Source of the DNA: Paenibacillus sp. MBLB1832 | GTDB taxonomy: Bacteria > Bacillota > Bacilli > Paenibacillales > NBRC-103111 | Reading direction: 5' to 3' | Assembly (NCBI RefSeq): GCF_032271945.1 | Contig: NZ_CP130319.1 | Coordinates: 1,135,001-1,199,000 of the forward strand | DNA: 64,000 nt | Shown here: one piece after another, positions 1 through 64,000 of the stretch | Layout: each line of letters starts with the position of its first letter | Position numbering within the stretch: the first letter of the stretch is position 1 | The notes under the pieces: generated by a model | Databases searched by the model: none | Told to the model about the DNA's origin: nothing | Seen by the model: the letters and a program-made list of their open reading frames with translations, nothing else | Program-made: the position numbers and the translations under genes

Positions 1-3251
<3,251 letters not shown>

Positions 3252-3254
3252 AAT

Positions 3255-3332
3255 ATAGGGATCTTTTGACGAAGTCAAAAGTCTCTCAGCTTTATAGGGA
3301 TCTTTTAGCGGAGCTAAAAGTCTCTCAGCTTT
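3255..3332 (+). repeat. Two tandem 39-bp hairpin repeats after 23S
   Basis: Two consecutive 39-base units (3255-3293 and 3294-3332) each start ATAGGGATCTTTT and end GTCTCTCAGCTTT. Each holds an 8-bp hairpin: CTTTTGAC/GTCAAAAG in unit 1 and CTTTTAGC/GCTAAAAG in unit 2. The stem bases differ between units but pairing is kept. They lie within the 23S 3' processing region, inside the flanking stem. Confidence 0.85.
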
Positions 3333-3333
3333 A

Positions 3334-3380
3334 AACCTTAATGTAATTACTTTACAAAGTTTCGTATCTAGTTTTCAGGG
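3334..3380 (+). other. 3' arm of 23S precursor processing stem
   Basis: This stretch, including TCTAGTTTTCAGGG, is the reverse complement (with a few mismatches) of 246-293 in the 16S-23S spacer. In Bacillota such flanking complementarity forms the double-stranded substrate for 23S maturation. Pairing is seen in the sequence; processing is inferred. Confidence 0.7.
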
Positions 3381-3417
3381 TGCAAGTCAACCTGAATTGC
3401 TTTATAGTTGTTTCTAT

Positions 3418-3493
3418 TCCCTGATAGCTCAGTTGGTAGAGCACTCGACTGTTAATCGAGTTGTCACAGGTTCGAGTCCTGTTCGGGGAGCCA
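3418..3493 (+). tRNA. tRNA-Asn (GTT)
   Basis: Complete cloverleaf. Acceptor TCCCTGA pairs TCGGGGA, the anticodon loop holds GTT, and the CCA end is encoded. First gene of a 16-tRNA run that directly follows 23S with no 5S between. Confidence 0.97.
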
Positions 3494-3496
3494 TAT

Positions 3497-3588
3497 GGAG
3501 AGGTGTCCGAGCTGGCCGAAGGAGCACGATTGGAAATCGTGTAGGCGTCACAAGCGTCTCGAGGGTTCGAATCCCTCTCTCTCCGCCA
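3497..3588 (+). tRNA. tRNA-Ser (GGA)
   Basis: Class II tRNA of 92 bases with a long variable arm, anticodon GGA and encoded CCA. Only three bases separate it from tRNA-Asn. Confidence 0.97.
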
Positions 3589-3603
3589 TAATTTATCTTT
3601 CAA

Positions 3604-3678
3604 GGCCCGTTGGTCAAGTGGTTAAGACACCTCCCTTTCACGGAGGTAACAGGGGTTCGAGTCCCCTACGGGTCACCA
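3604..3678 (+). tRNA. tRNA-Glu (TTC)
   Basis: Acceptor GGCCCGT pairs ACGGGTC. The anticodon TTC sits between CCTCC and GGAGG. CCA is encoded. Confidence 0.97.
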
Positions 3679-3694
3679 TTTTAAGTTTTAACAT

Positions 3695-3767
3695 GGAGGC
3701 TTAGCTCAGCTGGGAGAGCATCTGCCTTACAAGCAGAGGGTCGGCGGTTCGATCCCGTCAGCCTCCA
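3695..3767 (+). tRNA. tRNA-Val (TAC)
   Basis: Acceptor GGAGGCT pairs AGCCTCC and the anticodon is TAC. The bases after the discriminator are TCA rather than CCA, so the 3' end must be added after transcription. Confidence 0.96.
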
Positions 3768-3822
3768 TCATGTTTCTTTTGTAAGACTTGCTTTAGAAGG
3801 AAACGTGACTTATACTTAATGA

Positions 3823-3899
3823 CGCGGGGTGGAGCAGCTCGGTAGCTCGTCGGGCTCATAACCCGAAGGCCGCAGGTTCAAATCCTGCCCCCGCAACCA
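3823..3899 (+). tRNA. Initiator tRNA-fMet (CAT)
   Basis: Anticodon CAT. The first acceptor position is an unpaired C1-A72 and the anticodon stem has three consecutive G-C pairs (GGG/CCC). These are the two hallmarks of the initiator rather than the elongator. CCA is encoded. Confidence 0.96.
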
Positions 3900-3907
3900 A
3901 ATAATGT

Positions 3908-3984
3908 GGAGCTGTGGTGTAGTGGCCTAACATGCCTGCCTGTCACGCAGGAGACCGCGGGTTCGAATCCCGTCAGCTCCGCCA
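3908..3984 (+). tRNA. tRNA-Asp (GTC)
   Basis: Acceptor GGAGCTG pairs CAGCTCC, anticodon GTC, encoded CCA. Confidence 0.97.
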
Positions 3985-4007
3985 TTATGTTTCAATCAAT
4001 CAAGTAA

Positions 4008-4083
<76 letters not shown>

Positions 4084-4099
4084 TTTCTAAACTAAATAA

Positions 4100-4175
<76 letters not shown>

Positions 4176-4184
4176 TTGCTTTGT

Positions 4185-4266
4185 GGAGGCTTAGTGAAGT
4201 GGCTAAACACGGCAGACTGTAAATCTGCTCTCTTCGAGTTCGGTGGTTCGAATCCATCAGCCTCCA
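4185..4266 (+). tRNA. tRNA-Tyr (GTA)
   Basis: Class II tRNA of 82 bases with anticodon GTA. Acceptor GGAGGCT pairs AGCCTCC. CCA is not encoded (discriminator A is followed by TTT). Confidence 0.96.
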
Positions 4267-4279
4267 TTTTCCTTACCTT

Positions 4280-4353
4280 AGGGGCATAGTTTAAGGGTAG
4301 AACAAAGGTCTCCAAAACCTTTGGTGTGGGTTCAATTCCTGCTGCCCCTGCCA
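4280..4353 (+). tRNA. tRNA-Trp (CCA)
   Basis: Acceptor AGGGGCA pairs TGCCCCT, anticodon CCA, discriminator G, encoded CCA end. Confidence 0.97.
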
Positions 4354-4376
4354 ATTTGTAACAAACTTAATATTGT

Positions 4377-4452
4377 GGCGGTCGTGGCGAAGGGGTTAAC
4401 GCACCGGTTTGTGGATCCGGCATTCGCGGGTTCAAGTCCCGTCGTCCGCCCA
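4377..4452 (+). tRNA. tRNA-His (GTG)
   Basis: Anticodon GTG. A G precedes the acceptor GCGGTCG and can pair with C73, as histidine tRNAs need. Two U-U oppositions are visible: one in the acceptor stem (base 4382 against 4445) and one at the base of the anticodon loop. The encoded 3' end is one C short of C73-CCA. Confidence 0.93.
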
Positions 4453-4472
4453 TTATTACCAAAGCAACATAA

Positions 4473-4544
4473 TGGGGATTAGCCAAGCGGTAAGGCAACG
4501 GACTTTGACTCCGTCATGCCAAGGTTCAAATCCTTGATCCCCAG
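4473..4544 (+). tRNA. tRNA-Gln (TTG)
   Basis: Acceptor TGGGGAT pairs ATCCCCA, anticodon TTG, discriminator G. CCA is not encoded. Confidence 0.96.
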
Positions 4545-4552
4545 TTTTATAT

Positions 4553-4627
4553 GCGGAAGTGGCTCAGCGGTAGAGCATCGCCTTGCCAAGGCGAGGGTCG
4601 CGGGTTCGATCCCCGTCTTCCGCTCCA
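4553..4627 (+). tRNA. tRNA-Gly (GCC)
   Basis: Acceptor GCGGAAG pairs CTTCCGC, anticodon GCC, encoded CCA. Confidence 0.97.
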
Positions 4628-4637
4628 TTATTACTAA

Positions 4638-4711
4638 GGCGCCATAGCCAAGTGGTAAGGCAGAGCTCTGCAAAAGCTTTACCCCCAGTTCGAATCTGGG
4701 TGGCGCCTCCA
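4638..4711 (+). tRNA. tRNA-Cys (GCA)
   Basis: Acceptor GGCGCCA pairs TGGCGCC, anticodon GCA, encoded CCA. Confidence 0.97.
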
Positions 4712-4722
4712 CAAATGAATTG

Positions 4723-4811
4723 GCCGGAGTGGCGGAATCGGCAGACGCACAGGACTTAAAATCCTGCGGTAGGTGACTACCGTACCAGTTCAAGTCTGGT
4801 CTTCGGCACCA
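4723..4811 (+). tRNA. tRNA-Leu (TAA)
   Basis: Class II tRNA of 89 bases with a long variable arm, anticodon TAA and encoded CCA. Confidence 0.97.
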
Positions 4812-4831
4812 TTGTTTTACTAACTTGATAT

Positions 4832-4910
4832 GCCGGCATGGCGGAATGGCAGACGCGCTCGACTCAAAATCGAGTCCGAAAGGGTGGAGGTTCGAGTCCT
4901 CTTGCCGGTA
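4832..4910 (+). tRNA. tRNA-Leu (CAA)
   Basis: Anticodon CAA. Acceptor GCCGGCA pairs TGCCGGT. The variable arm is short for a leucine tRNA (a 3-bp TCC/GGG hairpin). CCA is not encoded. Last gene of the run. Confidence 0.96.
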
Positions 4911-4915
4911 TAACG

Positions 4916-4961
4916 AAAAAAGAAGCTCATGAAATCATCTGATTTCATGAGCTTCTTTTTT
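4916..4961 (+). terminator. Terminator of the rRNA-tRNA operon
   Basis: A perfect 22-bp stem (4916-4937 with 4940-4961) starts in an A run and ends in TTTTTT. It stands six bases after the last tRNA and can work on both strands. Confidence 0.95.
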
Positions 4962-5091
4962 GTGCTTTAACGTGTAAACACAACAAGAGTATCTAAAGTG
5001 CTATGTATATGTAGGAAACAGATAGTAAAATATGTAGGGGATGTTTACAATGAGAGTTCATACCCAATATGACAATTGAGGCGGGGTCTTT

Positions 5092-6864
5092 TTGAATATT
5101 GTGAATTCAGTCCGATTTAAAATTTTTATTGGTTTCGTGTTGGTTGTGGGGCCTTTGGTCTTATTTCTTATATTTAATAATGTGTATTCGATGAATGTGG
5201 TTCGGGATCAAATTTCGCAAAACTATGGCAAGCTTCTTCATCAATATGTGGAGGATACGGATAATACTCTTAAGGAGTTTGATAACTACTTATTTCATCT
5301 CTACAGCGATCCCGATGTTATTAATATGAACCTGTACGCGTTGGAAACAGATGATTATGTGTTAGCTAAGCAACGTTTATTCAATAAGCTGACGAGGCAA
5401 ATGGATATATACAATATGATAAATACGTTTTTTATTTACTCGAATTCAACAGGAGATCTGCTCGTATCGACGCGAGAGAACACCTATTACTATGACCGCG
5501 TACAAACGGTGAAGGAGTTCATTGAGCAGAATACGTTGTCGCGCCCAAATGAGCGCTCGAATGGTAATTGGCTTATTATGAACGGGGCGAATGGTGACCA
5601 TTATTTGATGAAAATTAATAAGGATTTGGGTGCTGATCTCAGCGGGGGCATCCTGATCAAGATGAGCACCTTGGTGGAACCGCTGAGTAAATGGAACACG
5701 GGCGAAGGCGGAGGCACGATCGTGGTTTCGCCAGAGGGCAAGATTTTGACGACTGCTTATTTTCCTGAGCAGCGGTATAACCGTATAAGTGATCAGATAT
5801 CACCCGAAAAATCAGGATTTCAAATTGTGAAGGAGAGGGAGATCGATCAGCAGTTTTTGATTGTGAGAGAGGCTTCCTCTCACGCAGCACTGGATTTCGA
5901 GCTCATTATCGCGGAGAAAAACATGTTGCAGAATCTGCCTTATTTGCAGATGCTGATTTATTTTCTGCCACTAGGCGGGGCCTTCGTGCTAGGGATCTAT
6001 CTGTTGTATGTGCAGCGGATTCTGTTCAAACCATTAATGCAATTGATTCGAGGGATGAGAAAGATTGCTCAGGGTGATTTGTCGACTCGTTTGCACCAAG
6101 GGAGCTCGACCGAGTTTGCGTTTCTCATTGCAACGTTTAACAACATGGTGGATCAGATTGAGAATTTAAAGATATCCGTTTACGAGGAGAAACTTCGGGT
6201 TCAGCAAGCGGAATTCAAGCATCTGCAGGTGCAAATCAATCCGCATTTTTATATGAATAGTCTTAACATTATTTACAATCTCGCGGCGCTGAAAGATACG
6301 AAATCGGTGCAGAAAATGTCTCTGCATTTGGCGGAGTATTTCCGATTTATTATGCGCACGAATCGTACGACGATGACGTTGAAGGATGAAATTGAGCATA
6401 TCCGCAATTATTTGGAGATTCAAGTGATGCGATACCCAGATCATTTGAAATTCGATCTTAGCATAGGTGATACATATAGCAAATATGAGATTCCGCCGCT
6501 TATTGTTCAACCTTTTGTGGAGAATGCGGTGATTCATGGATTTACGAAGCAGTATGGGATGTTTGAAATTGTGGTGAGCGCGGATCAGGACCCCGAAGCA
6601 CCAGAGGAATTTTTCCTTCTGTCCATTCGTGACAATGGAGAGGGCTTTTCGCCTGACATGCTGCAGCAACTGAATTCTGAGCAGTATTTAGAGCAATCCG
6701 GGGATGAGCATCTCGGGATTTGGAATGTTCGGCATCGATTGCATATGAATTATGGAAACAGGGTAGCTCTAAGATTTTCGAATAGACCGGAAAGAGGGGC
6801 GTTAGTCCAAATCAGGCTGCCGCTTCATACCCCCATGACGGAAGGGACGGATCAGGATGGTTAA
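5092..6864 (+). CDS. YesM-type sensor histidine kinase
   Basis: Membrane sensor kinase of 590 residues that would phosphorylate the response regulator encoded next. It has an N-terminal membrane segment (about 10-30), an extracellular sensing region, a second membrane segment (about 285-306) and a HAMP linker. The LytS/YesM-type phosphoacceptor motif is INPHF with His385, followed by a HATPase domain with N-box FVENAVIHG and glycine box RDNGEGF. The TTG start is set by GAGGCGGGG five bases upstream. The 3' end overlaps the regulator gene by eight bases, so the two are translationally coupled. In this family the ligand is usually a sugar or a binding-protein complex; the importer downstream suggests the same here. 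The actual ligand is unknown. Confidence 0.93.
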   Translation: MNIVNSVRFKIFIGFVLVVGPLVLFLIFNNVYSMNVVRDQISQNYGKLLHQYVEDTDNTLKEFDNYLFHLYSDPDVINMNLYALETDDYVLAKQRLFNKLTRQMDIYNMINTFFIYSNSTGDLLVSTRENTYYYDRVQTVKEFIEQNTLSRPNERSNGNWLIMNGANGDHYLMKINKDLGADLSGGILIKMSTLVEPLSKWNTGEGGGTIVVSPEGKILTTAYFPEQRYNRISDQISPEKSGFQIVKEREIDQQFLIVREASSHAALDFELIIAEKNMLQNLPYLQMLIYFLPLGGAFVLGIYLLYVQRILFKPLMQLIRGMRKIAQGDLSTRLHQGSSTEFAFLIATFNNMVDQIENLKISVYEEKLRVQQAEFKHLQVQINPHFYMNSLNIIYNLAALKDTKSVQKMSLHLAEYFRFIMRTNRTTMTLKDEIEHIRNYLEIQVMRYPDHLKFDLSIGDTYSKYEIPPLIVQPFVENAVIHGFTKQYGMFEIVVSADQDPEAPEEFFLLSIRDNGEGFSPDMLQQLNSEQYLEQSGDEHLGIWNVRHRLHMNYGNRVALRFSNRPERGALVQIRLPLHTPMTEGTDQDG

Positions 6865-8470
6865 TTTATTAGTTGTGGATGACGAGAAAATTGCAGTCAA
6901 AGGCATTACAGTGGGCATTGATTGGGAGCCTCTATCGATCGGGCAAATTTTTGAAGCGCTGGATGTGATGGAAGCCAAGCAAATACTAACCGATCATCGC
7001 ATTGACATTATGATATCAGATATTGAAATGCCAGGGGCCAATGGGCTGCAGCTGCAAGAATGGGTGCGAGTAAACTCTCCGCATACGGAGACCATTTTCT
7101 TGACGGGGCATGCCAACTTTGAGTATGCGCAGCAGGCCATTCGGCTTGGAAGCTTTGATTATGTACTAAAGCCTGTGGATCATGATCGCTTACAGGAGAT
7201 TGTTAAGCAGGCGATTGAGAAAATTCAAGAGGATCAGCAGCAGTTGGATTTTCATGAGACATATAAGATGTATTACAGTCATTGGGTGAATGAGCTGCCG
7301 ACTCTAGTAGAGAAGTTCTGGCAGGAGCTACTCAACGGAAAAATCCCCGCGAATGAGGAGCGGTTGACTCGTCATTTTCAGATGTACGATATCCCCTTGC
7401 AATTGTCTAGCACGGTCTTACCGATTCTGATCAGTGTCGAGCAGTGGAAGGAAGAGCTGAACGCACGCGATGAGGAGATCATGGAATATGCGATCCGCAA
7501 AGCCGCGACGGAGATTATTGTTGTCGATCAGCCAGGCTGCGTTATTCAAGAAAATGGGTCTACGCTTGTTTTGCTTTATTTTGCTGAGGGCAGTGAGCCA
7601 TCGCAGTCGGAGCTTAAAGGAAAATGTGAAGCTTACATTAGCGCATGTCATCGTTATTTCCAGTGCAGCTTGTCCTGTTACCTAGGTGAGAAGACACCGC
7701 TGCTTAAGCTGGCATCGAAGGTTGCGGACCTTTTTCATCATGAACGAAATAATGTGACCCGAAGCAACTGTGTTCTCATGGACAATGATGCGGAATCGTG
7801 GATAAGTCATAGGCCGCAGGCACCGACTTTTTCCGATTGGATCGTGCTGCTTGAAGCTGGCAAAAAAGGCGAGCTCGTGGCCCGTATTCAAGAAACGATT
7901 AATCGTTTGCAGAAAGATGAAGTGGGTTCGGAAACGGTTGAAGCGTTCTATTACGGATTGTTGCATGTGGTGTATCATGTTTTGCACAAAAAGGGGTTAG
8001 CTGTTCATGATATGCTTCCGCCTCAGGAGCTGCAGGACTATGGCAGTGCGACACGATCCTTAAATCAATTAAGAAACTGGGCGATTCGTATTGCAACAGT
8101 TAGTTGTGACTACATGAACAGCCATCTGAAAGGCGTCTCAGCCGTTACGGCGAAGGTGTGCCAATACATTGACGAGCATATGCAGGAGGAACTCAGCAGG
8201 GAGGAGCTGGCCGCTTCGGTGTACCTGAATCCAGCTTACTTGTCGCGTTTATTCAAGAAAGAAACGGGACTCTCCATCTCGGAATACAGCATGAAAGTAC
8301 GGATGGAAAAGGCGAAGAAGCTGCTTTCCGATACCAATGATAAGATCAGTTTTGTGGCGGAGCAAACGGGCTATTCTCACTTTTCATTTTTCGCAAAGAT
8401 GTTCAAGAAGTACACAGGTCTTTCCCCGCAAGAGTATCGTAAAAACTTCAATGGCACGATGGATACCTAA
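6857..8470 (+). CDS. YesN-type response regulator, AraC family
   Basis: Response regulator of 537 residues with an N-terminal receiver (acidic pair Asp8/Asp9, phosphoacceptor Asp55 in SDIEMPG, Thr83, Lys105), a long middle region, and two AraC-type helix-turn-helix motifs in the last 100 residues (EELAASVYLNPAYLSRLFKK, then a second around FFAKMFKKYTG). It is the cytoplasmic DNA-binding partner of the kinase that overlaps it. The likely target is the importer operon that begins 96 bases later. No binding site could be defined from one operon alone. Confidence 0.93.
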   Translation: MVNLLVVDDEKIAVKGITVGIDWEPLSIGQIFEALDVMEAKQILTDHRIDIMISDIEMPGANGLQLQEWVRVNSPHTETIFLTGHANFEYAQQAIRLGSFDYVLKPVDHDRLQEIVKQAIEKIQEDQQQLDFHETYKMYYSHWVNELPTLVEKFWQELLNGKIPANEERLTRHFQMYDIPLQLSSTVLPILISVEQWKEELNARDEEIMEYAIRKAATEIIVVDQPGCVIQENGSTLVLLYFAEGSEPSQSELKGKCEAYISACHRYFQCSLSCYLGEKTPLLKLASKVADLFHHERNNVTRSNCVLMDNDAESWISHRPQAPTFSDWIVLLEAGKKGELVARIQETINRLQKDEVGSETVEAFYYGLLHVVYHVLHKKGLAVHDMLPPQELQDYGSATRSLNQLRNWAIRIATVSCDYMNSHLKGVSAVTAKVCQYIDEHMQEELSREELAASVYLNPAYLSRLFKKETGLSISEYSMKVRMEKAKKLLSDTNDKISFVAEQTGYSHFSFFAKMFKKYTGLSPQEYRKNFNGTMDT

Positions 8471-8566
8471 AGCATGAGAATGTCACAAGAGTGTTCAAAC
8501 GGTCACCCTACGGATAGATGCCAATTCATTGAAAATCTACAATAAGGATAGATCAAAGAGATTGAA

Positions 8567-9580
8567 ATGAATCGGAAAGGGGAACACAGAGCATTCATGA
8601 GTGACTCAACCAATGTTGCAGCAGCAGTGAACCCGGTGAAGAAAAAGATGAAAGCAAGAGCGACAACAGGCTTTCTATGGACGGTTCGCAGGTATTGGAT
8701 CTTCTATGTGATGATGGCGCCAGCCGCAATTCTACTCATCATTAATAACTACATCCCGATGGCGGGAGTTCTGATTGCTTTTAAAAATGTGAATTACACG
8801 AAAGGGATTTGGGCTAGTCCTTGGGTGGGATTCGATAACTTCAAGTTTTTGTTCTCGAGTGATGTTGCTTGGGCGATTACACGAAATACGATTTCGTATA
8901 ACTTGGTATTCATCGTGTTGAACTTGGTGATAGCGGTTGCAATGGCGATTATGTTTAATGAGATGCGCAGCAAATTTCTAGCGAAATTTCATCAGAGTAC
9001 GATGTTCCTGCCCTTTTTCCTCTCAATGGTTTGTGTCGCTTATCTCGTCTACGCTTTCTTAGGTGCAGAGCATGGATTCGTTAACACGGTGATTCTGCCG
9101 AAGCTGGGCATTGAGCCGATTGACTGGTACACGGAGCCCAAATACTGGACAGTTATTCTTCCGATTGTAAACACATGGAAAAATCTTGGTTACTACACGG
9201 TTATATACATGGCAGCTATCCTCGGCATTGATCATGAGTATTATGAGGCAGCTTTAATTGATGGCGCTAGCAAATGGGAGCAAATCAAACGGATCACAGT
9301 TCCTCTGATTATGCCCGTTATGATTACGATGACATTGCTTCAAGTGGGTAGAATTTTCTATGCAGACTTCGGCTTATTCTTCCAAGTAACGAAAAATGCC
9401 GGCGCTTTGTTCCCGACAACTCAAGTGATTGATACGTATGTGTATCAAACGTTCCTGACGATGGGCGATATCGGAATGTCATCAGCAGCAGGCTTGTACC
9501 AAGCGGTCGTTGGCTTCTTGCTTGTACTCGTTACGAACTTATTTGTGAGAAAAGTGAGCAAAGAAAATGCACTATTCTAA
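8567..9580 (+). CDS. ABC sugar importer permease, LplB type
   Basis: Inner-membrane permease of 337 residues with six predicted membrane segments and the binding-protein-dependent permease loop EAALIDGASKWEQI, which docks the ATPase. It belongs to the LplB/UgpA class that imports oligosaccharides together with the following permease and lipoprotein. No ATPase gene is present, which is usual: these importers share a distant MsmX-type ATPase. The start at 8567 has AAAGAG upstream; an alternative ATG at 8597 would remove ten residues. Confidence 0.92.
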   Translation: MNRKGEHRAFMSDSTNVAAAVNPVKKKMKARATTGFLWTVRRYWIFYVMMAPAAILLIINNYIPMAGVLIAFKNVNYTKGIWASPWVGFDNFKFLFSSDVAWAITRNTISYNLVFIVLNLVIAVAMAIMFNEMRSKFLAKFHQSTMFLPFFLSMVCVAYLVYAFLGAEHGFVNTVILPKLGIEPIDWYTEPKYWTVILPIVNTWKNLGYYTVIYMAAILGIDHEYYEAALIDGASKWEQIKRITVPLIMPVMITMTLLQVGRIFYADFGLFFQVTKNAGALFPTTQVIDTYVYQTFLTMGDIGMSSAAGLYQAVVGFLLVLVTNLFVRKVSKENALF

Positions 9581-9595
9581 GAAGGAGTGGCTGTC

Positions 9596-10540
9596 GTGAG
9601 TAAAACAATATCTCTTCCTAAGCAGCGGATAGCCAAGAAACACGGACCAAACGATCTATCTCCAACAGCGAATTTGCTGGTCAATGTGTTCTTCTGGATC
9701 TACACCGCAGCTTGTATCATGCCTCTGGTGCTTGTTATTATCGTCTCTTTCTCCGATGAAAAGGGAGTTCTCATTCATGGCTACAATTTCATCCCTGAGG
9801 GTTGGAGCCTTGAAGCTTATAAATTCATGTTCAAGGATTGGCATCAAATCTTGCGTTCCTTTGGGATTTCCGTCTTCTTGGCAACGGTGGGAACAGCCAT
9901 CAGCCTAGTGATGATGTCACTATATGCGTATCCCATTTCGCGCAGCGATTTTCCGCACAAAAGCTTCTTCTCGTTCTTCATGTTCTTTACCATGCTGTTC
10001 AATGGCGGGCTCGTTCCTTGGTATCTCGTTTATACGCAGATGCTGGATTTGAAAAATACGCTTGCAGCGCTCATGCTGCCCTTACTCGTATCGGCCTTCT
10101 TCGTCCTGTTGCTTAGGACGTTCTTCGCGAATTCGATCCCAATGCCGCTCATCGAAGCAGCGAAAATTGACGGGGCTGGCGAGATACGGATTTTCAGTCA
10201 AATCATTATACCGCTTTCCCTGCCTGTTCTAGCCTCTGTCGGTTTGTTCCAGGTACTCAATTATTGGAATGATTGGTTCCTCAGTCTCGTCTTTATCTCG
10301 GGGAGCAAAAACATCAATCTGCAGTTCATGATGTACAAAACCATGCTCGATATCCAATTCCTCACTTCGAATGTGCAGGCAAGTCAAGGGCTTGCTCAGG
10401 CAGGAGGCATCCTCCAGCTTCCAACGGAAACGGTACGTATGGCTATGGCCGTGCTGGGGATTGGACCTATCGTCTTCGCGTATCCGTTCTTCCAGAAATA
10501 TTTCAAAAAAGGGTTAACAGTAGGAGCAGTTAAAGGTTAG
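9596..10540 (+). CDS. ABC sugar importer permease, YtcP type
   Basis: Second permease (314 residues from this start) of the importer, of the YtcP/LplC class with the conserved loop EAAKIDGAGEIRIF. The GTG at 9596 was chosen because AAGGAG (9582-9587) lies eight bases before it; the in-frame GTG at 9587 overlaps that ribosome site. It follows the first permease with 15 bases between and forms a heterodimeric channel with it. Confidence 0.92.
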   Translation: MSKTISLPKQRIAKKHGPNDLSPTANLLVNVFFWIYTAACIMPLVLVIIVSFSDEKGVLIHGYNFIPEGWSLEAYKFMFKDWHQILRSFGISVFLATVGTAISLVMMSLYAYPISRSDFPHKSFFSFFMFFTMLFNGGLVPWYLVYTQMLDLKNTLAALMLPLLVSAFFVLLLRTFFANSIPMPLIEAAKIDGAGEIRIFSQIIIPLSLPVLASVGLFQVLNYWNDWFLSLVFISGSKNINLQFMMYKTMLDIQFLTSNVQASQGLAQAGGILQLPTETVRMAMAVLGIGPIVFAYPFFQKYFKKGLTVGAVKG

Positions 10541-10614
10541 TTTATAACGGCTTGTACCAGCCTCGGCTGGATTAGCATAGAAGGAAGAACTAAGAAAAGG
10601 GAGGCAGTCCATCC

Positions 10615-12165
10615 ATGAAAGCTTTGAAAAGAAGCACTTTTGCACTTCTTACACTGACGTTTTCGTTATCACTCACCTTGGCGGGATGCTCAAAAAGCAC
10701 GACAGAAACTCCAGCAAGCGCAACACCAGCACTAGCAACAAGTACAGCGCCTGCTGCTACGAAAGCAGCTACTTCTGATCTGAAGCCTTATGAAGTGAAG
10801 CTTGTGTACCCTGGTACACCGCAGCCAGATCAAGCTAAAGTAGAAGAAGCTATGAATAAAGTACTGAAAGAAAAAATCAATGCAACGATCAAATTGATGC
10901 CAATCGATTGGGGGCAATGGGATAACAAAACGAATCTCATGATCGCATCCCGCGAAGAGTTCGATATTCTTTTCACAGCGCAATGGAATGGTCACGCAGT
11001 TAACGTAGGTAAAGGCGCCCTTATGCCTCTTAACGTCTTGCTTGGCCAATACGGCAAGGGAATTACAGATTCCTTGGATCCAGCGTTCCTGCAAGGGGCG
11101 AAAATCAACGGTAAAAACTACGGTGTGCCTACAAATAAGGAATTAGCTGCTTCTGGCGGTATCGTGTATCGTTCCGATATTGCGAAAGAGCTCGGTATTG
11201 ATATGACAGCTGTCAAAACAATGGCAGATCTGGGCAACGTACTGAAAGTTGTAAAAGAGAAAAAGCCTGAAATGACGGCGTTCTTCCTTCGTGACGGTGA
11301 TAACTTAAATGCGCATTATTTGGCGCAATATGATTACCTTGGCGACAGCACGATCCCAGGCGTTATTATGAAAGACGGTACAGATACGAAGGTTATTCCA
11401 AAGTGGGATCAACCGCGTTATAAAGAGATTTTGAAATTAACACGTGATTTTATGCAAAAAGGCTACATCAATAAAGATGCGGCTACGACGCAATTGTCGG
11501 GTCAAGATGCTTTGAAATCAGGGAATGTGTTTATGATTACGTCCTCTTTGAAGCCTGGTAAAGACGGCGAGCTTGCAAATGCGGCGAATCTGGTTGGGAA
11601 GCTGGCTCAAATTGAGTTGACACCACGTACGATTTCGACTGGCGACACGGCAGGTTCTATGCTTGGGATTTCAGTAACGTCCAAAGACCCAGCTCGTGCC
11701 ATGATGGTTATTAATTTGTTGCACACAGATAAGCAATTGAACAACTTGATCAACTTCGGTATCGAAGGTGTTCACTACACGAAAGTGTCCGACAATATCA
11801 TCAAAGCAACAGATGCAGGCAAAAATTATGCACCAGGAGCTGCATGGCAGTTCGGTAACCAATTCTTGAACTTTCTCTATGACAATGAAGATCCGCAAAA
11901 ATGGGATAAATTCAAAGAATTCAATAAAACAGGCAAGAAATCGCCTGGCCTTGGTTTTACATTTGACTCGGAGCCTGTAAAAACACAAGTGGCTGCAGCC
12001 GTAAACGTAGGGAAAGAATTCGATGCGGCGATGGATACGGGTTCTGTTGATGTAGACGCATCCTTGCCGAAATATCAAGACAAAATGAAAGCAGCGGGCA
12101 TTGATAAAATTATCGCAGAGAAACAAAAACAATTAGATGCTTTCTTAGCAGCCTCCAAGCAATAA
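10615..12165 (+). CDS. Extracellular solute-binding lipoprotein, LipO/LplA type
   Basis: Substrate-binding lipoprotein of 516 residues. A signal peptide ends in lipobox LTLAGC, followed by a Thr/Ala/Ser-rich tether (about 28-60) and a family-1-type binding fold. It would capture an oligosaccharide outside the membrane and hand it to the two permeases encoded upstream. GGGAGG precedes the ATG. A small hairpin (10557-10570) sits between the permease and this gene, as often seen where the binding protein is made in excess. Substrate cannot be told from sequence. Confidence 0.92.
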   Translation: MKALKRSTFALLTLTFSLSLTLAGCSKSTTETPASATPALATSTAPAATKAATSDLKPYEVKLVYPGTPQPDQAKVEEAMNKVLKEKINATIKLMPIDWGQWDNKTNLMIASREEFDILFTAQWNGHAVNVGKGALMPLNVLLGQYGKGITDSLDPAFLQGAKINGKNYGVPTNKELAASGGIVYRSDIAKELGIDMTAVKTMADLGNVLKVVKEKKPEMTAFFLRDGDNLNAHYLAQYDYLGDSTIPGVIMKDGTDTKVIPKWDQPRYKEILKLTRDFMQKGYINKDAATTQLSGQDALKSGNVFMITSSLKPGKDGELANAANLVGKLAQIELTPRTISTGDTAGSMLGISVTSKDPARAMMVINLLHTDKQLNNLINFGIEGVHYTKVSDNIIKATDAGKNYAPGAAWQFGNQFLNFLYDNEDPQKWDKFKEFNKTGKKSPGLGFTFDSEPVKTQVAAAVNVGKEFDAAMDTGSVDVDASLPKYQDKMKAAGIDKIIAEKQKQLDAFLAASKQ

Positions 12166-12177
12166 CATGATCTATGT

Positions 12178-12216
12178 ATAAGGAGCCAGGCTCAATGAGC
12201 CATGGCTCCTTATTTG
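12178..12216 (+). terminator. Terminator after the first importer operon
   Basis: An 11-bp stem ATAAGGAGCCA/TGGCTCCTTAT with a short T stretch after it, 12 bases past the solute-binding gene. It may also serve the small minus-strand gene that ends at 12235. Confidence 0.8.
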
Positions 12217-12234
12217 TATGACATGTATGGCGAA

Positions 12235-12342
12235 TTACCAAACAAAAGTCATTGTAACGATAACAAGCAAAACGAACAGAACAAGAACAACAGCAGCGGA
12301 CGTATGATGTCCAACTGTACCAGTACCTACAGCAACACCCAT
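12235..12342 (-). CDS. YjcZ-family sporulation mini-protein
   Basis: A 35-residue protein read on the minus strand: a short Gly/Thr/His N-terminus followed by one very hydrophobic segment (AAVVLVLFVLLVIVTMTF) ending in Trp. This is the pattern of YjcZ-type small sporulation membrane proteins. A strong ribosome site GGGGGGTGA lies just before the ATG. Another member of the family is at 21245-21349. It is too short for routine gene finding. Confidence 0.75.
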   Translation of the reverse strand: MGVAVGTGTVGHHTSAAVVLVLFVLLVIVTMTFVW

Positions 12343-12531
12343 TTATGTCACCCCCCATCTAGGAATGCTCTTCCGCAGAGGCGGATGAGAGACAATACTA
12401 TCCTATGGAAGGAAATCAACATTTGATTGGGTGTTTAGCCTATATGGGTGGAGAGAGGAGGCACTTTTAGGCAGCAGCCCGTTTTTGACAAAAGCGGGAG
12501 GGAAGTTGAACAAGTAACAAGGGCCCTCCAT

Positions 12532-13299
12532 ATGGTAGAAAAGGACGTATGCCATCGTGGAGGTGCAAGGGGTATCGAGTACTTGGATATGTTAGCAAAG
12601 CTGGGAATCGGTAACGCGCATCCTGGGGGGTTCGGAGAGACCATTGAACAATTGAAGGTATATCCGATTGAACCAGGGAAAAAGGTGCTGGAGGTAGGCT
12701 GCGGAACAGGAAGAACTGCTTGCTATTTGGCAGAGCAAGGGTGCGAAGTGACAGCCGTTGATATTCGGCCGGAGATGATCACCAAAGCGAAAATTCGCGC
12801 TGAGAAGCAAGGCGCTCAGGTTGAGTTCCTCATTGGAGATGTATGTCAGTTGCCTTTTGAAGATGGGACATTTGATGTTGTCATGGTGGAATCTGTGACG
12901 AACTTCGCGGATGCGCAGAAGGCGGTAAGCGAATATTATCGCGTCTTAAAGCCTGGAGGTAAGCTCTACGACCGCGAAGTGATCAAGGTGAAGGAGATGA
13001 CATCTGGCATCCACAGAGCGTTGTGCAGCTTCTATGGGGTAAGCAGGATTTATAAATTGGAGGAGTGGCAGGAGTTATTCGAAGCAAATAATTTCGTTGA
13101 TGTGACATCAACAGGTATTCATCCGTTCCCACTTACGATGTTTGAAGATCAGGTGCAGCATCCAGATCCTGTTCATTTGTCTGATCGTCAATCGTTTATG
13201 GACCCGCGAATCTGGCAAATCACCGCTCGTTATGATGAATTAGTAAACAAATATCATCCCTATATGGGGTACACATTGATGATAGGTTCGAAGGCGTAA
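12532..13299 (+). CDS. Class I SAM-dependent methyltransferase
   Basis: Rossmann-fold methyltransferase of about 255 residues. Motif I is VLEVGCGTGRTACYL, then VTAVDIRPEMI for binding the ribose, the acidic motif FDVVMVESV and the post-motif LKPGGKLY. Small-molecule or quinone-type methyltransferases share this form; the substrate is unknown. The start is uncertain. ATG 12532 has AAGGG eight bases before it. A longer frame from GTG 12448 has its GGAGG inside the frame, and TTG 12583 is another option. It stands alone with no clear functional partner. Confidence 0.85.
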   Translation: MVEKDVCHRGGARGIEYLDMLAKLGIGNAHPGGFGETIEQLKVYPIEPGKKVLEVGCGTGRTACYLAEQGCEVTAVDIRPEMITKAKIRAEKQGAQVEFLIGDVCQLPFEDGTFDVVMVESVTNFADAQKAVSEYYRVLKPGGKLYDREVIKVKEMTSGIHRALCSFYGVSRIYKLEEWQELFEANNFVDVTSTGIHPFPLTMFEDQVQHPDPVHLSDRQSFMDPRIWQITARYDELVNKYHPYMGYTLMIGSKA

Positions 13300-13376
13300 G
13301 GCCAAACTAAGAAGCAGGAAAATGGTTCCTTCATGGCGAAGCATATGAGAAAGATTATCATTGGAGGCTGCTTCTG

Positions 13377-14591
13377 TTGAATGTAGAAGAGATTTCTGAA
13401 CGAATTTCGAACCGCAAAGCCAAAGAAGTATATGAGTTGATTACACGTCAGAAGACGGTTTCCAAAATAGACTTACTAGACCAGAGCGGCATGACAGTCT
13501 CGACCCTAACAAGACTTCTAGAAGAGTTAACGAGTCAAGGGCTGATCTTGGAATCTGGTTTTGGCGCATCCACAGGCGGGCGTAGGCCAATTCTGTATGA
13601 GAAGAATCCGGCCTATGCTTATATTTTTGGCTTGGAGATCTCTCGCACACTTTCGAAACTTGTGCTTGTTGATTTGGGCATGAATAAGCTAGATGGCATC
13701 AGCTGGACCATGACCGAGGTCATGTCCCCAGATGTGTTAGTTCCACTTATCGTTCAAGAAGCACAGCGAATGTTAGGGAAGCATGGTATTCCGATCTCGG
13801 ACGTATTGGGGATGGGGATTGGTGCCGTAGGCCCTGTTGACCGAATCAATGGGTTTATTCTCGACCCGTCCTATTTCCAAGCGAAGGGTTGGCGTAACGT
13901 CGATATCTGTCGCCTGTTAAGCCGCGAGTTAGGCATACCAGCTATGCTCGATAATGGAGCGAACACCGCCATTCTGGCCGAATCTTGGCATCAGCGTTCA
14001 CGCAGCTTCAAGCATCTCCTCTATATTCACGCGGGCGTCGGCTTGCGCTCGTCGATGGTGTCTCAAGGCAAGGTGATCTACGGCGCCGTAGATATGGAAG
14101 GCTCCGTGGGTCAAATGATTATTCAAACCGATGGCGTGCCCCATCGTAATGTGACTGGCAATTATGGTGCGTTGGAGTCCTATGCCTCCCTGTATGCCAT
14201 CGAAAAAGCAGCGAAATCTGCTTTAAAGCAAGGCAGATCTAGCGCGCTTCTACATATGATTGACGACCCCGAGCAAGTCACGTATACGCACATCATGGAT
14301 GCGCTCAAAAAAAATGATCCCCTGGCTGTGGAGATCGTAACGGAGGCGGCAACCTATTTCGGAATCGGACTTGCCAATTTATTGAATATTCTGCATCCAG
14401 AGAAGGTAATCATCGGGGGGCCGTTAATTACGGGATCTGAGCTATTTTTTCAAACAGCGACACAGGTCGCGATTCGTAAAACGTATTATTACCCTGCCTA
14501 CCAAGTTGTATTTAGTAAGGGTAAGCTAGGGGATGAAGCCCTTGCCATCGGAGCAGCGGTCATGGTGATGGATCAGCTCGTTAAACTGTAG
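13377..14591 (+). CDS. ROK-family transcriptional regulator (NagC/XylR type)
   Basis: A 404-residue sugar-responsive repressor. An N-terminal winged helix-turn-helix (about 15-65) is followed by a ROK sugar-kinase-like domain with GIGAVGPVD, DNGANTAILAE and a C-terminal HPEKVIIGG segment. The TTG start follows GGAGGC by nine bases. Proteins of this family bind a free or phosphorylated sugar and control catabolic genes. No sugar operon is adjacent: upstream is a methyltransferase and the 3' end overlaps a convergent hydrolase gene by 11 bases. Its target is therefore unclear. Confidence 0.9.
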   Translation: MNVEEISERISNRKAKEVYELITRQKTVSKIDLLDQSGMTVSTLTRLLEELTSQGLILESGFGASTGGRRPILYEKNPAYAYIFGLEISRTLSKLVLVDLGMNKLDGISWTMTEVMSPDVLVPLIVQEAQRMLGKHGIPISDVLGMGIGAVGPVDRINGFILDPSYFQAKGWRNVDICRLLSRELGIPAMLDNGANTAILAESWHQRSRSFKHLLYIHAGVGLRSSMVSQGKVIYGAVDMEGSVGQMIIQTDGVPHRNVTGNYGALESYASLYAIEKAAKSALKQGRSSALLHMIDDPEQVTYTHIMDALKKNDPLAVEIVTEAATYFGIGLANLLNILHPEKVIIGGPLITGSELFFQTATQVAIRKTYYYPAYQVVFSKGKLGDEALAIGAAVMVMDQLVKL

Positions 14592-15381
14592 TTTCCTTTA
14601 GGAAGGCATGAAGCAGTTTGTTGAAGGCTGCTGGTGTCTCCATCGGCGTCAGGTGCGATGCACCTGGGATCACATGGAAGCTCGCGCCAGGTATGTGATC
14701 AGCCATTGTCTTCATGACGTCAGGCGGTGCTATCGCATCCTGTTCACCTGCAATGACGAGCGTGGGTACTTGGATCGCAGGCAGCAGCTTCACAGAGTCC
14801 TCACGAAAGGCCATCGCAATGCTGGCGTGGACAAGCCCTTCTGCTGGCATGCTGTCCATGATGGTGCGCAGGTTGTCGATCAATTGCGGCTGCCCCTTCA
14901 CGGTTTCAGCCGTGACAAGCTTAGGCAGCATGGCATCCCGGGCTGCCGCGGCACCTTTCTCATAGAGCGAGGCGGCCATGTTCATTCGATTTTTGCGCCC
15001 TTCGGGTCCATCCCCTTCAGCGCGCGTATTTGCCAGAATCAACGCAGAGAACCGTTCTGGTGCCAAACGAAGTAAAGCAAAAGCGACGTAGCCGCCCATG
15101 GAGAAGCCTCCTAAGGTGGCTTTTTCGATGTTTAACGCATCCATGAGAGCTAGGATGTCTTGGGCATAAGCATGTAACGACATCGTCCCCGTGGGCAGAT
15201 CCGATTGCCCCATCCCACGGAAATCTGGCGTAATGACACGATAATGAGGCGATAAAGATTCAACCTGAGCTTGCCACATCCGATGATCCAGCGGGAAGCC
15301 GTGAAGCAGAATAAGGGGGGCTCCAAGGTCTTGTCCTTGATCTTGAACGAAGATGTCAGTACCGTTTACGTGTTTTTTCAT
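14581..15381 (-). CDS. Alpha/beta-fold hydrolase
   Basis: A 266-residue cytoplasmic hydrolase with a readable catalytic triad: nucleophile Ser in GFSMGG, Asp in GEQDAIAPP, His in GASHLTPME. The oxyanion motif HGFPLDHRMW is near residue 28. It resembles the 3-oxoadipate enol-lactonase/BioH-like group, but the substrate cannot be assigned. Its 3' end overlaps the convergent ROK gene. Confidence 0.9.
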   Translation of the reverse strand: MKKHVNGTDIFVQDQGQDLGAPLILLHGFPLDHRMWQAQVESLSPHYRVITPDFRGMGQSDLPTGTMSLHAYAQDILALMDALNIEKATLGGFSMGGYVAFALLRLAPERFSALILANTRAEGDGPEGRKNRMNMAASLYEKGAAAARDAMLPKLVTAETVKGQPQLIDNLRTIMDSMPAEGLVHASIAMAFREDSVKLLPAIQVPTLVIAGEQDAIAPPDVMKTMADHIPGASFHVIPGASHLTPMETPAAFNKLLHAFLKETTV

Positions 15382-15550
15382 TCTTTTTCACGCTCCAATA
15401 AGTCGAATTTGCATAAAAATATCGAAAAAGTTATGTCTTCATACTTTCATTATGGTTAACTCATACTTACTTAACATTTCATTGCTATTCTCTGATTATA
15501 CCTATCACGCATCACCAAGAACAGGGAACCGATACTTTTATTTTCACGAA

Positions 15551-15841
15551 ATGGGGTTTATTGAGATGACCAAAAAACCATGGTCCACCCAAGAGCTGGA
15601 CAAACTCATTCGCCTTTCCTCTGAATGCCCGCCAGTTGTTATTGCCAGAGAATTATCGCGTCCTGTAACGTCTGTCCGTAAAAAAATGCGTGAAATGGGT
15701 GTTAGCTATGTGTCCGGAGAGCAGTGGAAAAAGAGTCAAATTCAATTCCTAATTTCCGATGAAGGTACTTCCTACAAAAACAAGCATAAACTAACGTATG
15801 AATCGCATGAAAGTGAATTTGAATCCCCCGTTTCTGGATGA
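15551..15841 (+). CDS. Small SANT/Myb-like DNA-binding hypothetical protein
   Basis: About 96 residues. KKPWSTQELDKLIRLSSE followed by VIARELSRPVTSVRKKMREM reads as a single Myb/SANT-type or Rsf-like helix-turn-helix, with the tryptophan-spaced first helix and the recognition helix SVRKK. The tail is polar and acidic. The start could be ATG 15551 or ATG 15566; no strong ribosome site is seen for either. A second short frame overlaps its 3' end. Confidence 0.55.
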   Translation: MGFIEMTKKPWSTQELDKLIRLSSECPPVVIARELSRPVTSVRKKMREMGVSYVSGEQWKKSQIQFLISDEGTSYKNKHKLTYESHESEFESPVSG

Positions 15842-15950
15842 GTTCTGGACAACCTTAGTGAAAATGGCCAGAGTGGCTAAAAAGAGGGGGAAGCGTGTCG
15901 ATGTTCTCTCGTTTATCGATACATACCGCAAGATTCGTATTGGCGGCTAA
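15798..15950 (+). CDS. Possible overlapping small basic protein
   Basis: A 50-residue frame that starts inside the preceding gene (a different frame, overlap 44 bases) and continues past its stop to TAA 15950. It is rich in Lys/Arg (VAKKRGKRV) with an amphipathic appearance (FLDEFWTTLVKMARVAKK). No ribosome site is visible, so translation would depend on coupling. It could also be a frameshifted continuation of the preceding gene. Function unknown. Confidence 0.35.
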   Translation: MNRMKVNLNPPFLDEFWTTLVKMARVAKKRGKRVDVLSFIDTYRKIRIGG

Positions 15951-15970
15951 TTGCATAGATGACTCCCATT

Positions 15971-16010
15971 AAAGGTGAAATCCCGTTTCGGCGTGAATTC
16001 ACCTTTTTTC
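15971..16010 (+). terminator. Terminator after the SANT-like gene
   Basis: Stem AAAGGTGAA (15971-15979) pairs TTCACCTTT (15998-16006) and runs into TTTTTTC. Confidence 0.8.
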
Positions 16011-16150
16011 TTATGTAGAGGGAATCCTATGGATCAGAATAAGGTGATAAATTTAGGAATTATAAGCTATTTTTAAGGTTGTTGCGCTATGATAAGTAGG
16101 ATAGGGAAAAAACGGGAATTGAACGTACGTTATTGGGGGGATGTGGCGCG

Positions 16151-17476
16151 ATGGAATCAAAAAGAGGCTGGTTGAAGCAATCTTTTGGAAAGCGGTTAAA
16201 TGCGATTCATAGCTGGAATGCTTGGATTTTGGTATTGCTGACGGTTACGGGCATCGTACTTAGCATTGGCGCCATTCGCGGGGATCTGGGCGGTTGGCGA
16301 GTAACGCTGAAGCAGCTGCATATTTATCTAGGTGTCGCTTCGATTCTGCTTCTTATGCTGTACGCGCCAATGATTCGCAAACATTGGCGCCAGATTCGCA
16401 CGCGGCGCAATCAACGCGCGAATCTGGTGTTCGTGCTGGCCCTGCTGATCGGTTGGGCCGTATCGGGGGTGATTCTGTGGCAGTTCCGCCACATGCCACC
16501 AGCTTTAAACAACACGGCACTGTTCGTGCATGATGGGCTTACCTGGGTCGGCGTGCCGTATGCCGTGTACCACGCCATCTCGCGCAGCCGATGGCTGAAG
16601 CGCCAGCAGCGGCTCGAGCAAGCTGCCGCTGTGGTGAGACCGCCCGCCGCAAGTGAAGCAGCGGCGGCGATTCCAGTTCCGGCGGCGACGGATGACGCCG
16701 CCGCGGAGCGCACCGCAGCGCAGGCGGTCATCGCTGCGCTGAAAGCATCGCCGATCACACGCGCCTCCTTCCTGCGACTCGTCGCAGGGGTGGTGCTCGT
16801 GATCGCGGTCGGTCCTGCCTTTTATCGCTGGATAAAAGGCGCTTTGGACACCGGCGGTTCATCGACCGCCGAGTATGTGGCGAACGACGGCAACCGCATG
16901 CTGCCGGCGCCAGAGCCACTGCCTGACTCCGCCGCCGTCGTAGGCGGAGGGGCGAAAGGCAATTTCCGCATCTACACGGTGACGGAAATTCCCTCTTTTT
17001 CGTCCGACACGTGGAAATTCGCGATTTCTGGTCTAGTTGATCGTCCCAATGCATGGAATTGGGAGCAGTTCTTGAAGCTGAAGCGGACGGTCCAGGTGAG
17101 TGATTTCCACTGTGTGACGGGCTGGTCGGTCTATAAGTGTACCTGGGAAGGCATACCCCTGAAACAAATGCTGGAGGCGGCTGGGGTGCAAGCCTCAGCG
17201 AAGTACGTGAAATTTTACTCGGGCGATAAAGTATATACCGATGCGCTGTCGCTGGAGCAGGCGGGGGGCGACGATATTATGGTGGCGGTGCTCATGGATG
17301 GCAAACCGATACCCCAGCAATTAGGCGGCCCTGTTCGATTAATCGTTCCGCAAATGTATGCGTATAAGTCTGTTAAATGGCTGCAGGGCATCGAACTGAT
17401 CGAGAAAGAGCATCTGGGCTATTGGGAAGTAAGAGGCTATGATAACGATGCCTGGGTGGGTAGTTCGAACACATGA
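16151..17476 (+). CDS. Membrane-anchored molybdopterin-dependent oxidoreductase
   Basis: A 441-residue fusion. The N-terminal half has about four membrane segments resembling a cytochrome b561-type di-haem anchor (HSWNAW near residue 20, QLHIYLGVAS, FVHDGLTWVG). Then come an Ala/Pro-rich linker (about 155-200), another hydrophobic segment, and a sulfite-oxidase-like molybdopterin domain with FHCVTGWSV, whose Cys is the expected molybdenum ligand. It probably passes electrons between an extracytoplasmic substrate and the membrane quinone pool. ATG 16151 has GGGGGG ten bases upstream. The four genes that follow make or handle molybdenum cofactor, which fits. Confidence 0.88.
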   Translation: MESKRGWLKQSFGKRLNAIHSWNAWILVLLTVTGIVLSIGAIRGDLGGWRVTLKQLHIYLGVASILLLMLYAPMIRKHWRQIRTRRNQRANLVFVLALLIGWAVSGVILWQFRHMPPALNNTALFVHDGLTWVGVPYAVYHAISRSRWLKRQQRLEQAAAVVRPPAASEAAAAIPVPAATDDAAAERTAAQAVIAALKASPITRASFLRLVAGVVLVIAVGPAFYRWIKGALDTGGSSTAEYVANDGNRMLPAPEPLPDSAAVVGGGAKGNFRIYTVTEIPSFSSDTWKFAISGLVDRPNAWNWEQFLKLKRTVQVSDFHCVTGWSVYKCTWEGIPLKQMLEAAGVQASAKYVKFYSGDKVYTDALSLEQAGGDDIMVAVLMDGKPIPQQLGGPVRLIVPQMYAYKSVKWLQGIELIEKEHLGYWEVRGYDNDAWVGSSNT

Positions 17477-17570
17477 TTAGCAGAAATTACGGAAGTTGGC
17501 ACTGACTTTTGAGAGGGTTTTTGATATAGTAAGGGCAAAGAATCCAGTTCGGAAAAGAGGGATATTTGCC

Positions 17571-18215
17571 ATGCAAATTTGTTCGCTTAACGTGGGGGTA
17601 CCCCAAACGATGATATACCAAGGAAAAGAGCTGACCACAGGGATCTTGAAGACACCGGTCAGCTCCTCTTTGTATGTGTCCAAGGTACAAATCGAAGGGG
17701 ACGGGCAAGCGGATTTAACCGTACATGGCGGCCCAGATAAAGCGATTTGCGTCTATCCAGAAGAACACTACGCCTTTTGGGAGAAGCTTCTGGGAAAGAA
17801 GTTGGAACGGGGAACTTTTGGCGAAAATTTAACACTGCGCGGTGTGAGAGAACATGAGATTGGCATCGGCGACATCTTGGCTATTGGCGAGGTAATCGTT
17901 CAAGTATCCCAGCCGAGGCAGCCCTGTCATAAGCTAGCGAAGCGACTGGATTGGCCAGAAGCCGTGCTGCGGGTTCAGGAGTCAGGGTTAACAGGATATT
18001 ATTTTCGCGTGTTAAAAGAGGGCTATATCGCGCCTGAATCGGAGATCAGTCGTATCGCAAGCGACGAGGGCAGGGTAACGGTTGCGTTCGCGAACAAGTT
18101 AAGATATGAAGATAAGTTCAATCGAGAAGGTATTCAGAGGCTGCTTGCCGTAGCGGCGCTGTCGGGTTCTTGGAGGCAAACTTTCGAGAAGCGATTAGCG
18201 GAGTTGAACGTATGA
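17571..18215 (+). CDS. MOSC-domain protein (YiiM-like)
   Basis: 214 residues from ATG 17571, which has AAAAGAGGG about ten bases upstream. The MOSC core carries VHGGPDKAICVYPEEHY and GTFGENLTL, and the conserved cysteine in QPRQPCHKLAKR that carries sulfur or the cofactor in this family. MOSC proteins bind molybdenum cofactor or reduce N-hydroxylated compounds. Its stop codon overlaps the mobA start (ATGA). Confidence 0.9.
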   Translation: MQICSLNVGVPQTMIYQGKELTTGILKTPVSSSLYVSKVQIEGDGQADLTVHGGPDKAICVYPEEHYAFWEKLLGKKLERGTFGENLTLRGVREHEIGIGDILAIGEVIVQVSQPRQPCHKLAKRLDWPEAVLRVQESGLTGYYFRVLKEGYIAPESEISRIASDEGRVTVAFANKLRYEDKFNREGIQRLLAVAALSGSWRQTFEKRLAELNV

Positions 18216-18850
18216 CGCGTATGCCGATCACGGGGGTCATCCTTGCTGGGGGATTGAACCGTCGCATGGAAGGAAGAGCCAAGGCGCTCCTGACTGTACA
18301 AGGTGAGGCATTAATCGTACGGCAATTGAAGGAGATGTCAGCTGTTTGTGGGCAGCTCATTGTGGTGACGAATGAGGCCGAGGCCTTGCAGACAATGATT
18401 GGACAAAGCTTGGACATGAATGTCACCTATGTGACGGATGTTTATCGTCAAAACGGTCCTCTAAGCGGCATTCATGCAGCTGCGCTTGCAGCCACGATGC
18501 CGCATCTGTGGATTGTCGGCTGCGATATGCCCTTGATTTCAAGCGAAGCTGCAGCAGCGATGGTTTCCCTGTGCCGCGACGAAAATGTGGACGCCGTTAT
18601 TCCAGAAATCGATGGACGCCTCCATCCGCTGCACGGCATTTATGCACGAGAGGTTGGTCCTGAGGCTGAACTTCATTTGCAAAAAGAAAGCTACAAGCTG
18701 ATGAAGCTGCTCGATCATTTGGATTGGCTGCCTGTAAGGAATGATTTCTTCAAGCAGCGTCAGCTGCGTACAAATTTTGTTGTGAATGTGAATACACCCC
18801 AGGATTTCGCTGATATGTTAACAAATCTATCATCATTTACTGATTTTTGA
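18212..18850 (+). CDS. mobA: Molybdenum cofactor guanylyltransferase
   Basis: About 212 residues. A nucleotidyltransferase fold with the N-terminal signature GVILAGGLNRRMEGRAKALL and metal-binding VGCDMPLIS. The enzyme joins GMP from GTP to molybdopterin to make the guanine dinucleotide form. It starts in the ATGA overlap with the MOSC gene, so the two are coupled. A sulfite-oxidase-type enzyme does not need the dinucleotide form, so another Mo enzyme elsewhere in the genome is expected. Confidence 0.92.
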   Translation: MTRMPITGVILAGGLNRRMEGRAKALLTVQGEALIVRQLKEMSAVCGQLIVVTNEAEALQTMIGQSLDMNVTYVTDVYRQNGPLSGIHAAALAATMPHLWIVGCDMPLISSEAAAAMVSLCRDENVDAVIPEIDGRLHPLHGIYAREVGPEAELHLQKESYKLMKLLDHLDWLPVRNDFFKQRQLRTNFVVNVNTPQDFADMLTNLSSFTDF

Positions 18851-18893
18851 TAGAAAATATGCCATAATGAACGGAGAGAGAAGGTGAACTCCA

Positions 18894-19898
18894 ATGCCAA
18901 AACTGCTGCTTGACCGCTTTGGGCGCATGCATGATTACCTGCGTATCTCAGTGACAGATCGATGTAATTTGCGATGTGTGTATTGCATGCCAGAAGAAGG
19001 AATGGAATTTGAACCCGATGAGAAGCTGTTAACTTTTGAAGAAATTACAGAGGTTGTCCGTGTCTTGGCGGGTCTAGGCGTTCGTAAATTGCGATTAACT
19101 GGGGGAGAGCCCTTAGTTCGTAAAAATTTGGAACACCTCATCCAATCCCTATCACAGATTCCTGGTATTGAAGATATTGCGTTGACAACGAACGGGATTT
19201 ACTTTGCGTCACGGGCAGAGAAGCTGCGTGCTGCAGGGTTAACTCGTGTAAATATAAGTTTGGATTCCTTGCGAGCCGATCGATTCTCAATGATTACGCG
19301 CGGCGGCGATATCCGTCGTGTGCTAGCTTCGATTGAAGAAGCCTATCGGGTCGGGATTACTCCGATTAAGCTGAATGTCGTTCTAATGAAGGGCATTAAT
19401 GATGATGAAATTGCTGACTTTTTGCAAATGACGATCGATCGCCCGATTCAAGTTCGTTTCATTGAATATATGCCAATTGGACACCAAGACCAAGATTGGA
19501 AAAGCCGTTATCTATCGCTTACGACTGTACTTGATCGTTGTAAGGAAAGGGGCTGGAATGCCACCGCTTCGGATGCGGTATACGGTAATGGACCTGCCCA
19601 GAACTATCGGATTGACGGCGCATTAGGCTCATTCGGATTGATCCATCCCATCAGTGATCATTTCTGTGAAACGTGTAATCGCCTGCGGCTTACGGCAGAT
19701 GGGAACATCAAGCCTTGCCTGTATTGGTCGGATGAATTTAATGTGCGCAAATATATCGGGGACGATGCTGCGGTGGAAGATTTGTTCTTCCGTGCGCTGG
19801 ATATTAAACCGCAAAATCATGAGATGGCACAAGCGCTGATGAATGAGGAGCAATCTCATACACCAACCATTCGCAGGATGTCACAAATCGGCGGCTAG
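18894..19898 (+). CDS. moaA: GTP 3',8-cyclase MoaA
   Basis: Radical-SAM enzyme of 334 residues for the first step of molybdenum cofactor synthesis, converting GTP to 3',8-cyclo-dihydro-GTP. The N-terminal [4Fe-4S] cysteines are Cys24, Cys28 and Cys31 (CNLRCVYC), with the SAM-binding GGEP. The C-terminal second cluster is FCETCNRLRLT...KPCLYW. The essential C-terminal Gly-Gly tail is present. It lies between mobA and moeA on the same strand with short gaps. Confidence 0.96.
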   Translation: MPKLLLDRFGRMHDYLRISVTDRCNLRCVYCMPEEGMEFEPDEKLLTFEEITEVVRVLAGLGVRKLRLTGGEPLVRKNLEHLIQSLSQIPGIEDIALTTNGIYFASRAEKLRAAGLTRVNISLDSLRADRFSMITRGGDIRRVLASIEEAYRVGITPIKLNVVLMKGINDDEIADFLQMTIDRPIQVRFIEYMPIGHQDQDWKSRYLSLTTVLDRCKERGWNATASDAVYGNGPAQNYRIDGALGSFGLIHPISDHFCETCNRLRLTADGNIKPCLYWSDEFNVRKYIGDDAAVEDLFFRALDIKPQNHEMAQALMNEEQSHTPTIRRMSQIGG

Positions 19899-19920
19899 GA
19901 ATTAGGGAGGCAGGAAGCAA

Positions 19921-21183
19921 GTGAATAGTGAGCTGAAGCTGAGATTTGGCCGTCAAGTGATCTCCGTTGATGAAGCGCGAGCCAAACTCTATGAATACTG
20001 CCAACCAGCGAAGGTAGAAGCTGTTCCATTGGAGCGTTCAATCGGCAGAACGTTGGCGGTGGATATTTACGCGAATCACAATGTGCCGCATTTCCGCCGC
20101 TCGGGTGTAGATGGGTATGCGGTTCGTTCCAAGGATATACTTACAGCCTCACCTGAGACGCCTGCTCTTCTTCAGGTCATTGAACGGATTCCTAGCGGTA
20201 CGGTTCCAACACGAACGATTGGAGCTGGCATGGCAGCCCGCATTATGACGGGTGCACCCGTACCAGATGGCGCAGATGCCGTCGTCATGTTGGAGATGAC
20301 GGATTCCTTGCAGGATGAAGCGCAAACGAATGCGCATGTACGTATTAAGAAAAATGTGCAAGCGGGCAGCAATATCACACCGATTGCGGGTGAAATTGCG
20401 CATGGGGATGCTCTTATAGCCAAAGGGTCGCAGATCGGTGCAGGTGAAATCGCGATTTTGGCGACATTTGGCTTCTCGGAGGTCTCGGTATTTTGCAAAC
20501 CGACGGTTGCTATTTTTTCAACGGGATCTGAGTTGCTACAGGTTGAGCAGCGTTTGCAGCCTGGTAAAATCCGCAATAGCAACAGCTATATGCTAGCGGC
20601 ACAAGTGGAAGCCGCTGGCGGCTCGGCCCAAATTATGCCTGTGCTCAGTGACGATCCGCGCCACGTTCAGGCGGCTTTGGAAGCCATTCTACCTGATGTC
20701 GATCTCGTTCTTACGTCTGGCGGTGTTTCGGTAGGGGATTATGATGTGTTGGTGGATCTGTTCGGCCATTTCGAGGGCAAATTGTTGTTCAATAAAGTTG
20801 CCATGCGGCCTGGAACACCAACGAGTGCAGCTGTATGGAAAGGGAAGCTGCTTCTCGCACTATCAGGCAATCCTGGGGCATCCTTCGTCGGATTTGAGTT
20901 ATTCGCCAAGCCGCTAATGAAAGCTATGATGGGCAGTCAGCAGCCCGTTGGTGAAGCGCACACCGCCTTTCTGGATGTGCCCTATGATAAGCCTTCGGCT
21001 TACCCGCGGTATATTCGCGGAACTACGCGCCTGGAGGCAGGAACCGTATGGGTTCGCCCAGCGGGGATTGATAAGTCGAGTATTATGGTATCCATTAAGG
21101 ATGCGGATTGCTTGATTTGTCTGCCCGCGGGAGGAAGTGGGTATGCGCGAGGCGATCGTGTGCAAGTATGGGCAACGAAATAA
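19921..21183 (+). CDS. moeA: Molybdopterin molybdotransferase MoeA
   Basis: 420 residues; inserts molybdate into adenylylated molybdopterin. MoeA landmarks are RSGVDGYA, MTGAPVPDGADAVV, FSTGSEL, TSGGVSVGDYD and ALSGNPGASFVGFE. GTG start with AGGAAG upstream. Last gene of the Mo block. Genes for moaC, moaD, moaE and mogA are not in this window. Confidence 0.96.
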   Translation: MNSELKLRFGRQVISVDEARAKLYEYCQPAKVEAVPLERSIGRTLAVDIYANHNVPHFRRSGVDGYAVRSKDILTASPETPALLQVIERIPSGTVPTRTIGAGMAARIMTGAPVPDGADAVVMLEMTDSLQDEAQTNAHVRIKKNVQAGSNITPIAGEIAHGDALIAKGSQIGAGEIAILATFGFSEVSVFCKPTVAIFSTGSELLQVEQRLQPGKIRNSNSYMLAAQVEAAGGSAQIMPVLSDDPRHVQAALEAILPDVDLVLTSGGVSVGDYDVLVDLFGHFEGKLLFNKVAMRPGTPTSAAVWKGKLLLALSGNPGASFVGFELFAKPLMKAMMGSQQPVGEAHTAFLDVPYDKPSAYPRYIRGTTRLEAGTVWVRPAGIDKSSIMVSIKDADCLICLPAGGSGYARGDRVQVWATK

Positions 21184-21197
21184 ATTATAAATAAAAA

Positions 21198-21233
21198 GAC
21201 AAGACCCACTCAGACTGAGTGGGTCTTGTTTTC
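21198..21233 (+). terminator. Terminator after moeA
   Basis: A 14-bp stem (21199-21212 with 21216-21229, loop GAC) flanked by A and T runs. It also faces the convergent mini-gene at 21245 and can serve both directions. Confidence 0.93.
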
Positions 21234-21244
21234 TTAGCTTTCGC

Positions 21245-21349
21245 TTAGAAGAAAGTAGCAAGAATAATAACAAGCAACACATAAAGAACTAGAATAACGC
21301 CAACTGAGTTCCCGTAACCAGGTGTTCCACAACCTGCAACATATGACAT
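21245..21349 (-). CDS. YjcZ-family sporulation mini-protein
   Basis: 34 residues: MSYVAGCGTPGYGNS, then one hydrophobic segment (VGVILVLYVLLVIILAT) ending FF. The Gly/Tyr-rich head and single membrane segment are typical of YjcZ-family small sporulation proteins. GGAGGC lies seven bases before the ATG. The nearby terminators on both sides mark it as its own transcription unit. Confidence 0.85.
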   Translation of the reverse strand: MSYVAGCGTPGYGNSVGVILVLYVLLVIILATFF

Positions 21350-21466
21350 GGTATCGCCTCCGCTTTCTAGTGATGTAGGTTAAACACTATACAGCATATG
21401 TCTACGGGATAGGAGTTGATTGGACGAATGCCCTGATGGCTGATCGCGTTTTGCCGTTCTTATAAG

Positions 21467-21513
21467 CAAAAGCCGCCCATCACGTAGATAACGCTACCTG
21501 TGGGCGACTTTTG
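21467..21513 (-). terminator. Terminator of the 3D-domain gene
   Basis: Read on the minus strand, CAAAAGTCGCCCA pairs TGGGCGGCTTTTG with a T-rich tail. It lies 24 bases past the stop codon of the gene ending at 21537. Confidence 0.8.
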
Positions 21514-21536
21514 TTTGCTGAATCTGTTTCAGCTCA

Positions 21537-22337
21537 TTATGAAATTCTGTACACTTTAATTTTCTGAATGCCGAAGCTGCGTAAGGATTGTTTCGAACCA
21601 GGAATATAGATATCGAGTCGATTTCCTTTAATGGCACTGCCCGTATCAGACGCAGTCACATACATACCGCCTGTTGGAAGTCCATCAAACGAATATCCCT
21701 CGATATACAATTTCGAGCCTAGCGGAATAACGGATGGGTCTACAGCTACTGTACCGAGTGCAAGGGGGTTGCCCATATAGTCGAGCGCGCCGTAACCACC
21801 ATTCTCAGAAGGATCTGCCGAATAAGCTGTGGATTCAAATACTTGATAATCAGGCGCATGATAAGCGCCATCTTTACTAAGAATAGCTAGATTGCTGTTG
21901 GCATCCCAATGTACGGGAATACCTGCGGCACTGGAAAGAAAGCGAAGCGGGACGTATACGCGACCATTCTGGAATTGTGAAGCAGTGTCCAGAACGACGG
22001 TAGAGTTATCAATGCTGGCTTCTTTTTGCCCAGAGACGAGTGTAATCGTATGTTGGTTGTTGCTCAGTGTGACTTTGATTTCAGTTCCATCTTTTTGCCA
22101 ATCCACGGAGTAGCCTAATTTCTCGGTTACGAAACGAAGCGGCACTTGTGTGGAATGATTGCCATCCAGAAATGGCTGTGCATCCGGGAAATGAATCAGG
22201 TCATCGTTGACTTGCACTTTCACGTCCATCTTGGCTTGGGCTGCGTGCGCCTGCGTTGTAAATGGGGAAAGAAAGCCACCTGCCAATACTGCTAAGGAAA
22301 CAGCAAGGCTTGTTAACCCTTTAGTAAGTTTATTCAA
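21537..22337 (-). CDS. Secreted 3D-domain cell-wall protein with copper-amine-oxidase-like N domain
   Basis: 266 residues. A signal peptide (about 1-32, cleaved near QAHA) precedes a copper amine oxidase N-terminal-like stalk domain (about 37-150, with VPLRFVTEKLGYSVDW and VPLRFLSSAAGI). The C-terminal 3D domain has STAYSADPSENGG, DPSVIPLGS and the catalytic-type aspartates in TASDTGSAIKGNRLDIY. 3D domains are the lytic-transglycosylase-like fold of Rpf/MltA-type peptidoglycan enzymes, so it probably remodels cell wall. A c-di-AMP riboswitch lies directly upstream, which fits: this riboswitch class often controls wall hydrolases. Confidence 0.92.
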   Translation of the reverse strand: MNKLTKGLTSLAVSLAVLAGGFLSPFTTQAHAAQAKMDVKVQVNDDLIHFPDAQPFLDGNHSTQVPLRFVTEKLGYSVDWQKDGTEIKVTLSNNQHTITLVSGQKEASIDNSTVVLDTASQFQNGRVYVPLRFLSSAAGIPVHWDANSNLAILSKDGAYHAPDYQVFESTAYSADPSENGGYGALDYMGNPLALGTVAVDPSVIPLGSKLYIEGYSFDGLPTGGMYVTASDTGSAIKGNRLDIYIPGSKQSLRSFGIQKIKVYRIS

Positions 22338-22353
22338 TTGGTAATCCTCCTTC

Positions 22354-22487
22354 TTGAGCCTTCGAGGTTAGTTGACGGGTTCGGGAAGAAGGTTCTCCCT
22401 AGTCTGCTCTGATTAGAAGCAAATATTCACCCCAAGTATTTCGTCCCCCGTACCAGTGCTTGATTTGGGCACCAGACTCGGCTTCAA
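22354..22487 (-). promoter_or_regulatory. c-di-AMP riboswitch (ydaO/yuaA class)
   Basis: Read on the minus strand, the leader carries the class landmarks in order: GGTACGGGGGA, ACTTGGGGTGAAT, TAGGGAGAACCTTCTTCCCG, AACCCGTCAACTAACC, and a closing helix TTGA(A)GCC/GGCTCAA. The ribosome site (AAGGAGGA) begins almost immediately after the closing helix, so control of translation initiation is possible. No obvious terminator stem lies between aptamer and gene. Confidence 0.88.
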
Positions 22488-22654
22488 ATATAGTATCATC
22501 GTGAGCGGCTCGGAACAATGACCAAATATTGGGGCCTTCCTGACATACTGGACTTAGGTCTAGGTTCAAAAACAGTCGGGGGTCGGTTTTGACGTTGGCG
22601 TAAGTGCGTTACGATATAGCTATGATGGAGTGAGAGACGATGTAGAGGGAGTGA

Positions 22655-23314
22655 ATGAATATGACGAAGAATCAGGACCGTGAATGGGATTTGCAACATA
22701 TAGGTGATCAAATTGGCAAAATGGCGGAGACGGTCTGGCAGGAGACCATCGGCAAGGCAGGTGCCGCGCGCAGCGGCACAATTGAGGAGCTGGAAGCGCG
22801 CTACGAGGAAGCGTTGCAGGCCACGATCGCGCTACGCAGCCACATCGCGCGCGCAGAGGAAATGGCGCAGCTGCGCGGCGAGCAGGCCGAGCTGGCGATG
22901 CGCGCCGGCGAAGAAGACCTGGCGCGGCTCGCGCTGCAAGAGAAGCTTCGCGAGGAAGCCGCGAGCGAGCACTACCGCGCGCAGTACGCGAGCAGCCAGG
23001 ACCTGTGCCTGGCGCTCGCAGAGCAGCTGCGCGGGCTGCGTGCGGGGCACGCAGCCGAAGAGGTGCAGCCGCGCGGCGGGCTGCACGGCAAAGAGGCTCG
23101 CGACACGTGGCGCGAGCTTGAAGTGACCGGCCGCGAGCTCGGCCGGGAGGCGCTCCAGGGGCTTCGCTTAGCGGGCCGCCTGTCGCGCGAGACGCTGAAG
23201 GAAGCCAGCGGCAATCTTCAGCATGAGTTTCGCGCGCTGCGCAGTAAGTTGCAGCACGAGTGGCAGCAGGAGCAGCGCAGCCGTGAAGAGCGGGACCCGC
23301 GCCGCCAGAAGTAA
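22655..23314 (+). CDS. PspA/IM30-like coiled-coil protein
   Basis: 219 residues, almost all helical and highly charged. The segment RGEQAELAMRAGEEDLARLA matches the PspA/LiaH family signature in which a Glu/Ala-rich helix is followed by a G-x-EDLAR turn. The C-terminal half (GKEARDTWRELEVTGRELG onward) is not recognisable PspA. Codon use is much more GC-rich than the neighbours. AGAGGGA lies just before the start. It sits immediately upstream of a LiaFSR-type block, where Bacillus has the PspA homologue liaH, so a membrane-protecting role is inferred. Confidence 0.7.
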   Translation: MNMTKNQDREWDLQHIGDQIGKMAETVWQETIGKAGAARSGTIEELEARYEEALQATIALRSHIARAEEMAQLRGEQAELAMRAGEEDLARLALQEKLREEAASEHYRAQYASSQDLCLALAEQLRGLRAGHAAEEVQPRGGLHGKEARDTWRELEVTGRELGREALQGLRLAGRLSRETLKEASGNLQHEFRALRSKLQHEWQQEQRSREERDPRRQK

Positions 23315-23332
23315 GCTTATATTTTTGGATAA

Positions 23333-23369
23333 ACACTACCGTCCAACAGGACGGTGTAGTCGTTTTTTA
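23333..23369 (+). terminator. Terminator after the PspA-like gene
   Basis: The core stem ACCGTCC/GGACGGT with an AACA loop is extended by imperfect pairing and followed by TTTTTT. It separates this gene from the liaFSR-type operon. Confidence 0.85.
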
Positions 23370-23481
23370 TAAGCCAAAGCCTTGCCGGATAAGGATTTGC
23401 TTCTTGGAGGTCGTCCATTCTTATGGTATGCTAGGAAACGTATGCAAGAAACGAAATGGGCAGCCAGAGGAGGTGCAGCAA

Positions 23482-24144
23482 ATGGGAGAAGACATGAAGA
23501 ATAACCGCGCACGCAACACAGCGCTTGTGCTGATCGGCGCCGGTGTTTTTTTGCTTCTTGATCGAACTGTAGGCTTTTTTCCCATTCTGGCCGTTATCCT
23601 CATCTTGCTGGGCATTCATCGCGTTCGTTCACGCAAGGAGCGCAAAGGATATGTGCTGATGGGGATTGGCGCCGTCATTTTATTCGGGGATCATCTCACG
23701 ATTGTCATTGCGGTTGTGTTGATTTCACTCGGTTTGTTTTTCATACGATCCAAGCAGGTTCATAAGGATGACACCTATATTCAAAAGCAAAAGCTTGTAG
23801 ATAGTGTGCGTCTTGGCCGCGAGCCTTGGATTATGAGAAACACATCGACGTGGTATTTGGTGGGGGAAACGTATATCGACCTCTCACTGGCGATCTTGGA
23901 GCAAAAGGAAACGACCGTTATTTTGCAAGGTATCGTGGGGGATATTGATATCAAGGTGCCGGATGACATCGGTGTTTCGGTTACAGCTTCCATCATGTTC
24001 GGACAGCTTCATATCGCCGACCAACGAGAAGCGGGTGTCATGAATAAAGTGGTCTGGCAATCAGATAATTATGTGCATAGTGACCATAAAGTGAAACTTG
24101 TGCTCTCCTTTATCGTAGGAGATATCAAGGTCAAAGTTCTGTAA
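23482..24144 (+). CDS. liaF: LiaF-like membrane regulator
   Basis: 220 residues from ATG 23482 (AGGAGGTG eight bases before). Several closely packed membrane segments (about 12-85) precede a cytoplasmic C-terminal half with the LiaF/VraT-type beta-strand repeat (VGETYIDLSLAI, IVGDIDIKVPDDIGV, FIVGDIKVKVL). In Bacillus and Staphylococcus this protein restrains the LiaS/VraS kinase until the envelope is damaged. Kinase and regulator genes follow in the expected order. Confidence 0.87.
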   Translation: MGEDMKNNRARNTALVLIGAGVFLLLDRTVGFFPILAVILILLGIHRVRSRKERKGYVLMGIGAVILFGDHLTIVIAVVLISLGLFFIRSKQVHKDDTYIQKQKLVDSVRLGREPWIMRNTSTWYLVGETYIDLSLAILEQKETTVILQGIVGDIDIKVPDDIGVSVTASIMFGQLHIADQREAGVMNKVVWQSDNYVHSDHKVKLVLSFIVGDIKVKVL

Positions 24145-24283
24145 CGATGGATAAACGAGACCGTTCCTCACTTGACAATTCTCCTTGCTTCGCAAAGATG
24201 AATTGCCATATCACGGACAGTCTTGCCGTTTATTTCAAGGGGTTCTTCACCAGGTGGACGGCTATAAACGACGGTTAACGAAT

Positions 24284-25318
24284 ATGATATGGCGCAGTAT
24301 GGGCGAGTCGATCCTGTTTGGCTTCGCGATACTAGGCGCTATTCTTTATTTTTTGAAATCTAGGGACTTACTGGTTCCTTTTACTTCCTGGCAAGAAGGG
24401 ATCAAGCTCTCTTTCTTGGCACTCCTGATTCTTGGAGTCATTGGTGCCTTCTTTGGTTATTGGAATAGCTCCAGAATCACACGCAGGCTGGAACCAATGA
24501 TGGAGACGATGATTTTATTGGAAAAGGGTACGTTCGCACGAGGCGATTTTGTGAACGGAGAAGATGAGATCGGCCGTCTAGGCGAGCAATTAGGCCGCAT
24601 CATGAAGCGTTGGGAGGAGCAGGTGACTTCGCTGCAACGTCTGTCTAACCACAATGTCGAGCTCACTGAGAAAGCGAAGCTGTCTGCGGTTATTGAAGAG
24701 CGCCAACGCTTGGCGCGGGAGCTGCATGACGCGGTGAGCCAGCAGTTGTTCGCTATCTCTATGACAGCAACAGCTGTCGGACGGACGCTGGACAAGGATT
24801 TCGAGAAAGCGAAGCGGCAAATTCATCTTATTGAAGAGATGGCATCAGTTGCGCAATCTGAGATGAGGGCGCTTCTGCTGCATCTTCGCCCGATTCACCT
24901 CGAAGGCAAGCGGTTGTCGGAAGGACTTGTCGAGCTCTTGAAGGAGCTGGCAGCCAAAGTGCCGATGGCGATTACATGGGATATGGACGATGAAATTCGT
25001 TTAAATAAAGGGATTGAGGATCATTTATTCCGCATCGTGCAAGAAGCCTTGTCGAATGCTTTACGTCATTCCAAGGCAAACAAGCTGGAAGTGAAGCTGT
25101 TGCACCGCTCGGACGGCATTCGCTTGGTTATCCGCGATGATGGCATCGGCTTTGAACTGGATGCGAAGAAGCTGACGTCCTATGGAATCGTGTCCATGAA
25201 AGAACGCGTTAACGAAATTGGCGGATCGGTGGATATTATTACAGCGCCAGAACGAGGTACACGCATTGAGATTCGGGTGCCGATACTCGCGGGTGATCCT
25301 CAACTTATCGAGAGTTAG
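24284..25318 (+). CDS. liaS: LiaS/VraS-type sensor histidine kinase
   Basis: About 344 residues from ATG 24284; GTG 24254 or an even earlier codon is possible because no start has an ideal ribosome site. Two membrane segments (SILFGFAILGAILYFL and LSFLALLILGVIGAFFGY) with almost no external loop precede a HAMP-like linker, a HisKA_3 dimer domain with His148 in RELHDAVSQQ, and an ATPase domain with DDGIGFEL. Short-loop kinases of this type sense envelope stress within the membrane. It pairs with the LuxR-type regulator 26 bases downstream. Confidence 0.9.
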   Translation: MIWRSMGESILFGFAILGAILYFLKSRDLLVPFTSWQEGIKLSFLALLILGVIGAFFGYWNSSRITRRLEPMMETMILLEKGTFARGDFVNGEDEIGRLGEQLGRIMKRWEEQVTSLQRLSNHNVELTEKAKLSAVIEERQRLARELHDAVSQQLFAISMTATAVGRTLDKDFEKAKRQIHLIEEMASVAQSEMRALLLHLRPIHLEGKRLSEGLVELLKELAAKVPMAITWDMDDEIRLNKGIEDHLFRIVQEALSNALRHSKANKLEVKLLHRSDGIRLVIRDDGIGFELDAKKLTSYGIVSMKERVNEIGGSVDIITAPERGTRIEIRVPILAGDPQLIES

Positions 25319-25344
25319 CACTGTACATAGAGAGGGAGAAGTGA

Positions 25345-25992
25345 ATGGACGACACCTTAATCAAAGTACTTCTTGTCGATGACCACGAAATGGTCAGAAT
25401 CGGACTAGCGGCTGTACTTGGAACCGAAGATGGCATCGAGGTTGTAGGCGAGGCGAGCAATGGTCATGACGGCATTCGACTTGCACAAGAATATCGCCCA
25501 GACGTCGTGCTAATGGATTTGGTCATGGAAGGCATGGACGGGATTGAAACGACGAGGAAATTGCTGCAATTGTATCCAGAATGCAAAGTGATTGTGTTGA
25601 CGAGCTTCTTGGATGATGAGAAAATGTATCCAGTGATTGAGGCGGGCGCTTTCAGCTATTTGCTCAAAACCTCGCGTGCATCTGAAATTGCCCAAGCGAT
25701 CCGAGCGGCAGCCAAAGGGCAGTCGATTCTGGAATCGCAAGTGGCATCGAAGATTATGAACCGGTTTCGGACGCCGAAGCCTGCCGCGGAACCGCATGAA
25801 GAGCTAACAGATCGCGAGATGGAAGTTCTCCGATTAATTGCGAAGGGCAAATCCAATCAAGAGTTGGCGGATGAACTATTCATCGGTGTGAAAACCGTTA
25901 AATTTCACGTAACGAATGTACTCGCTAAGCTGGGCGTAGAAGATCGAACGCAAGCGGCGATTTATGCCTTCAAGCATGGGCTTGCGGAATAA
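25345..25992 (+). CDS. liaR: LiaR/VraR-type response regulator
   Basis: 215 residues. A receiver domain with Asp12/Asp13 and phosphoacceptor Asp58 (LMDLVMEGMDG) is followed by a LuxR-type helix-turn-helix (about 150-210, LTDREMEVLRLIAKGKSNQ). Preceded by GAGGGAGAAG. It completes the LiaFSR-type three-component envelope stress unit; the PspA-like gene upstream is its most likely local target. Confidence 0.93.
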   Translation: MDDTLIKVLLVDDHEMVRIGLAAVLGTEDGIEVVGEASNGHDGIRLAQEYRPDVVLMDLVMEGMDGIETTRKLLQLYPECKVIVLTSFLDDEKMYPVIEAGAFSYLLKTSRASEIAQAIRAAAKGQSILESQVASKIMNRFRTPKPAAEPHEELTDREMEVLRLIAKGKSNQELADELFIGVKTVKFHVTNVLAKLGVEDRTQAAIYAFKHGLAE

Positions 25993-26010
25993 CTCGAGGG
26001 AGCGATAAAG

Positions 26011-26559
26011 TTGAGTGTAGTCAAACAGATGTGGAGCTGGTTTGGGTCGATTGCGATTTCGTTTATACTGGTTGTATTTCTCGGCGTGTTCGTATTCCAA
26101 TCGACGCGGGTTAGCGGACATTCGATGGATCCGACGCTGCATGACAGCCAGCGGGTGTATGTATCGAAGCTATCGCATACGTTTCATTACGAACCCAATT
26201 ATGAGGATATCGTCATTATAGATTCTAGAGTGAATTTAAAGCGTACCTTTAAGAATGATTTGATGGACAGTCCGTTACTAAGTTTATTCGTTCACGGTGA
26301 CGATAAGCATGTATGGATCAAACGCGTCATCGGCAAGCCTGGGGATCTGCTTGAAATGAAAGATAACCAGTTGTTTCGCAATGGTGAGCTGCTAGACGAG
26401 CCTTATATTAACGAGGAGATGCGAGCGAACGGAAACAAGAAGTGGACCGTTCCTGCTGACCATATTTTCGTTATGGGAGATAATCGCAATAACAGCATGG
26501 ATAGCCGTGTTATTGGTTTCATTCCGATTGATCATGTGTTAGGGAAAAAGATGTTTTAA
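26011..26559 (+). CDS. Signal peptidase I
   Basis: Membrane-anchored type I signal peptidase of 182 residues. An N-terminal membrane segment (about 12-30) is followed by the catalytic Ser38 in SGHSMDPTL, the general-base Lys104 in WIKRVIGKPGD, and the conserved GDNRNNSMDSR. The TTG start has GAGGGAG upstream and lies 18 bases after liaR, so it may be co-transcribed with the stress operon. Confidence 0.94.
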   Translation: MSVVKQMWSWFGSIAISFILVVFLGVFVFQSTRVSGHSMDPTLHDSQRVYVSKLSHTFHYEPNYEDIVIIDSRVNLKRTFKNDLMDSPLLSLFVHGDDKHVWIKRVIGKPGDLLEMKDNQLFRNGELLDEPYINEEMRANGNKKWTVPADHIFVMGDNRNNSMDSRVIGFIPIDHVLGKKMF

Positions 26560-26566
26560 TACAGTT

Positions 26567-26615
26567 AAAGGCAGTCTCACCTGTAGGTTCAACTACGAGG
26601 GAGACTGCCTTTTTA
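26567..26615 (+). terminator. Terminator after the signal peptidase gene
   Basis: AAAGGCAGTCTC (26567-26578) pairs GAGACTGCCTTT (26601-26612), ending in a T run. Confidence 0.9.
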
Positions 26616-26642
26616 CTTTGTCATAGCTTTCTCTTGGCTTCT

Positions 26643-27362
26643 TCACATCTTAGCATCAAGCAGCAGTCCCCGCATCGGAATCGGCAAGTAGGCTTGAAGC
26701 TGTGAACGATATTGACCGTATGGTTTCAAAGGAGATTCAGCCAATTGAAACAGGGAAGCTGACGGTAATTGCTGTAAGCGTGAAATCGTGTTCATCATGG
26801 TGCCTGCTAGGCTGGCTAAGTTGTTTAAGCTCGTTGCTACTTCGCTTGCGGGCTGACTTACCTGCCCTGCGAGCACATCGGCTTGCAAGGATAGTTTCCC
26901 ATTCTCTTGCTTCGTAATCCCGAGTGCTTGGAGTGAGAAAGGCTTCGCAACCCCTTCAAGTCCTTGGAGAAGTCCGTGCGAAATATAGTCAGGCGCATCG
27001 CCTAATTGATCTTGAAAATTATTGTATGTATCAACAAATTGTTGGATGGTTTCGGTGATGGGAGGGGATTGATCTTCCGATGCAAGGGACTGATTAAACC
27101 CTGTTGAACTAGCGGCGAGCCGTGTGTTGACGGATTGTGCCGAGTTCTTGACAAGCTGCGCAGATGAAATAAAACCTGCAACATCCTTAGCAGCGGATTG
27201 GGCAAATTGTTTATAGGCCAACTCCTCATAAGGCAGATCCAGGATTCGCCGAATCGTATTGGATTTTCCCCCAGAAACAGCGCTGACCGCACTCACACGG
27301 TAGTAGTCTTTGTGCGTCTGATACCTGTTCACAGCCATGACGGATGGGTAAGCATTAATCAT
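26643..27362 (-). CDS. Hypothetical protein with FliD C-terminal-like segment
   Basis: 239 residues from ATG 27362, preceded by GAGGTGAT. The stretch around FVDTYNNFQDQL and LGITKQENGKLSLQADVL resembles the C-terminal part of the flagellar cap FliD (a helical FVxxYN start, then LGI...GKLSLD). The N-terminal secretion segment, length and hypervariable core of a true FliD are missing. No flagellar genes are near. It may be a secreted or surface helical protein; function unknown. Confidence 0.7.
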   Translation of the reverse strand: MINAYPSVMAVNRYQTHKDYYRVSAVSAVSGGKSNTIRRILDLPYEELAYKQFAQSAAKDVAGFISSAQLVKNSAQSVNTRLAASSTGFNQSLASEDQSPPITETIQQFVDTYNNFQDQLGDAPDYISHGLLQGLEGVAKPFSLQALGITKQENGKLSLQADVLAGQVSQPASEVATSLNNLASLAGTMMNTISRLQQLPSASLFQLAESPLKPYGQYRSQLQAYLPIPMRGLLLDAKM

Positions 27363-27492
27363 CAAGATCACCTCGCTTCACATATCTTAAGTATATCACT
27401 TGCGTGTACTGGGGTAAATTGGTACTTGTGGAGTCATTTGCTCACGTTGCGACATAAGATAGCATTATTGCTTCTTGTGGAGGCGGTGCAAG

Positions 27493-27939
27493 ATGATACG
27501 CAAGCGCATAGCAACGATTGATGATGCAGAAATTTTTCGATTAGTCGTGGAGCAGCTCGTTCCATTTTCCAGAATGTATAACGCGAATAATAAAGTAACA
27601 TTCCCTGAAATACGTAAGCGTTTAAATGCGAATAAGACATTCGTCATTGCCAAAGGGTACAAACGTCCTTACGGCTTCATCTCTATCATGCGGAAGTCAA
27701 AGGTGTTATTCGTTGACATGCTGGCGGTTGATTCACGTGAGCAAGGGAGAGGCGTTGGCCATACCTTAATGAAATCTGCCGAAGATTACGGCGTGAAAGA
27801 ACGCTGTCATTCGGTCGAACTTTTCGTGGATGACAGCAATCCGAAAGCGATTCGCTTTTACGGCAAAAGAGGTTACGAAATCGATGCTTTTATTCCAGAA
27901 CTGGGCTGCTATCGAATGAGCAAAGCAATTCGAGGGTAA
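27493..27939 (+). CDS. GNAT-family N-acetyltransferase
   Basis: 148 residues from ATG 27493 with GGAGGCGGTG before it. GNAT motif A is readable as VDMLAVDSREQGRGVGHTLM (acetyl-CoA pyrophosphate loop QGRGVG), followed by the C-terminal FVDDSNPKAIRFYGKRGY. It transfers an acetyl group from acetyl-CoA to an amine; the acceptor is unknown. Monocistronic, convergent with the gene ending at 27997. Confidence 0.9.
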   Translation: MIRKRIATIDDAEIFRLVVEQLVPFSRMYNANNKVTFPEIRKRLNANKTFVIAKGYKRPYGFISIMRKSKVLFVDMLAVDSREQGRGVGHTLMKSAEDYGVKERCHSVELFVDDSNPKAIRFYGKRGYEIDAFIPELGCYRMSKAIRG

Positions 27940-27977
27940 GTGCCAAGCTGCGCGAACGAAGAAGCGATGCTTGGCAC
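27940..27977 (+). terminator. Hairpin between convergent genes
   Basis: GTGCCAAGC (27940-27948) pairs GCTTGGCAC (27969-27977) right after the acetyltransferase stop codon. No T run follows, so termination is possible but not certain. Confidence 0.5.
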
Positions 27978-27996
27978 ATCTATCGTGCCAGGTAAA

Positions 27997-28389
27997 CTAA
28001 ACAGTGAACATGGCAGCAATGCGATCCATATGGATGTCGACAGGTCCAGGTGCCCCAGTTACAGGTTCTGCAGCAGGGGCGACTTCAGGGCCAGATATCC
28101 AGCTGCCAAACAGCGGAAGTCCGAAGGATGAAAGTTGATGGGCAGGTGTCACTTGAAGCGAAGGATTCGGTTGGATCGGCTTTTTCTTCCCTTTTTTAGA
28201 AGAGACAGGTTTCGTAGATTTGGTGGCAGAGCTTAGTTTTACAGGTTGATTGGCATTCAGGATAAGCTTATTTTTCTCGACACGACTAAGCGTTCCATGG
28301 AATTCAAGGCCGTTCGTTAAATAGAGAAGAACGGTCTTTCCAATGAGATTTCGACAATTGTTTACATCAATCGGGTGGATGGATTGCAT
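27997..28389 (-). CDS. Hypothetical protein with LSm/Hfq-like N-terminal domain
   Basis: 130 residues; GGAGGTG precedes the ATG. Residues about 14-45 (LIGKTVLLYLTNGLEFHGTL, then SRVEKNKLIL) have the strand-turn pattern of an Sm1 motif: G-K-x-V-x-L, a hydrophilic turn, then F-x-G-x-L. This is followed by a Lys/Ser-rich linker (SSKKGKKKP) and a Pro/Ala tail. It might bind RNA or be a small spore or envelope protein with an SH3-like barrel. It stands alone; no assignment to a known family is made. Confidence 0.6.
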   Translation of the reverse strand: MQSIHPIDVNNCRNLIGKTVLLYLTNGLEFHGTLSRVEKNKLILNANQPVKLSSATKSTKPVSSKKGKKKPIQPNPSLQVTPAHQLSSFGLPLFGSWISGPEVAPAAEPVTGAPGPVDIHMDRIAAMFTV

Positions 28390-28518
28390 GGCTAGGAGGC
28401 ACCTCCGAGTTAGTCTATACCATTAGCCTATGTAGTTGGGCGGGCAACGGTATAGACGAATGTCTAGTTTCTCATAAGAAAAAGTTATGAGATAAAGTGC
28501 TCAGAAAAGTTGAATAGC

Positions 28519-28547
28519 TTGACAATTTTAGGTATGCTAAGCATATT
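28519..28547 (+). promoter_or_regulatory. Sigma-A-type promoter of zwf
   Basis: TTGACA (28519-28524), a 17-base spacer, then CATATT (28542-28547), 33 bases before the zwf start codon. Confidence 0.65.
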
Positions 28548-28580
28548 AACTAATTCTAATAGAGAAAGAATGATGCATAG

Positions 28581-30116
28581 ATGAGTGGAGCTGTGTTTTA
28601 TATTTTCGGTGCAACGGGAGATTTAGCGAAAAGAAAACTGTTTCCAGCTTTTTATAGCCTTTACCGGGAAGGCAAGCTAGGCGATGATTTTGCTGTTGTC
28701 GGATTAGCTCGAAGACCGCGGACGAATGAGCAATTTCGCGATGATGTGAAAAATTCGATCCAGGATTTTGCCCGTTACAAAAACAAAGATGGGGCAGAAT
28801 GGGAGAAGTTTGCTGAGCATTTTGAATACATGTCGCTCGATATTAACAATGTAGCTGGCTTCCATGAGCTGAATGCTTTGACAGCTAAGCTGGACACGAA
28901 GTACCAAACAGGCGGGAACCGTCTGTTCTACTTGGCTCTAGCACCTGAATTGTTCGGCAACGTGTCCTACAACTTGAAAGAAGGCGGCTTGCTGAACACA
29001 CAGGGCTGGCATCGTCTTGTGATTGAGAAACCGTTCGGTTATGACTTGCCATCGGCAGAACGCTTAAATGGACAGCTTCGTCAAGTGTTCGAAGAGAAGG
29101 ATATTTACCGTATTGACCATTACCTTGGGAAAGAGATGGTTCAGAATATTGAGTTCGTTCGTTTCGCGAACGCCTTCTTTGAGCCGCTTTGGAACAATAA
29201 ATACATAGCAAACATTCAGATCACGTTGAGTGAGACCGTAGGTGTCGAAGAACGTGGCGGCTATTATGATCACTCTGGCGCATTGCGTGATATGGGTCAG
29301 AATCATATGCTGCAAATGCTGATGATGATGGCAATGGAACCGCCTAGCCGTCTGCACCCGGAAGATATCCGCGATGAGAAAGTGAAGGTGCTTCGCTCCC
29401 TGCGCCTATTCGAGAACGGCGATGATGTCCGTGCGAATGTTATTCGCGGTCAATATGCGAGCGGTACGGCCAAAGGCAAAGCGTTGCCTGCATACCGTGA
29501 AGAGGATTCGGTGAATCCGCAATCGACGACAGAGACGTATTTCGCAGCGCGTGTTCACGTGGATAATTTCCGCTGGGCGGGTGTGCCGTTCTATATTCGT
29601 ACAGGTAAACGACTGCCAGTCAAAACGACAGAAGTCGTCGTCGAGTTCAAGAACATTCCGAACAATGTTTACTTGGCGAAGAAGCATGAGTTAGAGCCGA
29701 ACCTGTTGGTATTCCGCGTGAATCCGATGGAAGGTATTTATTTGAAAATGAACGCGAAGCAGCCTGGCTCTGAGGGTGTGATCGTACCCGTTGCGATGGA
29801 CTTCTGCCAAAGCTGTCAGATCGGCATTAACACGCCGGAAGCTTACGAGCGTTTGCTTTATGATGCAACACGCGGAGATTCCACCTACTTTACGCGTTGG
29901 GACGAAGTTGCGCTGGCATGGTCCTATGTGGATCGCATTGCGGCTGCATGGAACGAGCAAACGGAGGATCTTAAGCATTATCCAGCAGGTTCATGGGGCC
30001 CTGAAGAAGCAGCGAAGCTGCTCACCGATGACGGGTTCAAGTGGTGGCCAATCAATGGTCAGAACGAAGGGGAAGTGGACTGGGAAGCTGTTCAGAAAAC
30101 AACCGTTCTTGCCTAA
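28581..30116 (+). CDS. zwf: Glucose-6-phosphate dehydrogenase
   Basis: 511 residues; oxidises glucose 6-phosphate to 6-phosphogluconolactone with NADP, opening the oxidative pentose phosphate pathway. The coenzyme loop is GATGDLAKRKLFPAFY and the substrate/catalytic signature RIDHYLGKE, with RTGKRLP later. Full family length. It has its own promoter and terminator. Confidence 0.97.
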   Translation: MSGAVFYIFGATGDLAKRKLFPAFYSLYREGKLGDDFAVVGLARRPRTNEQFRDDVKNSIQDFARYKNKDGAEWEKFAEHFEYMSLDINNVAGFHELNALTAKLDTKYQTGGNRLFYLALAPELFGNVSYNLKEGGLLNTQGWHRLVIEKPFGYDLPSAERLNGQLRQVFEEKDIYRIDHYLGKEMVQNIEFVRFANAFFEPLWNNKYIANIQITLSETVGVEERGGYYDHSGALRDMGQNHMLQMLMMMAMEPPSRLHPEDIRDEKVKVLRSLRLFENGDDVRANVIRGQYASGTAKGKALPAYREEDSVNPQSTTETYFAARVHVDNFRWAGVPFYIRTGKRLPVKTTEVVVEFKNIPNNVYLAKKHELEPNLLVFRVNPMEGIYLKMNAKQPGSEGVIVPVAMDFCQSCQIGINTPEAYERLLYDATRGDSTYFTRWDEVALAWSYVDRIAAAWNEQTEDLKHYPAGSWGPEEAAKLLTDDGFKWWPINGQNEGEVDWEAVQKTTVLA

Positions 30117-30129
30117 ATACGTTGTAGCT

Positions 30130-30163
30130 AATCCAACAGGCGATGATGTCTGTTGGATTTTTC
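30130..30163 (+). terminator. Terminator after zwf
   Basis: AATCCAACAG (30130-30139) pairs CTGTTGGATT (30150-30159), followed by TTTT. Confidence 0.88.
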
Positions 30164-30262
30164 ATGGGCAAAGCGTCCTCCTCGATTCAGCGTTGCAGCC
30201 TCAATTTGTGGTATACTATACGATGTAGTTTATTCCTTAATATAGACACATGGGGTGCGTCG

Positions 30263-31339
30263 ATGTCACGAAGAGCATTTGTGCGATGGTTGCTAGCCAT
30301 CGGGGCTGTTTTGGTAGGTTTAAGTGCTTGGTTTAGTCTGTTGGTTAAGAAAAGATTCATTGCTGAGGAGCAGCCGGCCGTCGCACCTGCGGCAACCACC
30401 GAGCCTCCCCAAGCGCAGGCGCCATTTGTTTCGGAGGAACCGCTGCCTTCTGGCCCGCTCATGTCCTTTTTTATCCTAAGTGATCTCCATGTGTCTTCAG
30501 GTGACGCACTTCCGAATAAGAAGTTAAGGCAAGCGCTTGACGATGTTACCCAATTCGATGGTCCTGTTGATGCGATTATGTTAACGGGTGATTTAACGGA
30601 CACTGGGTCTGAACGTGACTATAAGGAACTGCGTACAATAATGAGTGCCTATAAGCTCCCGCCCGTTCATGCGAATATGGGGAATCATGATTATTACACG
30701 ATTTGGATTAATAAGGCTGGCAGTTGGGACCAAGATGCTGTCCCGAACGGTAAGAGCGATGCGATAAGCCGAGAATCGTTCAAGAAATTTATGAGCTATG
30801 ATTCCATTTATAATGATTTTACAACCAAAGGGCACTCGATTGTGTTGCTCTCGCAGGAAGCGTATGTGCAAGAAAAGCCAGAAGTGGGTGAAGGTGCCTG
30901 GTATTCGGATGAACAATTAGCTTGGTTCAAAGGAAGAATGGGCAATTTATATAAACCGGGAAGACCTTTGTTTGTGATGACGCATCAGCCGTTGCCCCCA
31001 ATAGGTACGGACGGTGCCACGCATCAGCTCATTCGCGCGATTCAATTTCGTGAAACGCTCAAGCCTTACAAAAATGTTTTCGTCTTCTGCGGTCATCGCC
31101 ATCAAGATTTCCAGAATGGTACTCCGCACTATGTGCAGGAAACGTTCCATTATTTCCATAATGCTTCCGTTGGCAGAACGCTCAATCGAGCGTACCAACA
31201 AAGTGCGATGAATAAAGCGCAGGGCATTTATGTGCAAGTATTCGCGGATAAAGTGGTTGTGCGCGGCAGAGAGTTCAGTAATCGCACCTTCATTGAGGAA
31301 GCGAATTGGACGATTCCACTGGAGAAAGCGCACGTATGA
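30263..31339 (+). CDS. Membrane-anchored calcineurin-type metallophosphoesterase
   Basis: 358 residues from ATG 30263. A twin-Arg-containing N-terminal membrane anchor (about 8-28) is followed by an Ala/Pro-rich linker and a calcineurin-like domain. All five metal motifs are seen: SDLHVSSGDA, GDLTDTGS, GNHDYY, MTHQPLP and FCGHRHQD. It is thus a two-metal phosphoesterase acting outside the membrane; the substrate is unknown. An upstream in-frame extension exists but crosses the zwf terminator. The stop codon lies inside the repeated element that starts at 31336. Confidence 0.9.
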   Translation: MSRRAFVRWLLAIGAVLVGLSAWFSLLVKKRFIAEEQPAVAPAATTEPPQAQAPFVSEEPLPSGPLMSFFILSDLHVSSGDALPNKKLRQALDDVTQFDGPVDAIMLTGDLTDTGSERDYKELRTIMSAYKLPPVHANMGNHDYYTIWINKAGSWDQDAVPNGKSDAISRESFKKFMSYDSIYNDFTTKGHSIVLLSQEAYVQEKPEVGEGAWYSDEQLAWFKGRMGNLYKPGRPLFVMTHQPLPPIGTDGATHQLIRAIQFRETLKPYKNVFVFCGHRHQDFQNGTPHYVQETFHYFHNASVGRTLNRAYQQSAMNKAQGIYVQVFADKVVVRGREFSNRTFIEEANWTIPLEKAHV

Positions 31340-31450
31340 GAAAACCTCTATCGAGGCCATTCAATGATGAGCGACCGCGTATAGAGGAAGGTTTTATCGC
31401 CAATAAGAAAGCTGTTTTCGGAAGCCGAAAACTTATACTTTCTTATGTGG
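31336..31450 (+). repeat. Two-hairpin intergenic element, copy 1
   Basis: About 115 bases, roughly 80 percent identical by eye to copy 2 at 34027-34138 on the other strand. Stem 1 is AAAACC/GGTTTT. Stem 2 is a long interrupted hairpin, CCAATAAGAAAG ... CTTTCTTATGTGG, with inner arm GTTTTCGG/CCGAAAAC. Both copies sit at the 3' end of a gene in the direction of transcription. No terminal T run. Confidence 0.7.
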
Positions 31451-31497
31451 TAATTTCAATGCAGTTTATGTAAATGAAGAAGGGACTTAACGAACAC

Positions 31498-33081
31498 ATG
31501 AAAACGCAACTCACCAAAATTCTCGAAACCGAAGTCGCTAAACGACGGACGTTCGCGATTATTTCCCACCCCGATGCGGGGAAAACGACACTGACGGAGA
31601 AGCTGCTTCTATTCGGAGGAGCGATCCGCTTAGCAGGGACGGTCAAAGGTCGTAAAGCAAGCAAGCACGCAACATCCGACTGGATGGAAATTGAGAAGCA
31701 GCGTGGAATCTCCGTTACATCGAGCGTTATGCAGTTCGATTATGAAGGGCACCGCGTAAACATTCTGGATACCCCTGGTCACCAAGACTTCAGTGAGGAC
31801 ACGTATCGGACACTGACTGCCGCGGATAGCGCGGTCATGTTGATCGACGTTGCCAAAGGGGTCGAGACACAGACGAAGAAGTTGTTCCAAGTGTGCCGGA
31901 TGCGCGGCATTCCGATCTTCACGTTTATTAACAAAATGGATCGTGAGGGCCGTGATCCGTTTGAACTGTTAGAAGAGCTTGAAGAAGTGCTTGGCATTCG
32001 CTCGTATCCGATGAACTGGCCCATTGGGTCAGGTAAGCAGTTCTGCGGGGTGTACGATCGCGGAAAGTCCCAATTGGAGCTATATCAAGGTGATGACCAT
32101 CGAGAGATTGAAGTTCGTAAAGTGGATGGTGTGGAAGATCCATTAGTGAAACAAATCGCTGGCGAATTCCTACACAAACAATTGTGCGGCGATATTGAGC
32201 TGCTTGATGTTGCTGGGGATCCATTTGATATGGAAAAAGTGATGAAGGGCGAACTTACGCCAGTCTTCTTCGGAAGTGCGGTCAACAACTTCGGTGTGCA
32301 GACGTTTCTTGAGAACTTCCTGCAGTTGGCACCTCCGCCAGAGCCTCGCACGAGCACAGCTGGTGTGATTGAGCCGACGCGAGAGAAGTTCTCAGGTTAT
32401 GTGTTCAAAATTCAAGCGAATATGAACCCTGCGCACCGTGACCGTGTAGCGTTCCTACGGATCGTCTCGGGCAAATTCGAGCGCGGCATGGCTGTTAAAC
32501 ATGTTCGACTAGGCAAAGATATTAAGCTGGCGCAGCCGCAGCAATTCTTAGCACAGGATCGTGATATCGTGGAAGAGGCGTTCCCAGGCGATATTATCGG
32601 TTTGTTTGATCCAGGGATTTTCCGCATCGGCGATTCCTTGAGTGAAGGGGAAGAGGTCGTGTTCGACGAGCTGCCGACGTTCTCGCCAGAGCTGTTCAGC
32701 AAGGTGTCGATCAAAAATGCGCTGAAACAAAAGCAATTCCTTAAAGGGATCGACCAACTGACCGAGGAAGGGATGATCCAGGTGTTCACGACGATTGGGT
32801 TCGAGGACATGATCCTTGGCGTTGTTGGGCAACTTCAATTCGAAGTACTGGAGCATCGGATGAGATCGGAATATGGGGTTGATATTATTTTGCAGCGTCA
32901 GAACTATCAGTTCGCTCGTTGGATTATCGATGATAAAATCGATCCATCCAAATTCCGCATCAATTCACAACTCGTGAAAGATAAGAAAGGCAACTTCGTT
33001 GGCCTATTCGAGAGTGAATATGCGCTTCGTTCGTCCATTGAGAAAAATCCTACCGCACAGTTCTTAACGAGTGCTCCATAA
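31498..33081 (+). CDS. prfC: Peptide chain release factor 3
   Basis: 527 residues from ATG 31498 (AAGAAGGGA 12 bases before); ATG 31474 would add eight residues. Translational GTPase with P-loop SHPDAGKTTL, switch-II DTPGHQDF and NKMD. It recycles RF1/RF2 from the ribosome after peptide release. Full family length and alone in its transcription unit. Confidence 0.96.
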   Translation: MKTQLTKILETEVAKRRTFAIISHPDAGKTTLTEKLLLFGGAIRLAGTVKGRKASKHATSDWMEIEKQRGISVTSSVMQFDYEGHRVNILDTPGHQDFSEDTYRTLTAADSAVMLIDVAKGVETQTKKLFQVCRMRGIPIFTFINKMDREGRDPFELLEELEEVLGIRSYPMNWPIGSGKQFCGVYDRGKSQLELYQGDDHREIEVRKVDGVEDPLVKQIAGEFLHKQLCGDIELLDVAGDPFDMEKVMKGELTPVFFGSAVNNFGVQTFLENFLQLAPPPEPRTSTAGVIEPTREKFSGYVFKIQANMNPAHRDRVAFLRIVSGKFERGMAVKHVRLGKDIKLAQPQQFLAQDRDIVEEAFPGDIIGLFDPGIFRIGDSLSEGEEVVFDELPTFSPELFSKVSIKNALKQKQFLKGIDQLTEEGMIQVFTTIGFEDMILGVVGQLQFEVLEHRMRSEYGVDIILQRQNYQFARWIIDDKIDPSKFRINSQLVKDKKGNFVGLFESEYALRSSIEKNPTAQFLTSAP

Positions 33082-33093
33082 GCAAGACGTTCC

Positions 33094-33131
33094 AAGAGGC
33101 TGCCCCTGATTCCATTCGGGGGTAGCTTCTT
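33094..33131 (+). terminator. Terminator after prfC
   Basis: AAGAGGCTGCCCC pairs GGGGGTAGCTTCTT with a 12-base loop. The tail is C/T-rich rather than pure T. Confidence 0.65.
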
Positions 33132-33206
33132 CTTCGTAGGTCTGTCGCCAATGCACGGTTGCCTTCATACACTAGGAGGGGGTGAATTCGAAGCTGGAGG
33201 CAAGGT

Positions 33207-33998
33207 ATGAAGAAGAATATAGGGGTAAAGCCATACGTAAATAAGCCAAGATATGTCAGTAGCAAAATAGGAAAAACCAGGGCGATCGAAGCGAATGAAG
33301 CCCTTCATAAATACGTGCCAACGACGAAACGGTTGACAATGGCAACACTCAAATCCATGCTGGATACGCACCGCATGGTGTATGTGAAGCCGAATGTGGG
33401 GATGTTCGGGAACGGAGTCATTCGGATTGAACTCGCTGACGCCGAGAAGAATGAACGACCTTATTCGTATCAGGAAGGTGTTCGTCTCCGAAGGTTCAAA
33501 ACATTCACAGACATGTATGCCTCGCTTCGAAAGATGATTGGAAAAAGGCCTTACCTTGTGCAAAAAGGGATTCATTTGTTGAAATATAAGGGGAATCGCT
33601 TTGATCTGCGAGTGATGGTTCAGCAAACACCTCAGCGGAAGTGGGAAACAACAGGCGTCATGGGCCGCGTAGCGCATCCTGCGAAGATTGTTACGAATTT
33701 CCATAACGGCGGTTCATTAAAATCTTTCGACACTTTGTTAAAAGCGTATTTGCCGCAGGCAGAGAAAAAGGAGTTCCTTCAGAAGCTGCAGAAGATGGGG
33801 GTACTCGTGGCAAAAGCGATCGAGGCGAAGTATAAAGGTGTAAAGGAGATCGGTATTGATGTTGCCTTAGACCATGAGATAAATCCATGGATTCTAGAGG
33901 TGAATACAAGTCCTGATCCTTATATTTTTCAGCGATTAAGCGATAAGCGCATCTTCCGCAAAATAAGAAAATACGCCAAAGCATATGGCCGGTTATGA
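33207..33998 (+). CDS. YheC/YheD-type ATP-grasp protein
   Basis: 263 residues. An ATP-grasp fold with MVYVKPNVGMFGNGV (ATP-binding lysine/glycine loop), FDLRVMVQQ, and the metal-binding end WILEVNTSPDP. YheC/YheD proteins are linked to endospore coats in Bacillus and resemble glutathione synthetase-type ligases, so a peptide- or metabolite-ligating role in spores is likely but unproven. An inverted repeat (33988-34011) just after the stop may end transcription. Confidence 0.88.
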   Translation: MKKNIGVKPYVNKPRYVSSKIGKTRAIEANEALHKYVPTTKRLTMATLKSMLDTHRMVYVKPNVGMFGNGVIRIELADAEKNERPYSYQEGVRLRRFKTFTDMYASLRKMIGKRPYLVQKGIHLLKYKGNRFDLRVMVQQTPQRKWETTGVMGRVAHPAKIVTNFHNGGSLKSFDTLLKAYLPQAEKKEFLQKLQKMGVLVAKAIEAKYKGVKEIGIDVALDHEINPWILEVNTSPDPYIFQRLSDKRIFRKIRKYAKAYGRL

Positions 33999-34026
33999 AC
34001 TCATAACCGGCTTGTTGTCGTGCTTT

Positions 34027-34138
34027 CCACAATAGAAAGAAGGTTTCGGTCCCCGAAAGTTTCTTTCTATTTGGCGATAAAACTTACCTCTAAACGCGGG
34101 CGCTCATCCATGAATGGCTTCGATATAAGTTTTCTCAT
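34027..34138 (-). repeat. Two-hairpin intergenic element, copy 2
   Basis: Minus-strand copy of the element at 31336-31450. Stem 1 is AAAACTTA/TAAGTTTT where copy 1 has AAAACC/GGTTTT. Stem 2 is AATAGAAAGAA/TTCTTTCTATT with inner arm GTTTCGG/CCGAAAG. Pairing is kept while bases differ. Its 5' part is also the last ten codons of the EAL gene. Confidence 0.7.
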
Positions 34139-35483
34139 GGAAAGTAAGTTCGATCTCTTGCGCGGAGATGGGCGGGCTTAGCAGAAACCCTTGAATCGTC
34201 GTACAAGTCGTTTCTTTCAAAATATCAAGCTGTCCGATCTCTTCAACGCCTTCAGCGACGACTTGGATATTCAGGGCGTGGCCCAGATGAATAATCGCAT
34301 GCGTAATCGCCCAATCGTTGGAGTTGCTCTGGATGTTTTTGACGAAGGAACGGTCAATCTTGAGACAATGGATCGGGAATTCTTTCAAATAGTTGAGGGA
34401 AGAGTAACCGATTCCAAAATCATCTATTGAAATGGAGATGCCCTTGGCACAAAGTTTCTCTAGGACGGCAACGGTTTTCTCCATATTTTGCATAATTGAG
34501 CTTTCAGTAATTTCAAATTCGAGATAGGCGGGATTAATGCCTGTTTGCTCAATGATTTGTATGGCTTTATCTGCAAAGGCTTCATCTTGAAATTGGCAAG
34601 GGGAAATATTCACGGCAATCTGATAGTCAAGCTTGTCTTCGGCCAGCCAGCGCGCTTTCTGCAGACAAGCTTCCCGAAGAACCCATTCACCTAGCGGTAA
34701 GATCAGACCCGACTCCTCGGCCAGCGAGATAAAGTCGGTAGGCGGGATCATGCCAAATTGTGGGTGATTCCAACGAACCAGTGCTTCCAGACAAATAATA
34801 CGGTCGGTGGACAGCTCTAGACGAGGCTGGTAGTACAACAGCAGTTGATTATGGGTGATCGCTTTGCGAAGATCCGTTTCCATCTGAATTTGGTTCGCGA
34901 AGCGGTGTTTTAGTGATGTCGGTTGGTATGTAACCAATTTATTGCGACCCGTTTGTTTGGCTTGCAGCAGTGCTTGTTCTGCCTGTGAGAATGCTTCTGG
35001 CATAGCCCCTGTTGTCGTGGCTGGTGCACTCAAGCCGAAGCTCGCAGATAAGAAGCAATCTTGTCCTTGCCATGTAAAAGAATCAGCAAAGATGTGTTGA
35101 ATGCTTAGAAGGATTGCATGAAATTGATCTTGCGTAGTCGTACGAAGCAACAACGTGTATTCATCATCGCCTGAGCGAGCAACGTAATCCAGATGATCTA
35201 GCTGCTTTAACCTACGGCCTACTTCCTGAAGGAGATAGTCGCCGCCAGTGTACCCAAGCGAGAAGTTAATTTGACGGAAACGATCTAAATCCAGCAGTAA
35301 GATCGCATAGCTGGTTGTGGAATTTGGTAATTGGTGAACAGCTTGTGTTAATCGAGAAATGAGCTGTTCCCGAGAAGGAAGATGAGGTATTGGTGATCTG
35401 CTCTTGAGAGCTTGGATCGTTGATGACGCAGAGACGCGAATTTGACGCCAGATTGCTTTCATTGTGCTATCACTCATTCCCAT
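34104..35483 (-). CDS. GGDEF-EAL protein, probable c-di-GMP phosphodiesterase
   Basis: 459 residues. The GGDEF domain (about 40-190) is degenerate: the active-site motif reads SGDDE, so cyclase activity is unlikely. The EAL domain (about 200-450) keeps the catalytic residues (LEALVRW, EITES, SIDDFGIGYSSL, LKIDRSFV, VVAEGVEE), so it should hydrolyse c-di-GMP. No membrane segment or PAS domain is seen, so it is cytoplasmic. Its last codons overlap the repeated structured element. Confidence 0.93.
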   Translation of the reverse strand: MGMSDSTMKAIWRQIRVSASSTIQALKSRSPIPHLPSREQLISRLTQAVHQLPNSTTSYAILLLDLDRFRQINFSLGYTGGDYLLQEVGRRLKQLDHLDYVARSGDDEYTLLLRTTTQDQFHAILLSIQHIFADSFTWQGQDCFLSASFGLSAPATTTGAMPEAFSQAEQALLQAKQTGRNKLVTYQPTSLKHRFANQIQMETDLRKAITHNQLLLYYQPRLELSTDRIICLEALVRWNHPQFGMIPPTDFISLAEESGLILPLGEWVLREACLQKARWLAEDKLDYQIAVNISPCQFQDEAFADKAIQIIEQTGINPAYLEFEITESSIMQNMEKTVAVLEKLCAKGISISIDDFGIGYSSLNYLKEFPIHCLKIDRSFVKNIQSNSNDWAITHAIIHLGHALNIQVVAEGVEEIGQLDILKETTCTTIQGFLLSPPISAQEIELTFHEKTYIEAIHG

Positions 35484-35656
35484 CTCATAGTTGTCCTAAT
35501 TTACTTTATCATAAAGGGATTAGCGGTTTTTAACAAGAATAACAGTTTGCTTAAATGACAAAAACTGGGCTTTTTCGCGCGTTTATTTAATGAAAATTTT
35601 ATGAAAATGTCGAAATTTGACGAATAAGCATTTTTTTTAGATAAATGCGATTTGTG

Positions 35657-35703
35657 TTGACAGATGGGACAGAGGAATGAGAAAATGTACGCGTGTACAT
35701 TTT
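35657..35703 (+). promoter_or_regulatory. Promoter region with LacI-type operator
   Basis: TTGACA (35657-35662) is followed 20 bases later by an inverted repeat with 9-base arms, AAAATGTAC-GCGT-GTACATTTT (35682-35703). It lies where the -10 box and start point would be, 44 bases before the lacI-type gene. This fits autorepression of the four-gene operon. The -10 hexamer itself is not clear. Confidence 0.6.
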
Positions 35704-35746
35704 AGTCGGAAACCTTTGAACAACCACTAGGAGAGGAGAGCAGCTA

Positions 35747-36772
35747 ATGGTAACGAGAAAAGAGGTTGCTGAACTCGCCAACGTGTCGGAAGCGACCGTA
35801 TCTCGTGTGTTTAATGGACTTGGGCCTATGAAGCCAGCTACGAAGGAGCGTGTTCTAGAAGCGGCGAATGCACTGGGCTATCATCCGAATGCGATCGCAC
35901 AGAGCTTTGCACGCAGACGTAGCGGCAATCTTGGCGTCGTGCTTCCGTATATGCCCAAAGTTCATCTATTCTCCACGTATTACTTCTCAGAAATTCTCAG
36001 CGGCATCGGGGAGCAAGTCAGGGAAATGGGCTATGACCTCTTGTTATCTCTGCTTACGCCAGATGATGAACTGGATTATGGACGCTTGTATCGTTCACAA
36101 AAAGTGGATGCCTGCATCATTCTTGGCTCTATGGATACGCCTTCACAGCGGCAATCGCTGCTGCACTTGCAGGAGAACGGGCATCCGTTTTGTCTGGTGA
36201 ATCAGCGCTTTGAAGGGTTGGACTTCTTAGAGGTCGATGCCGATCATGTGGAAGGCAGCTACCAAGCGGTGCGCCATTTGATAGATGAGGGCAATCGCCA
36301 AATCGCCTTTTTGAATGGTTCGCCGCAGTACTCCAACTCTAGAGATCGTTGGCTGGGTTACCAACGAGCGATGCTTGAAGCGGGGCTTCCCATCAACTCC
36401 GAGCTATTGCTCGAGGGGAATTATAGCCGTAAGAGCGGCTATGAAGCTGCAGCTAAGCTGTGGGAAATGCGTGGACGGGTCGACGCTGTGTTCGCCGCTA
36501 ATGATCGGATGGCGATCGGCGTCATGCAGGGATTGCGTGAGCGTGGTTGGATGGCGGGACGAGAATTTGCTGTCATCGGATGTGATGATTCGGATGCAGC
36601 CAAGTTAAGTGACCCACCGCTGAGCTCGATAGCAGTGCCATTTTTCGAGATGGGCAAGGGGGCGTCCCGCCTTGTGCTAGCTAGTGTGGGGCAAGGCGTT
36701 AGCGAGGAAGGGCAAGTGCAATTGTCAACACAGCTAAGAATCAGACAATCATCGATCAAACGTCAATACTAA
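35747..36772 (+). CDS. LacI-family transcriptional regulator
   Basis: 341 residues. The N-terminal LacI helix-turn-helix and hinge (VTRKEVAELANVSEATVSRVFNG) precede a periplasmic-binding-protein-like effector domain. AGGAGAG precedes the ATG. First gene of an apparent operon with two Gfo/Idh/MocA dehydrogenases and a ThuA protein, so it probably controls them in response to a sugar or cyclitol. The palindrome just upstream is the likely operator. Confidence 0.92.
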   Translation: MVTRKEVAELANVSEATVSRVFNGLGPMKPATKERVLEAANALGYHPNAIAQSFARRRSGNLGVVLPYMPKVHLFSTYYFSEILSGIGEQVREMGYDLLLSLLTPDDELDYGRLYRSQKVDACIILGSMDTPSQRQSLLHLQENGHPFCLVNQRFEGLDFLEVDADHVEGSYQAVRHLIDEGNRQIAFLNGSPQYSNSRDRWLGYQRAMLEAGLPINSELLLEGNYSRKSGYEAAAKLWEMRGRVDAVFAANDRMAIGVMQGLRERGWMAGREFAVIGCDDSDAAKLSDPPLSSIAVPFFEMGKGASRLVLASVGQGVSEEGQVQLSTQLRIRQSSIKRQY

Positions 36773-36791
36773 TTCTTGGGAGGCATGAGGG

Positions 36792-37955
36792 ATGAAAAAA
36801 ACGTTTAATATCGGAATGATCGGCTATAAGTTTATGGGAAAAGCGCATAGCCATGCGTATAAAGATTTACCTATGTTTTTCCCGCAGTCAGCGACGCCGA
36901 AGATGAAGCTCATCTGCGGGCGCGACGAAGGCGGAGTTCGTCAGGCCGCCGAGCAATTCGGCTGGGACGGGTATGTGACCGATTGGCGCGAGCTGGTGAC
37001 GAACCCGGATATCGACGTGGTCGATATCAATGCACCGAGCGATGCGCACAAAGAAATTGCGCTTGCGGCGGCAAAAGCCGGCAAGCATCTGTTCTGCGAG
37101 AAGCCGCTTGCCTTAACCCTTGCCGATGCAAGGGAAATGCTGGTGGCGGCTGAAGAGGCTGGTGTGAAGCACATGGTGGGCTTCAACTATCGGTTTGCCC
37201 CAGCGGTACAACTGGCGAAAAAGCTCGTGGAGAGCGGCCGTCTCGGTCAAATCTACCACTTCCGCGCTTGGTTCTTGCAGGATTGGATCGTCGATCCAAC
37301 GTTTCCGTTGGTATGGCGCTTGCAGAAGGAGATCGCTGGTTCTGGATCGCACGGCGATCTGGGGGCGCATCTTATCGATCTTGCGCATTTCCTTGTTGGC
37401 GACATGACAGAAGTAATCGGCATGAGCGAAACGTTCGTGAAGGAGCGTCCGCTGCCGTCATCCATGACCGGACTCAGCGCCAAAGGCAGTAAAGACGCGC
37501 CACATGGGCCAGTAACGGTTGACGATGCGACGTTGTTCATGGCGCGCTTCGCGAATGGTGCGCTTGGCAGCTTCGAGGCGACGCGTTTTGCGCCTGGGCA
37601 CCGGTGTACGAATTCTTTTGAAATTAACGGCAGTAAAGGCAGTGTGAAATTCGATTTCGAGCGATTGAATGAGTTGCAGGTGTATTTTACAAGTGATGAT
37701 GAGGATGTTCAGGGCTTCAGACGCGTTCTGGCAACGGATGCTTCACATGCGTATATGGATGCTTGGTGGCCAGCAGGACACACGATCGGGTATGAGCATA
37801 CGTTCGTTCATGAGGTGGTTGAATTGATGGCAGCGCTTGCGGAAGATCGTCAACCGGTTCCAAATTTCGTAGATGGCGTGAAGTGCCAAGAGGTGCTTGA
37901 GGCTGTGGATCAGTCGATTGCGCAGCGGCGTTGGGTGAGCATTAGCGAAGTATAG
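36792..37955 (+). CDS. Gfo/Idh/MocA-family oxidoreductase
   Basis: 387 residues. N-terminal NAD(P)-binding region (GMIGYKFMGKAHSHAY), the family signature CEKPLALTLADAREML, and HGDLGAHLIDLAHFLVGDM, which holds the putative catalytic Asp/His. Such enzymes interconvert hydroxyl and keto groups on sugars or inositols. It follows the LacI gene with 19 bases between. Confidence 0.92.
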   Translation: MKKTFNIGMIGYKFMGKAHSHAYKDLPMFFPQSATPKMKLICGRDEGGVRQAAEQFGWDGYVTDWRELVTNPDIDVVDINAPSDAHKEIALAAAKAGKHLFCEKPLALTLADAREMLVAAEEAGVKHMVGFNYRFAPAVQLAKKLVESGRLGQIYHFRAWFLQDWIVDPTFPLVWRLQKEIAGSGSHGDLGAHLIDLAHFLVGDMTEVIGMSETFVKERPLPSSMTGLSAKGSKDAPHGPVTVDDATLFMARFANGALGSFEATRFAPGHRCTNSFEINGSKGSVKFDFERLNELQVYFTSDDEDVQGFRRVLATDASHAYMDAWWPAGHTIGYEHTFVHEVVELMAALAEDRQPVPNFVDGVKCQEVLEAVDQSIAQRRWVSISEV

Positions 37956-37985
37956 ATGAATTGACATGAGAGGGGATTAATCAGC

Positions 37986-38618
37986 ATGAGTCAGAAACAG
38001 GCTTTGATCGTTTGGGGCGGATGGGACGGTCATCAACCAGAGGAAGTTGCGGGGATATTCGCAGGATTGCTGCGTGAAGAAGGCTATGGGGTTGAAGTTT
38101 CGGATACGCTAGACAGTTTTCGAGATGCGGAACGTTTGGCGGGTATCGATTTGATTGTGCCTGTGTGGACGATGGGGAAAATCGAGAAGGAGCAGCTGAC
38201 GCCTCTCTTGCATGCGGTTAAAGAAGGCGGTTCAGGAATTGCAGGCTGTCACGGCGGCATGGCCGACTCTTTCCGTAACGAGGTTGAGTACCAATACATG
38301 GTTGGCGGTCAATGGGTGGCTCATCCAGGGAATGACGGCGTAACTTACACCGTTCGAATGAAAGACAGTGAGCAGCCTCTGACTGCGGGTATTGAAGATT
38401 TCGTTGTTGTGTCGGAAAAATATTATATGCACGTTGATCCTGCGATTCAGGTGCATGCGGTTACAGATTTCGGCGATGTGGAAATGCCTGTCGTATGGAC
38501 AAAAACATACGGAGCGGGCAAAGTGTTTTACAACTCGCTGGGTCATCAAGCCAACATTGTACGTATGCCAGAAACGTTAGAATTGATGCGCCGCGGGCTG
38601 CTGTGGGCTACACGATAA
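37986..38618 (+). CDS. ThuA-like domain protein
   Basis: 210 residues, a class I glutamine-amidotransferase-like (ThuA) fold. Motifs are VWGGWDGHQPEE at the start, GIAGCHGGMADSFR in the nucleophile-elbow position, and a C-terminal GHQANIV. ThuA proteins act in sugar oxidation pathways (for example with trehalose or sucrose 3-keto derivatives) beside Gfo/Idh dehydrogenases, exactly as here. The reaction is not established. Confidence 0.88.
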   Translation: MSQKQALIVWGGWDGHQPEEVAGIFAGLLREEGYGVEVSDTLDSFRDAERLAGIDLIVPVWTMGKIEKEQLTPLLHAVKEGGSGIAGCHGGMADSFRNEVEYQYMVGGQWVAHPGNDGVTYTVRMKDSEQPLTAGIEDFVVVSEKYYMHVDPAIQVHAVTDFGDVEMPVVWTKTYGAGKVFYNSLGHQANIVRMPETLELMRRGLLWATR

Positions 38619-38642
38619 TCTCATTGGGAGGAAGCTGAAACG

Positions 38643-39737
38643 ATGAAAAAGATGAAGGTTGGCATCATTGGCTGCGGTAATATAAGTGCGGCGTATATGA
38701 AAAATATTCCTGGTTATGCCCATCTAGAGCTATACGCCTGTGCGGATATCGATGTGAGTCGCGCGCAAGCGCGCGCGGAGGAATTTGCTATTCCGCATGC
38801 TTACACAGTAGAGCAATTGCTGGGTGATCCCCAGGTGGATATCGTTATTAATTTGACAATTCCGGCTGCGCACGCTGCTGTCTGTATTCAAATTCTGGAA
38901 GCGGGCAAACACGCTTATGTAGAGAAACCGCTTGCCGTTACTCGTGAAGAGGGTCAGCAGATTTTGGAAGTCGCGAAACGTAAAGGACTATTGATCGGCA
39001 GTGCGCCAGATACGTTCCTGGGCGGCGGCATTCAAACTTGCTTGAAGCTGATTGAGGATGGTTGGATCGGTAAACCGATTGCCGCAACTGCCTTCATGAT
39101 GAGCAAAGGTCATGAGCATTGGCATCCAGATCCTGAGTTTTACTATGCCAAAGGCGGAGGTCCAATGTTCGATATGGGACCTTACTATTTGACCGCATTG
39201 GTAGCGCTTTTGGGGCCGATTCGCCGAGTGACTGGTTCTACAGAGGTCTCCTTCCCTGAACGAACGATTTCCAGTGAGAAGAAGCGCGGTCAGAAGATCA
39301 CAGTAGAAACGCCAACGCATGTGACAGGTTTGCTTGATTTCCATAGCGGGGCTATTGCGACGATCATCACGAGCTTTGATATCATGGGCGGCACGAAATT
39401 GCCGAATATCGAAATCTATGGCAGCCACGGTTCCCTGCGCGTACCTGATCCGAATACGTTCGGAGGTCAGGTGATGATTCGCAGAGGCGGTTCGGATTGG
39501 GAACCGATTCCGCTTTCACACGGCTACACGGACCAAAACCGCGGACTCGGTGTTGCCGCGATGGCGCAGGCGCTCCTTACAGGAGACAGCTCCGCACATC
39601 GTGCGAATGGCGAGTTGGCGTACCACGTGCTTGAAGCGATGCATGGTTTCCATGATGCGTCTGATAACGGGCAGCACTATGAGATGAAGAGCAGCTGTGA
39701 GAAGCCAGCGGCGTTGAATCCGCATTCGGTGCTATAA
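38643..39737 (+). CDS. Gfo/Idh/MocA-family oxidoreductase
   Basis: 364 residues. The dinucleotide motif is GIIGCGNISAAYM, the family signature YVEKPLAVTREEGQQ, and DMGPYYLTALVALLGP, the usual catalytic helix. Distinct from the first dehydrogenase of the operon (different C-terminal domain and length), so it probably catalyses another step in the same pathway. Ends the operon before a strong terminator. Confidence 0.92.
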   Translation: MKKMKVGIIGCGNISAAYMKNIPGYAHLELYACADIDVSRAQARAEEFAIPHAYTVEQLLGDPQVDIVINLTIPAAHAAVCIQILEAGKHAYVEKPLAVTREEGQQILEVAKRKGLLIGSAPDTFLGGGIQTCLKLIEDGWIGKPIAATAFMMSKGHEHWHPDPEFYYAKGGGPMFDMGPYYLTALVALLGPIRRVTGSTEVSFPERTISSEKKRGQKITVETPTHVTGLLDFHSGAIATIITSFDIMGGTKLPNIEIYGSHGSLRVPDPNTFGGQVMIRRGGSDWEPIPLSHGYTDQNRGLGVAAMAQALLTGDSSAHRANGELAYHVLEAMHGFHDASDNGQHYEMKSSCEKPAALNPHSVL

Positions 39738-39742
39738 ATCGC

Positions 39743-39779
39743 ATCCCCCTCGCGCTTGATGGCGAGGGGGATTTTTTTG
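39743..39779 (+). terminator. Terminator of the dehydrogenase operon
   Basis: ATCCCCCTCGC/GCGAGGGGGAT with an 8-base loop and a run of seven Ts. Confidence 0.95.
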
Positions 39780-39853
39780 TTCAGATGATGTAATGTATGT
39801 AACAAATGAACTAACCAAGGCATGCACGAGCATCCCCTGGCTAGCTTTTAGAG

Positions 39854-40063
39854 CTACTTTTTCTCAAGCTGCGCCTTTAATGTGCTGACAAGCTCATCTT
39901 GTGTAGCGGATTCCGTGTGCTGCCATATCATTTCAAAAAGCACGCCGAGCCCTGGGAGTACTTTTTCCTCTCCGCCGATGGAGTCTTCAATGATCTCCTT
40001 CAGTTCCTCGTTGGACTTGTTGTTTACCCGCTGATGGATGGCCTGCCTAAGGGTAATATTCAT
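39854..40063 (-). CDS. sspI: Small acid-soluble spore protein I
   Basis: 69 residues. The core EEKVLPGLGVLFEMIWQH is the diagnostic SspI sequence. It is a minor spore protein made in the forespore. The start ATG 40063 has GCGAGGT upstream. In Bacillus sspI lies beside the rRNA methyltransferase gene ysgA; here the Ktr regulator gene lies between them. Confidence 0.94.
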   Translation of the reverse strand: MNITLRQAIHQRVNNKSNEELKEIIEDSIGGEEKVLPGLGVLFEMIWQHTESATQDELVSTLKAQLEKK

Positions 40064-40150
40064 GCGTGGACCTCGCTTCCATTTCATTATCATTACTAAT
40101 ATGTACAGATGAAGTTCGCTTCATCCGAACTCCTTCATTTGCCGCCGAAA

Positions 40151-40179
40151 TTAGAATACGGACATAACTATGGTATAAT
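40151..40179 (+). promoter_or_regulatory. Promoter of the ktr-methyltransferase pair
   Basis: TTAGAA (40151-40156), 17 bases, then a consensus TATAAT (40174-40179), 34 bases before the GTG start. Confidence 0.6.
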
Positions 40180-40212
40180 GAATGCATATACGAGTTAGGG
40201 AGGAACACGGCA

Positions 40213-40872
40213 GTGAGAAAACAATTTGCGATTATTGGGATGGGCCGATTCGGTTCTTCCGTTGCGAAAACGTTATCACAACTAGGGTTCGAGGTGCTAG
40301 CGATTGATCAGAATGAAGAGACGGTACAAGAAGTTTCCGCGTATGTGACACATGCCGTTCAAGCTGACTCGACTGACGAGGAAGCGTTGCGTGCGCTGGG
40401 TATTCGGAACTTTGACGTCGTGGTTGTTGCGATCGGGGAAGATATTCAAGCCAGTATCTTGACTACATTGATATTAAAGGAATTGGGCATTGCAACGACT
40501 GTGGTTAAGGCTGTCAATGACCTGCACGGGAAGGTGCTGAAGAAAATTGGCGCCGACAAAATCGTGTATCCAGAGCGAGATATGGGACAGCGTGTGGCGC
40601 ATCATTTAATTTCATCAAATATTATCGATTATATAGAGCTATCTCCCGATTACAGCATCGTCGAGATGAGAGCGTCCAGTCAGATGATTGGCAAAAGTCT
40701 TCGGCAGCTCGATGTCCGTGCGAAATACGGCTGTAATGTGATTGCGATCAAGCAGAAGGAGCAGATGATTATTCCTCCAAGCGCGGAAGAGTCGCTGACA
40801 TCGGATGATATTTTGGTGCTTGTAGGTAAAAATTCGAACCTTCAAACGTTTGAAATCAATTATGCGGAGTAG
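40213..40872 (+). CDS. Potassium uptake regulator KtrA/KtrC (RCK-N and RCK-C)
   Basis: 219 residues. The RCK-N Rossmann domain starts IIGMGRFGSSVAKTLSQLG and carries the nucleotide-binding acidic residue in VLAIDQNEE; an RCK-C domain follows (about 140-215). As a cytoplasmic octameric ring it gates a KtrB/KtrD channel in response to ATP/ADP and, in other Bacillota, c-di-AMP. No channel gene is adjacent. GTG start. Confidence 0.93.
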   Translation: MRKQFAIIGMGRFGSSVAKTLSQLGFEVLAIDQNEETVQEVSAYVTHAVQADSTDEEALRALGIRNFDVVVVAIGEDIQASILTTLILKELGIATTVVKAVNDLHGKVLKKIGADKIVYPERDMGQRVAHHLISSNIIDYIELSPDYSIVEMRASSQMIGKSLRQLDVRAKYGCNVIAIKQKEQMIIPPSAEESLTSDDILVLVGKNSNLQTFEINYAE

Positions 40873-40880
40873 GTACATCC

Positions 40881-41675
40881 ATGACGAACTTTATTGAAAT
40901 TATGTCGGTGCAAAATGCCAGAGTGAAGGACTGGGCTCAGCTCTTGGAGCGTCGAGGCAGAGAGAAGCAAGGCAAGTATATCATTGAAGGTTATCACTTG
41001 ATTGAGGAAGCGTTGAAAGCGGGAGCTGGGGTGGAGGTCATCCTTTTTTTGCTGGAAAAAGGATACCCAACCGCGCTCGCTTCCCTCGCTGGGGAAGCGG
41101 TTGAATGGGTCGGCGTCAGCGCGGCCGTACTGGCCAAATGCTCGGATGCGCAGACCCCGCAGGGCGTGGTCGCGATTGTGGCGCGGCCGCAGCTGGGCGT
41201 GGACGAGCTGCTGGCGAGCGAGTATGATCTTGCCGTGGTTCTGGACGGCGTTCAGGACCCAGGCAACCTCGGCACGATCATCCGCAGCGCGGATGCCGTC
41301 GGGGCCAAGGCTGTTGTGTTAGGTCGCGGCACCGTCGACCTGTACAATCCCAAGACGATCCGATCGACGATGGGATCGATGTATCATCTGCCGATCGTGG
41401 AGGCGGATCTGGTCGAGTTATTGCCGCGTGCGCGGGAGCGCGGCGTGCGGCTTGTGACCACGAGCCTGCAGGCTCAGGGCTCGTGCTACGACACGGATCT
41501 GCGGCAGCCGACGTGGCTCATTTTCGGCAACGAGGCCAAGGGCGTGTCGGCGGAGGTTGCGGCGTTGTCGGACGTGCAGGTCATTATTCCGATGCAGGGC
41601 AAGGCGGAATCGCTGAACGTTGCCATGGCGGCGACAGTTTTGTTGTTTGAGGCGGCTCGGCAGCGGAGGGTGTAA
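40881..41675 (+). CDS. TrmH/SpoU-family RNA 2'-O-methyltransferase (YsgA-like)
   Basis: 264 residues. An N-terminal RNA-binding substrate domain precedes a SPOUT trefoil-knot domain with motif 1 (DGVQDPGNLGTIIRSADA), motif 2 (LIFGNEAKGVS) and motif 3 (IPMQGKAESLNVAMAATVLLFE). Methylates a ribose in rRNA. The middle third is noticeably GC-rich. In Bacillus its homologue is followed by pheS; here a mobile region starts 16 bases after the stop. Confidence 0.93.
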   Translation: MTNFIEIMSVQNARVKDWAQLLERRGREKQGKYIIEGYHLIEEALKAGAGVEVILFLLEKGYPTALASLAGEAVEWVGVSAAVLAKCSDAQTPQGVVAIVARPQLGVDELLASEYDLAVVLDGVQDPGNLGTIIRSADAVGAKAVVLGRGTVDLYNPKTIRSTMGSMYHLPIVEADLVELLPRARERGVRLVTTSLQAQGSCYDTDLRQPTWLIFGNEAKGVSAEVAALSDVQVIIPMQGKAESLNVAMAATVLLFEAARQRRV

Positions 41676-41690
41676 CGTATCATATTGTTC

Positions 41691-41714
41691 TGATGTGAGT
41701 TGTAATTCACTTTG
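41691..41714 (+). repeat. Left 24-bp terminal inverted repeat
   Basis: Perfect inverted partner of 44283-44306 (it starts TGATGTGAGTTG). The likely element end is the TGT at 41694, matched by ACA at 44303. No clear target-site duplication was found outside. Confidence 0.75.
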
Positions 41715-41914
41715 TCACCGTTTGGAACGTTGTTTGTCATAGGTTTGGAACGTAATTTTGTCACTACTTAGTTAAGTCCCGATGTGGCCCAAAGCCTTGA
41801 TACATCGGGAATTTTTGCTTATTGGATCTGTATCAAAATAAACCTTTTTAATAGTATTGAGCGAAAAAAAGTCCGTGAATTTCACTCGAAAAATTTTTGG
41901 AACGGCTCTTGTCA
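41699..41914 (+). repeat. Transposase-site-like repeat array
   Basis: Three copies of TTTGGAACG-(4-6 bases)-TTGTCA (41721-41739, 41744-41763, 41896-41914), plus a related site ending in TTTGTCA at 41717 inside the terminal repeat. Multiple about 20-bp sites at one end are typical of transposons with DDE (rve-type) transposases such as Tn7-like or IS21-like elements. Confidence 0.6.
41778..41816 (+). terminator. Terminator-like hairpin, copy 1
   Basis: CCCGATGT/ACATCGGG with a 16-base loop, then ATTTTT. A second version is at 44321-44359; both precede an XRE-type gene. Confidence 0.75.
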
Positions 41915-41943
41915 TAAATCGTTTTTCTTCCAAGGAGGATTAC

Positions 41944-42297
41944 ATGAACATTATAGGGGAAAACGTAAAACGAATAAGAAAGATACATAATCTTAATCAG
42001 GTTGAATTCGCAAGTTTGATTGGAGTTTCTCAAGGTAGTCTTAGCGATATTGAGTCAGGAAAGAATAAACCATCTGTAGATACTATTGTATCCCTTCACA
42101 CAAATTTTGGATGTTCATTAGAGTGGTTGCTAACTGGAAAGACTGATCAACTGAATGTTGATATGGAGAAAGAAAGGGCTCATAACAATACAGAAATAAG
42201 TCCTTTTGAAAATAAACTATTGAGCGCTTTAAGAATACTTGATACAAATAATCAAATGGAAATATTAGAAATTATAAATTTAAAACTAAGAAAATAA
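41944..42297 (+). CDS. XRE-family transcriptional regulator
   Basis: 117 residues from ATG 41944, with AAGGAGGAT just upstream. A Cro/CI-type helix-turn-helix occupies about residues 5-60 (VKRIRKIHNLNQVEFASLIG, then SQGSLSDIESGKNKPS), with a short C-terminal tail. It looks like the repressor of a phage or mobile element. AT-rich compared with the chromosome genes around. It lies within the inverted-repeat-bounded region, and a decayed homologue is at 44382. Confidence 0.9.
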   Translation: MNIIGENVKRIRKIHNLNQVEFASLIGVSQGSLSDIESGKNKPSVDTIVSLHTNFGCSLEWLLTGKTDQLNVDMEKERAHNNTEISPFENKLLSALRILDTNNQMEILEIINLKLRK

Positions 42298-42325
42298 TAA
42301 TATTATTCATGTTCGATGTTGAAGG

Positions 42326-42333
42326 AGCGTCTG
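42326..42333 (+). repeat. Target duplication, left
   Basis: AGCGTCTG, repeated exactly at 43677-43684 on the other side of the insertion sequence. Confidence 0.88.
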
Positions 42334-43676
42334 GAGTCTGTAAAATAGATTGTGTAAACTCCTAAACCTATTAAAATAGAAGTATAGGAAAGGTTGGGGA
42401 GAACACATGGGATTATGGACTAAGCAGCAGCTCCGCGAATTTATTAAGGAGAATAAATTAGTAACGGCTCAAGATGCCCAGAATGCATTGAAGAATCTAT
42501 TTGCAGAGACGATTAAGGGAATGCTAGAAGCGGAATTGGATACACATCTGGGCTACCAAAAGCACGAAGTGGAGAATAAAACAACAACGAACAGCCGCAA
42601 TGGAAAGAGTAAAAAGCGTGTTACAAGTGAGTATGGAGAGCAAGAAAGCATGGTTCCCCGTGATAGACAAGGTGAATTTGAACCCTTGGTGGTCAAGAAG
42701 CATCAGTCGAATGTAACGGGCATTGAGGATCAAATTATCGCCTTATACGCCAAGGGAGTTAGCACCCGAGACATCCAAGATCATCTGGAAAACATGTACG
42801 GTATCGAGGTTTCACCGACCCTCATTTCCAACGTCACGAACAAGATTGTTCCACTGATCAAGGAATGGCAGAACCGCCCTCTGCAAGGCGTTTATGCCGT
42901 TATTTTATTTTTCTAGATGCGATTCACTTCAAAGTCAAGCAGGACGGGGCTATTGTGAACAAAGCAGCCTACATGGTGATCAGAATTGATCTGGACGGAA
43001 GCAAGGATGTATTGGGCATGTGGATTGGTGAGAACGAGTCTGCAAAGTTCTGGTTAAGCGTCTTAAATGACCTGAAGAATCGAGCCGTACAAGATATCCT
43101 GATCACGTGTGTTGACAATTTGACTGGCTTCACCCAAGCCATATCGGCGTGTTATCCAAAGACAGAAAAACCAAATACGCAACTCTACCCGCTATGTCTC
43201 TTACAAAGATTTAAAGAAGGTAACAGCGGATCTTAAGCCCATTTACAAAGCCTCATCCGAAGAAATGGCACTTGTCGAGCTGGACCGATTCGAGGAAGCC
43301 TGGGGAACGAAGTACCCTCTCATGCTTCGCTCTTGGCGGAATAACTGGGATGAACTAGCTACCTTTTTAAGTATCCGCCAGAAATCCGCAAGCTTATTTA
43401 CACCACCAACATCATTGAAAGCTACCATCGTCAGCTTCGCAAAGTGACAAAAGGAAAGAGCATCTTCCCAGACGAAGCTCTCTTAAAGATGCTTTATCTG
43501 GCCACGATGGATGTTACCCGCAAATGGACAGGCCGTGTCCAAAACTGGGGACAAATGCTGCTCCAGCTATCTGTTTTTTATCCAGATCGCATCGGCCAGC
43601 ATCTGCGATGAAAATTTTCTCCCCTCGGGGAGAAGTCTTCTTTTAAACGAGTTAACACAAAAGATTTGACAGACCC
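42334..43676 (+). mobile_element. IS256-family insertion sequence (defective)
   Basis: 1343 bp with imperfect inverted ends (left GAGTCTGTAAAATAGATTG, right end GGGTCTGTCAAATCTTTTG read inward) and a perfect 8-bp target duplication AGCGTCTG on both sides. The single gene is an IS256-type transposase with three reading-frame lesions, so this copy cannot move by itself. Removing it restores a continuous sequence downstream of the XRE gene. Confidence 0.92.
42407..43611 (+). pseudogene. IS256-family transposase, frameshifted
   Basis: A Mutator/IS256-type DDE transposase readable over about 400 residues in three frames. Frame 1 (42407-42916) ends at a tandem 5-base duplication of TATTT near 42899-42908. 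Frame 2 continues with the catalytic region FLDAIHFKVKQDG until about 43170, where roughly 20 bases, including the second catalytic region, appear lost. Frame 3 runs to about 43367, where one base is lost in a T run. The last frame (IYTTNIIESYHRQLRK, with the conserved Glu) ends at TGA 43611. Confidence 0.92.
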
Positions 43677-43684
43677 AGCGTCTG
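43677..43684 (+). repeat. Target duplication, right
   Basis: Second copy of AGCGTCTG flanking the IS256-family element. Confidence 0.88.
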
Positions 43685-44282
43685 TGCTTTTCGCAAACAT
43701 AACGATAGGGGATAATTGTCATTATTATCGTATTATGACGTTTAGTTGATGGTATTTTGGCGGAAACTTTACGTGTAGATGACGGCATTAAGTAAAATCC
43801 AGTAGGTGTAACTTCTTGCTACCCCTGACTATTTGTTTCTTTAAAGAATATAACCAGCTATATATGCACTAAATTAAAGATTTATTGTGTATTGCCATTT
43901 TTATACTTGCTCAATTTTCAACAAACAATAATTCCTGTACACCTACCTAAATAAGTGTACAAGAATTAAAATTACTGTTCATAAACATACCAAAGACTGG
44001 AGTTTGATCGGAGGTTTAAGTGAACCCATCCGTACGAACATTCATATGAAAATTTCGAAATTGCTGGGGGGAGATACCTTCCGGCTTTTTGAATATACTA
44101 GAGAAATAAGAATAGTCCTTGTTGGTTCAAATGGCGCGGGTGTTGGGTGAGCTCAGCACATGCTGGCCAAACAATTACCAATGTATTTGTTTCAAGTCAA
44201 TTCATTGTTCATCGAAATTTGACTTTTCCAATATTATACTCTTTATATAAAGAGTATTTTCTATGTTTTATGCTTTTGGAAT
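43685..44282. other. AT-rich non-coding stretch
   Basis: No credible gene. It contains an imperfect inverted repeat around TGTACAC ... GTGTACA (43930-43967) and a perfect 22-bp palindrome centred on CTTTATATAAAG (44236-44257). It looks like decayed mobile-element DNA. Confidence 0.6.
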
Positions 44283-44306
44283 CAAAGTGAATTACAACTC
44301 ACATCA
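44283..44306 (-). repeat. Right 24-bp terminal inverted repeat
   Basis: Perfect inverted copy of 41691-41714. Sequence just outside it (from 44304) is similar to sequence inside the left end (from 41761), so a duplication accompanied the insertion. Confidence 0.75.
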
Positions 44307-44320
44307 CAACTTTGACTAGT

Positions 44321-44359
44321 CCTGATGTGGCTTAAAGCCTTGAAACATCGGGCTTTTTT
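44321..44359 (+). terminator. Terminator-like hairpin, copy 2
   Basis: CCTGATGT/ACATCGGG (one G-T pair) followed by TTTTTT; paralogue of 41778-41816. Confidence 0.72.
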
Positions 44360-44381
44360 GTGTTATAAGAGTGGAAAATTC

Positions 44382-44565
44382 ATGAATATAGATTGAGAGA
44401 GTTTAAAGATTCATAACTTAAATGAGGTTGAATTTTAAAATCTTATAGGAGTTTCTCAAGCAAGCTTAAGTGATATAGAAGCAGGAAAAAGTAAAGCAGC
44501 TGTAGATATTGTTGTGTCAATATACAAAATTTTGGTTGTAAGTCGTTTGATGAAGTTTATTATTC
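44382..44565 (+). pseudogene. Decayed XRE-family regulator
   Basis: Starts like the intact gene at 41944 (ATGAATATA), has lost the codons for about eight residues, then reads KIHNLNEVEF-stop-NLIGVSQASLSDIEAGKSKAA. It is interrupted by in-frame stops and, near 44525, by one extra A, after which NFGCKSFDE continues in another frame. Non-functional. Confidence 0.8.
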
Positions 44566-44654
44566 TCAACCTGATCCTTCAGCATTTCGTGTATTGACAT
44601 TTTTAGGCCTTATTTTTGACAAGATTTCATTTTAAATAAACGCAGGTGAAACCA

Positions 44655-44700
44655 TTGACAAAAGAAAACCAAGTCCTTACGATTAGTTTGACAAACTAAT
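44655..44700 (+). promoter_or_regulatory. marR promoter and operator
   Basis: TTGACA (44655-44660), 17 bases, TACGAT (44678-44683). A perfect inverted repeat with 9-base arms, ATTAGTTTG-A-CAAACTAAT (44682-44700), overlaps the -10 box. A related site lies before the next gene. Position and symmetry fit MarR autorepression. Confidence 0.75.
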
Positions 44701-44743
44701 GATTGAATGAGAGTTTAAGACAAGCTCTGGACGGAGGATAACA

Positions 44744-45172
44744 ATGCTCAAGATATTAATGGAGTTTGTAGGTACCCTGCATGTGAATATGAGAAACATC
44801 CAGGAGCAGATCGGACATCGTGCCGACCTGGCTAAATTAACGGTGAATCAGATTCAATATGTGGAGGCAATCCACGAGTTAGGTGAACCGACGATTTCGC
44901 AAATTGCTCAGAAATTAGGCATTACCAAGGCCTCTGTCACAACAAGTATGAATAAGCTTGTCAATTTGGGTTACGCAATTAAGCAACAATCATCTTCAGA
45001 CAAAAGGGTGTATTATATTCAGCTAACGGAGGAAGCAAAGAAGTTGATCTCTACGAAGCACCAGGCGTTGGTTCACTATGCCGAATTTATTCGCGCAGCC
45101 TTAACGCCAGAGGAAGCGAAGCAATTTGAAGAGATTCTCCATAAGTTGGTTTACGTATTTAAGCAGGTTTAG
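44744..45172 (+). CDS. MarR-family transcriptional regulator
   Basis: 142 residues. Winged helix-turn-helix with GEPTISQIAQKLGITKASVT as the recognition region and a wing SDKRVYYIQLTEEAKK. MarR proteins are dimeric repressors released by small ligands. GGAGGA lies before the ATG. Operator-like repeats stand before this gene and before the next one, so it probably represses itself and the sensor kinase/regulator pair downstream. Confidence 0.92.
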   Translation: MLKILMEFVGTLHVNMRNIQEQIGHRADLAKLTVNQIQYVEAIHELGEPTISQIAQKLGITKASVTTSMNKLVNLGYAIKQQSSSDKRVYYIQLTEEAKKLISTKHQALVHYAEFIRAALTPEEAKQFEEILHKLVYVFKQV

Positions 45173-45190
45173 CCGTTCATTTGCAGAATT

Positions 45191-45210
45191 GTAAGTTAGA
45201 CTAACTAATT
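45191..45210 (+). promoter_or_regulatory. Second MarR operator-like site
   Basis: AAGTTAG-A-CTAACTAA, the same centre and right arm pattern as the palindrome at 44682-44700, between marR and the kinase gene. Confidence 0.6.
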
Positions 45211-45240
45211 GGCGGAGCGACTGACAGCAGGAGGAGAAAA

Positions 45241-47085
45241 ATGAGCGTTTCCAAGCAACGGTCCAACCAACGTTCCAATCGAATGATGTCCCTGATTTAT
45301 AAGCTATCGCTGAAACAGCGAATCTGGTTCTCTTTTGTCGTTCTGATTACGACAGCCATTATATCGACAGGAAGCTTGTCTTATTTCATCGCCGCCAAGG
45401 TTGTTCAATCCAACGCATTCGCGGCTAGTCAAGACAATGTCGATAAGGCTGCGCAAATTATAGACGACAAGTTGAAAAACACCGGTATCACGATCCGGTC
45501 CCTTATGTTCAGTGATGCCTTCAAAAATGTGATGACGGACGTCCAAAATCATGACACGACGGGATATTATAAACATCTTTCTTCGATGCAGCCGGTGTTT
45601 TCCCAAGTGAAATTTAATGACGAGATCATTCAAAATATATTGATTGCAAGCCCCATTGGAACGATTTACCCTATTAACGATTATAGGTTGCAACCGTATT
45701 CATTTTATAATTCTGACCTATATGAGCGGATAAAAAAGGAAAAACGTGGCTTCTGGACGGCGGCTCATCCGGATCCGTTTTTTTCGGGAAACGAGCGTGT
45801 GCTGTCCCTTGTCGTGGAAGGGATTCAGGAATCTTACCCGAATCAATCGCTCGACGTTTATGTCGTGGTGAATATCAAAGAAAAAGAGTTGCTGCGGCTT
45901 CTGAATGTATCGGATTCGAAATCCGGCAGAACGTATGTCCTTTTTGATAATGAAGGAAAACCCGTTGTAAATAATGCAGTTCCGGACGACATTAACATCG
46001 ATGGATTGGGGAAGCTGTTGGCCGATAAACGGAGCGACGGGACAGAAGGTTCGTTCTCTTACTTATTGAACAAAAACAACTACTTGATTAATTATCACCA
46101 ACTTACCTCGGTGGAAGGATGGACCCTGTACGGTTTGCAACCGGAAGCTGTTTTGCTGGAGCAAATGATCGGGATTCAACGTACAACCTTGCTGATTGTC
46201 GCCGGGTTTATTTTCCTGTCTCTGCTGTTTTCCAATTTGCTTACAGGACTCCTGCTTAAACCACTGATTCAGCTGCATGCACTGATGAAGCGGGTAGGTG
46301 AAAACGATCTGAAGGTCCGCTTTCAAAGCGACTATCAGGACGAGATTGCTCAGGTAGGATTTCGATTTAATCGTATGATTGACGAGATTCATCGGCTGAT
46401 TCACGACGTGACCGTGGGGGAATCAGAGAAGCGTAAGGCGGAAATGAAGGCGCTGACCGCCCAGATTGACCCTCATTTTTTGTACAATACGTTGAATACC
46501 ATTCATTGCAAAAGCATCTTGGGTGAAAATCGGGACGTTAGCGAGATGATCCTGTCTCTGTCGGAGATGTTTCAACTTGGACTAAGCGGTGGTAAGGAAT
46601 GGATCGGGTTGGATACCGAACTAGCCCATGTCACCCAGTATATGAACATTCAGCAAAAATGCTATGAAGGCAAATTTACGTTCGATATCCAAGTGGAAGA
46701 ACCGGATTTACTGCAAATTCAGGTTCCTCGCGTGCTCCTGCAGCCCTTAGTGGAGAACAGTATTTTGCATGGATTTCGCAACTATACAACGGGCGGACAT
46801 GTTCAGATTGCTATCCGGCGGTTGGGACAAGCGCATATTGGGATCACCATCTCGGATAATGGATGTGGCTTTCAAGATCAGCCCTCTCCCATCACCATGG
46901 ATGAGAAGAAGGCGAACCGGGGAGGATTCGCACTACCGAATATAAAGAAAAGACTGCAGATCAGTTACGGGGCGGATGCTGAATTTCAGATACGCAGCTT
47001 ACCTGGTGAAGGAACGACAGTGATGCTGATCTTGCCAATACGTGAGGAGGTTGAGGGACGGTATGATGAAACTAGTGGTGATTGA
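45241..47085 (+). CDS. YesM-type sensor histidine kinase
   Basis: 614 residues. Membrane segment about 31-53, large extracellular sensing region, second segment about 317-339, HAMP linker (about 340-392), LytS/YesM phosphoacceptor IDPHFLYNTLN with His412, and a HATPase domain (VENSILHGF, SDNGCGF). GGAGGAG before the ATG. It overlaps the following response regulator gene by 23 bases. It should sense a sugar or wall polymer outside the cell and control the importer and hydrolases that follow. Confidence 0.93.
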   Translation: MSVSKQRSNQRSNRMMSLIYKLSLKQRIWFSFVVLITTAIISTGSLSYFIAAKVVQSNAFAASQDNVDKAAQIIDDKLKNTGITIRSLMFSDAFKNVMTDVQNHDTTGYYKHLSSMQPVFSQVKFNDEIIQNILIASPIGTIYPINDYRLQPYSFYNSDLYERIKKEKRGFWTAAHPDPFFSGNERVLSLVVEGIQESYPNQSLDVYVVVNIKEKELLRLLNVSDSKSGRTYVLFDNEGKPVVNNAVPDDINIDGLGKLLADKRSDGTEGSFSYLLNKNNYLINYHQLTSVEGWTLYGLQPEAVLLEQMIGIQRTTLLIVAGFIFLSLLFSNLLTGLLLKPLIQLHALMKRVGENDLKVRFQSDYQDEIAQVGFRFNRMIDEIHRLIHDVTVGESEKRKAEMKALTAQIDPHFLYNTLNTIHCKSILGENRDVSEMILSLSEMFQLGLSGGKEWIGLDTELAHVTQYMNIQQKCYEGKFTFDIQVEEPDLLQIQVPRVLLQPLVENSILHGFRNYTTGGHVQIAIRRLGQAHIGITISDNGCGFQDQPSPITMDEKKANRGGFALPNIKKRLQISYGADAEFQIRSLPGEGTTVMLILPIREEVEGRYDETSGD

Positions 47086-48676
47086 CGATATTCGAAGCGT
47101 TCTGGATGTGGTAGCCAAAAAAATAGATTGGAGGGCACACGGCATTGAGGTTGTCGGAACCGCGTTGGACGGAGAAGAAGGCTTACAACTGATTGAAGCT
47201 TTTCGGCCGGAGCTGGTCTTAACGGATATTCGTATGCCGAAGCAAGATGGCTTGGAGCTGACGCGTCAAGTCCTTGCGCATTCTCCCGGAAGCAAGGTGA
47301 TTATCATGAGCGCCTACACCGATTTTTCTTATGCGCAGCAAGCCATTCGGCTGGGTGCGTTTGATTTTATAAAGAAACCCTTTGCGATTGAAGAAGTACT
47401 AGCTGGTGTACTCAAGGCCAAGCAAGCATGGCTGGACCAGAATCAAGCGTTGCTTCAACAGAAAGAGATGGAAGTTAAGCTCAAAGAAAGCTTGCCGATC
47501 CTCCAACAGGAGTATATGGCGCTGCTGATCCATTATCGAACCGATGAAAGCAACGCCATGCAGCGTTGGAAATTCCTTGAAATTGACCTTGAACCGAAGC
47601 GTTTAACCGTGCTAGTCGTGGAAATCGATCATTTTGTCGATAAATACCAGGCGATGCCGGCTCAGGAGATTGAGCTTGTTCGATTTGCTCTTCAGAACAT
47701 TATGGAAGAAACGATACTTTTCTACACCCGCGGGTTCATTTTTCGTGAGTCATTGAACCGTTTCGTCTGTATTCTTCAGGATGAAGAGGGACTTAACGTA
47801 ACGGGGCTTGCGGAGGCTTGCTGTGTGAATATTGAGACCTACACGAGATTTACGATTAGTGTGGGCATCAGTTGCACGGCCGCTAGTGTCATGGATCTTC
47901 CTGAAGCGTACCAGCAGGCGATGCGAGCGTTGACCTTCCATTTCTATACAGGCGGTAATGGGGCCTTTCATTACAGCACGCTTGCCGAATCCGCCAAAGG
48001 CGGTAATCGCTACGCCTCGGGCAAGGATGAGGACTTTGTGTTCGCATTCCGGTCCGGGAATAAACAGAAAACGCTGGAGCTGCTGGAGGAAATGCTGCAG
48101 GCGTTGTTAGCTCACGACCCTCTGCCAGAGCCGGAATATGCCGCTTCGGTATGCAAGGAGCTATGCTCCAAGCTGATCCGTATTCTGCTCGAGAAATTGA
48201 ATTATGAGCGAATTGGGGGGCTGGATGCCCAAGTGAAGGCTCTCAGCAAAGAAGACAGAAACTCGTTGTCCGAGTACAGGCAATTGTTGAAGGATATCAT
48301 TGAACAAGGATGCAGAATGATTATGGAAGAGCGGACCGATGAATCCAAGGCAATCATTTACCGTTCGATGTTGTATATTAAAGAGCATCTAAGCGAAGAG
48401 CTGTCCCTCGAACATTGCGCGAAACAAGTTAATCTAAGTTGGGGATATTTTTCCAATCTATTCAAGAAGGTTGCGGGTGTAACGTTTCAGCAATTCGTAC
48501 TGACCGAAAGAATGGAAAGAGCGAAGGTGATGATGCTGGAAAACTATCAGATTCAAGAGATCGCGGCAGAGCTCGGCTATGAGCATCGGCGGTATTTTAG
48601 CGAAGTATTCAAGAAATATACAGGAATGACACCTTCTGAGTTTAAAGATTCATATAAACCTTCGTCTAACCTGTAA
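47063..48676 (+). CDS. YesN-type response regulator, AraC family
   Basis: 537 residues from ATG 47063 (GAGGG six bases before). Receiver domain with Asp8/Asp9, phosphoacceptor Asp55 (LTDIRMPK), Ser83 and Lys105. Long connector, then a C-terminal AraC double helix-turn-helix (LEHCAKQVNLSWGYFSNLFK and the second motif near EVFKKYTGMTP). The most likely binder of the shared motif found before the solute-binding gene (48689) and the GH28-like gene (61259). Confidence 0.93.
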   Translation: MMKLVVIDDIRSVLDVVAKKIDWRAHGIEVVGTALDGEEGLQLIEAFRPELVLTDIRMPKQDGLELTRQVLAHSPGSKVIIMSAYTDFSYAQQAIRLGAFDFIKKPFAIEEVLAGVLKAKQAWLDQNQALLQQKEMEVKLKESLPILQQEYMALLIHYRTDESNAMQRWKFLEIDLEPKRLTVLVVEIDHFVDKYQAMPAQEIELVRFALQNIMEETILFYTRGFIFRESLNRFVCILQDEEGLNVTGLAEACCVNIETYTRFTISVGISCTAASVMDLPEAYQQAMRALTFHFYTGGNGAFHYSTLAESAKGGNRYASGKDEDFVFAFRSGNKQKTLELLEEMLQALLAHDPLPEPEYAASVCKELCSKLIRILLEKLNYERIGGLDAQVKALSKEDRNSLSEYRQLLKDIIEQGCRMIMEERTDESKAIIYRSMLYIKEHLSEELSLEHCAKQVNLSWGYFSNLFKKVAGVTFQQFVLTERMERAKVMMLENYQIQEIAAELGYEHRRYFSEVFKKYTGMTPSEFKDSYKPSSNL

Positions 48677-48688
48677 GTTCGGGCAAGT

Positions 48689-48754
48689 TGTCGAGAAATC
48701 TGCCCTCGCTGTCGAATCTACCGCATTATGTAACGACTCATAGTGTTCTATACT
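48689..48754 (+). promoter_or_regulatory. Shared-motif promoter of the sugar importer operon
   Basis: A conserved block TGTCGA..A.TCTGCCC (48689-48705), GAA at 48714-48716 and CCGCATTATGTA (48721-48732), then 16 bases and TATACT (48749-48754). It matches 61259-61324 without gaps over 50 positions (about 36 identical), including the same distance to the -10 box. Confidence 0.72.
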
Positions 48755-48798
48755 CAAGTTGTAAGATAAAGCGTTGCTAACAAAGGGAGGCAGATTAG

Positions 48799-50178
48799 AT
48801 GATCAAGAAAATTGCGGTTGGAACCATTTCTATGGCATTGGTGTTAAGTTTAGCGGCATGCGGCAGTAACGCAGGCGATAAAGCAAAGCCATCCGAGAGC
48901 AGTAGCAGTACACCGGCACCAGCTCCAACGAAGTTAGTGTATTGGACTGGCGACCGTCACGACAGCGACTATATCAAGTCGGTCATTGAAAAGTATAATT
49001 CCACGAACAAAGATGGCATTACCGTAGAATATGTAGTGAAAGGTGACGACTACAACCAGGCCCTCGACATCGCTTTCGCTTCCGGTCAAGCACCTGATGT
49101 GTTTCGGGCGAAGGAAAATACGGCGCAAAATTTCTACAAAAAAGGGTATATGGCCCCTCTGGACAGCTACCTGACTGACGATCTAAAGAAAAGCTTCCCG
49201 GCGATGGAAGACCTTAATCGCTTCGATGGTAAGATGTACAGCTTGCCGAATTATGGCTCGACGATGCGGTTAGTGTACAATCAAGACCTCTTCGCGAAAG
49301 CGGGAATCACCAATCCGCCGACTACGTTGAAAGAGCTTGTAGAAGATGCCAAGAAAATTACGGCAGTTGGAAAAGCGGATGGCGCCTATGGTTTTGCACT
49401 AAACTTCAAAAATCCGGGAAGCGCCTTTGATCGTTCCGGCCGCGTAATTGCGGAGGCCAGCGGCTTTGGAGGCTTCGGCTACAATTTTAAGACGGGGAAA
49501 TTTGATTTTACCGGTTTCAAGGATATTGTGCAGGCGTTCAAACAGATGAAGGATGACGGCAGCACATTGCCAGGCATGGAATCCTTGGACATCGACCCGT
49601 TACGCGCCCAGTTCGCAGAAGGAAAAATCGGCATGTACATCTCGTATTCCTCGGAACCTGGGGTGTATAAAACCCAATTCCCTGCCAAGATCAAGTGGGC
49701 AGCTGCGCCTGTGCCGACGATAGACGGTACGGTGAAAGGTGCAACCGGCTTCTTGGGGGGCCCTTGGCTCTCGATCAGCTCCAGCACGAAAAACAAAGAT
49801 CAAGCCTGGAAATTCTTGAAATATATGTACACGGAAGAAGTCCTTCAAACGTACCATGAAAAAGGCTTCGGCATCTCGATGGTACCGTCCGTCATTGCCA
49901 AAGCAAAGAAACCGGATATTAATGGCATCGACGGATTCCTGCCAAATAAGTATGACGGTGTTTGGCCGATTCAGCCGACTGTCAATGTGCAAGGGATTAA
50001 ATACCAGGACGCATTCCTGAAGTATATGCTCGAAGGCGGCGACTTCAATAAAGTCGTAGATGACCTGAACAAGCGATATAATGAAGCGCTGGACAAGGCA
50101 GTTGCCGCAGGCGAAGTGAAGGCAAAGGTCATTCCGGACTTTGACCCTGCGAAGCTTGCTGGAACGTTTGCGAAATAA
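48799..50178 (+). CDS. Sugar ABC transporter solute-binding lipoprotein
   Basis: 459 residues. A signal peptide with lipobox LSLAAC is followed by a Ser/Pro/Ala tether and a family-1 sugar-binding fold (VYWTGDRHDSDYIKS start; RLVYNQDLFAKAGITNPPTT, typical of this class). GGGAGG precedes the ATG. First gene of an operon with two permeases and a GH130 enzyme, so the ligand is probably an oligosaccharide released by the secreted enzymes downstream. Confidence 0.94.
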   Translation: MIKKIAVGTISMALVLSLAACGSNAGDKAKPSESSSSTPAPAPTKLVYWTGDRHDSDYIKSVIEKYNSTNKDGITVEYVVKGDDYNQALDIAFASGQAPDVFRAKENTAQNFYKKGYMAPLDSYLTDDLKKSFPAMEDLNRFDGKMYSLPNYGSTMRLVYNQDLFAKAGITNPPTTLKELVEDAKKITAVGKADGAYGFALNFKNPGSAFDRSGRVIAEASGFGGFGYNFKTGKFDFTGFKDIVQAFKQMKDDGSTLPGMESLDIDPLRAQFAEGKIGMYISYSSEPGVYKTQFPAKIKWAAAPVPTIDGTVKGATGFLGGPWLSISSSTKNKDQAWKFLKYMYTEEVLQTYHEKGFGISMVPSVIAKAKKPDINGIDGFLPNKYDGVWPIQPTVNVQGIKYQDAFLKYMLEGGDFNKVVDDLNKRYNEALDKAVAAGEVKAKVIPDFDPAKLAGTFAK

Positions 50179-50253
50179 TAACGGCACAAGGAGGGTATGG
50201 AGAGGTGTGTGCTCCGTACCCTTTGTACTGCCACACAGAGGAGTGGACTTGGG

Positions 50254-51153
50254 ATGAGAACCATGTACAGAAAGCATTTTGCATACAGCTTCATTGCTCC
50301 AAGCCTCATTCTCACGCTAGTGCTCGGCGTATATCCAATTGGATGGGCTATTCGCTATATGTTTTACGACTATAAAGGCTATGGGCAAGAGCGATTTATT
50401 GGGTTGGAAAACTTTACTCAGTTAGCTCATGACTCTCAATTCTGGGAGTCAGTATTCAACACGTTTGTTTATGCAGGGGGCAAGTTGCTTCTTACGCTTC
50501 CCTTGGCGTTGATTTTGGCCGTCATCCTGAATACCAAATTGCGGGGAAGGCAACTGCTCAGGGGTATTTTCTTCATGCCGACCATTATTAGTTCGGCGGT
50601 CATCGCCGTCGTATTTTTTACCATCTTCAATTCGTACAATGGTATCCTGAATCAATTTCTTTTAAAGTATGGTGTAATCTCGCAAAAGGTCGATTGGCTA
50701 GGACCGGATCATGCCATGCTGACAACGATTATTGTCGCCGCCTGGGGCGCTGTCGGCAATTACATGCTTTTGTTTCTTGCAGGTTTGCAGAATATTCCTG
50801 TTGATATGTACGAAAGCTCCTCTTTGGACGGAGCGAATAAACGACAACAATTCTGGTACATTACCCTTCCGATGCTGGGACCCGTCCTGCAAATGGTCAT
50901 TATGCTGGCGATTATTACCTCGCTGAAGGGCTATGAGAGCATTATGGTCCTTACAGAAGGGGGGCCGGTCGGGAAGACCGAGGTGATGTATTTGTATGTA
51001 TACAAACTCTTTTTCCCTGTTTCAACGGCTTCAACTGTACTCGACCAGCAGTTTGGATACGGCAGTGCGGTGGGATTCGTTACCGCGTTAATTGTGGGCG
51101 CAGTTACGCTGGTGTACACGCTGATGTCCCGAAAATTAAATCGCATGTATTGA
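50254..51153 (+). CDS. Sugar ABC transporter permease (UgpA/MalF type)
   Basis: 299 residues from ATG 50254 (GAGGAG about ten bases before). Six predicted membrane segments and the ATPase-docking loop MYESSSLDGANKRQQFWYIT, a slightly divergent EAA motif. Pairs with the next permease. Confidence 0.93.
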   Translation: MRTMYRKHFAYSFIAPSLILTLVLGVYPIGWAIRYMFYDYKGYGQERFIGLENFTQLAHDSQFWESVFNTFVYAGGKLLLTLPLALILAVILNTKLRGRQLLRGIFFMPTIISSAVIAVVFFTIFNSYNGILNQFLLKYGVISQKVDWLGPDHAMLTTIIVAAWGAVGNYMLLFLAGLQNIPVDMYESSSLDGANKRQQFWYITLPMLGPVLQMVIMLAIITSLKGYESIMVLTEGGPVGKTEVMYLYVYKLFFPVSTASTVLDQQFGYGSAVGFVTALIVGAVTLVYTLMSRKLNRMY

Positions 51154-51170
51154 GTGAGGAGGGAGCAGCT

Positions 51171-52001
51171 ATGTACGCATTTATTCAGCGTTCTGCATTA
51201 TGGATATTTCTCCTGGTGGTCGCGATCGTTACCGTCTTTCCGGTTGCTATGGCTTTACTAGGGTCGTTCAAGACGAATGCCGAGATTGTCGGCGGGGCTA
51301 GCCTTCTTCCGCAGCATTGGATTGGAAGCAACTATGCGGATGCCTGGAAGCAAGCCCACTTCTCCACGTTTTCCTGGAACAGTTTATTTGTCAGCACCGC
51401 CACAACCATAGGCACTTTAATTGTGACAGCAGCAGCAGCCTACGCCGTAGATCGGTTTGAATTCGCAGGCAAAAAGCTGTACGTTGGGCTGCAGGCTGCA
51501 ACCATGTTTATTGCCATTGGGGCTGTCGTACTCCGTCCCCAATTCCAATTGATGGTGAAGCTTCATCTGCATACGTCGCTATGGGGCGTTATTCTGATCC
51601 TGATTAGCGCGCATGCATCGATTTTTTTCATTCTGCTCAGCTTTATGAATGGCATTCCGAAGGAATTGGATCAAGCTGCGCTAATGGACGGGTGTAATCC
51701 GTTTACAACTTTTTGGCGAATTATTTTGCCTCTCCTTGGTCCCGGGCTTGGTGTCGGGGCGTTATTCACCTTTCGTGCAGCCTGGAATGAATATTTGCTG
51801 CCTTTCGTCTTTACGATGAACAGCCCCAAATTGCAAACGTTAACGGTAGGGCTTGCCGGGCTGCGTTATGGTGCTACCGCTGCCGCCCAAACGAATTTAA
51901 TTATGGCCGGGGCATGCTTGTCGATTCTTCCACTTCTATTGGTATACGTGCTTGCCAACCGCTCATTCATGCAGATGACGGCAGGGTCCTTGAAAGGTTA
52001 G
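51171..52001 (+). CDS. Sugar ABC transporter permease (UgpE/MalG type)
   Basis: 276 residues from ATG 51171, preceded by GAGGAGGGAG. Six predicted membrane segments; docking loop ELDQAALMDGCNPFTTFWRI. The ATPase is not encoded here and is presumably a shared MsmX-type protein. Confidence 0.93.
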   Translation: MYAFIQRSALWIFLLVVAIVTVFPVAMALLGSFKTNAEIVGGASLLPQHWIGSNYADAWKQAHFSTFSWNSLFVSTATTIGTLIVTAAAAYAVDRFEFAGKKLYVGLQAATMFIAIGAVVLRPQFQLMVKLHLHTSLWGVILILISAHASIFFILLSFMNGIPKELDQAALMDGCNPFTTFWRIILPLLGPGLGVGALFTFRAAWNEYLLPFVFTMNSPKLQTLTVGLAGLRYGATAAAQTNLIMAGACLSILPLLLVYVLANRSFMQMTAGSLKG

Positions 52002-52034
52002 TTTCATCCTTATTTCTAATTAGGAGGCTTATTC

Positions 52035-53045
52035 GTGTCTACTCCACTCATTGGTAAACTTCAATCCAGTACCGTTATTCAGAGGTACCCGAGTAATCCT
52101 GTGTTACAAGCAAGCGACGTTCCTTACGCCCCCGCGCTCGTATTTAATGCCGGGGTGGCCAAATACCAAGGCCGTTACGTCATGGTGTTCCGCAACGATT
52201 ATGGCAATCCCGCTACGCATACGCTTGAACCGAGCTCGACGACAAATCTAGGGATCGCGTTCAGCAGCGATGGTATTCATTGGGACGTTCAGAACCGTCC
52301 GTGCTTCGGTCTCAATGATGAAGAGATTATTCGTACCTACGACCCGAGGTTGACGGTGATCGATGGCCGTTGCTATATGTGCTTCGCCGTTGACACACGT
52401 CACGGACTTCGCGGAGGCATTGCCGTTACCGAGGATTTCGAACATTTTGAAGTCCTGCATTTAACCGTTCCGGATAATCGGAATATGGTACTCTTTCCTG
52501 AAAAAATTGGCGGGCATTATGTTCGTCTGGAGCGTCCGTTCCCTGTTTATAGTCGCGGAGGCCTTGACCGCTTTGACATCTGGTTATCCGAATCCCCGGA
52601 TCTGAGGTATTGGGGGAATTCCGATCTGGTGCTTGGTGTGGAGCATGTTCCCTACGCGAATGATAAAATCGGTCCTGCCGCTCCTCCGATCAAGACAGAA
52701 AAGGGATGGTTGACGACGATTCATGCCGTTGATCTGGACCCGTCCCGCGGTAAGAACGGATGGGAGGATTCCTGGCGCAAAAGATATACGGCTGGCTTGA
52801 TGCTGCTGGATCTGGATAATCCCAAAAAGGTCGTCGGTCTGTATCGTGAGCCTCTGATTGCACCCGAAGCGAGTTATGAAACAAGCGGAGGCTTCCGCAA
52901 CGATGTCATTTTCCCAGGTGGCATGATCCTTGAAGATAACGGTGAAGTCAAAATATATTACGGTGCTGCCGATACGGTAGAGTGTCTGGCCACCGCCCAT
53001 GTGGATGACCTTGTGAAGCTGTGCCTCGAAGGCGGAAGCCTCTAG
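52035..53045 (+). CDS. GH130-family glycoside phosphorylase/hydrolase
   Basis: 336 residues, no signal peptide. Five-bladed beta-propeller family with the characteristic start NPVL, then ALVFNAGVAKYQGRYVMVFR, TYDPRLTVIDGRCYM, GPAAPPIKTEKGWL and YYGAADT. GH130 enzymes phosphorolyse or hydrolyse beta-mannosides (mannosyl-glucose, beta-1,2- or beta-1,4-mannobiose). GTG start with AGGAGG upstream. Cytoplasmic and in the importer operon, so it should process the imported oligosaccharide. Confidence 0.9.
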   Translation: MSTPLIGKLQSSTVIQRYPSNPVLQASDVPYAPALVFNAGVAKYQGRYVMVFRNDYGNPATHTLEPSSTTNLGIAFSSDGIHWDVQNRPCFGLNDEEIIRTYDPRLTVIDGRCYMCFAVDTRHGLRGGIAVTEDFEHFEVLHLTVPDNRNMVLFPEKIGGHYVRLERPFPVYSRGGLDRFDIWLSESPDLRYWGNSDLVLGVEHVPYANDKIGPAAPPIKTEKGWLTTIHAVDLDPSRGKNGWEDSWRKRYTAGLMLLDLDNPKKVVGLYREPLIAPEASYETSGGFRNDVIFPGGMILEDNGEVKIYYGAADTVECLATAHVDDLVKLCLEGGSL

Positions 53046-53053
53046 AACGAATG

Positions 53054-53221
53054 AAACCAAATCCCGATGCGATGTTGCATGCTGGGATTTGGTTTTTTTA
53101 TGGACAGGCTGATTTGGATACATGTTTTTCGAATTTGTTTATAGATATTTGGCGCTCACAGCTTCTAGAATGAGGAGGCATTGAATCCCAGCGCAAAGGA
53201 GGCTTAGACGCAAGTTCATCA
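53054..53221 (+). repeat. 168-bp direct repeat, copy A (with terminator)
   Basis: About 93 percent identical by eye to 55461-55629, same orientation, 2.4 kb apart. It starts with a strong terminator, AAACCAAATCCC/GGGATTTGGTTT plus a T run, and continues through GGCGCTCACAGCTTCTAG and two AGGAGG-like boxes. The two copies bracket the fucosidase gene pair. Confidence 0.92.
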
Positions 53222-53248
53222 TAAAGATGGAGCTAGGAGGGAAATATC

Positions 53249-54577
53249 ATGCATAAGCAACGTTCAGATGATGTGTATGAGCAGAGACTAGAGAGAATCA
53301 AGTGGTTCCGTGATGCTCGCTTCGGTATGTTTATCCACTGGGGGTTATACGCTATTCCTGCAAGGGGGGAATGGGTCCGTTCGATGGAAAGGATGAGCAT
53401 AGAGGACTATCAGACGTATTTCGACGAATTTGATCCACTCCGATATCAGCCTAGGGTATGGGCTCAGCTGGCCAAGGAGGCGGGGATGAAATATGCGGTA
53501 TTAACGGCCAAGCACCATGATGGCTTTTGCTTATTTGACAGCCAGTACACCGAGTACAAAGCAACAAACACACCAGCGAAGCGGGATCTGGTGAGAGAAT
53601 TCGTCGAAGCCTTCCGTGAGGAGGGGCTCAAGGTGGGGCTGTATTACTCCCTGCTCGACTGGCATCACCCAGACTACCCTGCCTATGGAGACAGGCAGCA
53701 CCCGATGAGGGATCATCCTGATTATCGGGAGGTACAGCATGAGTTTCCTCGATATGTCGACTATATGCATGCCCAGGTCGAGGAGCTGCTCTCGGGCTAC
53801 GGTAGGATCGATATCATGTGGTTCGACTTCTCCTATCCAGGCTTCTCTGGGGAAGCATGGCGCGCAACGGAGCTCGTGAACAAGGTTCGGGCGCTGCAGC
53901 CGCATATTCTGATCGATAATCGTTTGGGTGGAGATATGCATGCAGAGCATCCTGTGGCGTATGCTGGAGACTTCGCGGGGCCGGAGCAGGGAGTCCCTCG
54001 GCATCCTGTGACTGATGAGCTGGCGCGCCGACTTCCATGGGAGTCCTGCATTACGCTGAATAATAGCTGGGGTTATCACGCACAGGATTGGAGATACAAG
54101 ACAGCACAAGATGTCATTAGAACGTTAGTAAATTGTGTGAGCAAGAACGGCAATTTGCTAGTGAACGTCAGCCCAACCGCCAAGGGAGAGATTCCCCAGA
54201 AGGCCCAGTCCATTCTGAGAGAGGTAGGCGAATGGCTCCTGAGGAATGGGGAGAGCATCTATGGCTGCGGAGAGGCGGTAGATCAGCCCAAGCCGGAGTG
54301 GGGACGGTATACGCAGCGTGAACATATTCTCTATGCCCACCTGATGGAACAGGTGATAGGCCATGTGAGTCTCGAGGGTTTAAGAGGCAAAATAAAGAAG
54401 GCAAGGGTACTTGCGGACGGCTCGGAGGTTGTCATCACTCCTTTCTGGAATGTGGCGGTAGATTCGTTTGATGGGCCAGATGATATCTTTATGAACTTTG
54501 GTTACCCTGCGCAGGAAACCTATCCGCTCCCCGACCCGAGAGATACGGTCATCGCGCTGGAGCTCAAGCAGGTGTAA
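53249..54577 (+). CDS. GH29-family alpha-L-fucosidase
   Basis: 442 residues, no signal peptide, so cytoplasmic. The GH29 N-terminus is KWFRDARFGMFIHWGLYAIP, then YAVLTAKHHDGFCLFDS, and the catalytic nucleophile region IDIMWFDFSYPGF with its Asp. The C-terminal beta domain is short. It removes alpha-linked fucose from oligosaccharides. AGGAGGG precedes the ATG. It directly abuts the next gene (no gap). Confidence 0.93.
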   Translation: MHKQRSDDVYEQRLERIKWFRDARFGMFIHWGLYAIPARGEWVRSMERMSIEDYQTYFDEFDPLRYQPRVWAQLAKEAGMKYAVLTAKHHDGFCLFDSQYTEYKATNTPAKRDLVREFVEAFREEGLKVGLYYSLLDWHHPDYPAYGDRQHPMRDHPDYREVQHEFPRYVDYMHAQVEELLSGYGRIDIMWFDFSYPGFSGEAWRATELVNKVRALQPHILIDNRLGGDMHAEHPVAYAGDFAGPEQGVPRHPVTDELARRLPWESCITLNNSWGYHAQDWRYKTAQDVIRTLVNCVSKNGNLLVNVSPTAKGEIPQKAQSILREVGEWLLRNGESIYGCGEAVDQPKPEWGRYTQREHILYAHLMEQVIGHVSLEGLRGKIKKARVLADGSEVVITPFWNVAVDSFDGPDDIFMNFGYPAQETYPLPDPRDTVIALELKQV

Positions 54578-55456
54578 ATGGTGATCTTGTTAAAAAACGA
54601 GGAGCTAGAGGTTAGATATGAGCCCCCCTCCCACAAATGTCTAACGTCGCGATTCGACCGTACAGGGTTCATTACGCAAGTAACGGATGTGAGGAGGGGG
54701 CACACCTACTGCTCTGCTGAGCATCAGGGGCAGGGTAACGCACGTAGGGGAGGGGTCGGACTGTGTAATGAATTCAGCATCCACCGTGCGGTCGGGTATG
54801 AGACGGCCCAGGTCGGTCAGCCGTTTCCTAAGCTGGGAGTTGGACTAGTAACGAGAGCTCATGAGCGGGAATATATGTTCCATGAACCCTATGTCGTCCA
54901 GCCTTTCCCCATCAGCTGGGATGCATCGGAGGATCGCATCGAGGTGAGTGTGGAGCCTCTCCCTTGCAGAGGGTACGAGGCGCGGCTCCACAAGCGTATC
55001 GTGCTGAGAGGCAGACAGCTCTGTATTGACTATACGCTACAGAATGCAGGGACGATGGCGATCATCACCGAGGAATATGCCCACAATTTCCTGCGAATGG
55101 CAGGGAGAGAGATCGGACCGGATTATGAGGTAGTGATCCCTGATCTGGTAGGGGCTGGCTCTGTTGGAGGTCCCTTCGTAAGCTCAGGGCGAACCCTGAA
55201 CTGGAGTCAGCCGATGCGAGAGGGAGAGGAATGTTATCTCTCCCGTCCCATCGAAGCTTCGGGGGCAACCTCGGCTGCATGGGAGCTCCATGTGCGCCAG
55301 CTGGGAATCGGTTTGATGGAGGAGGTCAGCGGCGCAGCGGTGTCTCATTTTGCCCTGTGGGGCAAGGCGCATGTCATAAGCCCGGAGCTTTTCATCTCGA
55401 TCCAGCTAGAACCGGGGCAAGTGATGAATTGGCAGAGAGTGTATAGCTTTTATTGA
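54578..55456 (+). CDS. Galactose-mutarotase-fold (aldose epimerase-like) hypothetical protein
   Basis: 292 residues of mostly beta-sandwich sequence. ITEEYAHNFLRM and the strand-rich pattern with RIEVSVEPLPCRGYEARLHKR resemble the aldose 1-epimerase-like superfamily, but a standard catalytic His/Glu set could not be assigned. Its ATG follows the fucosidase stop with no gap. It may act on fucose or the fucosidase product anomers; this is inference from coupling only. Confidence 0.72.
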   Translation: MVILLKNEELEVRYEPPSHKCLTSRFDRTGFITQVTDVRRGHTYCSAEHQGQGNARRGGVGLCNEFSIHRAVGYETAQVGQPFPKLGVGLVTRAHEREYMFHEPYVVQPFPISWDASEDRIEVSVEPLPCRGYEARLHKRIVLRGRQLCIDYTLQNAGTMAIITEEYAHNFLRMAGREIGPDYEVVIPDLVGAGSVGGPFVSSGRTLNWSQPMREGEECYLSRPIEASGATSAAWELHVRQLGIGLMEEVSGAAVSHFALWGKAHVISPELFISIQLEPGQVMNWQRVYSFY

Positions 55457-55460
55457 AAGA

Positions 55461-55629
55461 AAACCAAATCCCGATGCGATGTTGCATGCTGGGATTTGGT
55501 TTTTTTCATGAACAAGCCGATTTGGATAAACGTTTTTCGATTTTGTTTATAGATAATTGGCGCTCACAGCTTCTAGAATGAGGAGGCATTGGATCCCAGG
55601 GCAAAGGAGGCTCAGACGCAAGTTCATCA
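55461..55629 (+). repeat. 169-bp direct repeat, copy B (with terminator)
   Basis: Second copy of the 53054-53221 sequence, including an identical terminator stem. It ends 41 bases before the start of the large secreted protein gene, so its distal half is that gene's leader. Confidence 0.92.
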
Positions 55630-55669
55630 AGACGAATGCGGAATGTCCAAATAGAGAGGAGAGTCCTGA

Positions 55670-58600
55670 ATGGAAGGGAAAGCAATGAGAAGCAAGCTGC
55701 ACTGGATCGTCTTGGGAAGCATCCTACTGATCACGACGGTGTTAGGACTGATGATTCCCGGCACGGGAACGACAGCATTAGCTGCAAGCAGCGCCCAGGT
55801 TATACCGCCGAATGCGGGATATGTGAATGTGAAAGACTTCGGAGCGATGGGTGACGGGGTGGCCGATGATACCGCAGCCATTATGAGCGCGATTAAATCG
55901 CGCAATCGGTATTACGGTTATCCGATGAATGTATATTTCCCCGCAGGCGTTTATCTGGTCAGCGACACGATCAATGGCGTTAATCCCGATGGTACGGATA
56001 ACGCGCATTTGACCTTGCAAGGCGCCGGCCAGGGCCAAACGATAATTAGGCTGAAAAATAACGCGCCGGGCTTTAATGCAGGGGCTGTTACTGCCAAGCC
56101 TGTTGTCCGTTTCGCAGGGGAAAGCGGTATTCAGAATCAGGCCTTCATGAACTTCCTCTTTGATTTGACCGTTGATATCGGCTCGCAGAACCCTCAGGCA
56201 ATCGGCGTCGATTATTTAACGAGCAACCAGGGCAGTATGCGAAATGTCGATATTGTCTCCGGCGATGGGCAAGGCTACATTGGACTTGCCATGACGCGGG
56301 AGATCGGACCGGGCATGGTCAAGAATATCTCCATTACCGGTTTTCAGTATGGCATCAAAACAGCCAAGCCCCTCTACAGTATGGTGCTGGAGAAGGTGAC
56401 GCTGAAAAATCAATCGGTAGCCGGCATTCTAAACGAGCGGCAAATGTTGGAGATTCGCAACTTGACGAGCACGAACAAGGTGCCGGCCATCATTAACCGC
56501 TACAATGATGCCATGGTGACGATCATCGATAGCCAATTTTTCGGCGGGATCAAAGGGGAAAGTGCGATTCGCAACGAAAGCGGCGGCTCTTTGCTAGCGC
56601 GCAATTTGAACGCACAATCGTCGTATTATTCTCAGGCGATCACGAATGAAGGCGTAGCTGTATCCGGAAAGATCGTAACCGAATACAACTCCGATTACTT
56701 GCAGCGCTTATTTCAATCACGGTCGACGACGCTCAATCTGCCGATTGAGGAGACCCCGGAATTGCCACAGGATCCGCTCTCGGACTGGGCGTTCGTAGAC
56801 GATTACGGTGCGAATCCAGACGATAATATCGATGATACCGCCGCTATTCAGGCTGCGATTGATTCGGGCAAGACGACAATCTACTTCCGCCCGCGGCATA
56901 CGACTACGTATACTTACCAGATTCAAGGGACCCTTGTCATCAGGGGGAATGTGAAGCGGCTCGCGGGAATGGGCACCTATATCAAGAAGACGAATGCCAC
57001 CTCGTTGCCACAAATTCGCATTGAGACGACCAATTATCCCAATGTGTTTATCGATCGGCTATTTGGCGACTTTCAGGTGACTCATGTGGGGGCGACCCAT
57101 GTGGTATCGCTGGATAACCAGTGGAATGATTATCACAATGAGCCGGGCAGCGGTGACTTATATTTGGAGGATACGTACTCATCCTTCGTGTTTAATGGCA
57201 ATAAAGCCTGGATGCGCCAAGCCAATTCCGAAAGCAAGACGAACACACAGCTCGTCAACCAAGGAGGAACGGTATGGGTGCTCGGTCTCAAGACGGAGTG
57301 GATGAATACGACCGCGCGTACGACCGGCGGAGGCAAATCGGAGATTATGGGCGCTTTTATGTATCCGGCCCAAGGTAACGTGGCGCCAACCACGCCGGCC
57401 TTTGAAACGATTGATTCGCAAGCCTCTTATCAATATGGTGTGTTTGATGATTGGGTTCAGCAATGGACATTGTTATTCCGAGAAACCCGGAATGGTGAAA
57501 CCCGCGACATGCTGGCCGATGATCTTGTGGAAAAGAGAACAGGCCGGGGCACGAAGGTCAATCTCTATACGGCCATTCCAGAACCGCTTGCTGATGTGAC
57601 GCCTCCGTCGACGCCGAAGCTGTCGCTCAAGTGGAATTCGCTGAATGCGGCTGATCTTTACTGGGTGGGGTCCACCGATGACGTGCATATCAACGGCTAC
57701 ATGCTTTATCGGGATGGCTACCGGGTAGCGGATACGAAGAAGCGGGAAATCATCGATACCCATCTGGACGCGACGCTGCCCTATACGTATACCGTCTTCG
57801 GCTACGATGATATGTTCAACTTGTCGGCGCCCAGCAATGCGATCTCCAACAAAGTTGGCTGGGGCAGCGAGGATATTGGAACCGTTACGAAGGCGGGTTA
57901 CACGGAATATGCGGATAATAGCTTTCATGTTTATGGTGCCGGCAGCGACATCGGCGGTACGGCGGATAGCTTTCATTATACGTATACCCCGCTATACGGC
58001 GATGGAAGTCTCGTATTTAAGCTGGTGAACCAATCGAAGACAAGTCAGGAGGCCCAGGAAGGTATCATGATTCGGGATACACTGGCACCGGATGCGAAGT
58101 TTGCCGGATTGTTCCGCAAACCGTGGGGGCCGATGCAAACCGTTACCCGCAATGAAACGGGGGGCACGGCATCGGTGACGTCATTGCCGGGCAGCCAGGT
58201 GCTTCCGTTCTGGATGAAGCTGACTCGCAGCGGCAATACAGTTACGGTGTATAAGTCGACCGATGGCGTCCACTGGGGAGCGCCGATTCAAACCTTTACA
58301 CTTGCTTTGGACTTCCGTGCGTATGTAGGCCTGGCCATTGCTTCGGATTTTGACGGCATTACGGAAGAGGCACGTGTGTCAAACGTGAACGTGGAAACAC
58401 CAAGCCAATATCTGAATTTGGCCTTGAAGAAGCCGGCCTCCCAAGCAGGTACGTCGAACGACGCCGCAGCGAAGCGGGCCGTTGACGGCAATACGAACGG
58501 GAAGCTTGCGAGCGGCTCTGTCACCCAGACGCTTGCCGATCATCAGGCATGGTGGCAGGTTGATTTTCAGGAGACTGGCTATATTCGATCAGTGGATATT

Positions 58601-61189
58601 TACAATCGGACGGATAGTGGCAGCGACGTGCTGAAAAATTACTACGTGTTCGTATCCGATACGCCATTCTCTTCGGAAGATCCCAACGTTCTGGTCAACC
58701 AGCCAGGAGTGTGGTCAAGCTTGCAGACCGCTCAGGCGGGTTCCCCGACATCGCTGAAGGTAGACCATCAGGGTCGCTATTTGCGCATACAGCTGCAGGG
58801 GGATGGGAAGCTGACACTTGCGGAAGTCGTCGCTATGGGATATGGAAGCATCATCGTGGATGTTGAACCACCGACAGCGCCGTCCGGTTTGTCTGTCGTT
58901 ACGAAGAGCGAGACGACCGCCACGATTGGCTGGTTGCCAGCTACGGACAACCGTGGCGTGACAAGCTATCTCATCTATCGAGACGGAGCATTAGTCGGCA
59001 CGGTCAGCGGCAGCGTGTACAGCTTTACCGATACAGGACTAAATCCAGGCGACGAGGTTAATTACGCCATTATAGCCCAAGATGTATACGAGAATGTATC
59101 GCCAACCAGCGCTGTGTTAAAGGTCATCGTTCCCGTCAACATCGCTAAAAATAAGACAGCCAAAATGAGCAGCACGCAAAGCGGGAGACAAGCATTTTGG
59201 GCCGTAGACGGGATTTCGGACGGCAGCCAAAGCGCTAGCTCCATCAGTCAAACCCTCAGTGAAAATGAGGCATGGTGGGAAGTAGATCTCGGGGCCGTGC
59301 GCCAGATTGATCGGATCCAATTGTTTGCGCCAACGGATTGTTGTCAGACGGATCTAAGTAATTACTATGTGTTTGTATCCGATACGCCGTTTACGGTGAA
59401 CAGCGTCACCTACACGCTCAATCAGCCTAACGTGTGGAGCAAGCTCCAAGTTGGGGCCCTATCCTCATCTCCCGCAGATGTCCAGGTCGGACATGCAGGA
59501 AGATATGTGCGCATTCAGCTGACCAGTTCATCCGCTTCTCTTGGCCTGGCGGAAGTCAGGGTGATCGGAGAACTGCCGCTGGTCAACGCTGCATTAAACA
59601 AGGCAGCGACGCAGAGCAGCACCTCCTACAACGCCTATGCCAGCAAGGCCGTAGACGGCAACAGTGACGGCAACTGGAACGCAGGATCGGTATCGCATAC
59701 TAGCACGGAGACGAATGCGTGGTGGCAGGTCGATCTTGGTTCTGTGCAAGACATTCACGATATTCAAATTTATAATCGAACGGATTGCTGCGGTGCACGG
59801 TTAAGCTCCTATTATGTGTTCGTTTCCAATGCTCCTTTCGGATCTACCAACGTAGCTTCGACACTTGCCGATCCTAACGTATGGAACAGTTTCCAAAGCG
59901 AGCAGGCGGGAAGCCCAACGAAAATCAGGGTCGGCAGAACCGGGCGTTACGTCCGCATACAGCTTAATCAAACAAACCCGCTTGCCATTGCCGAAGTCAA
60001 GGTTATGAAATTAGATGACATTATTGTCCTGGACACGGAAGCGCCTACGGCTCCGAGCGGACTGAACGTTGTCGGCAAGACCGAAACATCCGCCACGATC
60101 AGCTGGTCGCCTTCCACGGACAACCGCGGTGTTACCGGTTACGATATTTATCGGGATAATACATTACTGGGCACCGTTGCGGGGAATGTCAATGTATTTA
60201 CAGCTACGGGACTTACAGCGGGCGACAGCTACAGCTACACAGTGAAAGCGAAGGATGCTAGTCTGAACGTGTCAGCCGCAAGCAGTGCACTCCAAGTCAC
60301 GCAGCTGATCAATATGGCGAAGAACAAACCCGCTACGATGAGCAGCACGCAAAATGGTGCGTCCGCCTCCCGGGCTGTCGACGGTAATACAGACGGCAAC
60401 CTGGCGAGCGGCTCAGTTAGCCAATCGCTTGGCGAGAAAGAAGCTTGGTGGCAGGTCGATCTGGGAGCTGTACGCAATATTGACCGCATTCAAATTTTTG
60501 GGCGGACGGACTGCTGCACAACGGATCTTAGCCAGTACTATGTGTTTGTATCCGATACGCCATTCACCGTTACAGGCGTTACGTATACGCTGAGCCAACC
60601 AGGCGTATGGAGCCAGTTTCAGTCTGCAGCGGCAGGGTTGCCAACCGAAGTGCAGGTTGGTCGAACAGGACGGTATGTTCGCATTCAGCTGACAGGCCAG
60701 TCAAGTTCCTTGAGTCTGGCGGAGGTGAAAGTTCTAGGCACCTTGCAGCAAGTCAATGTGGCGCTGAATAAACCAGCTACACAGAGCAGCACCTCTTACA
60801 ACGCTTATGCCAGCAGGGCAGTAGATGGCAACAGCGATGGTAACTGGAATGCAGGATCGGTATCCCATACCAGCACGGAGGCCAACGCGTGGTGGCAAGT
60901 CGATCTTGGTTCCGTGCAGGACATCCATAACATTCAGGTTTTCAATCGAACGGATTGTTGCGGAGCCAGGCTGAGCGAATACTATGTGTTTGTCTCGGAT
61001 ACGCCGTTCTCCACCACAGACTTGAATGCGACGCTGAGCAATGCGAATGTCTGGAACAGCTTCCAAAGCGGGCAAGCTGGCAGTCCGACGAAGATTTTGG
61101 TAGGCCGAACCGGACGCTACATCAGGATACAACTTAAGAATACAAACCCGCTGGCCATTGCCGAAGTGAAAGTCATGGCTTTGCAATAG
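55670..61189 (+). CDS. Giant secreted pectate-lyase-fold protein with FN3 and F5/8C modules
   Basis: 1839 residues. Signal peptide about 1-39 (cleaved near ALAAS). Two right-handed beta-helix (Pectate_lyase_3) domains: about 51-355, starting VNVKDFGAMGDGVADDTAAI, and about 372-640, starting FVDDYGANPDDNIDDTAAI. Then FN3 (about 645-727), a concanavalin/DUF1349-like domain (about 731-910), F5/8C (919-1059), FN3 (1066-1151), two F5/8C (1154-1447), FN3 (1455-1545), and two more F5/8C (1546-1839). The last FN3 and F5/8C units repeat with a 390-residue period. It has no S-layer anchor. Probably a secreted plant-polymer-active enzyme with multiple glycan-binding modules; activity unknown. Confidence 0.9.
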   Translation: MEGKAMRSKLHWIVLGSILLITTVLGLMIPGTGTTALAASSAQVIPPNAGYVNVKDFGAMGDGVADDTAAIMSAIKSRNRYYGYPMNVYFPAGVYLVSDTINGVNPDGTDNAHLTLQGAGQGQTIIRLKNNAPGFNAGAVTAKPVVRFAGESGIQNQAFMNFLFDLTVDIGSQNPQAIGVDYLTSNQGSMRNVDIVSGDGQGYIGLAMTREIGPGMVKNISITGFQYGIKTAKPLYSMVLEKVTLKNQSVAGILNERQMLEIRNLTSTNKVPAIINRYNDAMVTIIDSQFFGGIKGESAIRNESGGSLLARNLNAQSSYYSQAITNEGVAVSGKIVTEYNSDYLQRLFQSRSTTLNLPIEETPELPQDPLSDWAFVDDYGANPDDNIDDTAAIQAAIDSGKTTIYFRPRHTTTYTYQIQGTLVIRGNVKRLAGMGTYIKKTNATSLPQIRIETTNYPNVFIDRLFGDFQVTHVGATHVVSLDNQWNDYHNEPGSGDLYLEDTYSSFVFNGNKAWMRQANSESKTNTQLVNQGGTVWVLGLKTEWMNTTARTTGGGKSEIMGAFMYPAQGNVAPTTPAFETIDSQASYQYGVFDDWVQQWTLLFRETRNGETRDMLADDLVEKRTGRGTKVNLYTAIPEPLADVTPPSTPKLSLKWNSLNAADLYWVGSTDDVHINGYMLYRDGYRVADTKKREIIDTHLDATLPYTYTVFGYDDMFNLSAPSNAISNKVGWGSEDIGTVTKAGYTEYADNSFHVYGAGSDIGGTADSFHYTYTPLYGDGSLVFKLVNQSKTSQEAQEGIMIRDTLAPDAKFAGLFRKPWGPMQTVTRNETGGTASVTSLPGSQVLPFWMKLTRSGNTVTVYKSTDGVHWGAPIQTFTLALDFRAYVGLAIASDFDGITEEARVSNVNVETPSQYLNLALKKPASQAGTSNDAAAKRAVDGNTNGKLASGSVTQTLADHQAWWQVDFQETGYIRSVDIYNRTDSGSDVLKNYYVFVSDTPFSSEDPNVLVNQPGVWSSLQTAQAGSPTSLKVDHQGRYLRIQLQGDGKLTLAEVVAMGYGSIIVDVEPPTAPSGLSVVTKSETTATIGWLPATDNRGVTSYLIYRDGALVGTVSGSVYSFTDTGLNPGDEVNYAIIAQDVYENVSPTSAVLKVIVPVNIAKNKTAKMSSTQSGRQAFWAVDGISDGSQSASSISQTLSENEAWWEVDLGAVRQIDRIQLFAPTDCCQTDLSNYYVFVSDTPFTVNSVTYTLNQPNVWSKLQVGALSSSPADVQVGHAGRYVRIQLTSSSASLGLAEVRVIGELPLVNAALNKAATQSSTSYNAYASKAVDGNSDGNWNAGSVSHTSTETNAWWQVDLGSVQDIHDIQIYNRTDCCGARLSSYYVFVSNAPFGSTNVASTLADPNVWNSFQSEQAGSPTKIRVGRTGRYVRIQLNQTNPLAIAEVKVMKLDDIIVLDTEAPTAPSGLNVVGKTETSATISWSPSTDNRGVTGYDIYRDNTLLGTVAGNVNVFTATGLTAGDSYSYTVKAKDASLNVSAASSALQVTQLINMAKNKPATMSSTQNGASASRAVDGNTDGNLASGSVSQSLGEKEAWWQVDLGAVRNIDRIQIFGRTDCCTTDLSQYYVFVSDTPFTVTGVTYTLSQPGVWSQFQSAAAGLPTEVQVGRTGRYVRIQLTGQSSSLSLAEVKVLGTLQQVNVALNKPATQSSTSYNAYASRAVDGNSDGNWNAGSVSHTSTEANAWWQVDLGSVQDIHNIQVFNRTDCCGARLSEYYVFVSDTPFSTTDLNATLSNANVWNSFQSGQAGSPTKILVGRTGRYIRIQLKNTNPLAIAEVKVMALQ

Positions 61190-61204
61190 CCGTGTGGAAT
61201 AAGG

Positions 61205-61240
61205 AGATAGGGCAGACTGAAGCTGCCCTATCTCTTTTTG
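61205..61240 (+). terminator. Terminator after the giant protein gene
   Basis: AGATAGGGCAG (61205-61215) pairs CTGCCCTATCT (61223-61233), followed by CTTTTTG. Confidence 0.93.
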
Positions 61241-61258
61241 TATCGAGATGACAAAGGA

Positions 61259-61324
61259 TGTCGAAAATTCTGCCCATCATCTTGAACTTGCCGCATTATG
61301 TATGGATTCAAACTGCGGTAAACT
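61259..61324 (+). promoter_or_regulatory. Shared-motif promoter of the GH28-like gene
   Basis: TGTCGAAAATTCTGCCC, GAA at 61284-61286, CCGCATTATGTA (61291-61302), 16 bases, then TAAACT (61319-61324). Gap-free match to 48689-48754. Confidence 0.72.
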
Positions 61325-61368
61325 TTCCTTGTACGATCAACTTTTACAAGCGGATATGGAGGGAAATT

Positions 61369-63744
61369 ATGAACCAGATTCTTTTTAGAAAGCGCTTTAT
61401 CGGATTTGCATTTATTTTGGGTTTCCTATGTCTCACAATACTCTTATCAGATGGCAAAGCCTTCGCAGCAACGACGATCTATGACAAATTCAATGCGGAC
61501 GTAACCGGGGGGACCCCTTCCGGATGGACGACCGACACGAGCGGAGGAACGGTGCAAGTCAGTGAGGTGCCTTTTCCGACCGATAAAAGCGTAGCCATCA
61601 CCAAAACGGCGACAACCAATGCCGCTACGATAACCAAGACGTTCACGCCCATTACCGGCCGTGCGATTATTGAATATCGCGTTGTCGTTACGGACAATAT
61701 GGCCGGCAACAAGATGGCCCCTTACATTTACGATGAAAATGGAAATCCCATTGTCAAGATTGAATTAAGAAGCGACTTCGTAAGAGCCTACAACGGGGCG
61801 GCCAACTACGCGGTGTCGGGAATTACACTGAATGAGTGGACGATCATCAAGGTCGTTCTCGATACCAATACGAAAAAATACGACCTCTTTATAGACGGTA
61901 TCAAACGTGTGACCGACTATTCGTTCTCGACCACGACAGGTACAAGCGCCGCCTCACTGAAGTTCAGTGTACCTTCGGGCCAAACCGGGGTCATGAACAT
62001 TGATGAAGTGCGCATCTACGATTATGAATCGCTGGTGACACCTCCATCAGGTACGATCATTAATATTACATCCGCGCCTTATAATGCGGTTGGCGACGGT
62101 GTGACTGACAATACGTACGCTATTCGCCAAGCGATTGCTGATGTGCCTGCAGGCGGAACGGTGTATGTACCCTCTGGTAAATTTGTAACCGGCGGCCTGG
62201 ATTTAAAAAGCAACATGACCTTGTATGTTGATTTGAAGGGAACGCTTCTTGCAAAACCGGACGAGAGCGCTTTCCCCGACCACGACGAGACGATTGAGAA
62301 CTGGTTGTCCGGCGCGATGAGACGAGCCTTCATTTATATTGGAGGAGCAACGAACGTACGATTAGATGGGGGCGGTACAATCGACGGCAATGCCGGCAAT
62401 GTCGCCAACTGGCATAGCGGTGCATCGTACGATATTAAGATTCGTCCCAACTTGATTAAAATTTATAACTCGGATACGGTTTCCGTGAAGAACCTGTACT
62501 TGAAAGATGCCCCGGCGTGGCTGCTCTTCCCGTTGGAATCCAACAATATTACGATCAAGGATATTGTCATTTACTCCATCATGTCGGGCAACAAAGATGG
62601 GATCGATCCGTCCAACTGCTCGAATGTACTGATCGAGAACTCGCAAATCTACACCGAAGATGACGCGATCGTACCAAAATCGGGAAGCGCGCGTTTTAAC
62701 GATAACGTCACGGTACGCAATATTTTCATCAATGGCTCGACGGCTGCCAACGCCTTAAAGCTTGGAACGAACAGCTATGGGCAATTCAAGAATTACTTGT
62801 TTGAGGATGTATATATCAAAAGAGCGCAAATCGGCGGCATTTCGTTAGCTCTCGTCGATGGCGTCGTTACGGATAACATCACGTTCCGGCGGATTAACAT
62901 GAGCAAGGTGCAAGGCGCACTGTTCATCCAGGCGGGATACCGTGGACAAAAGCCGGCCAGCGCGCCTGTTATTACAAGCGATATCAAGAACATTTCTTTC
63001 GAAGATATTAAAGCTAGGAATCTGACCTCCACCATTGGTTCAGGCTTCCTCGGCAATATAACGTCCACGATCAACTTCCGATTGAGTAATCTGAGCTTCA
63101 AAAATATTGACATCCAATATCCGGGCGGCCTTTCGACGGTGCCTGCTTCGCCAGCAGAGTATGACGGAACATATCCGGAGCTGAGCAAATACGGAAATCT
63201 GCCGGCGTATGGGTTTTATTTGCGGCATGTCGATGGAATCACGCTGGACAATGTCAATATAAGCGCAGCGAGTACAGATGCTCGTCAGCCTATCGTGATG
63301 GAAGATGTGTCTAAGGTCAACGTTTATAATGAAGCGGAGAACGGTTCAATTAACGGTGAAATGCAAGTTGTGAATGATAGTACTGCGTCCGGCGGAAAGT
63401 ACATTGTGACTCCGAATCCGAGTGGCTTCAATCTGGGCAATGCGTACTCCGATCTGACCTTCCAGGTGTATCATTCGGGGACCTACTATCTCTGGGGAAA
63501 AACGAAAGCTCCAACGCAAGAAGATAATTCCTTCTTCATCAAAGTAGGTTCTAATCCGGAAGCAACATGGCATATGAACCCGTCCACTTCCTGGACCTGG
63601 AATAAAGTGACGGATAATGTGAATCCGTACAGCTTCTCGCTCACTCCGGGAACATATACGATACGAGTAAGAGATCGGGAAGACGGCACGCCTATTGATA
63701 AACTGCTGTTGACGAGTGATTCGGCATACATTCCGGCCAATTAA
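61369..63744 (+). CDS. Secreted GH28-like (polygalacturonase-fold) protein
   Basis: 791 residues from ATG 61369 (GGAGGGAAATT upstream). Signal peptide about 1-33 (near KAFAA), an N-terminal laminin-G/concanavalin-like domain (about 35-220), and a beta-helix region starting YNAVGDGVTDNTYAIRQAI. GH28-type motifs NKDGIDPSNCSNV (about residue 408) and TEDDAIVPKSG (about 430) are present. The His-Gly and Arg-Ile-Lys motifs of classical polygalacturonases are not found. The C-terminal 130 residues (from EAENGSING) resemble a carbohydrate-binding beta-sandwich of the CBM6/35 type. Confidence 0.88.
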   Translation: MNQILFRKRFIGFAFILGFLCLTILLSDGKAFAATTIYDKFNADVTGGTPSGWTTDTSGGTVQVSEVPFPTDKSVAITKTATTNAATITKTFTPITGRAIIEYRVVVTDNMAGNKMAPYIYDENGNPIVKIELRSDFVRAYNGAANYAVSGITLNEWTIIKVVLDTNTKKYDLFIDGIKRVTDYSFSTTTGTSAASLKFSVPSGQTGVMNIDEVRIYDYESLVTPPSGTIINITSAPYNAVGDGVTDNTYAIRQAIADVPAGGTVYVPSGKFVTGGLDLKSNMTLYVDLKGTLLAKPDESAFPDHDETIENWLSGAMRRAFIYIGGATNVRLDGGGTIDGNAGNVANWHSGASYDIKIRPNLIKIYNSDTVSVKNLYLKDAPAWLLFPLESNNITIKDIVIYSIMSGNKDGIDPSNCSNVLIENSQIYTEDDAIVPKSGSARFNDNVTVRNIFINGSTAANALKLGTNSYGQFKNYLFEDVYIKRAQIGGISLALVDGVVTDNITFRRINMSKVQGALFIQAGYRGQKPASAPVITSDIKNISFEDIKARNLTSTIGSGFLGNITSTINFRLSNLSFKNIDIQYPGGLSTVPASPAEYDGTYPELSKYGNLPAYGFYLRHVDGITLDNVNISAASTDARQPIVMEDVSKVNVYNEAENGSINGEMQVVNDSTASGGKYIVTPNPSGFNLGNAYSDLTFQVYHSGTYYLWGKTKAPTQEDNSFFIKVGSNPEATWHMNPSTSWTWNKVTDNVNPYSFSLTPGTYTIRVRDREDGTPIDKLLLTSDSAYIPAN

Positions 63745-63932
63745 AAGGCAAAAGCAAGACGGAGGCCTTCCAGGTGAGGGTCTCTTTCTTGATTTTGCTG
63801 CCCCATTTTCTGAATTGTATATCGTGGCGGTATCCAATCAGATTTATAATGAAGACGCTTTCCAATTGGAGAAAGAGAGGAGAAGCCGGGTAAGGATAAC
63901 GTTTTGAAAATACGTTGAAAGAGGTGTATGCA

Positions 63933-64000
63933 ATGAGGATTTTCAGCTCCACAACTATCCGTATCGGCATTGCCTGCGTACTGGTTGTTCGATGTGTACT
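63933..64000 (+). CDS. Start of a further gene, probably secreted (partial)
   Basis: ATG 63933 with AGAGGTG ten bases before opens a frame MRIFSSTTIRIGIACVLVV that runs off the window. A basic start followed by a hydrophobic stretch suggests a signal peptide. A TATAAT at 63845-63850 could be its -10 box. The product cannot be identified. Confidence 0.55.
   Translation, partial: MRIFSSTTIRIGIACVLVVRCV

Follow-up and report, generated by a model that had tools for sequence, protein, structure and literature searches.

The window, by which we mean the whole 64-kb stretch of DNA that was analysed, carries a yesMN pair followed by an importer operon and, further downstream, by genes of secreted proteins (Table 1). 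The product of the gene at 47063 matches Response_reg (9.6e-25) and HTH_18 (4.1e-21) in Pfam, and a His_kinase gene overlaps it upstream; on its domains and this neighbouring kinase, it is classified as an AraC/XylS-family two-component response regulator of the YesN type. The earlier note had described an AraC-type regulator at this place, which holds, and the description is corrected here to a two-component response regulator combining REC with an AraC-type helix-turn-helix (HTH). The gene upstream of yesM is marR, and the window yesM has no copy of the operator described below. Similar TTAG/CTAA palindromes, read by eye, precede both the MarR-family gene and yesM, and a shortened Mutator-family transposase gene (42407-42916) lies upstream in the yesM/marR stretch (42407-45240).

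Table 1. Features of the yesMN-importer locus and of its two candidate operators
Feature	Position	Strand	Remark
YesM-type sensor histidine kinase	45241..47085	+	HAMP, His_kinase, HATPase_c; dCache_1 below cut-off
YesN-type response regulator, proposed activator	47063..48676	+	REC, GGDEF_2, AraC HTH
YesN recognition helices	in 47063 product		SWGYFSNLFKK and YEHRRYFSEVFKK
Block TGTCGA	48689 / 61259	same strand
Block TCTGCCC	48699 / 61269	same strand
Blocks GAA, then CCGCATTATGTA	CCGCATTATGTA at 48721-48732 / 61291-61302	same strand
Upstream half-site TGTCGAGAAATCTGCCC, importer operon operator	48689..48705	+
Downstream half-site TGTCGAATCTACCGCAT, importer operon	48710..48726	+	21 bp from first; reaches -35 position
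Conserved CATTAT, importer site	48724-48729	+
-10 box TATACT, importer promoter	48749..48754	+	49 bases after first base of CTGCCC
Solute-binding lipoprotein, importer	48799..50178	+	first gene past site 1
Importer permease 1	50197..51153	+
Importer permease 2	51150..52001	+
GH130-type enzyme	52035..53045	+	presumed last operon gene
Terminator-like hairpin after GH130-type gene	53054-53099		read by eye
Very large secreted lyase-like protein	55670-61189
Upstream half-site TGTCGAAAATTCTGCCC, GH28 gene operator	61259..61275	+
Downstream half-site TCTTGAACTTGCCGCAT, GH28 gene	61280..61296	+
Conserved CATTAT, GH28 site	61294-61299	+
-10 box TAAACT, GH28 promoter	61319..61324	+	spacing as at importer promoter
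Secreted GH28 enzyme, polygalacturonase / rhamnogalacturonidase-like	61369..63744	+	target of site 2

The cluster also holds a GH29-type fucosidase-like gene and an uncharacterised gene (54578-55456, 292 aa) for which Pfam and NCBIfam gave no match. The very large lyase-like protein has several F5/8C domains and shares an N-terminal rhamnogalacturonase/epimerase-like region with a second secreted protein of the same cluster (L033 1434-3617). The enzyme encoded at 61369 scores 105 bits against PF00295 (Pfam cut-off, 22.9) and is thereby placed in the GH28 family; its top scores are to rhamnogalacturonidases and polygalacturonases, all under the equivalog cut-offs, and among its six PDB relatives the top three are (exo)polygalacturonases. 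Our best guess for the substrate is a pectic, uronate-containing polymer, and the shared operator described below would point to pectic material as what the importer, otherwise without an assigned substrate, takes up. The cluster moreover contains a duplicated pair of terminator-like hairpin and promoter (53054-53221 and 55461-55629; 46 nt identical, then 134 nt at 90%), which precedes the fucosidase-like gene and the giant lyase-like gene and which a genome search found in these two copies only. The promoters of this pair (53166 and 55574) are ruled out as members of the regulon discussed here by their profile score, and they form a second promoter class within the same cluster.

The starting point for the regulon was the proposal, made in the earlier note, that the importer operon and the GH28-like gene share a gap-free 50-bp promoter motif. 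Comparison within the window bore this out: 48689-48738 and 61259-61308 are identical at 36 of 50 positions, without gaps and on the same strand, while the runner-up 50-mers of the window reach just 26 to 28 matches, and the chance of at least 36 matches between two random 50-mers is ~4e-12 to 2.5e-11. The -10 box, at exactly 16 bases after the last block in both promoters, was likewise found where it had been announced. Exact TGTCGA-N4-TCTGCCC occurs at two places in the own genome, both of them the window sites, and a longer pattern of the distal blocks (up to 3 mismatches, one gap off by a base) again returned the window sites only, each with 3 mismatches. When one site was compared with its own genome by BLAST, the partner was recovered at an E-value of only 0.11. 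Taken alone, the window pair is thus borderline on the genome-wide scale, suggestive rather than decisive, and the relatives decide.

When 29 further genomes of the genus were searched, 18 proved to have an ortholog of the importer, with solute-binding proteins 64-72% identical, and the operator lies upstream of the importer in 17 of these 18 (the exception is G009). From the 17 importer promoters of other genomes, using sequence only and leaving the window out, we built a narrow profile, R1. Over the 5.85-Mb own genome, the top match of R1 was the GH28 promoter (E = 0.0066), followed by the importer promoter (E = 0.022), the third match (E = 0.13) being a place elsewhere; these E-values are rough, and the ranking is clear. 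The element is therefore not a chance likeness according to this independent cross-genome ranking, the case from within the genome being suggestive. The search of the whole genome and of orthologous loci, which had been put forward as a check of the motif, thus came out in its favour.

Across the genus (30 genomes, counting the own), R1 gave matches at E ≤ 0.05 at 36 places in 20 genomes, that is, in 18 of the 19 genomes having an importer ortholog versus 2 of the 11 without one. Eighteen places precede the importer and six precede GH28 genes (the window's site is counted in each), eight precede yesM, one precedes a gene for a secreted CBM6 protein, and three have no recognised target (G014:C84, G021, and G010). 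A broad profile, R2, was then built from 15 of 32 sites; it includes both window sites, whose scores with R2 are accordingly no proof. At E ≤ 0.001, 32 of the 104 family genomes had R2 matches, 65 places altogether, of which 49 are in the window's genus, the source of all training sites, and 16 in other genera, which are independent of the training. The importer follows at 31 places (18 in the genus and 13 in other genera, at 64-74% identity) and yesM at 17, the window genome not being among the latter; nine of these kinases are 49-53% identical to the window's over the aligned parts, and both the importer and the yesM assignments were made by protein comparison. Thirteen places precede secreted, mostly GH28-type genes, with a Pfam GH28 domain in 11 of them, the two other targets being a CBM6 protein (G029) and an open reading frame (ORF) with F5/8C domains only (G005:C1). 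One place precedes a membrane-bound AraC regulator, and three (G010, G021, and G073:C2) have no recognised target. For the genera absent from R2 training, 15 of the 16 places lie before the importer (13), yesM (1), or a GH28 gene (1). Altogether, 62 of the 65 family places precede importer, yesM, secreted GH28-type, or regulator genes, and an occurrence before unrelated genes at random, which would have spoken against the motif, is not what the family genomes present. Two operator-like sites with no recognised target (L112, G010:C7; L111, G021:C23) lie in genomes having no close importer ortholog, and they are possible leftovers of gene loss.

Pooling four promoter classes gave the consensus TnTnGAAAAATCTGCCC-N4-TCTnGAnTTTACCnCATTAT, followed by 19 variable bases and then by the -10 box. 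The distance from the first base of CTGCCC to the start of the -10 box is exactly 49 bases in 32 of 32 first-collected sites, a set that drops 4 of the 12 regions read (L105, before yesM and with a 1-base deletion; L108 and L111, with no target; and L110, CBM6) and keeps L112 (G010), a site of the GH28 type that has no gene. Of the 15 first-collected sites outside R1 training, 12 had an R1 match that stopped short of the -10 columns. Three of the four sites set aside (L105, L108, and L110, not L111) have TATAAT at the standard spacing, and among 21 later sites a TAnnnT hexamer stands at the 49-base position in 18; the other three, all at GH28-type genes near the importer, have a -10 box about 1 base off or unclear (L186, G011:C73; L187, G016:C44; L188, G005:C1). 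Comparison of the window with its relatives gave 66-79% identity for the half-sites and 19-33% for the spacer. In the pooled profile, the self-similarity of the half-sites peaks at an offset of 21 bp (column permutation, p = 0.018), as it does for the two window sites (p = 0.004), both values being uncorrected for the offsets tried; taken singly, the importer, GH28, and yesM classes have their best offset at 17 or 19, not 21. The shape of the element resembles an AraC-type tandem of two 17-bp half-sites 21 bp apart, a repeat that has moderate support and is less firm than the rest of the evidence. The inner half-site falls at -35 and the distance to the -10 box is near constant, as is characteristic of class II activation.

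Which regulator would bind this element is suggested by its neighbours. Among the other site-bearing importer promoters whose upstream gene was read, yesN adjoins the element in 28 of 29, and in the exception (G056) yesMN lies ~7 kb upstream, behind a site of its own. The second recognition helix reads YEHRRY in all 30 site-linked YesN proteins (the window's, 17 of the genus, 11 of other genera, and that of G056). In G009, whose importer promoter lacks the element, the helix reads YEDRRYF, this contrast between site-bearing and siteless loci resting on that one ortholog. The window YesN and that of one relative are 49% identical with closely matching helices, and a pattern search with the regulator protein in named genomes gave 11 matches, of which none was confirmed. 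In the own genome, where 150 of 253 candidates were scored, there are at least 37 YesN-like matches, and the codon pattern for YEHRRYF occurs once. Because the sites are linked to yesMN and YEHRRY is constant, which is a correlation, the regulator of the element is most likely the YesN encoded at 47063, whose binding is predicted. The earlier suggestion of an activator-type site with fixed spacing, for which the AraC-type regulator at 47063 would be the likeliest binder, thus gains support from the recurrence of the element at yesN-importer loci, before yesM, and before GH28 genes.

Outside the window, the best third site found with R2 in the own genome (G000:C1:1204846-1204899, or L033 7347-7400; E = 4.9e-5 genome-wide) is found 5.8 kb beyond the end of the window. 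Its second half-site and its -10 spacing are preserved, its first half being weak, and it precedes the gene of a 773-aa membrane-bound AraC-type regulator (L033:7441-9759, starting ~5.9 kb past the window). Ahead of that gene come two permease-like genes and an ORF that has no Pfam match and that we interpret as a binding protein. The regulator gene may thus be under the control of YesN, or its product may itself bind a related site. Within the window, a weaker relative of the motif had been proposed at 63799-63850, and this candidate fell: by profile it ranks from 197th to 8906th of ~128,000 window positions (1320th with the profile of pooled relatives), and another search gave it 5.8 bits and E = 0.67 in a different register. 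An upstream half-site-like TCTTGA-N5-CTGCCC is present there, the downstream half is absent, and the TATAAT stands 2 bp closer than at the window sites. The plant-polymer regulon of the earlier note remains plausible from its GH28 member, its third member being replaced by the one outside the window.

The site before the membrane regulator gene raises the possibility that the binder is another AraC-type regulator, such as this one, acting also on its own gene. AraC-family regulators are often self-controlling, and the gene does have a site of its own at the above significance. We nevertheless consider this improbable, since in the relatives the sites are located within or close to yesMN-importer loci, some of them in front of yesM, and the YesN recognition helix is constant across genera whereas the helices of the membrane regulator differ.

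Still less probable is that the two window sites are alike through a promoter duplication in the own genome without shared regulation. The two copies do lie in one cluster, 12.6 kb apart, in which another promoter and terminator pair is clearly duplicated, and the spacer from operator to -10 box is 58% identical between them, above chance, so that common descent adds to their likeness. But what is best kept between the copies is the half-sites (identity 0.88 and 0.75, against 0.00 for the 4-base linker), and in the relatives the element stands before GH28 genes that are far off or on other contigs: in seven genomes of the genus (G003, G005, G011, G014, G024, G025, and G027), the GH28 target is on another contig or at least hundreds of kilobases from the importer. 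Over the aligned part, the one GH28 enzyme of a relative that was compared shares 25% identity with that of the window. A duplication could have been the route of the GH28 gene into the regulon, and it does not explain the conservation. Least credible of all is that the block, long and well conserved as it is, would be an RNA element (riboswitch or leader) or coding sequence and not a DNA operator, since it lies upstream of the -10 box in the 32 first-collected sites and is therefore not transcribed from that promoter, an Rfam search of 48600-64000 gave no family at gathering score, and the ORF start inside site 2 (61258) is upstream of the predicted promoter.

We therefore return to YesN, and we propose a model that starts from what was observed: a conserved element of characteristic spacing, which recurs in front of orthologous or matching genes and is linked to yesMN. 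The two 50-bp blocks are, with high probability as judged from sequence comparison, operators of the YesN-type response regulator whose gene (47063) lies directly upstream. We infer binding, control by phosphorylation, activation, and an inducer as follows. The YesM-type kinase (45241) would probably sense an oligosaccharide or polymer cue and phosphorylate YesN. A pair of DNA-binding domains of YesN would occupy, in tandem, 17-bp half-sites of about TnTnGAAAAATCTGCCC and TCTnGAnTTTACCnCAT, whose spacing of 21 bp corresponds to two helical turns. The downstream half-site would reach a weak -35 (TTATGT), and the distance to the -10 box is nearly invariant; with the inner half-site at -35 and this distance, YesN likely recruits RNA polymerase as class II activators of the AraC type do. 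The members of the regulon in the own genome would be the importer operon and the secreted GH28 enzyme, together with the membrane-bound AraC regulator of a second importer, which lies outside the window. A wider reading, to which we give about even credit, is that one YesN-type operator has persisted in at least five genera of the family while the genes under its control were exchanged, that its specificity can be read from the YEHRRY helix, and that YesN stands above the membrane AraC regulator in a two-tier cascade serving two importers. The exchanged targets are the GH130-type gene here, a heparinase-II/III-like lyase gene in the relative examined (G027), into which its importer operon runs on, and GH28 genes of differing architectures.

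At this one locus, the operator, the spacing rule, the likely regulator, and the targets can be read together, which can serve as a template for assigning, by recognition helix and promoter, the other YesN-like regulators of this genome, at least 37 in total. One system for comparison is a paralogous yesN-importer pair of the own genome (G000:C1:922562-925666), which has the same layout, with a regulator 42% and an importer protein 57% identical, and which differs in its promoter box (GTCGAAAGTTGTTTTGCCCTCC) and in its YesN helix (YEDRSYF). The paralogous importer family has a conserved promoter box of its own, TCGAAAGTTGATTTGYCCTTC-like (L053-L055, L058-L063, and G000:C1:924142-924272), and this box is probably the operator of the paralogous YesN.

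At araBAD of E. coli, the AraC sites I1-I2 are two direct 17-bp half-sites 21 bp apart, the inner one reaching -35. The element described here is like I1-I2 in its inner half-site at -35, in its fixed -10 spacing, and, with moderate support, in its putative tandem geometry; it is unlike it in sequence, in its regulator, which is two-component and not a sugar-binding AraC, and in that binding is predicted here. Among the matches listed, the open-licence literature contained neither a printed description of this operator nor a defined operator for YesN proteins of this group, and a term search of PMC7596534 and PMC5730181 gave no mention of YesM, YesN, YesS, or RhgR. According to passages of PMC3572039, XydS/XydR of Clostridium cellulolyticum is a system in which a kinase-adjacent AraC-type response regulator controls plant-wall enzyme genes; XydR has a second target locus, Ccel_1656, and the two regions share repeats as well as homology at the predicted -35 and further upstream. 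The same passages state that a consensus site for the family is not known and list the common features of the two regions, whereas the element here is defined in 32 genomes. For the pneumococcal YesN/TCS07, a comparative motif search alike to ours is reported in passages of PMC11034029, where YesN was without a clear repeat, only conserved AATTC and C/T stretches being given. According to PMC8579813, 3 of 5 AraC-type two-component systems of Caldicellulosiruptor bescii have mapped promoters that are preceded by predicted sites, built as tandem repeats with large spacers, and their regulators are taken as activators; genus and targets are other than here, and the likeness is one of site layout. 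As far as these passages go, AraC-type two-component activators with tandem sites are thus already known (PMC8579813 and PMC3572039), and the predicted YesN operator would join them.
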